DNA from: Candidatus Eiseniibacteriota bacterium
GTDB lineage: Bacteria; Eisenbacteria; RBG-16-71-46; JACRLI01
Direction of reading: 5' to 3'
Assembly (NCBI GenBank): GCA_025351485.1
Contig: JANXVU010000014.1
Coordinates: 1 to 40,988, forward strand
DNA length: 40,988 nt
The position numbers and the translations under genes are program-made. The notes beneath the pieces are model-generated. The model was not told the origin of the DNA, ran no database searches, and saw nothing but the letters and a program-made list of their open reading frames with translations. Of the stretch, positions 1 to 40,988 are shown in pieces (position 1 is the stretch's first letter; the number at the start of each line of letters is the position of its first letter).

Positions 1-1
1 G

Positions 2-784
2 TTCCACATGTGGACGCCGGACGTGTACGAGGGCGCTCCGGTGAGCGTCACCGGGTTCATGGCCGCCGCGGTCAAGGCGGCCGGGTTCGCCGCCTTCGCG
101 CGCGTCTTCTGGCAGGGCTTCGGACCGGTGACCGCCCACTGGACCGGCTTCCTGGCGGTTTCCGCCGCCCTCACCATGACCTGGGGCAACGTGGTCGCCA
201 TCCAGCAGAAGAACCTCAAGCGCATGCTGGCCTATTCGTCCATCGCCCACGCCGGGTACGTTCTGGTGGCCATGGTCGCCGGCGGCGACAACGGACGGGC
301 GGCGCTGCTGTTCTACTTCCTGCCCTACGCCATGATGAGCCTGGGCGCCTTCGCGGTGATCTCGGCGGTGGAGCGCCAGAAGGGTGGCGACGCCGTGCTG
401 GTGGACGACTTCGCCGGGTTGGGCACGCGCTCTCCGTGGCTGGCGCTGGCCATGACCGTCTTCCTGTTCTCGCTCGCGGGCATCCCGCCCACGGCCGGGT
501 TCATGGGCAAGTTCTACATCTTCCGTTCCGCCGTGGAGACCGGCCACATGACCCTGGCCATCATCGGCGTGCTCAACAGCGTGATCTCGGTCTATTACTA
601 CCTGCGGCCGGTGGTGGCCATGTACATGCAGGAACCGGGAGAGAACCATGCGGTGTCCCATGCGAAGCCGGTGATCCATGCGCTGCTCCTGGCCAGCGTC
701 CTGACCTTGCTGTGGTACGGAGTGATGCCGGGAGACCTGTTCGACGCGGCGCTGAAGTCGGTGAGGGCCATCGTATCGGTTTGA
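2..784 (+). CDS. nuoN: NADH-quinone oxidoreductase subunit N (5' truncated)
   Basis: This is the C-terminal part of NuoN, a membrane subunit of respiratory complex I that helps pump protons. The reading frame is open from base 2 (F-H-M-W-T-P-D-V-Y-E-G-A-P), so the ATG at base 8 is internal and the true start lies outside the window. FHMWTPDVYEGAP is a hallmark of the NuoN/NuoM/NuoL antiporter-like family, and a downstream segment (AGIPPTAGFMGKF) is typical of NuoN. Several hydrophobic helices follow, consistent with an inner-membrane protein. A strong terminator starts 27 bases after the stop, so it is probably the last gene of a nuo operon. NuoN rather than NuoM is chosen from the short C-terminus and the motif set; confidence is high. 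Confidence 0.93.
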   Translation, partial: FHMWTPDVYEGAPVSVTGFMAAAVKAAGFAAFARVFWQGFGPVTAHWTGFLAVSAALTMTWGNVVAIQQKNLKRMLAYSSIAHAGYVLVAMVAGGDNGRAALLFYFLPYAMMSLGAFAVISAVERQKGGDAVLVDDFAGLGTRSPWLALAMTVFLFSLAGIPPTAGFMGKFYIFRSAVETGHMTLAIIGVLNSVISVYYYLRPVVAMYMQEPGENHAVSHAKPVIHALLLASVLTLLWYGVMPGDLFDAALKSVRAIVSV

Positions 785-811
785 TCTCCGGATGCACCTG
801 GAGCCGATCCA

Positions 812-850
812 AGGCCCTTCCGGCGACGCCGGGAGGGCCTTTCTCTATTT
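812..850 (+). terminator. Rho-independent terminator after nuoN
   Basis: The arms AGGCCCTTCCGGC (812-824) and GCCGGGAGGGCCT (828-840) form a 13-bp stem with one G-U pair around a GAC loop. The T-rich run TTCTCTATTT follows directly. It should end transcription of the nuo operon and separate it from the regulator/his operon. Confidence 0.88.
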
Positions 851-954
851 CCACGGCCCCCGAGGTGTCGGTTGGGGGGCAGGGTCGGGATCGGCGCGCG
901 ATCTGTGCGTTATGTCTCTAGTTATTAAATAGTTAGCTCCGGATAGCTGACCCA

Positions 955-983
955 TTGACCGGCCGTCTCCCATCTGCGAAACT
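955..983 (+). promoter_or_regulatory. Putative sigma-70 promoter for the regulator-alaX-his operon
   Basis: TTGACC (955-960) is a 5/6 match to the -35 consensus. After exactly 17 bases comes GAAACT (978-983), a 3/6 match that keeps the key A and final T. Transcription would start near base 990, about 48 bases before the ATG at 1038. No -24/-12 sigma-54 promoter (TGGC...TGC) is seen in this gap. The surrounding 851-1037 stretch is the most AT-rich of the region, with a TTATTAAATAG patch at 922-932. Confidence 0.45.
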
Positions 984-996
984 GCAAGTGTTTCAC
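976..996 (+). promoter_or_regulatory. Inverted repeat overlapping the promoter -10, candidate operator
   Basis: GCGAAAC (976-982) and GTTTCAC (990-996) form a 7-7-7 inverted repeat with one mismatch around TGCAAGT. It sits on the -10 hexamer and the expected transcription start of the gene at 1038. The position suits a repressor or autoregulatory site. The protein that binds it cannot be named from the sequence. Confidence 0.35.
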
Positions 997-1037
997 GTTG
1001 ATACATTTCGGCCACTTCGACTTGAGAAACTAGGCCC

Positions 1038-2009
<972 letters not shown>

Positions 2010-2026
2010 CGTCCCTGGAGCCCCGC

Positions 2027-3226
2027 GTGACCCGCAAGCTGTACTACGACGACGCCTATACCCTGGAATTCGAAGCCGCGGCCGCGCCCCTGGTCGGGCG
2101 GGACGGCCGCACCGGCGTAACGCTGGCCGAGTCGTTCTTCTATCCCACCTCCGGCGGACAGCCGCACGACACCGGCACCCTGGGCGGGGCCCGGGTGGTG
2201 GAGGTCACCGACGAGGACAAGGGGGTGATGCACTGGCTGGAGGGCGATCCCGGCCCCGGCCCGTGGAAGGCCCGGATCGATGCGGCCCGCCGCGCCGACC
2301 ACCGCCAGCAGCACACCGGCCAGCACGTCCTTTCGCAGGCCTTCGTGCAGGCGCTCCAGGCGCCCACGGTTTCGTTCCACCTGGGCCCCCGGACCTGCAC
2401 CATCGACATCCAACTGGGATCCACGGCGCGCGTTTCCAGGGCCGAGGAACTGGCGAACCGGATCGTGATGGAGGCGCGCGTGGTGAAGGCCTACGAAGTG
2501 ACGCCCGAGGAGATCGAAGCGCTGGGCCTGCGCAAGCCCCCGGCCGCGCGCGACCGCATCCGGATCGTGGACGTGGAGGACTTTGATCGTTCCGCCTGCG
2601 GCGGCACCCACGTGGCCCGCACTTCCGAGATCCAGCTGATCAAGGTGCTGGGCACCGAAAGAGTGCGCGACACGGTCCGGGTGGAGTTCGTGTGCGGGGA
2701 CCGCGCTCTGCGCGACTACCAGGCCAAGCACGATCTGCTGTGGACCCTGGGCGGAAAGTTCACCACCGGGATCGAAGAGCTCGACCGGATCGTGGACAAG
2801 AAGATCGAGGAAGCCGCGCTGCTGCGGCGCGCTTCCGAAAAGCTGGAACAGGAGCTGGCCGGCTTCGAGGCCGAGGCGCTGGCCGCCTCGGCCGCCCCGG
2901 CGGGTCCCACGCGCCTGGTGGCGCGGCTGGTCGAAGGCCGCAGCCCGGCCTACCTGCGTGCCCTGGGCGCCCGGTTGCAGTCCCGGGAAGGCCTGGTCTA
3001 CCTGCTGGCGCTGGACCAGGATCCGCCCTCGTGGATCGTGGGCCACGGACCGGGAGTGGAGCTGGACCTGCGCGAAACCTGGAAGACGTGGTCGGCCGAG
3101 GTGGGAGCCAAGGGCGGCGGAAAGGCCGACCTGATCCAGGGCGGCGGGCTCTCTTCGGGCACGGCCGCGGCTGCGCTGGCCGGGCTGGAGGCGCGCGTGC
3201 GAGCTTCCCTCGGAGGCTCCGCGTGA
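2027..3226 (+). CDS. alaX: Alanyl-tRNA editing protein, long AlaX type with DHHA1 domain
   Basis: A stand-alone relative of the AlaRS editing domain that hydrolyses mischarged tRNA-Ala (Ser or Gly). The zinc-binding motifs are present: HTGQH at residues 96-100 and CGGTH at 191-195. The N-terminal beta-barrel carries FYPTSGGQPHDTG, also typical of AlaRS/AlaX. The C-terminal third is a DHHA1 domain ending in a glycine-rich segment (GAKGGGKADLIQGGG), so this is the long AlaX form of 399 residues. The GTG at 2027 is chosen because GGAG lies at 2017-2020 and homology begins at RKLYYDD; the frame stays open further upstream but overlaps the regulator. Its stop overlaps the hisZ start, so it is translated with the his genes, an unusual partner for AlaX. 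Confidence 0.9.
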   Translation: MTRKLYYDDAYTLEFEAAAAPLVGRDGRTGVTLAESFFYPTSGGQPHDTGTLGGARVVEVTDEDKGVMHWLEGDPGPGPWKARIDAARRADHRQQHTGQHVLSQAFVQALQAPTVSFHLGPRTCTIDIQLGSTARVSRAEELANRIVMEARVVKAYEVTPEEIEALGLRKPPAARDRIRIVDVEDFDRSACGGTHVARTSEIQLIKVLGTERVRDTVRVEFVCGDRALRDYQAKHDLLWTLGGKFTTGIEELDRIVDKKIEEAALLRRASEKLEQELAGFEAEALAASAAPAGPTRLVARLVEGRSPAYLRALGARLQSREGLVYLLALDQDPPSWIVGHGPGVELDLRETWKTWSAEVGAKGGGKADLIQGGGLSSGTAAAALAGLEARVRASLGGSA

Positions 3227-4371
3227 AGCGTCGTCCAATCGGAGTTCGACCGCCCAGCTGGGTGCGGCTTCCCGAGGGCACCACTTCGTACACGCCCGCG
3301 GACGCCCGGCGCAAGGCGCACGTGGAGTCGTCCCTGCGGCAGGTGTTCGAGGGCTGGGGCTACGGCCAGGCCATCACGCCCACGTTCGATTTTGCCGAAC
3401 AGCTCGGCGTGGGCCTGGGCGCGGAGCTCCGCGAGAGCATGATGCGACTGTCCGATGGCTCGGGCCGCGCGCTGGCGCTGCGGGTGGACCTGACCACGCC
3501 GGTGGCGCGCCTGGTGGCGACCCGCATGCGCGAGGCGCCGCTCCCGATCCGGCTCTACTACATCGAGAACGTGTTCCGCATGGAAGAGGTGCACCGCGGA
3601 CGTCGCCGCGAGTTCTGGCAGGCGGGCGTCGAGCTTTTCGGTGGCGCGGGCGCCGGGGCGGACGCCGAGGTGCTGATCCTGGCCGCCGAATCGCTGCAGT
3701 CCCTGGGGCTGCGTGAATTCCAGATCAACCTCGGGCACCTCGGCTTGATCCGGGCCATCCTGGACCACATGGGCATCGACGGCACGGAGCGCACCTGGGT
3801 GCTGGAGGCGATCGACCGCAAGGACGAGACGGCCCTGGCTGCCGCGCTGCGCGCCGCGCGCGCGCCCGCCCGGCACGCCGCGTCCCTGCGGCGCCTGGTG
3901 GGGCTGGTCGGACGGCATGAGGCGCTGAAGGCCGCCCGGCCGCTGCGCACGCTGCCCGGAGCGCGCGAGGCACTGGCGCGCCTGGAAGAACTGTGGGGAT
4001 GGATCGCCGACGCCGGGCTCGAGAGACACGTGGCGCTGGACTTCGGGGAAGTGCGCGGCATGGACTACTACACCGGCGTGAACTTTGAAATCTTTGCGCC
4101 GGGCGTGGGCGCCGCGCTGGGTGCGGGCGGCCGCTACGACCGCTTGCTCGCGCACTACGACATGGACATGCCTGCCGTAGGCTGCGCCTTTACCGTGGAA
4201 GCCCTGCTGGGCTGGATGGAGCGCGCCGGAGTGCAGGTGGCCGCTCCCCGCCGGGTCGGGATCGACATGAGCGTGGGCCGCTGCGCCGCGCTCCGCGAGG
4301 CCGCCTCCGTGCGCGCCCGCGGGCAGGTGGCCACCCTGGAATTCGGCCCGCCGGCGCGGAGGAAGCGCTGA
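3223..4371 (+). CDS. hisZ: ATP phosphoribosyltransferase regulatory subunit
   Basis: HisZ is a class II histidyl-tRNA-synthetase paralogue that lacks charging activity and forms the regulatory part of the HisZ-HisG complex at the first step of histidine synthesis. The 382-residue protein has the HisRS-like core: TTSYTPADA near the N-terminus, LRVDLTTPVARLVATR, YYIENVFRMEE, the REFWQAGVELFG motif 2 region, and GMDYYTGVNFEIF with GAGGRYD. The anticodon-binding domain of true HisRS is absent. The GTG start at 3223 overlaps the alaX stop by four bases (GTGA) and follows CGGAGG at 3211-3216. The stop shares one base with the hisG ATG. The short HisG next door is the form that needs HisZ, which supports the call. 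Confidence 0.93.
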   Translation: MKRRPIGVRPPSWVRLPEGTTSYTPADARRKAHVESSLRQVFEGWGYGQAITPTFDFAEQLGVGLGAELRESMMRLSDGSGRALALRVDLTTPVARLVATRMREAPLPIRLYYIENVFRMEEVHRGRRREFWQAGVELFGGAGAGADAEVLILAAESLQSLGLREFQINLGHLGLIRAILDHMGIDGTERTWVLEAIDRKDETALAAALRAARAPARHAASLRRLVGLVGRHEALKAARPLRTLPGAREALARLEELWGWIADAGLERHVALDFGEVRGMDYYTGVNFEIFAPGVGAALGAGGRYDRLLAHYDMDMPAVGCAFTVEALLGWMERAGVQVAAPRRVGIDMSVGRCAALREAASVRARGQVATLEFGPPARRKR

Positions 4372-5015
4372 TGCTCACCGTGGCGCTGGCCAAGGGCCGG
4401 CTGGAGGAAGAGGCCATCCGGCTCTTCGCGCGCGCCGGCGCGCGCCTGAAGCCCTCGGAGGCCCGCTCCCGGGCGCTGGTGCGCGAGACGGCGGACGGTT
4501 CGCTGAGATTTCTATCAGTGAAACCCGCGGACGTGGCAACCTACGTCGAGCACGGCATCGCCGACCTCGGCGTGGTGGGGCTGGACGTGCTGGCCGAGCG
4601 GGAACCGGACGTGTACCAGCCCCTCGACCTGGGCTTTGGAAGGTGCCGCATGGTGGTGGCCGGCCCCGAGGGCAGCCCGTGGCTGCACCGCTACGAGGGC
4701 GGGCTGCGAGTATGCACCAAGTACCCGGGCATCGCGCGCCGCTATTTCGAGGGGCTGGGCTATCCGGTGGAGATCATCGAGCTAACCGGATCGGTGGAAC
4801 TGGCCCCCCGGGTGGGCCTCGCCGAGCTGATCGTGGACGTGGTGGAGACCGGCGGCACGCTGAAGGCCAACGGCCTGGTGGTGGCCGCGGAGATCATGAA
4901 GAGCAGCGCGCGCGTGGTGGTCAATCGGGCCAGCCACAAGGTGCGCCTGGACGAAGTGCGCCTGTGGCTGGGCCGGCTGCGCAAGGCCGGTCGTGCAAAG
5001 GCCGGTCGTGCTTAG
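4371..5015 (+). CDS. hisG: ATP phosphoribosyltransferase catalytic subunit, short form
   Basis: Catalyses condensation of ATP and PRPP, the committed step of histidine synthesis. At 214 residues it is the short form without the C-terminal histidine-binding domain and so depends on HisZ. Family motifs visible are VALAKGRL at the N-terminus, DLGVVGLDVL, and the PRPP-binding segment ELIVDVVETGGTLKANGL. The C-terminal tail RKAGRAKAGRA comes from a 15-base tandem repeat that also contains the hisD start. The start is fixed by the one-base TGATG overlap with hisZ. Confidence 0.96.
   Translation: MLTVALAKGRLEEEAIRLFARAGARLKPSEARSRALVRETADGSLRFLSVKPADVATYVEHGIADLGVVGLDVLAEREPDVYQPLDLGFGRCRMVVAGPEGSPWLHRYEGGLRVCTKYPGIARRYFEGLGYPVEIIELTGSVELAPRVGLAELIVDVVETGGTLKANGLVVAAEIMKSSARVVVNRASHKVRLDEVRLWLGRLRKAGRAKAGRA
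4983..5011 (+). repeat. 15-base-period tandem repeat across the hisG end and hisD start
   Basis: The 14 bases AAGGCCGGTCGTGC occur at 4983-4996 and again at 4998-5011. In the hisG frame the repeat encodes the duplicated tail KAGRA-KAGRA. In the hisD frame each copy carries a GTG (4993 and 5008), so the duplication creates two equivalent in-frame starts. Confidence 0.85.
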
Positions 5016-6288
5016 GCGCATCGCGGGCAGCGACCGCACGACGCTGGTCCGCCTGTGGGGCGCCGCCTCTTCGCCCCCCGCCGGCGTGGCCAAGGCAGTG
5101 TCCGGGATCCTGAGCGACGTGGAGCGGCGCGGAGACGCGGCGCTGCTCGACTGGACGGAAAAACTCGACGGCGTGCGTCTCACCCGGGATCGGCTGCGGG
5201 TGGGGGAACGCGAGATCCGCTTGGCGCGGAAGGCCCTGGACGATGCGCTGCTGGAGGCCCTGCGCGAGGCCTCGTTTCGAATCGAGCGCTTCGCCGCCCG
5301 CACCCTGCCGCGCTCCTTCGAGACGGGCCACGGCACCGGGGTGATCACCGGCACGCGGGTGGACGCGCTGGAATCCGCCGGGCTCTACGTGCCGGGAGGC
5401 AAGGCCAGTTATCCCTCCAGCGTGCTGATGAACGCACTCCCGGCGAGGGTCGCGGGCGTGCCGCGCCGGGTCATGACCACCCCGCCCGGCCCGCGCGGAA
5501 AGCTTCCGCCGCTGGTGCTCGCGGCGGCCCACGAGTCGGGCGTGCACGAGATCTACCGCCTGGGGGGCGCGCAGGCGATCGCCGCCCTGGTGTTCGGCAC
5601 CGCCACCGTGAAGCCGGTGGTGGCCGTGACGGGCCCCGGGAACGCCTATGTGGCCGAAGCCAAGCGCCAGCTGATGGGCAGCGTCGCGATGGATTCCATC
5701 GCCGGGCCCAGCGAACTGGTGGTGCTGGCCGACGATTCCGCCGATGGTGGGGTGATCGCGCTCCGCCTGCTGGCCCAGGACGAGCACGACGAGTCCACCC
5801 GGGTGGCGGTGGTGAGCGACAGCGAACGGGTGCTGCGCGAAGTGGAGCGGGCCCTGGAGGCGCGCCTCGCCCGGGCGTCCCGTCGGGCCATCCTGCGCGA
5901 AAGCCTGCCGCGCGGGCTCAGCGTGCTGGCGCCCGGCGCCGCCCAGGCGATCGAGACCGCGAATCTGCTGGCGCCCGAGCACCTGGAAATCCACACCCGG
6001 GATCCGCGCTCCTCGCTGGAGCGAATCCGTGGGGCGGGAGCGGTGTTCCTGGGCGCGCGCACGCCCACGGCCCTCGGGGACTATGGCATCGGGCCGAACC
6101 ACACGCTGCCCACGGGACGCACCGCGCGGTTCGCATCCGCGCTGTCGGCCGCGAACTTCGTGCGCGTGACTTCGATCATCGAGACCGAGCCCGGCGGGAG
6201 GCCCGATTTCGCGGGTCCGGCCGCGCTCCTGGCGCGCGCGGAGGGTCTCGTCGCACACGCCCAGAGCCTGGAAGAACTGGATTCCTGA
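4993..6288 (+). CDS. hisD: Histidinol dehydrogenase
   Basis: NAD-dependent, zinc-dependent enzyme that performs the last two oxidations, histidinol to histidine. The 431-residue protein has the expected family length. Diagnostic segments are GLYVPGGKASYPSSVLMN, YRLGGAQAIAAL, VTGPGNAYVAEAKR, IAGPSELVV, LLAQDEHD and YGIGPNHTLPTG, which include the zinc and substrate histidines. Two in-frame GTG starts, 4993 and 5008, lie in a tandem repeat; the first gives 431 residues and the second 426, and the sequence does not decide between them. It overlaps the end of hisG. The next gene, hisB, comes after a 43-base gap with a strong hairpin. Confidence 0.95.
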   Translation: MQRPVVLRRIAGSDRTTLVRLWGAASSPPAGVAKAVSGILSDVERRGDAALLDWTEKLDGVRLTRDRLRVGEREIRLARKALDDALLEALREASFRIERFAARTLPRSFETGHGTGVITGTRVDALESAGLYVPGGKASYPSSVLMNALPARVAGVPRRVMTTPPGPRGKLPPLVLAAAHESGVHEIYRLGGAQAIAALVFGTATVKPVVAVTGPGNAYVAEAKRQLMGSVAMDSIAGPSELVVLADDSADGGVIALRLLAQDEHDESTRVAVVSDSERVLREVERALEARLARASRRAILRESLPRGLSVLAPGAAQAIETANLLAPEHLEIHTRDPRSSLERIRGAGAVFLGARTPTALGDYGIGPNHTLPTGRTARFASALSAANFVRVTSIIETEPGGRPDFAGPAALLARAEGLVAHAQSLEELDS

Positions 6289-6289
6289 C

Positions 6290-6310
6290 GAGCGCGCCCC
6301 TGGCGCGCTC
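6290..6310 (+). promoter_or_regulatory. Perfect hairpin in the hisD-hisB gap
   Basis: GAGCGCGCC (6290-6298) and GGCGCGCTC (6302-6310) form a perfect 9-bp stem around a CCT loop right after the hisD stop. There is no T-run behind it (CCCCTTCAATC), so it is not a classical terminator. It could act in RNA processing or stability, or as a partial terminator. This is the only sizeable gap inside an otherwise overlapping operon. Confidence 0.6.
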
Positions 6311-6331
6311 CCCTTCAATCTGGAGAACACG

Positions 6332-6919
6332 ATGAGCCGCACTGCGACGCGTGAACGGACCACCCGGGAGACCAAGATCCTGTGCCGGCTGGAGCTGGAC
6401 GGGCAGGGGCGCACCCTGGTCAACACCGGCATTCCATTCTTCGACCACATGCTGAACCTGTTCGCCTTCCACGGCGGATTCGACCTGGAGCTGGAGGCGC
6501 GCGGAGACATCGAAGTGGACTTCCACCACACGGTGGAGGACGTGGGGATCGTGCTGGGCGAGTGCCTGAAGGAGGCGGCCGGGGACAAAGCCGGGATCAC
6601 GCGGTATGCTTCCCTGCACCTGCCCATGGATGAAGCGCTGGCCCTGGTGGCGCTCGACTGGAGCGGCCGGCCGATGCTGGAGTACGAGGCGCCCCGCGTT
6701 CCCGAGACCATCGGACAATTCCCGTTCGAGCTGGTGCGGGAGTTCTGCCGGGCGCTGGCGACCGGGGCGGGCCTGACACTCCACGTCCGGGGCGTGGCCG
6801 GGGAGAACGCGCATCACGTGGCCGAGGCCATCTTCAAGGGCCTGGGCCGGGGGCTGGGCGCGGCGGCGACGATGGACCCGCGGCGCGGCGGCGTGCCTTC
6901 CACCAAGGGATCGCTGTGA
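6332..6919 (+). CDS. hisB: Imidazoleglycerol-phosphate dehydratase
   Basis: Manganese enzyme that dehydrates IGP to imidazole acetol phosphate. At 195 residues it is the monofunctional form with no phosphatase domain, so histidinol-phosphatase must be supplied by another gene. The two symmetric metal-binding motifs are visible: FFDHML with DFHHTVEDVG in the first half and ENAHHVAEAIFK in the second. The C-terminal TKGSL ending is typical of the family. The ATG at 6332 follows CTGGAG at 6320-6325. The stop overlaps the hisH GTG. Confidence 0.97.
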   Translation: MSRTATRERTTRETKILCRLELDGQGRTLVNTGIPFFDHMLNLFAFHGGFDLELEARGDIEVDFHHTVEDVGIVLGECLKEAAGDKAGITRYASLHLPMDEALALVALDWSGRPMLEYEAPRVPETIGQFPFELVREFCRALATGAGLTLHVRGVAGENAHHVAEAIFKGLGRGLGAAATMDPRRGGVPSTKGSL

Positions 6920-7521
6920 GCGTCACCATCCTGGACTACGGCATGGGCAACCTGCGCAGCGTGCAGAAGGCGTTCGCGCACTTCGGGATCGAGGCCGGGA
7001 TCACGTCCGATCCGGCCGAGACCGCCGCTGCCGCGCGCCTGGTGGTGCCGGGCGTGGGCGCGTTCGGGCAGGCCATGGCGCGGCTTCGCGAAACCGGCCT
7101 GGACCGCGCGATCCGAGCGGCGGTCGAGGGCGGGGCGCACTTCCTGGGGATCTGCCTGGGGATGCAACTCCTGTTTGAGCGCAGCGAGGAGCACGGAACG
7201 CACCAGGGCCTGGGCCTGCTCCAGGGCGAGGTGAAGCGGCTCCCGGCCACGGTCAAGGTGCCGGAAGTGGGCTGGAACCGCGTCTCGATCCGTCCGGGCG
7301 ATCCGCTCATGGAGGGCATCGAGGAGGGTGAGTTCTTCTACTTCGACCAGAGTTACTACTGCGCGCCGTCCGATCCCGACGATCTACTTTCCGAGACCGA
7401 ATATGGTTTGCGCTATGCGAGCGCGGTACGCAAAGGTCGCGTGCGCGCCGTGCAATTCCACCCCGAGAAAAGCCAGCGGGCGGGGCTGCGCCTGCTGGAG
7501 AATTTTGCGAGGCTCGCATGA
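6916..7521 (+). CDS. hisH: Imidazole glycerol phosphate synthase, glutaminase subunit
   Basis: Class I glutamine amidotransferase that feeds ammonia to HisF. The 201-residue protein has the oxyanion/strand motif DYGMGNLRSV, the nucleophile cysteine in GICLGMQLLF, and the His-Glu pair in QFHPEKS, completing the catalytic triad. The GTG start at 6916 overlaps the hisB stop (GTGA), and its own stop overlaps the hisA ATG. The HisF partner is two genes downstream. Confidence 0.97.
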   Translation: MSVTILDYGMGNLRSVQKAFAHFGIEAGITSDPAETAAAARLVVPGVGAFGQAMARLRETGLDRAIRAAVEGGAHFLGICLGMQLLFERSEEHGTHQGLGLLQGEVKRLPATVKVPEVGWNRVSIRPGDPLMEGIEEGEFFYFDQSYYCAPSDPDDLLSETEYGLRYASAVRKGRVRAVQFHPEKSQRAGLRLLENFARLA

Positions 7522-8245
7522 TCCTGTTTCCGGCGATTGACCTCATGGGAGGTAAAGTCGTCCGCCTGATGCACGGTGCCAAGGCCGAAGCCAAGGTGTA
7601 CTCCACCAATCCCGTGGCGATCGCCGAGCAATGGCAGGCCCAGGGCGCCGAGTGGCTGCACCTGATCGACCTGGACCGGGCGTTCGGCGAGGGGCGGAAC
7701 AACCGGGACGCGGTGCGCGCGGTGCTGGAGGCGGTCAAGATCCCGGTGCAGCTGGGAGGCGGGCTGCGGTCCACCGAACAGGTGCAGGAGGCGCTGTCCT
7801 GGGGAGCCCGCCGCGTGATCCTGGGCACCCGCGCCGTGCGCGACCGCGACTGGCTGAAGAGCATGATCGAGTTGCACGGCGAAGCCATCGTGGTGGCCAT
7901 CGATGCCCGCAAGGGCCTGGTGGAGGTCTCCGGCTGGGTGGAGGCCACCGAGTTCCACGCCACCGCCTACGCGATCGAACTGGTCAAGCTGGGGGTGTCC
8001 CGCGTGATCGTGACCGACATCGACCGAGACGGCACCATGGGCGGGCTCAACCTGGGGCTCGCCGAGCGGATCTCCCGCGAGACCCACCTGAAAGTGATCG
8101 CCTCCGGCGGCGCCGGGGCGGTGGACCAACTGGAGAAGCTGAAGCTCATGGGAGACGCCGGGCTCGAGGGCCTGGTGGTGGGCCGCGCGCTGTACGAGGG
8201 TCAGCTCACGCTGGCGCAGGCCCGGGCCTACCTGGGGGGCAGTTA

Positions 8246-8246
<1 letters not shown>
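7518..8246 (+). CDS. hisA: ProFAR isomerase (phosphoribosylformimino-AICAR-P isomerase)
   Basis: A (beta-alpha)8-barrel isomerase that opens the ribose ring of ProFAR to give PRFAR. The 242-residue protein shows the paired half-barrel catalytic aspartates in PAIDLMGG (residue 8 region) and [12 protein letters not shown], and the phosphate-binding glycines LGGGLR and ASGGAG. ATG 7518 overlaps the hisH stop (ATGA). Its stop TAG shares one base with the GTG of hisF. Confidence 0.97.
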
Positions 8247-8994
<748 letters not shown>

Positions 8995-9001
<7 letters not shown>

Positions 9002-9648
9002 TCGACCTGCACACCCACACGTTCATGAGCGACGGGGCGCTGCTCCCGTCCGAGCACGTCCGGCGCGCGTGGGTCAAAGGCTACCGGGCCGTGGCCATCA
9101 CCGACCACGCCGACATCTCCAATATCGAAAGCCTGCTGCGCAAGTCGGTGCCGGTGTGCCGCGAGCTGAGCGCGGCGTGGCCCATCACCGCGCTTCCCGG
9201 CGTGGAGCTCACCCACGTGCCGCCCGAGCACATCGACCGGCTCACGAAGCTCGCGCGGTCCCTGGGCGCCAGGGTGGTGGTGATGCACGGCGAAACCCCG
9301 GTGGAACCGGTCCCGCCCGGCACCAACATGGCCGCCATCGAGGCGCGTGTGGACATCCTGGCCCATCCCGGAATCCTGACCGAGGAAGAGGCCCGCCGCG
9401 CCGCCGAGCTGGGCGTGGCGCTGGAGATCTCTGCGCGGCGCGGACACTGCCTGGGCAACGGGCTCGTGGCTTCCCTGGGGCGCAAGTTCGGCAACACGCT
9501 GGTCATCAACAGCGACACCCACGAGCCGGGCGACTTCCTGAGGGAGGAACTGCACCGCAAGGTGGGCCTGGGTGCCGGGCTTTCCGAGGAAGAGTACGCG
9601 CAGCTGTGCCGCAACTCCGAGACGCTGCTCGAAAGGCTCATGAAATGA
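8995..9648 (+). CDS. PHP-domain phosphoesterase, likely histidinol-phosphatase
   Basis: A 217-residue single-domain PHP metallo-phosphoesterase. Metal-ligand motifs are in the expected order: [11 protein letters not shown] (HxH at residues 6 and 8), [26 protein letters not shown] and [10 protein letters not shown]. It lies between hisF and hisIE with 7- and 4-base overlaps. HisB here has no phosphatase domain and no HisN-type gene is present, so this is the best candidate for dephosphorylating histidinol phosphate. It is shorter than the usual HisK/HisJ-type PHP phosphatases (about 260 residues or more), so the specific activity is inferred from context; the PHP fold is secure. The ATG at 8995 is followed at once by the conserved strand LIDLHTHT. 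Confidence 0.85.
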
Positions 9649-10295
9649 ACTTCGATGCCTGGCTGGACGGGATCAAGTTCGACGAGCGGGGACTGGTGCC
9701 GGTCCTGGTGCGCGACGCGGCGCGCGGGGCCGTGCTCACCCTGGCGTGGGCCAACCGCGAGGCGCTCCTCAAGACCCGCGAGACCGGCCTGTCGCACTTC
9801 TATTCGCGCTCCCGCCAGCAGCTCTGGAAGAAGGGCGAGACTTCGGGTCACGTGCAACGGGTGCTGCGCATGACCCGCGACTGCGACCAGGACGCGGTGC
9901 TCTACGACGTGGAGCCCACCGGGCCCGCCTGCCACACCGGCGCGCAGAGCTGCTTCCATGATGAGCCGGTGCAGCTCGCGGAAAGCGCCGGCGGATCCAT
10001 TTCGTTCCTCCACCAACTGTACGACCTGGTGGAAGCGCGCAAGCGCGACATGCCCGAGGGGAGCTACACCACCAGCCTGTTCCAGAAGGGTGCCCCGGGG
10101 ATCGCGCAAAAAGTGGGCGAAGAGGGCGTGGAAGTGGTGGTGGCGGCCCTCGCGCAGAACCGCGAGCGCGTGGTGGAAGAATCCGCCGACCTGCTCTATC
10201 ACCTGATGGTGCTGTGGGCCCAGCAGGGGGTGAAGCCCGCGGACGTGATACGCGTGCTGGAGGGAAGGCATGCCGGAGCGAAAGAACCCGGGTAG
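9645..10295 (+). CDS. hisIE: Bifunctional PRA-CH/PRA-PH histidine biosynthesis enzyme
   Basis: A fusion of phosphoribosyl-AMP cyclohydrolase (about residues 1-110) and phosphoribosyl-ATP pyrophosphohydrolase (about 115-216), steps 2 and 3 of the pathway. The HisI half has [25 protein letters not shown] and the zinc/metal segment [12 protein letters not shown]. The HisE half has GSYTTSLF, the metal-binding [11 protein letters not shown] and the [11 protein letters not shown] helix. ATG 9645 overlaps the PHP stop. It is the last gene of the operon; the converging GNAT gene ends 26 bases away. No clear terminator was found in that gap. Confidence 0.96.
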
Positions 10296-10321
10296 TCGGA
10301 TTCGAGCCCCGCGGCCCGCCC

Positions 10322-10849
10322 CTACAAGTCCCGCTCCAATATCGTCTCGAAGGCCGTGAACCCCACGTTTCCGTAGAGCCGCAGGGCATCCCGGTTGGGC
10401 GTGGAGGCCACGATCCGCGCGCGCTTCACGCCGTGGTCGCGGCACCATTCGAAGAACCGCTGCAGCATCGCCTTGCCGATGCCCTTCCGGCGGTGGCGCG
10501 CGTCCACGAACACGGTGATCACTTCCCCCAGCCGGGGGTCCCGCCGGAAGTTCATCTCCTGGATCACTCCGCGCAGGTGCCCCACCGGCTCGCCGTCCCA
10601 CTCGGCCACCAGGATGCAGCAGCTGGAGGAACGGATCGCCTTGCGGATGCCCGCGGCGTAGGCCTCGCTGCGGGGCGAGGTCACGTGAAGCGTGGTGTCG
10701 AACCGCTGGGCCACCTCGTGGCGCATCAGCCCTTCGATGTTGCGGAGCACGAAGGGCAGGTCCGCGAGCTTCGCGGGGCGGATTTCCAGCCCGGGGAGGG
10801 ATCGGCCCCGCGTCTGCCTGGCCGGCTTTTCCACTGTCTTTGGTTTCAT
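10322..10849 (-). CDS. GNAT-family N-acetyltransferase
   Basis: A 175-residue GCN5-related acetyltransferase that would transfer acetyl from acetyl-CoA to an unknown amine. The core motif A is clear: VITVFVDARHRRKGIGKAML, with the R-x-x-G-I-G acetyl-CoA loop. A C-terminal N-x-x-A-L-x-x-Y-x-x-x-G-F segment (NRDALRLYGNVGF) is classical for GNATs. The N-terminal 20 residues are basic and look disordered. ATG 10849 is chosen because it overlaps the mutM stop (ATGA) and has GGAAGG about seven bases upstream. Coupling to mutM is by position only; the substrate cannot be predicted. Confidence 0.88.
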   Translation of the reverse strand: MKPKTVEKPARQTRGRSLPGLEIRPAKLADLPFVLRNIEGLMRHEVAQRFDTTLHVTSPRSEAYAAGIRKAIRSSSCCILVAEWDGEPVGHLRGVIQEMNFRRDPRLGEVITVFVDARHRRKGIGKAMLQRFFEWCRDHGVKRARIVASTPNRDALRLYGNVGFTAFETILERDL

Positions 10850-11682
10850 TTCCGCCTTCCGTGCTTCTGGCACCTGGGGCAATGGAATGTGCTGCGGCCG
10901 CCCTGCACGATGCGGGCGACCTTGTGGCCGCATCCGAAGCACGGCTCTCCTTCGCGGTCGTACACCTGGAGCTTCACCTGGAAGCCGCCCAGCTCGCCGG
11001 AGGCGTCCCGGTAGTCCAGCAGGGTGGTGCCGCGATAGGTCAGTGCCATGTTCAGGACGTCCATGATTTCCTGGTGCAGCCGCGCGGCTTCCGGCCCGGT
11101 GAGCGAGCTCGCGGCCCGCATGGGGTCGATCCCGGCGCGGTAGAGCGCCTCGCACACGTATATGTTTCCGAGTCCCGCGATCTTGGCCTGGTCCAGCAAC
11201 ACCCGCTTGATCTCGCCGCGCGAGTCGCGCAGGATTTCGACCAGCGCGGCAGCGGTGAATCCCGGATCCAGCGGATCCAGCCCCGCGTGCCCAAACACCT
11301 GTCCCCGCCGCACGCCGCCGCTGACCAGCGCCCAGCGGCCGAAGCGCCGCGGGTCGCGGAAGCGCAGAGCCAGACCGCCCTCCAGCTTCATCTCCACGTG
11401 GGTGTGCGGCTCGATCCGGGCCTCCCACGCCTCCAGCAGGAGCCGGCCGCTCATGCCCAGATGAATTTCCAGCGTCGAATCCCCCTCCAGGCCGAGCCGC
11501 AGCAGCTTGCCGTGGCGCTCCGCGGCGGTGAATCGCCGGCCTTCCACCGCGCGGCGCAGCTCCGCGGCGGGCAGGGTGCGGAGCATCTTCCTGGCCGAGC
11601 GCGTGAGCTCCAGGGCGCGAAGTCCCGTGAGACGTCGGTCCAGGTCGCGGCGGATGGTTTCCACTTCGGGCAGCTCGGGCAT
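10846..11682 (-). CDS. mutM: Formamidopyrimidine-DNA glycosylase
   Basis: Base-excision repair glycosylase/AP lyase for 8-oxoguanine and formamidopyrimidines. The 278-residue protein begins with the obligatory MPELPEVE, where Pro2 is the nucleophile and Glu3 assists. A conserved lysine sits in RHGKLL, the substrate-binding HLGMSGRL follows, and the helix-two-turn-helix region has AGLGNIYVCEAL. It ends in a complete C-x2-C-x16-C-x2-C zinc finger (CFGCG...CPRC). The start is unambiguous because Pro2 must follow Met. There is no Shine-Dalgarno; TTTAAT lies six bases upstream of the ATG, so the mRNA may be leaderless. Confidence 0.97.
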   Translation of the reverse strand: MPELPEVETIRRDLDRRLTGLRALELTRSARKMLRTLPAAELRRAVEGRRFTAAERHGKLLRLGLEGDSTLEIHLGMSGRLLLEAWEARIEPHTHVEMKLEGGLALRFRDPRRFGRWALVSGGVRRGQVFGHAGLDPLDPGFTAAALVEILRDSRGEIKRVLLDQAKIAGLGNIYVCEALYRAGIDPMRAASSLTGPEAARLHQEIMDVLNMALTYRGTTLLDYRDASGELGGFQVKLQVYDREGEPCFGCGHKVARIVQGGRSTFHCPRCQKHGRRK

Positions 11683-11688
11683 GAGGGG

Positions 11689-11694
11689 ATTAAA
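11689..11694 (-). promoter_or_regulatory. -10 element placing the mutM start at the mRNA 5' end
   Basis: On the minus strand TTTAAT is followed by six bases (CCCCTC) and then the mutM ATG. A weak -35, TTTCCT, lies 17 bases upstream. The geometry puts transcription initiation at or next to the start codon. Confidence 0.45.
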
Positions 11695-11731
11695 CCGCAG
11701 CGACGCGGGGAAGGAAAGGCCGGCCCGGGGC

Positions 11732-12658
11732 CTACCCGGCGGGGCCGGACGGGGCCTCGCGCAGGGCGTAGATTCCGGCGCTCTCCAGGGCCGGGTCCGC
11801 CACGCCCTTCCCGAATTCGACCAGCATGGCCCCGTAGTGGATCGCCCGGAAGCGCGCCCGGTCCCAGGTGGGAGCGTCGATCGAGCCATAGGCCGCGCGG
11901 AACTCCTCGCGGGCCGTGGCCGGAAGAAAGCTGAACGCGATCGAGAGGTCGATGGCCGTGTCGCCCAGGTGCACATCGCCCCAGTCGATGACCCCGCGGA
12001 GCGCGTGAGCGGAATCCACCAACAGGTGCCGGGCATAGAGGTCTCCATGCACCCACACCGGCGGTTCGGTCCGGCCCGGAGCACGGGCCAGGTTTTCCAC
12101 CAGCACCAGGAGAGGGGGGGTGGCGATCTGCGGCGCAAGGGTCTCAAGGGCGCGGATTCGCTGCTGCACGCCTTCGAGCCTTCGAACCATGTCGGCGCGA
12201 AAGATTTCGTCTCCCGGCGCCCAGGACCGCGTTTCCGCGCTCACGGGTATGCCGTGCAGCTCCCGCAGGAAGGATCCCAGCGGCGCGGCGTTGGCGGCGC
12301 GGGTCTCGTCCGTCCACTCGGTCCGGCACGCGGTCGCGCCGTCCAGGAACGGGTAGCCGATGAATGGAAAGGGGAAAGACTCGCTCGCCTGCGCCACGAA
12401 TTCCGGGCCGGGAATGGAGAGTCGGATGTGCGGAGCCAGCAGGGGCAGCACGCGGGCTTCGCGCAGCACCAGGTCGGAGGCGACCTGGCGGCGGGGAAAT
12501 CGGAACACCAGACTTCCGTTCACCAGGAAGGCCGAGTTGTCCCAGCCCTCGCCCATGGGCTCCACCCGGACGGGACGAAGCGCTGGGAACGCCCGCTCGA
12601 TCAAGCCGCGGGCCTGGTCCGGAGAGAGCTCCACTTCGGGGGTCCAGGGTCGGGCCAT
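11732..12658 (-). CDS. APH-family phosphotransferase (macrolide-kinase-like motif)
   Basis: A 308-residue protein-kinase-like small-molecule phosphotransferase. It has an N-terminal nucleotide-binding lobe (EGWDNSAFLVNGSLVFRFPR), the catalytic loop VHGDLYARHLLVD, and the metal-binding VIDWGDVHLGDTAIDL. The usual catalytic-loop Asn (HGDxxxxN) is His here; HGDLY-x-x-H is, from memory, also the form in Mph-type macrolide phosphotransferases. The true substrate could equally be a sugar, amino alcohol or antibiotic. ATG 12658 is chosen from the start of similarity (WTPEVELSPDQARGLIERAFP); no good ribosome site is visible. It follows the NifU-like gene by 47 bases on the same strand. Confidence 0.82.
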   Translation of the reverse strand: MARPWTPEVELSPDQARGLIERAFPALRPVRVEPMGEGWDNSAFLVNGSLVFRFPRRQVASDLVLREARVLPLLAPHIRLSIPGPEFVAQASESFPFPFIGYPFLDGATACRTEWTDETRAANAAPLGSFLRELHGIPVSAETRSWAPGDEIFRADMVRRLEGVQQRIRALETLAPQIATPPLLVLVENLARAPGRTEPPVWVHGDLYARHLLVDSAHALRGVIDWGDVHLGDTAIDLSIAFSFLPATAREEFRAAYGSIDAPTWDRARFRAIHYGAMLVEFGKGVADPALESAGIYALREAPSGPAG

Positions 12659-12705
12659 GGTCGCGGGATCCGGTGGGTGGGGAGTGCGCGCGTCCGGCCC
12701 GGGGG

Positions 12706-12939
12706 CTAGATCGCGATCACCCCGGTGACGCCCGGCACCTTTTCCAGGATCAGGCGCTCCAGGCCGCTTTCCACCACTTCCTGGGGCGAGGAGCAATCTT
12801 CGCAGCCGGACGTGTCCACGTGGATGGACACCAGGCCGCCGCGAACGCCGACCAGCTCGATCACCACACCGTCGGGCTCGAACAGCGGCTTCAGCTGCTC
12901 CAGCAGCGCTTCCACGTCGTTTCGCAGATCCTGACTCAT
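12706..12939 (-). CDS. NifU-like (NFU domain) protein
   Basis: A 77-residue protein covering one NFU-type domain, the family that carries or delivers Fe-S clusters. The fold signature is an N-terminal helix (VEALLEQLKPLFEPDGVVIELVGV), strands, and a CxxC motif in SGCEDCSSPQEVV, followed by an amphipathic helix and the VPGVTGVIAI end. Typical NFU domains read C-x-G-C-P-S; here it is CEDCSS. A role in Fe-S assembly is inferred from family only. The ATG has no Shine-Dalgarno and lies six bases after TAGAAT, suggesting a leaderless message. Confidence 0.8.
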   Translation of the reverse strand: MSQDLRNDVEALLEQLKPLFEPDGVVIELVGVRGGLVSIHVDTSGCEDCSSPQEVVESGLERLILEKVPGVTGVIAI

Positions 12940-12945
12940 GGGCGG

Positions 12946-12951
12946 ATTCTA
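12946..12951 (-). promoter_or_regulatory. -10 element for the NifU-like gene (leaderless geometry)
   Basis: The minus strand reads TAGAAT, then six bases (CCGCCC), then ATG. A weak -35 TTTCGA is 17 bases further upstream. This promoter diverges from the one at 13000-13028. Confidence 0.45.
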
Positions 12952-12999
12952 GCCGCTTTCGACCCCGATCGAAAGTCCGGCCGCCGGGCCCACGCATCC

Positions 13000-13028
13000 T
13001 TGCCCCCCGGGGGGGCCTCTGCCATACT
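13000..13028 (+). promoter_or_regulatory. Putative promoter of the murQ-anmK operon
   Basis: TTGCCC (13000-13005), 17 bases, CATACT (13023-13028); each hexamer matches 4/6 of the sigma-70 consensus. The start would fall near 13035, leaving a leader of about 42 bases before the ATG at 13077. Confidence 0.4.
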
Positions 13029-13076
13029 GCCCCATCGGCCCGACCCGGAAGGATCCGGGGGCCGCCATCTACCGAC

Positions 13077-14420
13077 ATGAGACGGATTCTCCCCAGCATC
13101 CTCTGCCTGATGGTCCTTGCTTCGGGGGCTCGCGCCGCGAGCTCCGGCAAGTCCGCACGCACTTCCCGCCCGGTCGACCAGCCGCTCCCTCCGCGGGAAG
13201 GCGAACTACTCAAGGGGCTCATCCCCGATGGGCTCCGGCTCTTTATCTGGTACGACCCCGAACTGGAAGATGAAGAAGTGTGTCTGACCGTGGGCGTGGG
13301 CTCCGCGTTCGACATGGAGCACAAGCAGGGCGCCGCGGCCATGGCCGCCGATATCCTGGCCCACGGGCACAGCGGGGGCGTGGCCGCCTCGGAGCTGGCT
13401 GCCGCCTGGGAACGGAACGGCTACGGCCTTCGCGTCATCCCCGACGAGGACGCCGTCAGCTACCAGATCACCCTGACTCACGAGAACCTCCGCGCGGGCC
13501 TCGGCGCGTTCGGACAGCTGGTCGCGCGGTGCGAGGTGCGCGACGAGGATTTCGCCGCCGCGATGCAGCGGGCCCGGCTGCGCTATTCCAACTCGCTGCC
13601 GTGGTCCCAGGCCGACAGCGCCCTGCGCCGCGAACTCTACCAGCAGTACAGCTACCACCGGGTTCCGACCGGGACGCCCGAGAACTTCTCCAATCTCACT
13701 CGCGAGATCGTTCGCGGCTACTACTCCCAGTACTGCCGCCCCAACAACTCGGTCCTGGTCATGGCCGGTCCGGTTCCTCCGGAAGAGGCCCGGCAGATCG
13801 CGCTCAAGGCGTTTGCCGACTGGCAGTACGGCTACATCCCTCCCGCCAATCCCAACCCGCCGCCCCCGCTCGACCACTGGGTGAGGGAAGAAGTGCCGGG
13901 GATCGAGGGGACCGGGGCCGCCCTGGGAGGAGCCATGGTGCCGCACGCCAGCCTGGAGGACGCGGTGGCCCTGAGGGTATGGACCGGCATGATCGAGCCC
14001 CTGGGGGACAGTTCCCGCATGCTGTGGACCCGGCAGTCTTCGTTCCGGCGCCACAAGTTGTGCGACGAGGTGCGGATCTCGTGGACCGCCCCGGATTCCG
14101 AGATCATGGGCTCCGCGAAGGAATGGCGCGACGTCCCCAAGGACAGCCTGCCCTTGTGGAGTCGCGAATGTTTCGACGTGGGCCGCGATGCGGCAGCGGA
14201 AATCCTGTTGAGCTCGGATTCCTGGGCGCGCGTGGCCTCCCGGGCGGCCCTGTTCGGCTGGCCCGTGGACACTCCCGATGACCTGCGGCGCCTGCTGGCC
14301 GCCCTCACCCCCGAAAGCGTGGCCGCGGCGGTGCGCAGGCTGATCCCCGAGGATCGCTGGGCGCTGGTGCTGGCGCGCGCCTCCCGCGCCACGCCGATGC
14401 TTTCAGCGGGCGCGCGATGA
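13077..14420 (+). CDS. Exported M16-like protein lacking the zinc motif
   Basis: A 447-residue protein with an N-terminal signal peptide (about residues 1-20) and an insulinase (M16)-like fold. Family features are LKGLIPDGLRLFIWYDPE, a V-x-V-G-x-G-S strand (LTVGVGSAFDMEHKQG), QYSYHRVPTGTPENFSNLT and YYSQYCRPNNSVLVMAGPV. Where active members have HxxEH (GLAHFLEHM-type), residues from 85 read GAAAMAADILAHGH, so the zinc ligands are lost and it should not be a peptidase. In M16 complexes one subunit is often inactive. It is the first gene of the operon, overlapping murQ by four bases. A binding or scaffolding role in the envelope is possible but unproven. Confidence 0.8.
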   Translation: MRRILPSILCLMVLASGARAASSGKSARTSRPVDQPLPPREGELLKGLIPDGLRLFIWYDPELEDEEVCLTVGVGSAFDMEHKQGAAAMAADILAHGHSGGVAASELAAAWERNGYGLRVIPDEDAVSYQITLTHENLRAGLGAFGQLVARCEVRDEDFAAAMQRARLRYSNSLPWSQADSALRRELYQQYSYHRVPTGTPENFSNLTREIVRGYYSQYCRPNNSVLVMAGPVPPEEARQIALKAFADWQYGYIPPANPNPPPPLDHWVREEVPGIEGTGAALGGAMVPHASLEDAVALRVWTGMIEPLGDSSRMLWTRQSSFRRHKLCDEVRISWTAPDSEIMGSAKEWRDVPKDSLPLWSRECFDVGRDAAAEILLSSDSWARVASRAALFGWPVDTPDDLRRLLAALTPESVAAAVRRLIPEDRWALVLARASRATPMLSAGAR

Positions 14421-15352
14421 GCGCCCCGGACGAAGTCCCCGAGATCTTCAGCGAGGTCTCGGCGCTTCTGACCGAGAGGCGCAATCCCGGAACGATGGGA
14501 CTGGACACGCTGGACAGCGTCCAGATCCTGCACGCGATCAACCGGGAGGACTGCGAGGTGCCCCGGCTGGTGGGCGAGGCCATCCCGCGCATCACGGAGG
14601 CCGTGGAGTTTGCCGTGAAGTCCTTTCGCGCCGGCGGACGGCTGATCCACGTCGGGGCGGGCACCAGCGGACGCCTGGGCGTGCTGGACGCGGTGGAGTG
14701 CCAGCCGACCTTCGGTGCGCCTCCGGGAATGGTGGTCGGCGTGGTGGCCGGCGGGCTCGCGGCCTTCGAGGGCCCGGTCGAGGGCGCCGAGGACCGCACC
14801 GAAGACGGCAGCGCTTCCATGGACGCCCTGCACGTGGGCCCGAACGACACCGTGGTGGGGGTGGCCGCCAGCCGCCGCACGCCCTTCGTGCTGGGAGCTC
14901 TGGCGCGGGCGCGCGAGCTGGGGGCGCGGACGGTCTACCTCAACATGAGCCCGGGCTCGGGCCGCGAGGCCGCCTCCGACGTGGAGATTTCCATCCCGGT
15001 CGGCCCGGAAGTCCTCACCGGCTCGACGCGCATGAAGGCCGGGACCGCGCAGAAGCTGGTGCTGAACATGATTTCCACGGCCGCCATGGTGCGGATCGGC
15101 AAGGCCTACGAAAACCTGATGGTCGATCTCAAGGCCACCAGCATGAAGCTCGTCGAAAGGAGCCGCCGCATCGTGATGATCGTGACCGGAGTGGAGTACG
15201 GCCAGGCCGCCGAGCTGCTGGAGCGCGCCCGGGGCCGGGTCAAGATCGCCCTGGTGATGCAGAAGCTCTCGGTGACGCCCGAGGAGGCCGAAGTGCGCCT
15301 GGCCACGGCCGGCGGGTTCGTGCGGCGGGCCCTGGAAGGAGCCGGGAAATGA
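14417..15352 (+). CDS. murQ: N-acetylmuramic acid 6-phosphate etherase
   Basis: SIS-domain lyase that removes the D-lactyl ether from MurNAc-6-P to give GlcNAc-6-P, the key cytoplasmic step of cell-wall sugar recycling. The 311-residue protein has TERRNPGT near the N-terminus, the SIS phosphosugar loop VGAGTSGRLGVLDAVECQPT with a catalytic Glu, VVGVAASRRTPFV, and GSTRMKAGTAQKLVLNM. The ATG overlaps the M16-like stop (ATGA), and the stop overlaps the next gene's ATG. Presence of anmK in the same operon supports a MurNAc or anhydro-MurNAc source. Confidence 0.96.
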   Translation: MSAPDEVPEIFSEVSALLTERRNPGTMGLDTLDSVQILHAINREDCEVPRLVGEAIPRITEAVEFAVKSFRAGGRLIHVGAGTSGRLGVLDAVECQPTFGAPPGMVVGVVAGGLAAFEGPVEGAEDRTEDGSASMDALHVGPNDTVVGVAASRRTPFVLGALARARELGARTVYLNMSPGSGREAASDVEISIPVGPEVLTGSTRMKAGTAQKLVLNMISTAAMVRIGKAYENLMVDLKATSMKLVERSRRIVMIVTGVEYGQAAELLERARGRVKIALVMQKLSVTPEEAEVRLATAGGFVRRALEGAGK

Positions 15353-16590
15353 ACCGGCGGATGTGGCTGGCTGCCGCGCTGCTCCTGGCCGCTGGAACGG
15401 TTTCGTGCGGCGGCGGCGGTGGCGGGGGTGGCGCCGGGGGAAAGACCACGGTGGTGTTCTGGGAGTTCTTTCCGGCAGAGGTGATCCGGCCCATCGTGGA
15501 CAAGTTCGAGGCCACCCATCCCGGCGTGAAGGTGGACCTTCAACAGCTCACCTGGCAGGGCGGGCTGGAAAAGATTTCCGCCTCGGTGGCGGCCGGCACG
15601 GCCCCCGACCTGTGCGAGATCGGCTCCACCTGGGAGGCCAAGTTCGCGTCCAGCGGGGCGCTCGAGGATTGGACCGCGGACGTCCAGATCATGCTGCCCC
15701 GCCACCGGCTGTGGGAGGCGGTGAAGTTCGACGACCGCTACTTCGGCATCCCCTGGGTGATGGGGACCCGCGCGCTCTTCTACAACAAGGAACTGTTCGC
15801 GCGGGCGGGCCTCGACTCGTCGAAGGCCCCGGAGACCTGGTCCCAGGTGCTGGCCGATTCGAGAAAGATTCGCGCCCTGGGAGAGTCCACCTACGGCTTC
15901 GGGCTGCAGTCCGGTGACCGGTACAAGCTGTTCAAGAAGTTCATGAGCCTGGCATGGTCGAACGGCGGAGAGATTCTTTCTCCCGACCAGAAGCGGGTGG
16001 TGTTCGACTCGCCGCAGAACCTGGCCGCGCTCAAGTTCTACCTGTCGCTGCGGCCCTACGCGCTGATGGACCGCCAGGAAACTCTGGACCAGGGTTTCAA
16101 GGAAGGCCGGATCGGGATGCAGGTCTCCGGGGCATGGCTCTTCAAGACCATTCCGCACGACGCGCCCTCGCTGCGCTACGGCGTGGGGCTGGTTCCCGCC
16201 CCTCCGGGAGGCCGGCACGCCTCCTTTGCCGGCGCGGAAATCCTGGCATCGTTCAAGGGCTCCAGGCACCCCCGGGAAGCCCTGATGCTGGCGCAGTTCC
16301 TGGTCGCCCCGGAAAACGCGGCGGCGCTGTGCCAGGCGGCCAAGGACGTCCAGCCTTCCGCCGTGGGGTCCGAGGACTCGGACTACTACCGGCAGCGTCC
16401 CATGGAGCAGATCTTCGTGCGGCAGCTGGAGACCGCGGTGGCTCCGCCCAATATTTCCCAGTGGGTGGACATGGAGGGCGCGATCGAGGAGGCGCTGGAA
16501 GAGGCGCTGCACGACAAGGTCACGCCGGAGCAGGCGCTCAAGAACGCCCAGCGCAAGCTCGAGGCGCTGTTGGCCGCGAAGGGTTCCTGA
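15349..16590 (+). CDS. Sugar ABC transporter substrate-binding lipoprotein
   Basis: A 413-residue family 1 extracellular solute-binding protein. It has a lipoprotein signal with Cys20 in GTVSC, followed by a run of eight glycines coded by a GGC/GGT-rich tract near 15408-15434. The mature part starts TTVVFWEFFPAEVIRPIVDKFEATHPGVKVD, then TAPDLCEIGSTW, PWVMGTRALFYNKELF and GRIGMQVSGAWLF, as in MalE/UgpB-like proteins. It is followed by two permeases and lies between murQ and anmK, so the ligand is probably MurNAc, anhydro-MurNAc or a muropeptide-derived sugar; that specificity is inferred from context. ATG 15349 overlaps the murQ stop. Confidence 0.92.
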   Translation: MNRRMWLAAALLLAAGTVSCGGGGGGGGAGGKTTVVFWEFFPAEVIRPIVDKFEATHPGVKVDLQQLTWQGGLEKISASVAAGTAPDLCEIGSTWEAKFASSGALEDWTADVQIMLPRHRLWEAVKFDDRYFGIPWVMGTRALFYNKELFARAGLDSSKAPETWSQVLADSRKIRALGESTYGFGLQSGDRYKLFKKFMSLAWSNGGEILSPDQKRVVFDSPQNLAALKFYLSLRPYALMDRQETLDQGFKEGRIGMQVSGAWLFKTIPHDAPSLRYGVGLVPAPPGGRHASFAGAEILASFKGSRHPREALMLAQFLVAPENAAALCQAAKDVQPSAVGSEDSDYYRQRPMEQIFVRQLETAVAPPNISQWVDMEGAIEEALEEALHDKVTPEQALKNAQRKLEALLAAKGS

Positions 16591-16595
16591 AGGGC

Positions 16596-17489
16596 ATGTC
16601 CGCCCGGGGAGGCGCCGGAGCGGGCCTGGGATTCTGGGGCCCGGCGTTCCTGCTCCCGTGGCTGGTCTCGTTTGGCCTGTTCGGAGCCTACCCGCTTTTG
16701 TTTTCACTCCGCCTGAGCTTCATGTCGTACAACCCGCTGAACGCGGCGGCCCAGAAGTTCGTGGGCCTTCAAAACTACGTCACTGCCTTCCACGACCCGG
16801 TGTTTGCCACCGCGCTTCGCAACACCGCCTTGTTCGCTCTCGGAACTCTGCCCGTCACCACCACCCTGGCGCTGGGCCTGGCGCTGCTCCTGGAGCGCAA
16901 GTTCCCGATGCGGGACGCGCTCCGGGCGGGGTTCTTCTTTCCCTCGGTGGTTTCGGCGGTGGTGATATCGATCTTGTTCAAGCAGATCTACTCGCCCTAC
17001 GGGCTGCTGAACTCCACCCTGCGGGGCGCGGGGTTTTCGCCGCCGCACTGGCTGGAAGATCCCCGCCTGGCGCTGCCCTGCATCATGGTGATGGATGTGT
17101 GGTCCAGCGTGGGCTACTACGCGGTGCTGTTCCTGGCGGCCCTGCAGGCCGTGCCCGCCGAGATCCGGGAGAGCGCCGTGCTGGAGGGCGCCTCCGCGCT
17201 GCGGGTGTTCCGCTCGGTGCTCCTGCCGCAGCTCCAGCCGATGCTGCTGTTCGTGCTGGTGATCAACACCATTCGATCCCTTCAGATCTTCACCGAAGTG
17301 TTCGTCATGACCTCCGGTGGGCCCATGCACTCCACCACCACGGCGGTCTACCACCTGTACGACCAGGCGTTCTTCCGATTCGAGCACGGCTACGCCAGTG
17401 CGCTGGCCTACATCCTGACCGGGATCATCCTGGTGGTTTCGCTCCTGCAGGCCCGCTTTCTCCAGTTCGGGGAAGGCACGGGCACATGA
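16596..17489 (+). CDS. Sugar ABC transporter permease (MalF/UgpA type)
   Basis: A 297-residue inner-membrane permease with about six hydrophobic helices. The cytoplasmic EAA loop that contacts the ATPase is EIRESAVLEGASALRVFRSV. Typical family segments are FVGLQNYVTAFHDPVF and the C-terminal TSGGPMHSTTTAVYHLYDQAF. It begins five bases after the binding-protein stop and overlaps the second permease by four. No ATPase gene lies in this operon, so the importer presumably uses a shared MsmX/UgpC-like ATPase coded elsewhere. Confidence 0.93.
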   Translation: MSARGGAGAGLGFWGPAFLLPWLVSFGLFGAYPLLFSLRLSFMSYNPLNAAAQKFVGLQNYVTAFHDPVFATALRNTALFALGTLPVTTTLALGLALLLERKFPMRDALRAGFFFPSVVSAVVISILFKQIYSPYGLLNSTLRGAGFSPPHWLEDPRLALPCIMVMDVWSSVGYYAVLFLAALQAVPAEIRESAVLEGASALRVFRSVLLPQLQPMLLFVLVINTIRSLQIFTEVFVMTSGGPMHSTTTAVYHLYDQAFFRFEHGYASALAYILTGIILVVSLLQARFLQFGEGTGT

Positions 17490-18283
17490 TCATGGCGCGC
17501 GCATCGGCTTTCCGGGCATTTCGCATTTCGCCGCTGCTCCTGCTGGCGTGGGCCCCGCTCGCCTGGATGGTGTGGCTGGCGGTCCGGGTTCCGCAGGGCG
17601 AAGCGCTCACCCTGGGGCTGGGCAACTTTTCCGACCTGCTGGGCTCCGGCCCATTCCTGCGCTACACCCTGAACAGCGCCATCGTGGCCGCGTGGGTGGT
17701 GGGGCTCAACCTGCTGTTCGCTTCCCTGGTGGGCTACGCGCTGGCGCGCGGGCGGTTTCGCGGCAAGCGGCCGCTGCTCTTTTCGATCCTGATCACCCTG
17801 ATGGTGCCCCGGCAGGTCACCATGATCCCGGTGTACCTGATGGCGGCGCGCATGCACATGATCGACACCTACCCTGCGCTGATCGCCCCTTTTGCAGTGG
17901 ACGCCTTCAACATCTTCCTGATGCGCCAGTACATGCAGCAGATCCCCCCGGAGATGGAGGATGCCGCCCGCGTGGACGGCGCCTCGGAGCTGCGGATCTT
18001 CTTCCAGGTGGTCATGCCCATGGTGCGCCCGGCCCTGGCGGTGATGGGCGTGAACACTTTCCTGGTGAACTGGAACTCGTTCCTGTACCCGCTGGTGCTG
18101 ACCAATTCCGACGCCATGCGAACGCTCCCGGTCGGGCTCGCATTGTACGCGCAGGGGGAGCACAGCGTGGACTGGGGGCACCTGATGGCAGGGGCCCTCA
18201 TCGGCACGCTGCCGGTGCTGGCCGCCTTCCTCGCGTTCCAGAAACAGATCGTGGAAGGCATCCTGGCGGGGACGGGGAAATAG
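17486..18283 (+). CDS. Sugar ABC transporter permease (MalG/UgpE type)
   Basis: The second permease, 265 residues, with the EAA loop EMEDAARVDGASELRIFFQV and the family segments LVGYALARGRFRGKR, TLMVPRQVTMIPVYLM and NWNSFLYPLVL. Two ATG codons (17486 and 17492) are in frame; the first is preferred because it overlaps the upstream stop and has GGGGAAGG upstream. The anmK ATG is only two bases after its stop. It should pair with the previous permease to form the translocation pore. Confidence 0.93.
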   Translation: MIMARASAFRAFRISPLLLLAWAPLAWMVWLAVRVPQGEALTLGLGNFSDLLGSGPFLRYTLNSAIVAAWVVGLNLLFASLVGYALARGRFRGKRPLLFSILITLMVPRQVTMIPVYLMAARMHMIDTYPALIAPFAVDAFNIFLMRQYMQQIPPEMEDAARVDGASELRIFFQVVMPMVRPALAVMGVNTFLVNWNSFLYPLVLTNSDAMRTLPVGLALYAQGEHSVDWGHLMAGALIGTLPVLAAFLAFQKQIVEGILAGTGK

Positions 18284-18285
18284 CC

Positions 18286-19443
18286 ATGGCCAGGGCGAAG
18301 TCGCTGCGGGTCCTGGGGATCATGAGCGGAACCTCCGCGGACGGAGTGACGGTGGCCGGCGCATCCATTTCCGGCGATCCCGAGGCGCCCCGTGCGAAGT
18401 ACCTGGGGTTCCTGGAGCGAAGCTACCCGGCCGCGTTGCGCAGGAGGCTACTTGCGGCCGCCGAGCCGGGCGGAGGAAGCGCCGCCGAGGTCGCCTCGCT
18501 GCACGTGGAGCTGGCGGAGTTCTGGGCCGCCGCCGCGGACAGGTTCGCCGGCGGGCCCCGCGGCCTGGCGCGATACGATCTGCTGGCTTCGCACGGCCAC
18601 ACGCTGCATCACCGTCCGCCGTCGGGGGGCCGCCGGGGATTTTCGCTGCAGGTGGGGGATGCATCCACGCTGGCCGAGCGCACCGGGCTCACCGTGGTCC
18701 ACGATTTTCGCCCCCGCGACCTGGCGCTGGGCGGGCAGGGCGCGCCGCTGGTGCCGCGGGCCGACCTGGCGATGTTCGGCAGCCGGCGCGAGCCCCGGGT
18801 GGCGCTGAACCTGGGAGGCATCGCCAATCTCACGGTGCTGCCGGCGGTCGGCGGTCCTGGCGAGGTGCTGGCGTTCGACACCGGTCCCGGGAACATGGTC
18901 ATGGACGCCCTGGCTTTGCGCGCCACCCGCGGCCGCGAAGCGTTTGACCGCGGCGGAAAGCTGGCCTCGTCGGGACGGCCGGACGCGCGGCTCCTGCGCG
19001 GCTGGCTGCGGCATCCGTTCTTTGGAAAGCTCCCCCCGCGCTCCACCGGCCGCGAGGACTTCGGCGAGGCCTTCGCGCGCCCGGCCGTGCGTGCGGTGAG
19101 CTCGGGCAGGATCCGCTGGAAGGACGCCCTCGCGACCGCCGCGCTCCTGACGGCATTCAGCGTGGCTTCCGGCGTGCAGGCCTACGGCATTTCCGGTACC
19201 CGCCGGGTGATCGGGGCGGGCGGCGGAATGAAGAACCGCTTTCTGGTCCGGCTCCTGGCCGGATTGCTCCACCCCATCCGGCTGGAGCGCTCGGAGGACC
19301 ATGGCGTGCCGGGCCCGGCACGCGAAGCGCTGGCCTTTGCCCTGCTCGGCTACTTCACCTGGAACGGCGTTCCGGGTAATCTGCCTTCGGCCACCGGTGC
19401 CCGTCATGCGGCCGTGCTGGGCAGCCTGACTCCGGGGCGTTGA
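18286..19443 (+). CDS. anmK: Anhydro-N-acetylmuramic acid kinase
   Basis: Hydrolyses the 1,6-anhydro ring and phosphorylates to MurNAc-6-P, which is the MurQ substrate. The 385-residue protein has the ATP-binding MSGTSADGVT near residue 14, DLLASHGHTLHHRP, VVHDFRPRDLALGGQGAPLVP, ALNLGGIANLTVLP, FDTGPGNMVMD and GAGGGMKNRFLV. These are ASKHA-fold and AnmK-specific motifs, and the length fits the family. It sits two bases behind the permease. Together with murQ and the importer it makes a coherent salvage route for cell-wall amino sugars. Confidence 0.95.
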   Translation: MARAKSLRVLGIMSGTSADGVTVAGASISGDPEAPRAKYLGFLERSYPAALRRRLLAAAEPGGGSAAEVASLHVELAEFWAAAADRFAGGPRGLARYDLLASHGHTLHHRPPSGGRRGFSLQVGDASTLAERTGLTVVHDFRPRDLALGGQGAPLVPRADLAMFGSRREPRVALNLGGIANLTVLPAVGGPGEVLAFDTGPGNMVMDALALRATRGREAFDRGGKLASSGRPDARLLRGWLRHPFFGKLPPRSTGREDFGEAFARPAVRAVSSGRIRWKDALATAALLTAFSVASGVQAYGISGTRRVIGAGGGMKNRFLVRLLAGLLHPIRLERSEDHGVPGPAREALAFALLGYFTWNGVPGNLPSATGARHAAVLGSLTPGR

Positions 19444-19475
19444 TGCGGCCCCGGGAGACGTTCAACGGAGGAATG

Positions 19476-20762
19476 ATGCGGCTCCATGGAGCGTGGTTCC
19501 TGTTCGCGGTCCTGCTGTGCGGTTGCGCCGCCATGCGCCAGAGCGTGCGGGAGGGCCTGTCCACGGCCGGCCAGGAGCCGTGGATCCGCGTGGGACTCTC
19601 GAGCGACGTCTCCACGTTCGAGATGACCTCCGACCAGGACATGATCCTGACCATCCGAGACGCGCAAGGAGGCCGCCGCCGCTCTCCGCGCCAGATCGGC
19701 CGGGAGCTGCGAATCGGCCCGGAAGGCGGGATTGGTCTGCAGGGCGGGCACGACTATCGGGAGACGTTGCCGGAAGGAGACACCATCGTGGTGGACTTCC
19801 AGTCTCATCCGCTGGAGAACCGCTTCGCCTGGAACGGTCGCCACTACACCGGAAGAATGATGGTATTCCGCAACGCCCGCTCCGGGTTCAACGTGGTGAA
19901 CGTGCTGCCCATGGAACGTTACCTTGATGGAGTGGTGCCGGCCGAAATCGGCGGGCCGGCGAACGGCTCCGCCGAGGCGGTCAAGGCGCAGGCGGTGGCT
20001 GCGCGCACCTACACCGTCTATTTTTTCGGGCGGCGGGCCTCGGAAGGGTTCGACCTCTTCGGCACCACGGAAGACCAGGTGTACGGCGGCCTGGAGTCGG
20101 AGAAGCCCGCCATCAGCGCGCTGGTCGCCGAGACCCGCGGCAAGGTGCTGTTCTCCGAGGGCAGGCCGGTGCGCGCGATGTATTCCTCCAATTGCGGCGG
20201 CATGTGCGCCTCGCTGGACGAGGCGTTCCCCAGCTCGGCGGAATCCTGCCTGATCCCGCACCGGGACCGCGCGCCCGACCAGGACCCGGGCAGTTCGTTC
20301 TGCTCCGCGGCATCGGTGTACCGTTGGAAGGAGGAGTGGACGGTCCAGGAATTCGAAGGGCTGCTGGCCCGGAACGGCCCCGCCGACTGGCGCACCGAGG
20401 ACGGCCAGCTTCGCGGCCGCGTGCTGGACGTGCGGGTGGGCGAGCGCAGCGCCTCGGGCCGCGTGAAACGCCTGGACATCGAGACCACCACCGGCGTGCT
20501 ACAGTTGGACGAAATGAAGATCCGCGCCACGCTTCGCCGGCACGGCGACGGGGATCCGATCCTGCGCAGCACGCTGTTCAAGATCGCCGTGGACTTTGAC
20601 GGGGATACTCCGGTGAAGGTGGTGGCGTCCGGAGCGGGCAACGGTCATGGCGTGGGCCTGTGCCAGTACGGCGCCAGGGGAATGGCATCGGCGGGCTATC
20701 GGCACGACCAGATCCTGCTTCACTACTACCGCGGCGCACAACTGGCTTCGCTCTATCCCTGA
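19476..20762 (+). CDS. SpoIID/LytB-domain lipoprotein, probable peptidoglycan hydrolase
   Basis: SpoIID-like proteins are lytic transglycosylases that cut denuded glycan strands. The 428-residue product has a lipoprotein signal (AVLLCGC). Core motifs are MERYLDGVVPAEI, EAVKAQAVAARTY, the repeated SSNCGGMC segment, and the C-terminal GHGVGLCQYGARGMASAGY with HYYRGAQL. ATG 19476 is chosen because GGAGGA lies at 19467-19472 and the lipoprotein signal follows at once. The earlier in-frame codons at 19440, 19443 and 19473 remain possible. It ends the salvage operon and could generate anhydro-sugars that AnmK uses; that link is inference. Confidence 0.9.
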   Translation: MRLHGAWFLFAVLLCGCAAMRQSVREGLSTAGQEPWIRVGLSSDVSTFEMTSDQDMILTIRDAQGGRRRSPRQIGRELRIGPEGGIGLQGGHDYRETLPEGDTIVVDFQSHPLENRFAWNGRHYTGRMMVFRNARSGFNVVNVLPMERYLDGVVPAEIGGPANGSAEAVKAQAVAARTYTVYFFGRRASEGFDLFGTTEDQVYGGLESEKPAISALVAETRGKVLFSEGRPVRAMYSSNCGGMCASLDEAFPSSAESCLIPHRDRAPDQDPGSSFCSAASVYRWKEEWTVQEFEGLLARNGPADWRTEDGQLRGRVLDVRVGERSASGRVKRLDIETTTGVLQLDEMKIRATLRRHGDGDPILRSTLFKIAVDFDGDTPVKVVASGAGNGHGVGLCQYGARGMASAGYRHDQILLHYYRGAQLASLYP

Positions 20763-20812
20763 AGGGTTGAAGCGGCGGATCCGGGGGGCGGCAAAAGGGG
20801 ACTCCCCCTCGG

Positions 20813-20841
20813 TTGACTCGGACCGGGAATCCTGCTACTTT
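20813..20841 (+). promoter_or_regulatory. Promoter of tRNA-Asp
   Basis: TTGACT (20813-20818, 5/6), 17 bases, TACTTT (20836-20841). The expected start is around 20849, about 15 bases before the mature tRNA. Confidence 0.6.
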
Positions 20842-20863
20842 CCCCTAGGTTTGACGCTGGTGT

Positions 20864-20940
20864 GGTGCTGTAGTTCAGTCGGTTAGAACGCCTGCCTGTC
20901 ACGCAGGAGGTCGCGAGTTCGAGTCTCGTCAGCACCGCCA
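20864..20940 (+). tRNA. tRNA-Asp (GTC)
   Basis: A complete 77-base cloverleaf with encoded CCA. The acceptor stem pairs GGTGCTG (20864-20870) with CAGCACC (20930-20936); the discriminator base is G. The anticodon arm is CCTGC-CTGTCAC-GCAGG (20891-20907) with anticodon GTC. The T arm is GCGAG-TTCGAGT-CTCGT (20913-20929) with one G-U pair. It has its own promoter and terminator, so it is transcribed separately. Confidence 0.97.
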
Positions 20941-20947
20941 TCTCGTA

Positions 20948-20991
20948 AACGCCCTGTCCGCAATTAGTTAGCGGCAGGGCGTTCGTCTTTT
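20948..20991 (+). terminator. Rho-independent terminator after tRNA-Asp
   Basis: AACGCCCTG (20948-20956) pairs perfectly with CAGGGCGTT (20975-20983), extended inside by CCGC/GCGG (20958-20961 and 20971-20974) with one bulged T and an AT-rich loop. CGTCTTTT follows. Confidence 0.9.
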
Positions 20992-21034
20992 CAGCCCCCG
21001 CTTCGGCTTGCCGGTCACTCCTCTGTCGGGCCCC

Positions 21035-21050
21035 ACGAACTATTTCGTAG
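21035..21050 (+). promoter_or_regulatory. Interleaved short inverted repeats upstream of the first DUF5916 gene
   Basis: ACGAA (21035-21039) and TTCGT (21044-21048) flank CTAT, and CTA (21040-21042) and TAG (21048-21050) overlap them. The place, 137 bases before the ATG at 21187 of an operon that encodes a BlaI-type repressor, makes it a candidate operator. It does not match the classical TACA-TGTA BlaI site, and no convincing -35/-10 pair is seen in 20992-21186. Confidence 0.2.
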
Positions 21051-21186
21051 ATTGCGTGCAACCTTCTTCCTTGTCTTTCCGTCCCAAACCCTGTCGCGTG
21101 CCACGCGGGCCCCGGTTGTTCTCGGCAGCCGGCCGCATGAAATTCCAGGGCGCCGCCCTGGCCCCGTCCCCGGAGGAGCGCAGCTC

Positions 21187-23541
21187 ATGATCCGATCCGA
21201 CCGTTCGCCGAGAGCCCGCGAATTTTTCGCCCTGGCCGTCGTCGCCGCCCTGGTGGCGCTCATCGCCCCCGCGGCCGGCGCCCAGACCGACACCACCGCC
21301 GCGGCGCCAAAGAAGCTCCAGGTCATGGACTACTCCATCCACCCCGCTTCGGGCCCTATCGTGATCGACGGAGTCCTGGACGAAGCCGCCTGGGGCGACG
21401 CCCTGGAGGTATCCGACTTCCGCGAGTTCCGGCCCGGCGATAACCTGGCACCCAGGGCGCGAACGGTGTGCAAGGTCGCCTACGACCACGACCATCTGTA
21501 CTTCAGTGCGCGGTGCTTCGATCCCGAACCGGCCAAGATCCGGGCCCACCTCACCGACCGCGACCGGCTGTACAACGACGACTTCGTGGGGCTGTCGATC
21601 GACACGTTCCTGGACCATCGCACCGGCTACGAATTCCTGGTGAACCCGCTGGGCATCCAGGGCGACCTGGCCATGAGCAACGGCGGGGACGAGGACGACT
21701 CGTGGGACGGGCTGTGGCAGAGCGCGGCGCGCGTCGACTCGCTGGGCTGGACCTGCGAGGTCTCGATCCCCACCCGCACCCTGCGCTTCCGGGACGTACC
21801 GGTGAACCAGTGGGGCTTCAGCTTCTTCCGGACCTGGCCCCGCGACAGCCGCTACCAGTTCATCTCGAACCGCACCAGCCGCGACGAGCCGTGCTGGATG
21901 TGCCAGTACGACCACCTGGATTCGCTCAGCGACCTGGAGGCCGGCCGGAACCTCCAGGTGCTGCCCTACGCCACGCAGTCGCTGGTGGGCACCCGCTCCG
22001 CGCTGGGATCTCCCTTCAAACGGGACGAAGCCACCAAGGTCGGCGCGACCGTGAAATGGGGCATCTCCCCGAGCATCACTCTGGACGGAACGCTTCGGCC
22101 GGACTTCGCGCAGGTCGAAGCCGACGAGTCGCAGATCAGCGTGAACAACGCGTCCGCGCTGTACTTCAACGAAAAGCGGCCGTTCTTCCTGGAGGGCAAC
22201 ACCATTTTCCAGGGAATCGGCAATCTCTACTATAGCCGCAACATCAACGACCCCTCGCTCGCGGGCAAACTCACCGGGCGCGAGGGGCGATTTCAGTTCG
22301 GGGCGCTGGTGGCGCACGACCGGACCACGCCGCTCATCCTGCCCTACAGCGAGGGAAGCGTCGGCATCGCCAGCCTCGGCCGTTCGAGCGACGACTTGCT
22401 GCTGCGCGGCCGCCGCGACCTGATGAAGGACAGCAACATCGGCTTCACCCTCACCGATCGCGAGTACGGTGCGGGAAACACTTCCGCCACGGAAAGGGCA
22501 TCCGGCACGGGATTCAACCGGCTCGGCGCGGTGGACGCGCAGATACGCCTCGCCGACCACCTGCGCTGGACCTGGTACGTGGCGGGTTCTTCCACGAAGG
22601 ACGTCGCCGATCCCGACGGCTACATTGGAAACCCCGGGGAGACTCATTCGGGATACTCCACCTACCAGGAACTGTTCTACAACAGCCGGGTGTACAACGG
22701 CGGGGTGTGGTTCACCAGCAAGTCCCACGACTATCGGGCCGACCTGGGATTCCAGGACCAGAACGACTACAAGGCGGTCGAGGGCTGGCACGAGCTGGAT
22801 TTCAGCCCCGCCGGCAAGGTCGTGGACTACATCCAGCCCACGTTCTACTTCATCCACAGGATCGACGGGCAGAACCGCCTCCGCGAGCAGGTGTTCCAGT
22901 CGCAGGTCGATGTCCGCTTCAAGGGCCAGTGGGAGATCAACGTGGCCGCGGCCACCAAGGCTACCCGTTTCCTGGACACGCTCTACCACCACGAGGCGCT
23001 GCGCGTGAACATCGACAAGCGCGGCGGAGGCCTGGTCGGGTTCCACGGCAACTACCGCACCGCCCACGATGTGTACCGCGGCGGGGAGCACGACTTCCCG
23101 CTCGCCACCCGCGTCGCCGGCGCGCGCAATTTCACCGCCAGTTTCGATGTTCGTCCCACCAGCAACCTGTTGCTGACGGTTGCCGGCCAGGACTTCCGCC
23201 TGAGCGACCGCGACGCGGACAGCCTGCGCGTAGGCGTGGAACTCGGGCTGCTGCGCGTAACCTACCAGTTCACGCCTCGGCTGTTCGTGAGGATGTTGAC
23301 CCAGTACCAGCGCTACAACCAGCCGTGGCTGGCGCCCGAAGGCAGGATCTACAAGTCGGTCACCAACCAGTTCCTGATGAGCTACAAGCTGAACTACGCC
23401 ACCGTGTTCTTCCTGGGCCTGAACGGGGACTACGACAACTCCCTGGCCTACGAGGACGGCAACATGCCGCCGGAGGGCGCAAAGCTGGCGCAGAACGCAC
23501 GCGGCGCCTTTGCCAAGATGCAGTACCTGTGGTCTTACTAG
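21187..23541 (+). CDS. DUF5916 outer-membrane protein with CBM9-like N-terminal domain (copy 1)
   Basis: A 784-residue exported protein of unknown function. It has a signal peptide (about residues 1-32), then a family 9 carbohydrate-binding-like beta-sandwich (IVIDGVLDEAAWGDA, KVAYDHDHLYFSARCFD, TGYEFLVNPLGIQGD), then a long DUF5916 region rich in alternating hydrophobic strands and aromatic residues. It ends in YLWSY, an aromatic terminus suited to BAM-dependent outer-membrane insertion. CWMC (Cys236 and Cys239) has a counterpart in the second copy at 26608. ATG 21187 is chosen for GGAGGAG at 21172-21178 and the following signal peptide. The blaI-like gene starts ten bases after its stop with AAGGAG, so the two are probably cotranscribed. 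Confidence 0.85.
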   Translation: MIRSDRSPRAREFFALAVVAALVALIAPAAGAQTDTTAAAPKKLQVMDYSIHPASGPIVIDGVLDEAAWGDALEVSDFREFRPGDNLAPRARTVCKVAYDHDHLYFSARCFDPEPAKIRAHLTDRDRLYNDDFVGLSIDTFLDHRTGYEFLVNPLGIQGDLAMSNGGDEDDSWDGLWQSAARVDSLGWTCEVSIPTRTLRFRDVPVNQWGFSFFRTWPRDSRYQFISNRTSRDEPCWMCQYDHLDSLSDLEAGRNLQVLPYATQSLVGTRSALGSPFKRDEATKVGATVKWGISPSITLDGTLRPDFAQVEADESQISVNNASALYFNEKRPFFLEGNTIFQGIGNLYYSRNINDPSLAGKLTGREGRFQFGALVAHDRTTPLILPYSEGSVGIASLGRSSDDLLLRGRRDLMKDSNIGFTLTDREYGAGNTSATERASGTGFNRLGAVDAQIRLADHLRWTWYVAGSSTKDVADPDGYIGNPGETHSGYSTYQELFYNSRVYNGGVWFTSKSHDYRADLGFQDQNDYKAVEGWHELDFSPAGKVVDYIQPTFYFIHRIDGQNRLREQVFQSQVDVRFKGQWEINVAAATKATRFLDTLYHHEALRVNIDKRGGGLVGFHGNYRTAHDVYRGGEHDFPLATRVAGARNFTASFDVRPTSNLLLTVAGQDFRLSDRDADSLRVGVELGLLRVTYQFTPRLFVRMLTQYQRYNQPWLAPEGRIYKSVTNQFLMSYKLNYATVFFLGLNGDYDNSLAYEDGNMPPEGAKLAQNARGAFAKMQYLWSY

Positions 23542-23551
23542 AAGGAGCCTC

Positions 23552-23938
23552 ATGTCCAGGGACTTCCAGCGGCCCACCGAAGCGGAACTCGAAATCCTGA
23601 CCGTGCTGTGGCACCGGGGCCCGAGCACCGTGCGCGAAGTGCACGACACGCTCTCCCTGCGGCGCACGGTCGGCTATACCACGGTCCTGAAATTCCTCCA
23701 GATCATGGCGGAAAAGGGACTGGTGCGTCGAAACGAGGCCCAGCGCGCCCATGTGTACGAGGCGACCCCGCCGCGCGAGCAGACTCGCGGATTGCTGGTC
23801 CGGGACCTGCTGGAGCGGGCGTTCGGCGGCTCGTCGATGCAACTGGTGATGCACGCTCTGTCCCAGAAGAAGGCCACTCCCGAGGAGATCGCCGAGATCC
23901 GCAGGTTGCTGGACCGGATGGAAGGAGACTCTGCATGA
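23552..23938 (+). CDS. BlaI/MecI/CopY-family transcriptional repressor
   Basis: A 128-residue winged-helix repressor of the penicillinase-repressor family. The N-terminal domain has the signature TEAELEILTVLWHRGPSTVREV, then TVGYTTVLKFLQIMAEKGLVRR as the recognition helix and wing. The C-terminal helices serve as the dimerisation arm that BlaR1-type signalling cleaves. It overlaps the M56 gene by four bases, the classical blaI-blaR1 pairing. No beta-lactamase or PBP gene is nearby. The likely targets are the flanking DUF5916 genes and its own operon, by inference. Confidence 0.9.
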   Translation: MSRDFQRPTEAELEILTVLWHRGPSTVREVHDTLSLRRTVGYTTVLKFLQIMAEKGLVRRNEAQRAHVYEATPPREQTRGLLVRDLLERAFGGSSMQLVMHALSQKKATPEEIAEIRRLLDRMEGDSA

Positions 23939-25782
23939 TCCCCTTCGATACCGTCCCGCCCCCTGTTGGCCGCGCGGTGGAGGCCCTGGGATGCGCGCTG
24001 CTGCACTCGGTGTGGCAGGGCGCGGCGTGCGCCGCGGGACTGCTCGCCTCGGACGTCGCGCTCCGCCGATCCCGCCCCGAGGTCCGCTATCTGTGCGCCT
24101 GCACCGCCCTTCTGCTTGCGCTGGCTCTTCCGGTTTCCACCGCACTCCAGAACCTGCGCCCCACCCCTGGCAGCTCGTCACTCGCGTCCACGACTGTTTC
24201 GGCCCTTGGCAGCGACCTCCCTTCCGCTCCTTCGCCAGGCACCGTTCGCGCGATCCTCGGATCCGGAGCCTTGCTGGCGACGGTGGAAGTCTCCGTGCGC
24301 CCCGCGGCTCTCCGCTTCATGCCGTGGGCCGTGGGGCTGTGGGCGGTTGGAGTGCTGGTTCTGTCGCTGCGCCTCCTGGGAGGCTGGTGGATCGCGCGGC
24401 GTCTCGCCCGCACCCGCGCCGGCGCGGAAGTGGATCGGCTGCGGGGCACGCTCGAGCATCTGGCCCGGCGCATGCGCGTTTCCGCGCCCGTCCGCATCTG
24501 CGAATCGGTCCTGGTGGAGGTGCCGACGGTGGTGGGGTGGCTTCGCCCGGTGATCCTGCTGCCGGTGAGCGTGCTGGCGTGCATGTCGCCGGCCCAGCTC
24601 GAGGCCCTGCTGGCCCACGAGCTCGAGCACATCCGGCGCCTGGACTACCTCGCCAACCTCACCCAGGCCTGGGTGGAAACGCTGCTCTTTTATCATCCCG
24701 CCGCGTGGTGGATCTCCTCCCGCATCCGGGCGGAGCGGGAACATTGCTGCGACGACGCCGCGGTGGCCGCGTGCCGGAATCCGGCGCTCTACGGGCGCGC
24801 GCTGGCGGCGCTGGAGCAGTTCCGCGGCCGCACACCGAAGCTCCTGCCGGCGGCGACCGGCGGCCCGCTGCTCTGGCGGATCCGGCGGCTGGCGGGGCAG
24901 AGGACCCCTGTGGCCCCGTCGGCCGGGTTCGCGGCGGTGATCCTGGTCTCTTCGGTCATGGCCCTGGCCGCCGTCACCGCGGCCGGCTCGACCCCGGCGG
25001 TGCGCGGTGTGGCGCGCGCAAGCTGGGTGCGCGCGGTTCGCATGGGAGCCTGGGCTGGTCGCGCGTACGGGGCCGGCCCGCACCGGGCGGCGGCGCTGGT
25101 GCGCTTCCCGGCCTCTCCCTCGGCGGCCCCGGTTGCCGGGGTCCTCGCCGATGCGCCGGTCGCCGAGGCCGATGCCGGTTCCGAAAACGACCGGGCCGTG
25201 CTCGCCGACAACGCAGTCGATGCCGGGAATCTCGCCGATCTGGAACGCCTCGGCTATGGCGGCCTGTCTGCCGAGCAGGCCGTGGAACTTCGGGAAGGAG
25301 AAGTGTCCGCCGACTACATCGCGGCCATGAACCGGGCTTTCGGCTCCAGGCTGACCGCCGCCCAACTGTTGCTGCTCAAGCAGGAGGACGTGGATGCGCG
25401 CTACGCTTCCGAGGTGTGCGAGTCCGGCCGCGCCCGTCTCTCGCCGGAGGACGTGGTCAGGCTGCACGCCGAGGACGTGTCGGGCGCCTACGTGGCCGAA
25501 CTGCGCGCACTGGGGCTCGGCGGCCTCGGGATCCGCGACTGGATCGCCCTGCACGGCGAGGACGTGAGCACCAGCTTCATCGCCAGCATGAAGGCGCTCG
25601 GACTGGAAGTCCTGACCCCCGCCGAGCTAATCCGCCTGCACCAGGAGGACGTGACCCCCGAGTTCGTGCGCCGCATGCGGCGCGAGGGATTTGAAGGAAG
25701 TTCCGTGGAGGAGATTATCCGGCTCCGCCAGCGCGCCCCCTCCGTGGGAGCACTCGAGAAGGACAAAGGAGACTACCTGTGA
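23935..25782 (+). CDS. M56 (BlaR1-like) membrane metalloprotease with six C-terminal 29-residue repeats
   Basis: A 615-residue inner-membrane zinc protease and probable signal transducer. Hydrophobic segments lie near residues 8-38, 52-70, 129-152 and 331-350. The active site is HELEH at 228-232, and Glu269 in ERE-H-CCDD is the likely third ligand. The region after the last membrane segment should be periplasmic. It lacks the penicillin-binding sensor of BlaR1. Instead an Ala-rich linker is followed by six tandem 29-residue repeats (residues 429-602), pattern (S/T)xx(F/Y)(V/I)xx(L/M)xxLG, then (E/D)L(I/V)xLHxEDV. The next gene has the same repeat. It overlaps blaI and the repeat gene by four bases each. 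The stimulus is unknown. Confidence 0.87.
   Translation: MIPFDTVPPPVGRAVEALGCALLHSVWQGAACAAGLLASDVALRRSRPEVRYLCACTALLLALALPVSTALQNLRPTPGSSSLASTTVSALGSDLPSAPSPGTVRAILGSGALLATVEVSVRPAALRFMPWAVGLWAVGVLVLSLRLLGGWWIARRLARTRAGAEVDRLRGTLEHLARRMRVSAPVRICESVLVEVPTVVGWLRPVILLPVSVLACMSPAQLEALLAHELEHIRRLDYLANLTQAWVETLLFYHPAAWWISSRIRAEREHCCDDAAVAACRNPALYGRALAALEQFRGRTPKLLPAATGGPLLWRIRRLAGQRTPVAPSAGFAAVILVSSVMALAAVTAAGSTPAVRGVARASWVRAVRMGAWAGRAYGAGPHRAAALVRFPASPSAAPVAGVLADAPVAEADAGSENDRAVLADNAVDAGNLADLERLGYGGLSAEQAVELREGEVSADYIAAMNRAFGSRLTAAQLLLLKQEDVDARYASEVCESGRARLSPEDVVRLHAEDVSGAYVAELRALGLGGLGIRDWIALHGEDVSTSFIASMKALGLEVLTPAELIRLHQEDVTPEFVRRMRREGFEGSSVEEIIRLRQRAPSVGALEKDKGDYL
25219..25740 (+). repeat. 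Six tandem 87-base coding repeats (29 residues each) in the M56 gene
   Basis: Repeats cover residues 429-457, 458-486, 487-515, 516-544, 545-573 and 574-602 with no insertions. Conserved positions are an aromatic at repeat position 4, Leu/Met at 8, Leu/Phe near 11-12, an acidic residue near 19-20, Leu/Ile near 21-24, and an EDV end in four of the six copies. The DNA copies have diverged, so this is a protein-level repeat. Confidence 0.85.
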
Positions 25783-26504
25783 AACCGGCCACATACGGTC
25801 TTGTTGCCTTGATGGCCCTGGCGTTCGCGGGCCCCGTGCGCGCGGACATGACCGGGAGCTGGGAAGTGCGGGACTACCGCTCCAACGGCAAAGTGTCTTT
25901 CAAGGTCCGCTTCCGGGATGGCGGCCGCTCCTCGTGGACCTCATCGTCCTCGGACGTCCCCCTCGCGGGGCTTCGCGGTCTTTCGGCCGACCTCGCCCAG
26001 CGGGGAGTGGGAGACGTTCGTTTCGAGGTCAGCCGCGATGCGGGGTCGCTTGAATGTGCCGGCAGGATGTCGGGGGGCAGGGGGAGCGGATCGTGCCGTT
26101 TCGTCGCCGATCCTTCATTTGTCGAGGCGCTGCGTGCGTCGGGCTACCGGGCTCCCTCCGAATCGGACCTTCTGACCTGCTGGATCCACGACGTGAGCCG
26201 GACGTTCCTGGCCGATCTGCATTCTCTGGGCTACCGCTCTCTGGCCGCCGATGAGCTCATCAACATGAAGATCCAGGGCGTCTCGCCGCAGTACGTGCGG
26301 GAGCTGGGGAAGCTCGGTTACTCGCCGGTTCCGGTGGACCAGCTGATCAACATGAAGATCCAGGGAGTTTCCCCCGAATTCGTGCGAAGAGTGCTGGCAC
26401 GCTCCCATACGCGTCCAAGCGCCAGCCAGCTGATCGAAATGAAGATCATGGGCGCCGATGCGGCCGCGCCCGAGGCGCCCCGGCGCCACAGCCGCGCCAT
26501 GTGA
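25779..26504 (+). CDS. Secreted protein with four copies of the M56-type 29-residue repeat
   Basis: A 241-residue protein with a signal peptide ending around residue 22 (GPVRADMTG), a beta-rich N-terminal domain (SWEVRDY...VSFKVRFRDG...) and four 29-residue repeats at 111-139, 140-168, 169-197 and 198-226. The middle copies share ELINMKIQGVSP / QLINMKIQGVSP. The repeat has the same length and pattern as the one in the neighbouring M56 protein. The GTG start overlaps the M56 stop (GTGA) and follows AAAGGAG at 25765-25771. No catalytic motif is visible. A natural reading is a secreted partner or decoy for the M56 sensor, but there is no direct evidence. I do not know a named family for it. Confidence 0.8.
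   Translation: MKPATYGLVALMALAFAGPVRADMTGSWEVRDYRSNGKVSFKVRFRDGGRSSWTSSSSDVPLAGLRGLSADLAQRGVGDVRFEVSRDAGSLECAGRMSGGRGSGSCRFVADPSFVEALRASGYRAPSESDLLTCWIHDVSRTFLADLHSLGYRSLAADELINMKIQGVSPQYVRELGKLGYSPVPVDQLINMKIQGVSPEFVRRVLARSHTRPSASQLIEMKIMGADAAAPEAPRRHSRAM
26109..26456 (+). repeat. Four tandem 87-base coding repeats in the secreted repeat protein
   Basis: Repeats start at residues 111, 140, 169 and 198 without gaps. Copies two and three share the stretch ATCAACATGAAGATCCAGGG (26260-26279 and 26346-26365), hinting at a fairly recent duplication of that unit. Confidence 0.85.
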
Positions 26505-26593
26505 GCCGGGGCCGGCCCCGTCGTCCCACGGTGGACCAGGGAATTTGCCCGGCATCCCCGTGCTTTTTTCCGCCCTTTTCCGGCCCGCTCCAT

Positions 26594-26599
26594 TAGACT
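26594..26599 (+). promoter_or_regulatory. -10 element of the second DUF5916 gene (leaderless geometry)
   Basis: TAGACT is followed by eight bases (CCCGGGCC) and the ATG at 26608. No Shine-Dalgarno and no clear -35 are visible. The 103-base gap also holds the palindrome CGGGGCCGGCCCCG (26507-26520) and two T-runs near 26563-26578, which might act as a weak terminator for the upstream operon. Confidence 0.4.
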
Positions 26600-26607
26600 C
26601 CCGGGCC

Positions 26608-28896
26608 ATGCTCCGACCTGAATTTCGCGCTGCTGCGCCGCTCCTCCTGGCCATGGGCCTCCTTCTTCCTGCAACCGGGGCCAAATCCGCCGATTCTTCC
26701 GCCACGCCCCCGCTGCGGCATGCCCACACCTATCATGCGGAGCCGGCCACCGGCCCCATTCGCGTGGACGGTGTCCTGGACGATCCGGCCTGGAATACCG
26801 CCGTCCAGATCGACGAAATGTTTGACGTCCAGCCCGGCGACAACGCGCCACCGAAGGTGCGGACCCTGTTCCGGGTGGCCTACGACCACGAGCGCCTGTA
26901 CTTCTCCGCGCGCTGTTTCGATCCCGAGCCCGGCAGGATCCGCCGCCACCTGAGCGATCGCGACAAGATCTTCGACGACGACTACGTGGGCGTAATCCTG
27001 GACACCTTCCGCGACCAGCGCACCGGCTACGAGTTCTTCGTGAACCCGCTGGGAATCCAGGGGGACCTGACCCGCAGCGGAGACAACGAAGACGAATCCT
27101 TCGATTGCCTGTGGGAAAGCGCCGCCCGGGTGGATTCCCTGGGCTGGACGGCCGAGTGGTCGATCCCCACGCGCAGCCTGCGCTTTCCGGTCCGCGACAG
27201 CTTGAGCTGGGGGATGGAGCTGGTGCGGGTGTGGCCGCGGGAGAGCCGCTACACGCTGGTGTCCCAGAGGATGGACCGCAACGATCCGTGCACGCTTTGC
27301 CAGGCCTCGATCCTGGACTCCATCCAGTCGCTGTCGGTGGGCCGGAACCTGGAAGTTCTGCCCTACGTCACGCAGTCCTTCCTCGGGACTCGCGACTACC
27401 TGGATCGGCCCTTCAACCAGCTGAACCGCACCGACGTGGGGTTCGGGATCAAGTACGGCATTTCTCCCAGCCTGACCCTGGACGCCACCGTGCATCCCGA
27501 CTTCGCCCAGGTCGAGGCGGACCAGAACCAGGTCGACGTGAACACCCAGTCGGCGCTGTTCTTTCCGGAGAAGCGGCCGTTCTTCCTGGAAGGCGCGAAC
27601 ACGTTCCAGTTTCCCGGGAACATGTACTACTCGCGAAACATCTCCGCTCCCAGGTGGGCGGTCAAGCTGACCGGCCGGCAGGGCAAATTTCAGATGGGCG
27701 TGCTGGCGGCGCGCGACGATTCCACGACCTACGCGCTCCCCACGCGCGACGGAAGCGACCTGGTCAGCCTCAGCCGGCCTTCCAGCGACCTGGTGGCCCG
27801 CGGCAAGGTGGGAATCCTGGAAGATTCCTACCTCGGCTTCCTGGGCACGGCGCGGGATTTCGCAGGCGGTCACAGCCTGATGGGCAACCTGGATGGCGTG
27901 ATCAGGCTGACCCGGCAGCTCCAGTGGACCTGGAACGCCGGCACTTCGGCCACCCGAGATCCGGCGGGATTCGCGGAAAATCCGGAAGGCTCCACCCCGG
28001 ACCATTCCGGGGGCAATTTCTACCAGGAACTGTTCTTCTTCAGCCGGCACTACAACGGCGGGATCTGGTACCTGTTCGAGGGGCCGCACTACCGGCCCGA
28101 CCTGGGCCTGGCCGGAAGCAACGATCTGAACCAGTGGGAGAGCTACCACGAGTTTCCCTACCAGGCCGACGGAAAGGTGGTGGAGCTGGTGCAGCCCTCC
28201 ATCGATTTCTTCCTGCGCAAGGACCACGACGGTCTGGTGCGTTCCCGGTTTCTGCATCCGGAGGTCCTGGTCCGTCTCAAGGGCCAGTGGGAGGTGCAGG
28301 CGCGCTCCACGCTCGAGCACCAGGTGTTCTTCAACCCGGATATTCCGCGGGAACTCGTCGACAACCGCAAGGCCGCCTCGGTCACGTTTCGCAGGAAGGG
28401 CGGCGGAGTCCTTACAGGAGACTTCAGCATTCGGCTTGCGGAGGATCCCTATTACCGGCTGGCCGTCCTGGCGAACGAGCGGAACTACGATGCCTCGGCC
28501 ACGCTGCGGCCCACTTCCCAGCTGGCCCTGAACCTGGAAGGGCACTCCCTGAGCTTGCGCGACCAGGGTGCGGACACCCTGCTGGCATCGCAAAGGCTGG
28601 CCCTGCTGCGGGCCAGCTACCAGTTTACGCCGCGCCTGTTCGCTCGCCTGCTGTTGCAGTACGAGAGGCGGGAACGGCCCTGGAAGAGCGCGACCCGCCG
28701 GATCTACAACGATCTTTCCAGCCAGTTCCTGCTGAGCTACAAGCTCAACTATGCCAGCGTGTTCTTCCTCGGCTATGACGGAGACCGGCAGAACACCCTG
28801 GTCAACTTCGACGGTTCGTTGCCCGGCCCCGAGCCCGAGACTACCCAGGCGGCCAGGCAGGTGTTCGCCAAGATCCAGTACCTGTGGCGCTACTAG
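26608..28896 (+). CDS. DUF5916 outer-membrane protein with CBM9-like N-terminal domain (copy 2)
   Basis: A 762-residue paralogue of the protein at 21187, with the same order: signal peptide (about 1-28), CBM9-like domain (IRVDGVLDDPAWNTA, RVAYDHERLYFSARCFD, RTGYEFFVNPLGIQGD), then the DUF5916 strand-rich region ending in YLWRY. Shared segments include HPDFAQVEAD/RPDFAQVEAD, EKRPFFLEG and YQFTPRLF. A CxxC (Cys228-Cys231, CTLC) lies at the place of CWMC in copy 1. It is on the same strand 103 bases after the repeat-protein gene and probably has its own promoter. The function is unknown; an outer-membrane barrel that binds glycan is a reasonable but untested guess. Confidence 0.85.
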   Translation: MLRPEFRAAAPLLLAMGLLLPATGAKSADSSATPPLRHAHTYHAEPATGPIRVDGVLDDPAWNTAVQIDEMFDVQPGDNAPPKVRTLFRVAYDHERLYFSARCFDPEPGRIRRHLSDRDKIFDDDYVGVILDTFRDQRTGYEFFVNPLGIQGDLTRSGDNEDESFDCLWESAARVDSLGWTAEWSIPTRSLRFPVRDSLSWGMELVRVWPRESRYTLVSQRMDRNDPCTLCQASILDSIQSLSVGRNLEVLPYVTQSFLGTRDYLDRPFNQLNRTDVGFGIKYGISPSLTLDATVHPDFAQVEADQNQVDVNTQSALFFPEKRPFFLEGANTFQFPGNMYYSRNISAPRWAVKLTGRQGKFQMGVLAARDDSTTYALPTRDGSDLVSLSRPSSDLVARGKVGILEDSYLGFLGTARDFAGGHSLMGNLDGVIRLTRQLQWTWNAGTSATRDPAGFAENPEGSTPDHSGGNFYQELFFFSRHYNGGIWYLFEGPHYRPDLGLAGSNDLNQWESYHEFPYQADGKVVELVQPSIDFFLRKDHDGLVRSRFLHPEVLVRLKGQWEVQARSTLEHQVFFNPDIPRELVDNRKAASVTFRRKGGGVLTGDFSIRLAEDPYYRLAVLANERNYDASATLRPTSQLALNLEGHSLSLRDQGADTLLASQRLALLRASYQFTPRLFARLLLQYERRERPWKSATRRIYNDLSSQFLLSYKLNYASVFFLGYDGDRQNTLVNFDGSLPGPEPETTQAARQVFAKIQYLWRY

Positions 28897-28919
28897 AGGC
28901 TCGCCGGGGCGGATTCGGC

Positions 28920-28946
28920 TTGACGCATTCGGGTGGTGGTGATAAT
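28920..28946 (+). promoter_or_regulatory. Putative promoter of the acidic protein-agmatinase operon
   Basis: TTGACG (28920-28925) and GATAAT (28941-28946), each 5/6, with a short 15-base spacer. The start would be near 28953, followed by a leader of about 54 bases with GGAG just before the ATG at 29007. Confidence 0.45.
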
Positions 28947-29006
28947 TCCGGCTTCTAGGGCAACGCATCCCCCGCATCCCGGACACCACTTCACGGAGAC
29001 GGAGAC

Positions 29007-29219
29007 ATGAGCGCAGTCGCAGAAACAGCATCGGCCGCGGCGCCGCCGCGGCGCACGGGCGGGGACGAAGAGGAGCACTGGCTGGATCATCTGGAGTTGG
29101 ACCGGGACGGCGACGGAGCGGCGCATGACGACCTTCCGGATCCGTTCGGCGAAGAGGCCCTGGCGGGCGAGGGCCACGAACTGCTCGACGAGGACGTCGA
29201 CGAGGAAGAGGAATTTTGA
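29007..29219 (+). CDS. Small, highly acidic protein of unknown function
   Basis: A 70-residue protein with 25 Asp/Glu residues, only three Arg and no Lys, ending in DEDVDEEEEF. There is no signal peptide, membrane segment or Cys. It has a good ribosome site (CGGAGACGGAGAC before the ATG) and its own upstream promoter. Its stop overlaps the agmatinase TTG start (TTGA), so the two are translationally coupled. The GAGGAAGAGG that encodes its acidic tail also serves as the agmatinase ribosome site. I do not recognise a family; it could be a small regulatory partner or a DNA-mimic-like protein, but nothing shows this. Confidence 0.65.
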   Translation: MSAVAETASAAAPPRRTGGDEEEHWLDHLELDRDGDGAAHDDLPDPFGEEALAGEGHELLDEDVDEEEEF

Positions 29220-30106
29220 GCCATCCTGATGTGCCCTACCCGCAGGGTCCCGGGCCCGACTTCGGGGGATTGCCCGCGGAACTGACCGAATTCACCACCG
29301 CGCGCACTCTGATCCTGCCGGTGCCCTACGACGGAACCACGTCCTACGTGCCGGGTACGCGCCGCGGCCCCGCGGCCATCCTGACTGCCTCCCAGAACGT
29401 CGAACTCTACGACGAGGAGCTCGAGTCCTCCCCGTGCGACACCGGCATCCACACCCTGCCGGAGCTGGACATCTCCGACGAGGGCCCCGAGGCCACGGTC
29501 CGCCGGGTGGAGGAGGCCTCCCGCTGGGCCATGTCCCACGGCAAGTTCGTGATCATGCTGGGAGGGGAGCACTCGCTCACACCCGGTGCGGTGCGGGCGG
29601 CACGGGAGCGCTGGCCCGATCTATCGGTGCTGCAGATCGACGCCCACGCCGACCTGCGCGACACCTACCGGGACACGCCCTTCAGCCACGCCTGCGCCAT
29701 GCGCCGCGTGCGCGAGAGCTGTCCGCTGGTGCAATTGGGCATTCGCAACCTGTCGGCCGAGGAGCACGCCTGGGTGAAGCAGGAACGGATCGAACTGGGC
29801 TGGGGCAGCACGCGCAAGGACCAGGCGCGCTGGGACCACCTGCTTTCGACCCTCTCCCCGAACGTCTACCTGACCATCGACCTGGATGGATTCGATCCCT
29901 CGATCTGTCCGGGGGTCGGCACGCCCGAGCCGGGCGGCATCCTGTGGGAGGAGGGCCTTTCCATCCTCAAGCGGGTGTTCGCGGAGCGAAACGTTGTGGC
30001 GGCCGATGTCATGGAACTCTGCCCGCTGGCGGGAGATATCCGATCCGACTTTCTGGCGGCCAAGCTCGTTTACAAACTGGTCGGGTACCGGCAATCTACC
30101 GTGTAG
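29216..30106 (+). CDS. speB: Agmatinase (ureohydrolase family)
   Basis: Manganese enzyme that hydrolyses agmatine to putrescine and urea. The 296-residue protein has the ureohydrolase metal motifs GGEHS, DAHADLRDTY, the histidine of FSHACAMRRV, and TIDLDGFDPS. The N-terminal VPYDGTTSYVPGTRRGP is typical of agmatinases rather than arginases. The start is probably TTG at 29216, which overlaps the upstream stop and follows GAGGAAGAGG; a GTG at 29231 is the alternative. Arginine decarboxylase is not in the window. An XRE-cupin regulator follows downstream. Confidence 0.92.
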   Translation: MSHPDVPYPQGPGPDFGGLPAELTEFTTARTLILPVPYDGTTSYVPGTRRGPAAILTASQNVELYDEELESSPCDTGIHTLPELDISDEGPEATVRRVEEASRWAMSHGKFVIMLGGEHSLTPGAVRAARERWPDLSVLQIDAHADLRDTYRDTPFSHACAMRRVRESCPLVQLGIRNLSAEEHAWVKQERIELGWGSTRKDQARWDHLLSTLSPNVYLTIDLDGFDPSICPGVGTPEPGGILWEEGLSILKRVFAERNVVAADVMELCPLAGDIRSDFLAAKLVYKLVGYRQSTV

Positions 30107-30214
30107 TTCGCACGATAGACAACTAAATCTTCTTCATTGTGTATTAAGTTGCAATTTACGCCTGCGTGGGTACCGGCTTTCCAAGAAATTTCACCCGTGG
30201 GCGAAAGGATTCCG

Positions 30215-30243
30215 TTGAACTCAGCTAACGCCTGACTTACTTT
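30215..30243 (+). promoter_or_regulatory. Putative promoter of the XRE-cupin gene
   Basis: TTGAAC (30215-30220), 17 bases, TACTTT (30238-30243), the same -10 and spacing as the tRNA-Asp promoter. The 30107-30314 gap is distinctly AT-rich for this genome, and its leader could fold GGGACTGCC (30258-30266) with GGTAGTCTCCC (30273-30283). Confidence 0.45.
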
Positions 30244-30314
30244 CAGGGATACCGTTCGGGACTGCCCGGAGCGGTAGTCTCCCGTAGAGTGGGCCGTCCG
30301 CCTCAAGGAAAATC

Positions 30315-30881
30315 ATGTCTGTCATCGACGCCGTGGAACTTGGCAAGAGAATCAAGCAGGAGCGGCTCAAGCGCGGGCTGACCCTGAAAGAGATCGAATC
30401 CAAGGTCGGGATTTCCGCGACCCACGTCTCGGAAATCGAGCGGGGGAGGACGTCCCCCACCGTGGGTGCGCTTAGCAAGATTGCCGCTGCCCTGGACACC
30501 AAGATGTCGCTCCTCGTGGACCTGCGGGCCGTTCCCAACATTGCCCACACCAACCCCAAGGATCGGGCCCCCTACCAGATCTGGATGGGCGAGCTGTCGG
30601 TCGAGCCCCTGTTCCCGTTCCAGGCTGGGCCCGAAGTCTCGCTCTTCCTGTTGCAGGTGCCGGTGGGCGAGAAGGACACGTCCTTCCTCAAGGCCGCGGC
30701 GGGAGAAGTGTTCCTCTACAACATGAAGGGCATTCTCGAGGTCACGTTGGGCCCGGACCGCCACATCCTGAAGGAAGGCGACAGCATCCACTTCGTGGTG
30801 AAGGGCGAGCCCTCTCTGGAAAACATCGGGGAATCGCCGGCCCGGATCTTCGCCTCGGTTTCCCCGCGGATGGCCGTCTAG
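30315..30881 (+). CDS. XRE-family regulator with C-terminal cupin domain (PuuR architecture)
   Basis: A 188-residue transcription factor with an N-terminal XRE helix-turn-helix ([40 protein letters not shown], about residues 8-65) and a C-terminal cupin (about 100-185; [19 protein letters not shown]). This layout matches PuuR, the putrescine-utilisation repressor, and other small-ligand regulators. The position just after agmatinase, a putrescine-forming enzyme, fits polyamine control, but the ligand is inferred. AAGGAAA precedes the ATG at 30315. Its TAG stop shares the palindrome CTAG with the stop of the converging methyltransferase gene. Confidence 0.88.
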
Positions 30882-31936
30882 GAGTTTCCCGGCGCTGCCA
30901 CTTGCCCCCGGGGCCGCAGCAAGTAGTGCGAGACCATCCACTCCTGGCCGCCCCCATAGTTCCACAGCTCCGCGCAGGCCAGCAGGAAGACCCTCCAGTA
31001 CACCCACCACTTCCTTGAGTCCCCGGCCCCGTAGGTTCTTGCCAGGATGGATTCCACTTCCGATCTTGAACGGTCCATGTTCCGAAGCCACGCTTCCGCG
31101 GTGCGGCCATAGTGCGTGCCATCCACGCGCCAGTGGTCCGTCACCACGAGGTCCTGCTGGAAGTGGTAGAGCAAGTCGTCCGAAGGCATGATCCCGCCCG
31201 TGAAGAAGTGCCGGCCGATCCAGTCCTGCGGATCGTCGGAAAGGTAGGGGTAGGCGTATTCCCGGTGCGTGAAGATGTGCACGAATAGCCGCCCCGAGGG
31301 CTTCAGGAAGCCGGCCACCTTTCGGAGCAGCAGGTCGTAGTTGCGCAGGTGCTCGAACATTTCCACCGAGACCACCCGGTCAAAACGCCGCTCCAGCTCC
31401 AGGTCGTTGATGTCGCGGGTGAGGATCTCCACGTTGCCGAAGCCGCGCCGCGCGCACTCGCCCAGGATGTGGTCCCGCTGCCCGGAGGAGTTGGAAACTC
31501 CCAGGATCCGGGAGTTCGGATAGCGCTCCGCCAGGTACAACGAGAGCGATCCCCAGCCGCACCCCAGGTCCAGCACCTCCATGCCGTCTTCCAGCCGCGC
31601 GCGTTCGCAATACAGCGCCAGCATCCGCTCCTCCGCCTCGTCCAGGGTGCGCACTACGGGGCCCCACAGTCCCGAGCTGTACTTGAGGCGCTTCCCCAGC
31701 AGGCATCGAAACAGCTCCGCGGGCACCTCGTAGTGCTGGCGATTGGCGTCCGCGGTGTGGGTGGCGATCGCGGGCACGGCTCGCATCCAGGCAAGGAACT
31801 CGCGCTTGCGTTCCTGGGCCGCCTCCACGCCCCCGCGGGCTTCGTCCCTGAGCTTGCGTGCGAGCCGGGCACGGATGCCCAGGCGAATCAGCCCATCGGG
31901 CAGGAGCCCGCGCTCCATTAGATCGAGTGCATTCAT
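30878..31936 (-). CDS. CFA-synthase-like SAM-dependent methyltransferase (second copy)
   Basis: A 352-residue methyltransferase of the cyclopropane-fatty-acid-synthase superfamily. It has the entry segment [31 protein letters not shown] motif [34 protein letters not shown], and [14 protein letters not shown]. It lacks the N-terminal domain of classical CFA synthase and is clearly different from the gene at 32727. It is the last gene of the lipid operon and overlaps DUF1295 by four bases. Related proteins methylate lipids or small molecules; the substrate here may be an unsaturated or already modified acyl chain. Confidence 0.88.
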
Positions 31937-32730
31937 GGCGTGGGCGGGATCCGGCGCGGAAACCAGGGCACGAACGGGCTGGTTTCCCGCTGGTAGCGCC
32001 GGTAGTCGTCTCCCCGGCTTCGGATGGCCTGGGCCTCGGTGGGCGGGATGCCGGTCACAAAGAGCACCAGGTAGAGCAGCGAGGCCGGGGCCAGCAGCGC
32101 GATCCAGCCGAGCGGCGATCCGAGCGCGAGCAGCGCGAAGGCGCACCAGATCAGCCACTCGAAAAAGTAGTTGGGGTGCCGCGAATAGCGCCACAATCCG
32201 TCCCGGCAGGTGCGACCCCGGTTGGCCGGATCCGACTTGAAGGCGGCCAGCTGCCGGTCGGCCAAAGATTCCAGGGCCAGCGAAGCGGCCCACAGGAGGG
32301 CCGCGATCCCATCGATCGGCCGAAAGAGTTGCGCCCGGTCGCACGCGGCGGCCAGGAACGGATAGGACAGGAGCGCGGCGAGCGCCGCTTGCGCCTGGAA
32401 GAAGAGGAAGAAGAACCGCTGGGCGTTGGGCGCGGTGTCCTGCCGCAGCTTGACGTAGCGCCCCTCCTCGGGATGGCCCAGCACCCGGTCCATGAAGAGG
32501 TGCGCGGCCAACCGCAAGCCCCACAGGCCGCCCATCAGCCCCACCCGCAGTCGCCGGCCCGGATCCCCCGGAGCTGCAGCGGCGTAGAAAAGCGCCGAGA
32601 GTCCCAACCCGAGCGCCCACCCCACGTCCACGATTCCGGCATTTCCGGTGCGGCGCTGAACCAGCCAGAGCGCGGCCATCAGCAGCACCAGGCCGGCCAG
32701 GCCAAGGCCGAACAGTGTCCAGGCCGTCAC
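31933..32730 (-). CDS. DUF1295 (steroid 5-alpha-reductase-like) membrane protein
   Basis: A 265-residue polytopic membrane protein of the DUF1295 / isoprenylcysteine-methyltransferase-related family. About six or seven hydrophobic helices are visible, and the signature [16 protein letters not shown] lies near residue 185-200. The family includes NAD(P)H-dependent reductases of double bonds, so an acyl-chain reductase role is possible. The GTG at 32730 overlaps the CFA synthase stop, and its stop overlaps the next ATG, which fixes both ends. The start is also supported by the first hydrophobic helix beginning right after it. Confidence 0.86.
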
Positions 32731-34010
32731 GCCACGCTCCCGTGGGAATTGGACCCGGGCGCGCGCCCGGGTAGCCGTTCCAGCAGCAGGTGCACGTCCC
32801 GCGTGTGGCGCTCTTCGAATCCGGCCTCGCAGTAGCAGAAGTAGAAGTCCCACATGCGAACGAAGTCCTGGTCGAAGCCAAGGGCCAGGATGGCTTCGCG
32901 GCTGCGGAAGAAGTTCGCGCGCCAGCGCCGCAGGGTCTCGGCGTAGTGGGGCGTGAGGTCGTCCACCTGAAGCTCGCGCAATCCACCCGAGCGGTCCATG
33001 GCCTGCCGCAGCGCCCGAAGCGACGGAATGCAACTTCCGGGGAAGATGAAGCGCTTGATGAAGTCGACCGAGTCGCGGGCCGCATCGAACTCGTCGTCCC
33101 GGATCAGGATCGCCTGGATCAGGGCGGTGCCGCCGGGCCGGAGCAGCTCCGTGCACTTGCGGAAGTAGGTCTCGTAGTACTCCGCGCCCACCGCCTCGAT
33201 CATCTCGATCGAAACCAGCTTGTCGAAGTGCCCTTCCAGGTCGCGGTAGTCGCGCAGCAGCACCTTCACCCGGTCCTGGAGCCCCGCCTCATGGACCCGC
33301 TCCGTGGCCAGCTGGTGCTGCTCGCGGGAGATGGTGGTGGTGGTCACGCGGCAGCCGTGGTGAGTGGCGGCGTGCAGTGCGAAGCCGCCCCAGCCCGTTC
33401 CGATTTCCACCAGGTGGTCGTCTGCACCTAGTTGAAGTCGCTCGCAAATGCGCTCCATTCGCGCCACTTGGGCCTCTTCCAGCGTCATGCCCGGGCGCTC
33501 GAACAGCGCGCACGAGTACATGAGCGTCGGATCCAGGAACAACTGGAAGAATTCGTTGCCCAGGTCGTAGTGGGCCTGGATGTTCCTGCGGCTCCCGTGG
33601 CGCGTGTTGCGCTTGAGGGCGTGCGCGACCGCGCGGAACGGGGCGGCCAGTTTTGCCAGGCCCGCATCGGCCGAGCGCAGGGCCTGCGCGTTCTGCAGGA
33701 AGATCCGGCACAGGGCGGTGGGATCGTCGCACGACCATTGTCCCCGCATGTAGGCGCGTCCGGCGCCCACGGTGCCGCCCAGGACCGCCTGGGGGTAGAA
33801 GGCGGGGTCGTGCACCCACAGCGTGGTCGAGAGGCCGCCCAGCCGGCCAAAGGTGCGCATCTCGGCGCCTTCGGCCAGCTTCACCTGGCCCTGCTCGAGC
33901 CGGGAAAACACCGCCAGCAGCCGCGAGCGGGTGAAGATCTCCAGCAGGCCGGCGCTTCGCGCCCATTTCGCGCCCACCGGCAGCGGAGGAGACTTAAGGG
34001 TATCGCTCAT
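32727..34010 (-). CDS. Cyclopropane-fatty-acyl-phospholipid synthase family protein
   Basis: A 427-residue SAM-dependent enzyme that would add a methylene (or methyl) group to phospholipid unsaturated chains. The N-terminal third is the CFA-specific region ([20 protein letters not shown]), followed by [31 protein letters not shown] motif [42 protein letters not shown] and [11 protein letters not shown]. Both the length and these motifs fit CFA synthase. ATG 34010 overlaps the DUF1365 stop. An upstream desaturase in the same operon could supply the double bond it modifies. Confidence 0.92.
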
Positions 34011-34792
34011 GGCCGGGCCGGCTCCGGGTGGGCGCGGCCGCCCGGGGGATGGGGGACGCCCGGGACTCGCTTCAGCCACAGCCGAAGGGCATTCCAGTAG
34101 ATCTGCGCGACAACCGATCCGGTCATGAAGGGTTGAGCGAGCAGCGAACGGTTGAGCGACGCCGGCGAGATTTCACGCCGGCGCAGGGACAGGCTCGCAT
34201 CAAAGAGCTTCGCTCCGTTCCGCTCGTTCTCCATGTGCACGACCAAGCGTGGGCCCGGCGGCAGGAACCGCCAATCGTAGCCCATGTCCATTTCCATGAA
34301 CGGCGAGACGTGAAAGCTCTTCGCGAACCGGTGGCGCCGCCACGGGCCGGCCGCGGCCGCCGTGGACGGATCCAGCACGTAGGCGTGGCGCTCCTTCCAC
34401 GGCGTGTTGGTGATCTCGGCCACGATGGCCTCCAGAGCCGTCCCTCCGGGTGCATAGCAGTAGTAAAAGCTCACTGGGTTGAAGATGTACCCGAAGTAGC
34501 GCAGGTGGGTGAGGAGGCGGATCGGCCCCGCGGGGCGGCGACCCGTCTCTTGCTCCACCCGTTCCCGGACGGCCTGGTCCAGCGGGACATCCACGGGCCC
34601 CAGGTAGTCCCGGCGCCGGAAACTGGCCGGCGCGGGGCGCTCGTGGCCCCAGAGCGGCGTTCCCCGGAACAACCCGGGCAGCTCTTCCAGGTCCAGGTAC
34701 ATCATGAAGATCGGGTAACGGAACGAATGGTGCGCCGGATGGAAGCGCCGGTGCCGGACGAAACCGGCGTAGATGCAGCTGGCCCGGCTCAC
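34007..34792 (-). CDS. DUF1365 protein
   Basis: A 261-residue protein of the DUF1365 family (COG3496). Typical segments are IYAGFVRHRRFHPAHHSFRYPIFMMYLDLEEL, LLTHLRYFGYIFNPVSFYYCY, EITNTPWKERHAYVLD and KSFHVSPFMEMDMGYDWRF. The biochemical role is not established; the gene nearly always travels with the FAD oxidoreductase and a CFA-type methyltransferase, as here. GTG 34792 overlaps the oxidoreductase stop by four bases, and the protein begins just before the conserved IYAG strand. Confidence 0.9.
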   Translation of the reverse strand: MSRASCIYAGFVRHRRFHPAHHSFRYPIFMMYLDLEELPGLFRGTPLWGHERPAPASFRRRDYLGPVDVPLDQAVRERVEQETGRRPAGPIRLLTHLRYFGYIFNPVSFYYCYAPGGTALEAIVAEITNTPWKERHAYVLDPSTAAAAGPWRRHRFAKSFHVSPFMEMDMGYDWRFLPPGPRLVVHMENERNGAKLFDASLSLRRREISPASLNRSLLAQPFMTGSVVAQIYWNALRLWLKRVPGVPHPPGGRAHPEPARP

Positions 34793-36024
34793 AGGCGCGC
34801 TCCAAATCGTTCGCACACGTGCAGGGCGCTGTTGACCCCATCCTCGTGAAATCCCCAGCCCCAGTAGGCGCCGCAGTAATGCGTGCGGTTCACGCCGTCG
34901 ACTTCCGCGCGCCGGGCCCGAGCCCGCATGCCGGCCAGGGTGTAGAGCGGGTGATCGTAGGTGAAGCGGCGCAGCAGCCGCTCCGGGCGGATGCGCGCGG
35001 TGGAATTCAAGGTGACGCACAACTCGGCGGGCGCTGCCAGGCCTTGCAGCCGGTTCATATGATAAGTGAGCGTGGGCAGTGAGCCCGCATCCGACCCCAG
35101 GCGGTAGTTCCAGCTGGACCATGCGGCGCGGCGGCGCGGCAGCAGGGACTCGTCGGTATGCAGCGCCACGTCGTTGGCCTGGTAGGGCATGGCTCCGAGG
35201 ATCTCCGTTTCGGCCGGGGAAGGGTCATGCAGCAACCCGAGCGCCTGGTCGCTGTGGGTGGCGATCACCACCTGGTCGTATGGATGCACGGAACCGTCGG
35301 ACAGCTTCACGTCAACCCGGTCGGGATGGCGCCGGAGCTGCCTGACCGGCGTGTTCAGCCGGACGCCGCCGCGAAGGGTCGCGACGAGCAATTCCACGTA
35401 TCGCCGCGAGCCGCCCCGGATCACCCGCCACTCGGGATAGTCGTCCAGGCCGAGCAGGCCGTGGTTTTGCATGAACTGGAGCAGGTGGCGCGCGGGAAAT
35501 TCCAACACCGAAGCCCGGGGCGCCGACCAGATGGACGCGGCCATCGGCACCAGGTAGTGGCTGATCACGAGGCCCCGGAAGCCGCGGACGCGGAGAAACT
35601 CTTCAACCGTGAGTTCGGCCTGGTCCGAGGCCAGGAACCGCTTGCCGGCCGCGTGAAACCGCCGGATGTCGAGCAACATGCGCAGGAAAACGGGATTCAC
35701 GAGGTTCGCCCGCTGCGCGAACAGCGCGCCGCCGGCGTACTCCAGTCCCGTGGCCTCGCAGCTCACGCTGAAGCTCATGTCGCTGGCCTGGCTCTCGACT
35801 CCCAGGAGCTCGAGTAGCCGGACGAAATTCGGATAGTTGCGCGAATTGAAGACGATGAAGCCCGTGTCCACCGCGAAGTCCAGGCCATCCAGCCGCACGT
35901 CCACCGTGGCCGTGTGCCCGCCCGGGTAGTCTCCAGCCTCGAACACCGTCACCTGGTGATCGCCCTGCAGCAGATACGCGGCTACCAGGCCCGAAATGCC
36001 GGCCCCCACCACGGCGATTCGCAC
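34789..36024 (-). CDS. FAD/NAD(P)-dependent amine-oxidase-like oxidoreductase
   Basis: A 411-residue flavoprotein (COG2907 type). The N-terminal Rossmann motif is RIAVVGAGISGLVAAYLL, followed by FEAGDYPGGHTATVDV and DTGFIVFNSRNYPN, with a C-terminal FAD segment GAYWGWGFHEDGVNSAL. Relatives in this gene cluster are thought to oxidise or desaturate lipid-linked acyl chains. The GTG at 36024 is selected because the Rossmann fold starts immediately and AGGAAG lies at 36036-36041. It is 17 bases after the desaturase stop and overlaps DUF1365. Confidence 0.9.
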   Translation of the reverse strand: MRIAVVGAGISGLVAAYLLQGDHQVTVFEAGDYPGGHTATVDVRLDGLDFAVDTGFIVFNSRNYPNFVRLLELLGVESQASDMSFSVSCEATGLEYAGGALFAQRANLVNPVFLRMLLDIRRFHAAGKRFLASDQAELTVEEFLRVRGFRGLVISHYLVPMAASIWSAPRASVLEFPARHLLQFMQNHGLLGLDDYPEWRVIRGGSRRYVELLVATLRGGVRLNTPVRQLRRHPDRVDVKLSDGSVHPYDQVVIATHSDQALGLLHDPSPAETEILGAMPYQANDVALHTDESLLPRRRAAWSSWNYRLGSDAGSLPTLTYHMNRLQGLAAPAELCVTLNSTARIRPERLLRRFTYDHPLYTLAGMRARARRAEVDGVNRTHYCGAYWGWGFHEDGVNSALHVCERFGARL

Positions 36025-36041
36025 GCAGGCCCCCGCTTCCT

Positions 36042-36986
36042 TCAGGCCGTGCCCGCGCCCCGCCGCCCGGTCCGGTCGCGGATGTGCACGGGCGGGGAGC
36101 GCAGGTCCCACACCAGTCCCATCCACGACATCGCCTTGAGCGCGTACCAGGTCAGGTCCACTTCCCACCAGTAGAACCCCTGGCGGGTGGATCCCGGGTA
36201 GTGGTGGTGATTGTTGTGCCAGCCCTCCCCCAGAGTGAGGACCGCCAGGAAGAAGTTGTTGCGGCTGTCATCGCCGGTCTCGTAGCGGCGGCTGCCCCAC
36301 TTGTGGGCCAGCGAATTGATGGTGTAGGTCGCGTGGTAGCACACCACGGTCGAGATGAAGAACCCCCACACCAGCATCTGGGGACCGCTGGTGCCGAGCG
36401 CCGGGTTGGTGCGGTGCAGGCTCACGCCCAGGGCGTAGAGCGACCCCGCCAGCGCCAGTGGGACGATGCCGTGGAACTTGTCCAGGAATCGCAGTTCCGG
36501 GTAGCGGGCCAGGTCCGGCACGGCCTTGAGATTGGTCTCGGCGTTCACCTTGCAGGTGAACCAGCCCATGTGGCTCCACCAGAAGCCCTGCCAGAAGGGC
36601 GAGTGAAGGTCCACTTCCTCGTCCGAGTGGCGATGGTGGAACCGGTGGTGGGCCGCCCACCACAGCGGGCCCTTCTGCACGGCGCTGTTGCCGGCCACGG
36701 CGAACAGGAACTGGCATGCGCGGGATGTGCGGAACGAGCGATGCGAGAAGTACCGGTGATAGAAGCCGGTGATGGCGAACATCCGGAAGGCGTAAAGCCC
36801 GGCCGCCACGGCCAGCGCTGTCCATCTCCAGCCCACCAGGAACACGCCCAGGCAGGCGAGGTGCATCGTGATGAAGGGCGTCGAACGCAGCCATTCCACC
36901 CTGCGCTCGGCGGGCGGCGGGACACGGCTCCCATCCAGGGGCGCGGCCGGGCGATCCGAGCCGACGTTGGGGGGAGCAAAAGGCAT
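36042..36986 (-). CDS. Fatty acid desaturase, delta-9 acyl type
   Basis: An integral-membrane di-iron desaturase. The three histidine boxes are complete: HRYFSH, HRFHH (within WWAAHHRFHHRHSD) and HNNHHHYP, with hydrophobic helices on both sides. It resembles the bacterial stearoyl-CoA desaturase group (GFYHRYFSHRSFRTS, GLLWW-like PLWWAAHHR, GEGWHNNHHHYP). ATG 36986 gives 314 residues, the usual length; a GTG at 37094 would add 36 residues that show no family similarity. No ribosome site is obvious at either. It is the first gene of the lipid operon and would introduce the double bond used by the CFA enzymes. Confidence 0.93.
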   Translation of the reverse strand: MPFAPPNVGSDRPAAPLDGSRVPPPAERRVEWLRSTPFITMHLACLGVFLVGWRWTALAVAAGLYAFRMFAITGFYHRYFSHRSFRTSRACQFLFAVAGNSAVQKGPLWWAAHHRFHHRHSDEEVDLHSPFWQGFWWSHMGWFTCKVNAETNLKAVPDLARYPELRFLDKFHGIVPLALAGSLYALGVSLHRTNPALGTSGPQMLVWGFFISTVVCYHATYTINSLAHKWGSRRYETGDDSRNNFFLAVLTLGEGWHNNHHHYPGSTRQGFYWWEVDLTWYALKAMSWMGLVWDLRSPPVHIRDRTGRRGAGTA

Positions 36987-37029
36987 GAGAGACGGCAAGT
37001 TCTGGTCCTCCGGAAGAATCCGGCACCCG

Positions 37030-37045
37030 CCCGGAATGATCCGGG
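37030..37045 (-). promoter_or_regulatory. Inverted repeat in the desaturase upstream region
   Basis: CCCGGA and TCCGGG flank four bases, a perfect 6-4-6 inverted repeat 44 bases before the desaturase ATG. The 36987-37272 divergent gap also has an AT-rich TTTATT (37074-37079, minus strand) that could be a -10 for the desaturase; no good -35 goes with it. Nothing else is seen in this gap. Confidence 0.3.
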
Positions 37046-37272
37046 CCAGGGCGCCATGTGGCTGCCTTGCGAAAATAAAGGGCTTCTCACCCACCAGCGG
37101 CCGGGTGGGCGGGGCCTGCGCGGCCGCCCCGAGGTCCTTTCAGCATGGACTGCCCGCCGTGGAGGGGTCAAGGCGCATTCGGGCGCGGGTCTCGGGGCGT
37201 TGAGGACGTGCCGGGCGCGGGCAAGTCCACTGCGCCGGGTGCGCTCCGCTGTACCGATCTTCGGGCGGGGGA

Positions 37273-37278
37273 TATACT
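37273..37278 (+). promoter_or_regulatory. -10 element of the rlmI-like gene (leaderless geometry)
   Basis: TATACT (5/6) is followed by eight bases (GCCCTCCC) and the ATG at 37287. TGTACC, a weak -35, lies 17 bases upstream. There is no purine-rich ribosome site. Confidence 0.5.
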
Positions 37279-37286
37279 GCCCTCCC

Positions 37287-38462
37287 ATGCCCATCATCCA
37301 GCTGAAGCCCCATGAAGAGCGACGCATCCGGACCGGCCACCTGTGGGTCTTTTCCAACGAGATCGACATGGCCGACGACACCATTCCCGACGGCGGCCTG
37401 GCGGAGCTCGTGGACGCCCGCGGCAGCCACCTGGGGCAGGTGTATCTCAACCGCCACTCCCTGATCGCCGCGCGCATCCTGACCCGCTCCCGCAACCCGG
37501 TGGACGACGACTTCCTGACCCGGCGCATTCGGACCGCTCTCAAGCTCCGGCGCCGGGTGCTGCCCGACCCGCGCTTCGGGCGGATCCTGTTCGGAGAGAG
37601 CGACGGGCTCCCCGGTCTGGTGGTGGACCGCTACGACACCGTGTTGGTCGTCCAGATCGGCACGCTCGGCATGGAGCACCTGTGGCCGCACGTGGAGCGG
37701 GCGCTGCGCCGAGAACTTGCCCCGGAGGCGATCTACCTGCGCTCCGACATGCCCTCCCGCTCGCAGGAAGGCCTGGGCCCGGACTGCCGCTTCCTGGACG
37801 TGCGCGAGAACGGCCGCGTGGAGGTGCAGGAGAACGGGCTCACCTTCCACACCGACGTGGTGACCGGACAGAAGACCGGCTGGTTCTACGACCAGCGCGA
37901 GAACCGCGCCCTCTTGCGCGGCCGGGTGGAGGGAGCCCGCGTGCTGGACGCCTTCTGCTACGCCGGAGCGTGGTCGGTGAGCGCGCTGGCGTGGGGCGCC
38001 GCCCAGGCCCTGGCCGTGGACGCCTCGGCCCCGGCGCTGGAGCTGGCCGCGGAAAACGCCGAGCTGAACGGGGTGGCCGACCGCGTGGAGTTCCGCAAGG
38101 CCGACGTGTTCACCGAGCTGCGCCGGATGGACCAGGCCAACGAGCGTTTCGAAGTGGTGGTGCTCGATCCTCCCGCGCTCATCAAGAGCCGCGCCCGGAT
38201 CGAAGACGGGGTCCGCGGCTACCACGACCTGAACCGCCTGGCCATGCGCATGGTCAAGCCCGGCGGCGTGCTGTTCACCTGCTCCTGTTCGCACCTGCTG
38301 CCCCGCGAAGACTTCCTGCCCATGCTCGCCCGTGCGGCGCGCGATGCGCGGGTGTCGTTCCGCGTGGCGGACTTCCGCGGCCAGGCCCCGGACCACCCGG
38401 TGCTGCTGGCCATGCGGGAAACCGACTACCTGAAGTGTGCCGTACTGGAGAGACTCGAATGA
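37287..38462 (+). CDS. Class I SAM-dependent rRNA methyltransferase (RlmI-like)
   Basis: A 391-residue RNA m5C methyltransferase of the RlmI/YccW family, which acts on 23S rRNA in E. coli. A PUA domain is N-terminal (ERRIRTGHLWVFSNEID, GHLWVFSNEI typical), then GESDGLPGLVVDRYD, GQKTGWFYDQRENR, SAM motif VLDAFCYAGAWSVSALAWG, the VVLDPPALIKS motif and the catalytic-cysteine segment FTCSCSHLL. The start fits the beginning of the PUA domain. The frame stays open far upstream but only as antisense to the desaturase. It overlaps the DUF1844 gene. Confidence 0.92.
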   Translation: MPIIQLKPHEERRIRTGHLWVFSNEIDMADDTIPDGGLAELVDARGSHLGQVYLNRHSLIAARILTRSRNPVDDDFLTRRIRTALKLRRRVLPDPRFGRILFGESDGLPGLVVDRYDTVLVVQIGTLGMEHLWPHVERALRRELAPEAIYLRSDMPSRSQEGLGPDCRFLDVRENGRVEVQENGLTFHTDVVTGQKTGWFYDQRENRALLRGRVEGARVLDAFCYAGAWSVSALAWGAAQALAVDASAPALELAAENAELNGVADRVEFRKADVFTELRRMDQANERFEVVVLDPPALIKSRARIEDGVRGYHDLNRLAMRMVKPGGVLFTCSCSHLLPREDFLPMLARAARDARVSFRVADFRGQAPDHPVLLAMRETDYLKCAVLERLE

Positions 38463-38722
38463 GCGAAGACGCAGCCGACCGGAACTTCATGATCATGGTG
38501 GCCCAGCTGGAATGCGGCTCCCTGATGGCGCTGGGATTCGTGGAAAACCCGGTCACCAAGGAAAAGAAGAAGGAACTGCCGCAGGCCCAGATGTTCATCG
38601 ACCAGCTCGACATGCTGAGGGCGAAGACGAAGGGCAACCTGAGCGCCGAGGAGGAAAAGGTGATCGGGGACGCGGCGGGCCGCCTGAAGATGGCCTACGT
38701 GGAAGCCGTGAGGGAGAAATGA
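38459..38722 (+). CDS. DUF1844 protein
   Basis: An 87-residue cytoplasmic protein of the DUF1844 family, with NFMIMVAQLECGSLMALGFVENP at the N-terminus and QMFIDQLDMLRAKTKGNLSAEEEKVI following. The usual family pattern is a helical bundle ending in a short coiled helix (LKMAYVEAVREK). The function is unknown. It overlaps both neighbours by four bases (ATGA), so it is translated with the two methyltransferases. Confidence 0.9.
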   Translation: MSEDAADRNFMIMVAQLECGSLMALGFVENPVTKEKKKELPQAQMFIDQLDMLRAKTKGNLSAEEEKVIGDAAGRLKMAYVEAVREK

Positions 38723-39510
38723 CCATCGACCGATGGGACGACGTGGAGGCTTCCGAGCGCTACGTCGGCCGCTGGAGCCGCCTGGTGGCCGCGGAGTTCC
38801 TGGACTGGCTGAAGCCCGCTCCGGGCCTGGAGTGGATCGAGGTCGGATGCGGCTGGGGCGCACTGAGCGAGCAGATTCTGGCGAAGACCCGCCCGAACTC
38901 CCTGCTGGGCTTTGATCTGTCGGCGGACTACATCGAGGGCGCTCGCAAGCGCCTGCCCGATCCGCGCGCCCGTTTCCAGGTGGCCGATGCCCGCAAGCTG
39001 GACGCCGAGGACGGCGAGGCCGACCTGTGCGTGTCGGCGCTGCTGCTCAACTTCGTGCCGAACCCCATCGAGGCGGTGCGGGAGGCCGCGCGGGTCGTCA
39101 GCCCCAGGGGCACGGTGGCCGGCTACGTGTGGGACTACGCGGGTGATATGCAGATGATGCGCAAGTTCTGGGACGCGGCGGTGGCGCTGGATCCTTCCGC
39201 GCGGGAGAAGGACGAGGCGACGAGATTTCCGCTGTGCAACCCGGGTCCGCTGGAGGCGCTGTTCCGCGGAGCGGGTCTCAAGGACGTGGAGGTCAAGCCG
39301 ATCGATGTCCCGACCCGGTTCTCCGGCTTCGATGACTACTGGGAGCCCTTCCTGGCCGGCATGGCCCCGGCGCCGGGCTACAACATGTCGCTGCCGGAAG
39401 GAAAGCGCGCCGAGCTCCGGGAGAAACTGCGGGGGATGCTGCCGGCGGCCAACGACGGTTCGATCACGTTGAGTGCCCGGGCTTGGGCGGTGCGGGGGAA
39501 GAAGGGCTAG
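38719..39510 (+). CDS. Class I SAM-dependent methyltransferase
   Basis: A 263-residue methyltransferase of the UbiE/Methyltransf_11 type. SAM motif I is WIEVGCGWGALSEQILAKT, then LGFDLSADYIEGARKRLPD, VADARKLDAEDGEADLCVS and REAARVVSPRGTVAGYVWDYAG. The substrate is not evident. The C-terminal segment (PLCNPGPLEALFRGAGLKDVEV) is common in small-molecule methyltransferases. ATG 38719 overlaps the DUF1844 stop. The converging mazG gene ends 60 bases downstream. Confidence 0.88.
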   Translation: MTIDRWDDVEASERYVGRWSRLVAAEFLDWLKPAPGLEWIEVGCGWGALSEQILAKTRPNSLLGFDLSADYIEGARKRLPDPRARFQVADARKLDAEDGEADLCVSALLLNFVPNPIEAVREAARVVSPRGTVAGYVWDYAGDMQMMRKFWDAAVALDPSAREKDEATRFPLCNPGPLEALFRGAGLKDVEVKPIDVPTRFSGFDDYWEPFLAGMAPAPGYNMSLPEGKRAELREKLRGMLPAANDGSITLSARAWAVRGKKG

Positions 39511-39546
39511 GCTGCTTCAGACAGCGTCAAGTCCGGAAGTGGCGCG

Positions 39547-39568
39547 GGCGCGCCTTCCCGGGCGCGCC
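39547..39568. terminator. Hairpin between converging methyltransferase and mazG genes
   Basis: Two GGCGCGCC copies (39547-39554 and 39561-39568) form an 8-bp GC stem around TTCCCG. There is no T-run on either strand, so it may be only a pausing or Rho-assisted, two-way terminator. Confidence 0.4.
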
Positions 39569-39570
39569 GC

Positions 39571-40353
39571 TCAGACCTTCTCGCGCGTCTCTTTCCACAA
39601 CTGCAGCATGACGTCGCGGTTCTCCTGGCCGGGAGCGAGGCCGCGTTCCTTCAGCGCCTCTTCCATCTTCTGGAAGCGCTCCAAGAACCGCCGGATGGAT
39701 CCTCGGACGGCGCGTTCGGGATCCGCGTTCATGAACCGGGCCAGGTTGGTCAGCGCGAAGATCGTATCCCCGAGCTCCAGTTCCGCCTCCGGGCTGCCCG
39801 ACTCGAGCGCCTCGCGCAGTTCCCGGAATTCCTCCTCGGCCTTGGCCAGGGCTTCCCGCCAGTCCTTCCACTCGAATCCCACCGCCCCGGCTTTTTCCGC
39901 GATGCGAAATCCCAGAGCGAGGCCCGGAAGCTTTTCCGGCCGGCGCTTCATGATGCCGGCGGCGCTGTCGTTCTTCTCCTTGCGCTTGGCTTCTTCCCAG
40001 TGCTGCATGGCCTCTTCCACGTTGGCCGCGCGGAACTCGCCGAACACGTGGGGGTGGCGCCGGTGGATCTTTTCGATGTTGGAGCGCACCACCGCGCCCA
40101 CGTCGGTGAGCCCCTGCTCGGCGGCCAGTTCCATCACGAACACCAGCAGGAAGAGCAGGTCCCCGAGCTCTTCCTCCAGGCCCACCCCGGTGTCGATGGC
40201 GTCGATCAGCTCGTAGGTCTCTTCCAGCAGGTACGGGGTCATGGTGAGCAGGGTCTGGGCGCGGTCCCAGGGGCAGCCGTCCTCGGCCCGCAGCCGGCGG
40301 CACATGGCCTGGACCTGGGCGATGAAGTCGGGCGATTCGGAGTCGGAAGTCAT
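39571..40353 (-). CDS. mazG: Nucleoside triphosphate pyrophosphohydrolase
   Basis: House-cleaning enzyme that hydrolyses NTPs to NMP and pyrophosphate. The 260-residue protein has two MazG repeats. The first holds CPWDRAQTLLTMTPYLLEETYELIDAID and EELGDLLFLLVF, and the central RRHPHVFGE is diagnostic of MazG. The second holds AKAEEEFRELREALESG and AELELGDTIFALTNLAR with the metal-binding E-x-x-E and E-x-x-D pattern. The ATG at 40353 has no Shine-Dalgarno but a TATACT six bases upstream, implying a leaderless message. Confidence 0.95.
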   Translation of the reverse strand: MTSDSESPDFIAQVQAMCRRLRAEDGCPWDRAQTLLTMTPYLLEETYELIDAIDTGVGLEEELGDLLFLLVFVMELAAEQGLTDVGAVVRSNIEKIHRRHPHVFGEFRAANVEEAMQHWEEAKRKEKNDSAAGIMKRRPEKLPGLALGFRIAEKAGAVGFEWKDWREALAKAEEEFRELREALESGSPEAELELGDTIFALTNLARFMNADPERAVRGSIRRFLERFQKMEEALKERGLAPGQENRDVMLQLWKETREKV

Positions 40354-40359
40354 GCCGGC

Positions 40360-40365
40360 AGTATA
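40360..40365 (-). promoter_or_regulatory. -10 element of mazG (leaderless geometry)
   Basis: The minus strand reads TATACT, six bases (GCCGGC), then ATG. No clear -35 is seen. Confidence 0.5.
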
Positions 40366-40401
40366 ACAGTTTGCCCCCTACCGAATGCCGCCCAAAGCGT
40401 G

Positions 40402-40407
40402 TAAATT
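40402..40407 (+). promoter_or_regulatory. -10 element of alr (leaderless geometry)
   Basis: TAAATT is followed by seven bases (CAGCGAC) and the GTG at 40415. The mazG and alr promoters diverge within 61 bases. Confidence 0.4.
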
Positions 40408-40414
40408 CAGCGAC

Positions 40415-40988
40415 GTGAGCGACTTTTCCGCATGCTGGGTCGAGGTGGACCTCGACGTCTTCGAAAACAACCTTCAAGTGATCCGCGACTCCGTGGGCGA
40501 GGGGACGCGGGTGATGCTGGTGGCCAAGGCCGACGCCTACGGGCACGGCGCGGCGCGCATGGCCCAGGCGGCCGAGCGGTTCGTGTCCATGTTCGGTGTG
40601 GCCACCCTGCACGAGGGAATCGAGCTGCGCGGGGCCGGGATCACCCTTCCCATCCTGATCCTGACCCCGACGCTGCAGGATGAGATCGACGAGATCCTCG
40701 AGCACGGCCTGGCGCCCTCGGTGGCCACCCGCGAGTACGCCCGGGCGCTCTCGGCGGCCGCGGTGCGTCGCGGGGTCCGGGCGGGCTTCCAGGTGGAGGT
40801 GGACACCGGGATGGGCCGCGCCGGGGTGTCGGAGCGCGAGGCCGAGGACTTTGTGCGCGAAGTGGCGGCGCTGCCGGCGCTGTCACTGGAAGGCCTGTAT
40901 ACCCACTTCCCCGAGAGCGACGCGGCCGACCTGGATTTTTCGCGCGACCAGGTGATGCGCTTCCTGTCCCTGGCCGGGCGGCTGCGGG
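40415..40988 (+). CDS. alr: Alanine racemase (3' truncated by window end)
   Basis: PLP enzyme that makes D-alanine for peptidoglycan. The first 191 residues are present and the frame is open to the end of the window. The start region CWVEVDLDVFENNLQVIR and the PLP-lysine motif VAKADAYGHGA are diagnostic, followed by GVATLHEGIELRGAG, ILILTP, VEVDTGMGRAG and GLYTHFPESD. The start is GTG at 40415; there is no Shine-Dalgarno, and a -10-like TAAATT lies seven bases upstream. The catalytic tyrosine and the C-terminal domain would lie beyond the window. Confidence 0.94.
   Translation, partial: MSDFSACWVEVDLDVFENNLQVIRDSVGEGTRVMLVAKADAYGHGAARMAQAAERFVSMFGVATLHEGIELRGAGITLPILILTPTLQDEIDEILEHGLAPSVATREYARALSAAAVRRGVRAGFQVEVDTGMGRAGVSEREAEDFVREVAALPALSLEGLYTHFPESDAADLDFSRDQVMRFLSLAGRLR

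Follow-up and report, generated by a model that had tools for sequence, protein, structure and literature searches.

Most of what is known about BlaI/BlaR1 signalling comes from beta-lactam resistance and one copper switch, and the operator of the staphylococcal repressors BlaI and MecI is of the TACA/TGTA type. The staphylococcal systems pair a BlaI-family repressor with an M56 protease, and the same is seen in the locus analysed here, where the protease has a matching fold and an intact zinc motif and where, as in bla, a predicted operator lies at the presumed operon promoter. Unlike in BlaR1 and MecR1, the sensor appears to be a helical-repeat solenoid instead of a penicillin-binding domain, and no beta-lactamase or penicillin-binding protein was found as a target. 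The predicted operator also differs from the staphylococcal type, with the sequence TACGAA-N4-TTCGTA. There is nevertheless a parallel in design, since the sensor of BlaR1 resembles class D beta-lactamases (PMC7593790) and the M56 sensor of this locus shares its repeats with a secreted protein encoded next to it. A non-antibiotic system for comparison is that of Synechocystis, in which the BlaI-family regulator PetR is degraded by the BlaR1-family protease PetP in response to copper (PMC7896320). On the precedent of the bla paradigm and PetRP, such a gene pair is read by default as one in which a signal induces proteolysis of BlaI.

Organisation of the locus

The window, that is, the whole stretch of DNA analysed (40,988 nucleotides), is the entire contig C3 of an assembly of 3.44 Mb in 186 contigs that is 98.6% complete. 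A search of this genome returned one BlaI gene, one M56 gene and five DUF5916 matches. Five genes on the + strand, in the order DUF5916a-blaI-M56-SRP-DUF5916b, make up the locus (21187-28896), whose features are as follows:

20864..20940, + strand: tRNA-Asp(gtc), found with ARAGORN; it bounds the promoter region on the upstream side
21034..21049, strand not given: putative BlaI operator CACGAACTATTTCGTA, a single copy with one mismatch to TACGAA-N4-TTCGTA, the motif being taken from regions upstream of blaI in related loci
21187..23541, + strand: DUF5916a, exported protein with CBM9_1 and DUF5916 domains (Pfam PF19313, 2.8e-21; PF06452, 2.3e-7), first gene of the proposed operon
23552..23938, + strand: blaI, BlaI/MecI-family repressor (PF03965, 2.2e-27), recognition helix GYTTVLKFLQIM
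23935..25782, + strand: M56 membrane metalloprotease with a C-terminal repeat sensor (PF05569, 2.9e-27; profile and fold match to Staphylococcus aureus BlaR1)
24616..24630, + strand: zinc motif HELEH of M56 (residues 228-232), in invariant columns of alignments A1 and A3
25222..25734, + strand: predicted C-terminal solenoid of M56 (residues ~430-600), about six helical hairpins of ~29 residues (AlphaFold2 blocks, pLDDT mostly 88-97; repeat profile)
25779..26504, + strand: SRP, secreted repeat protein with a signal peptide, a beta domain (24-110) and a solenoid (112-223) (AlphaFold2, mean pLDDT 88), conserved partner of repeat-bearing M56
26608..28896, + strand: DUF5916b, paralogue of DUF5916a (Pfam; BLASTP), with no operator of its own in the motif scan

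A gap of 10 nt separates DUF5916a from blaI and one of 103 nt separates SRP from DUF5916b; blaI and M56 overlap in ATGA (23935-23938), and M56 and SRP in GTGA (25779-25782). An earlier note on this DNA had described five same-strand genes with the 10-nt gap and the two overlaps, flanked by two DUF5916 paralogues. Its coordinates proved exact, and Pfam confirmed the domains of all the products except SRP. The paralogy holds as well, with both flanking proteins matching DUF5916 and CBM9_1, sharing 48% identity in BLASTP and scoring 76 and 63 bits against PF19313 (gathering cut-off 22.6), although just the N-terminal part of that model aligns. Signal peptides, family membership and C-terminal aromatic residues make both of them candidate outer-membrane proteins.

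With regard to the surroundings, the tRNA-Asp ahead of the operon is itself immediately preceded by a gene for a SpoIID-domain protein (19440-20762). On the - strand, at 31103-36165, two cyclopropane-synthase-like (CMAS) genes and a gene for an FAD amine oxidoreductase resemble a fatty-acid modification cluster.

The M56 protease and its presumed repeat sensor

The M56 protein scores 96 bits against Peptidase_M56, for which the cut-off is 31. Its zinc residues H228, E229, H232 and E269 are invariant in the alignments, so that HExxH is followed by a downstream glutamate, and E269 is the candidate third zinc ligand. In the AlphaFold2 model (mean pLDDT 80), BlaR1-like membrane and protease parts are followed by a disordered linker and a hairpin solenoid. 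S. aureus BlaR1 (PDB 8exs, 8exp) is found by profile as well as by fold comparison. The Foldseek match to 8exs_A has an E-value of 9.5e-5 and a probability of 1.00, the overall TM-score being just 0.31 because the sensor domains differ.

In Pfam and NCBIfam searches the penicillin-binding sensor domain is absent from M56, which has the solenoid in its place, and the protein reaches 78.8 bits against the 400 needed for the BlaR1 beta-lactam sensor equivalog NF000326. It is very improbable that such a protein senses beta-lactams or peptidoglycan damage, as might be proposed from the BlaI/M56 pair and from the SpoIID-domain gene just upstream of the tRNA, with the domain missing and no beta-lactamase among the genes examined. 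The previous suggestion that BlaI/M56 signalling operates here apart from any beta-lactam gene is supported.

The solenoid is presumed to be an extracytoplasmic sensor. Its outward orientation is assumed by analogy with the BlaR1 sensor and from the fusion, at that position, of SRP domains that are elsewhere exported. M56 and SRP match each other directly in sequence (E 3.5e-7), and both are predicted to form the same kind of helical-hairpin solenoid, which bears out the repeats of ~29 residues. Profiles of these repeats (alignments A2 and A3) also match TAL-effector and designer PPR proteins in the PDB, with E-values down to 1.6e-12; homology was dropped in favour of probable repeat-on-repeat similarity, since the SRP model itself has no PDB match below E 0.001.

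SRP as the conserved partner of repeat-bearing M56 proteases

SRP matches no Pfam or NCBIfam family, and its model consists of a beta domain followed by helical hairpins. The weak Pfam matches of SRPs (LYTB, DUF732 and others) were inconsistent and have been discarded. To follow the association across genomes, relatives and one GTDB genome per species were searched and 94 M56 loci, with automatic gene calls, were classified with profiles made from the window proteins. Repeats of ~29 residues are found at the C-terminus of M56 in 32 of the 94 loci. An SRP accompanies 27 of these 32, as a separate gene in 24 and fused inside M56 in three (L041, L064 and L096); four of the remainder have no SRP, and at L079 the contig stops just past M56. 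SRP is missing from all 62 M56 loci that have no repeats, and the association has a Fisher P of 7e-19, a value that overstates independence owing to kinship among the loci. The repeat-less BlaI-M56 pairs of the sampled phyla differ in this respect, with other C-terminal regions and no SRP. BlaI adjoins M56 at nearly every locus classified.

Pairwise distances of BlaI, M56 and SRP correlate with r of 0.82-0.85 across 20 nonredundant loci, as expected of co-inherited genes and in part a reflection of common ancestry. Repeat-bearing M56 together with BlaI was found in Acidobacteriota, Myxococcota, Zixibacteria (in the fused form), Marinimicrobia (where SRP was not found) and the class of the window. 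Within this class the distribution is patchy, a strong M56 homologue being present in 6 of 47 genomes. The locus counts as a whole are not independent, because resemblance to the window M56 was the basis for choosing loci and many of them come from acidobacterial relatives. Judged from these sequences, the conserved unit is BlaI, a repeat-bearing M56 and SRP, in place of the five-gene cassette, and the conserved partner of the window M56 is SRP rather than DUF5916, a relationship that the earlier note had overlooked.

SRP-like repeat proteins also occur without M56 or BlaI at six loci of relatives from the same order (L043, L044, L046, L047, L048 and L049). No operator with up to two mismatches was found near these solitary genes.

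BlaI and its probable operator

BlaI matches Penicillinase_R (PF03965) over profile positions 2-114 of 115, at 96 bits against a cut-off of 22.6, and is thus a full-length member of the family. It also shows a weak CopY_TcrY match, and PetR/PetP, a BlaI-family regulator with a BlaR1-family protease, answers copper and not beta-lactams (PMC7896320). A switch that responds to copper or another metal, as PetRP of cyanobacteria and CopY do, is nonetheless quite improbable: BlaI reaches 44.2 bits against the 121.95 cut-off of the CopY/TcrY equivalog TIGR02698, the operon has no recognisable gene for metal transport or for a cuproprotein beside it, and a repeat sensor of this size points to a macromolecule or an envelope component as ligand. 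Unlike PetR-PetP, this locus has no plastocyanin or cytochrome c6 target, and it combines the large sensor with a secreted partner.

The regions upstream of blaI contain a palindrome that is often doubled, TACGAAGATTTTCGTTGACAATACGAAAGTCTTCGTA, and TACGAA-N4-TTCGTA is probably the BlaI operator. Within 350 bp upstream of blaI, it occurs exactly in 56 of 90 BlaI loci, with one mismatch in 12 and with two in 9. Outside these regions, a scan of 1.43 Mb gave no exact copy and five copies with one mismatch, among them the window site. The operator is mostly present as two copies at a distance of ~21-22 nt, which in most loci of the repeat group enclose TTGACA; as the second copy commonly follows directly after TTGACA, a repressor bound there would block the promoter. 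The recognition helix GYTTVLK..QIM is common to the window and the operator-bearing loci, and most operator-free loci differ from it. Both operator and helix are also common to many BlaI-M56 pairs without repeats. Across many bacterial phyla, the probable operator recurs next to switches related to this one. An earlier account of the operator or of the trio may exist in subscription journals, which lie mostly outside the literature searched.

The sole putative operator of the window, at 21034-21049, lies in the spacer between the tRNA and the ATG of DUF5916a, 138 bp before the start of this gene, as a single imperfect copy compared with the usual two in relatives. Extrapolating from the genome count of sites with at most one mismatch, which is three, about 2e-4 such sites would be expected in the 246-bp spacer. 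A motif scan gave no operator directly before blaI, where DUF5916a coding sequence lies, or at 26505-26607. Two regions had been put forward for BlaI footprinting; the predicted operator falls inside the first (20992-21186), and the second, 26505-26607, is the one in which the scan found none. A sigma-70 promoter scan of 20600-29300 returned no hit. The classical TACANNTGTA operator was also tried and rejected, its 38 window matches with up to two mismatches (25 expected) being scattered and none convincing at the promoter.

The one-mismatch operator upstream of DUF5916a suggests that DUF5916a-blaI-M56-SRP is probably a BlaI-repressed operon, which supports as probable the BlaI control of an operon headed by DUF5916a that had been proposed. 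On the simplest reading of the sequence, the operon begins with DUF5916a, which separates the operator from blaI.

DUF5916 genes as probable targets of BlaI

Besides the window site, the genome has two sites with at most one mismatch. The one at C97:2419 lies inside coding sequence and was dropped as a regulatory site. The other (C160:1980-1995, locus L153) is flanked by two genes that diverge from each other, one for a PIG-L family deacetylase and one for a DUF5916 protein, the start of the latter being 155 bp downstream of the site. Genome-wide, the motif with up to two mismatches is not in excess of a reversed control pattern (31 and 29 sites), and the case for the C160 site therefore rests on its position; from the site count, we estimate at ~5e-4 the chance that a stray site lies no more than 300 bp ahead of another DUF5916 gene. 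Operator copies before DUF5916a and before the C160 gene suggest that two transcription units with DUF5916 genes are probably under BlaI control in this genome. The DUF5916 matches on C160 (model positions 23-314) and on C113 (L155; 355-560) both reach contig ends, and these fragments are possibly one gene split by the assembly.

Elsewhere, the link between DUF5916 and the cassette is recurrent but rare. A full-length DUF5916 neighbour was found at 4 of 80 unbiased BlaI-M56 loci, namely L067, L087, L117 and L124. In L067, from Myxococcus eversor, it follows SRP on the same strand; L087 and L117 are from Gemmatimonadetes, probably of related lineages, and have a convergent DUF5916 gene. A further neighbour was seen at L056, in the relatives' set, where DUF5916 is close by in 2 of 31 M56 loci. 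M56 has no ~29-residue repeats at L056, L087, L117 and L124. All the DUF5916 neighbours lie within ~1.2 kb of the cassette, a distance that takes in just 16% of the flanking DNA. DUF5916 adjoins none of the four closest repeat-bearing homologues in the window's class, and in none of the trio-bearing relatives does a DUF5916 gene coincide with an operator site.

The five genes could still form a dedicated cassette, in which the DUF5916 barrels supply the BlaI/M56 sensor with its cognate input or serve as its output. The presence of DUF5916 on both sides of the trio, the operator sites before two DUF5916 genes, the arrangement in M. eversor and the closeness of all four neighbours in the unbiased loci are in keeping with this explanation, which we regard as unlikely given that most loci have no DUF5916 beside the trio, that no operator coincides with DUF5916 in trio-bearing relatives and that the other neighbours adjoin repeat-less M56 genes, two of them convergently. 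The conserved cassette of the earlier note is not borne out by the homologues of the class or by the sampled loci. Conversely, the trio might be an autonomous sensor to which the DUF5916 genes are bystanders that owe their place to duplication and to an accidental insertion downstream of the operator, ahead of blaI. About 29 of the 32 repeat-bearing loci do have the trio without DUF5916, and in M. eversor and Corallococcus the cassette has all but one of the sites with at most one mismatch. This account too seems unlikely, as the operator lies upstream of DUF5916a and not immediately before blaI, and another copy precedes a third DUF5916 gene, where a stray site would be rare by the estimate above. 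Operators before two DUF5916 genes, yet neighbours at so few of the sampled loci, suggest that DUF5916 is likely a BlaI target in this genome and not a conserved partner.

DUF5916 (PF19313) is not named in the literature searched, which excludes most subscription journals. For this family, without a known function in that literature, the operator would provide a first regulatory handle.

A proposed circuit

We consider it likely that DUF5916a-blaI-M56-SRP is an operon autorepressed by BlaI, with M56 as the sensor protease that cleaves the repressor. BlaI dimers would bind TACGAA-N4-TTCGTA and shut the promoter, and M56 would reside in the inner membrane with its zinc-protease domain turned towards the cytoplasm and the helical repeats on the outer side. 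A signal received by these repeats would switch the protease on and lead to cleavage of BlaI, the loss of which would derepress the operon together with the further DUF5916 gene on contig C160. DUF5916b would probably be transcribed by read-through from the operon. The solenoid shared by sensor and SRP, which recalls the resemblance between sensor and effector in bla, suggests a shared ligand or direct contact; SRP would most likely bind the ligand of the sensor or the sensor itself, as an effector or a feedback element.

Beyond this genome, it is possible, if not quite probable, that a widespread non-antibiotic branch of BlaI/BlaR1 systems exists, with an extracytoplasmic sensor of ~29-residue repeats and an induced secreted protein of the same repeats that share a ligand or bind each other, and with DUF5916 outer-membrane targets recruited in some lineages. 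A branch of this kind, in which the secreted partner is conserved and the operator readable, would make regulon and signal directly testable, and it includes cultured Myxococcus and Corallococcus among the Myxococcota. The operator motif alone enables the listing of probable targets in unannotated genomes. Away from any M56 gene, an exact TACGAA-N4-TTCGTA is present at G028:C22:208879 (L166), upstream of a gene for an exported protein that is a possible regulon member.
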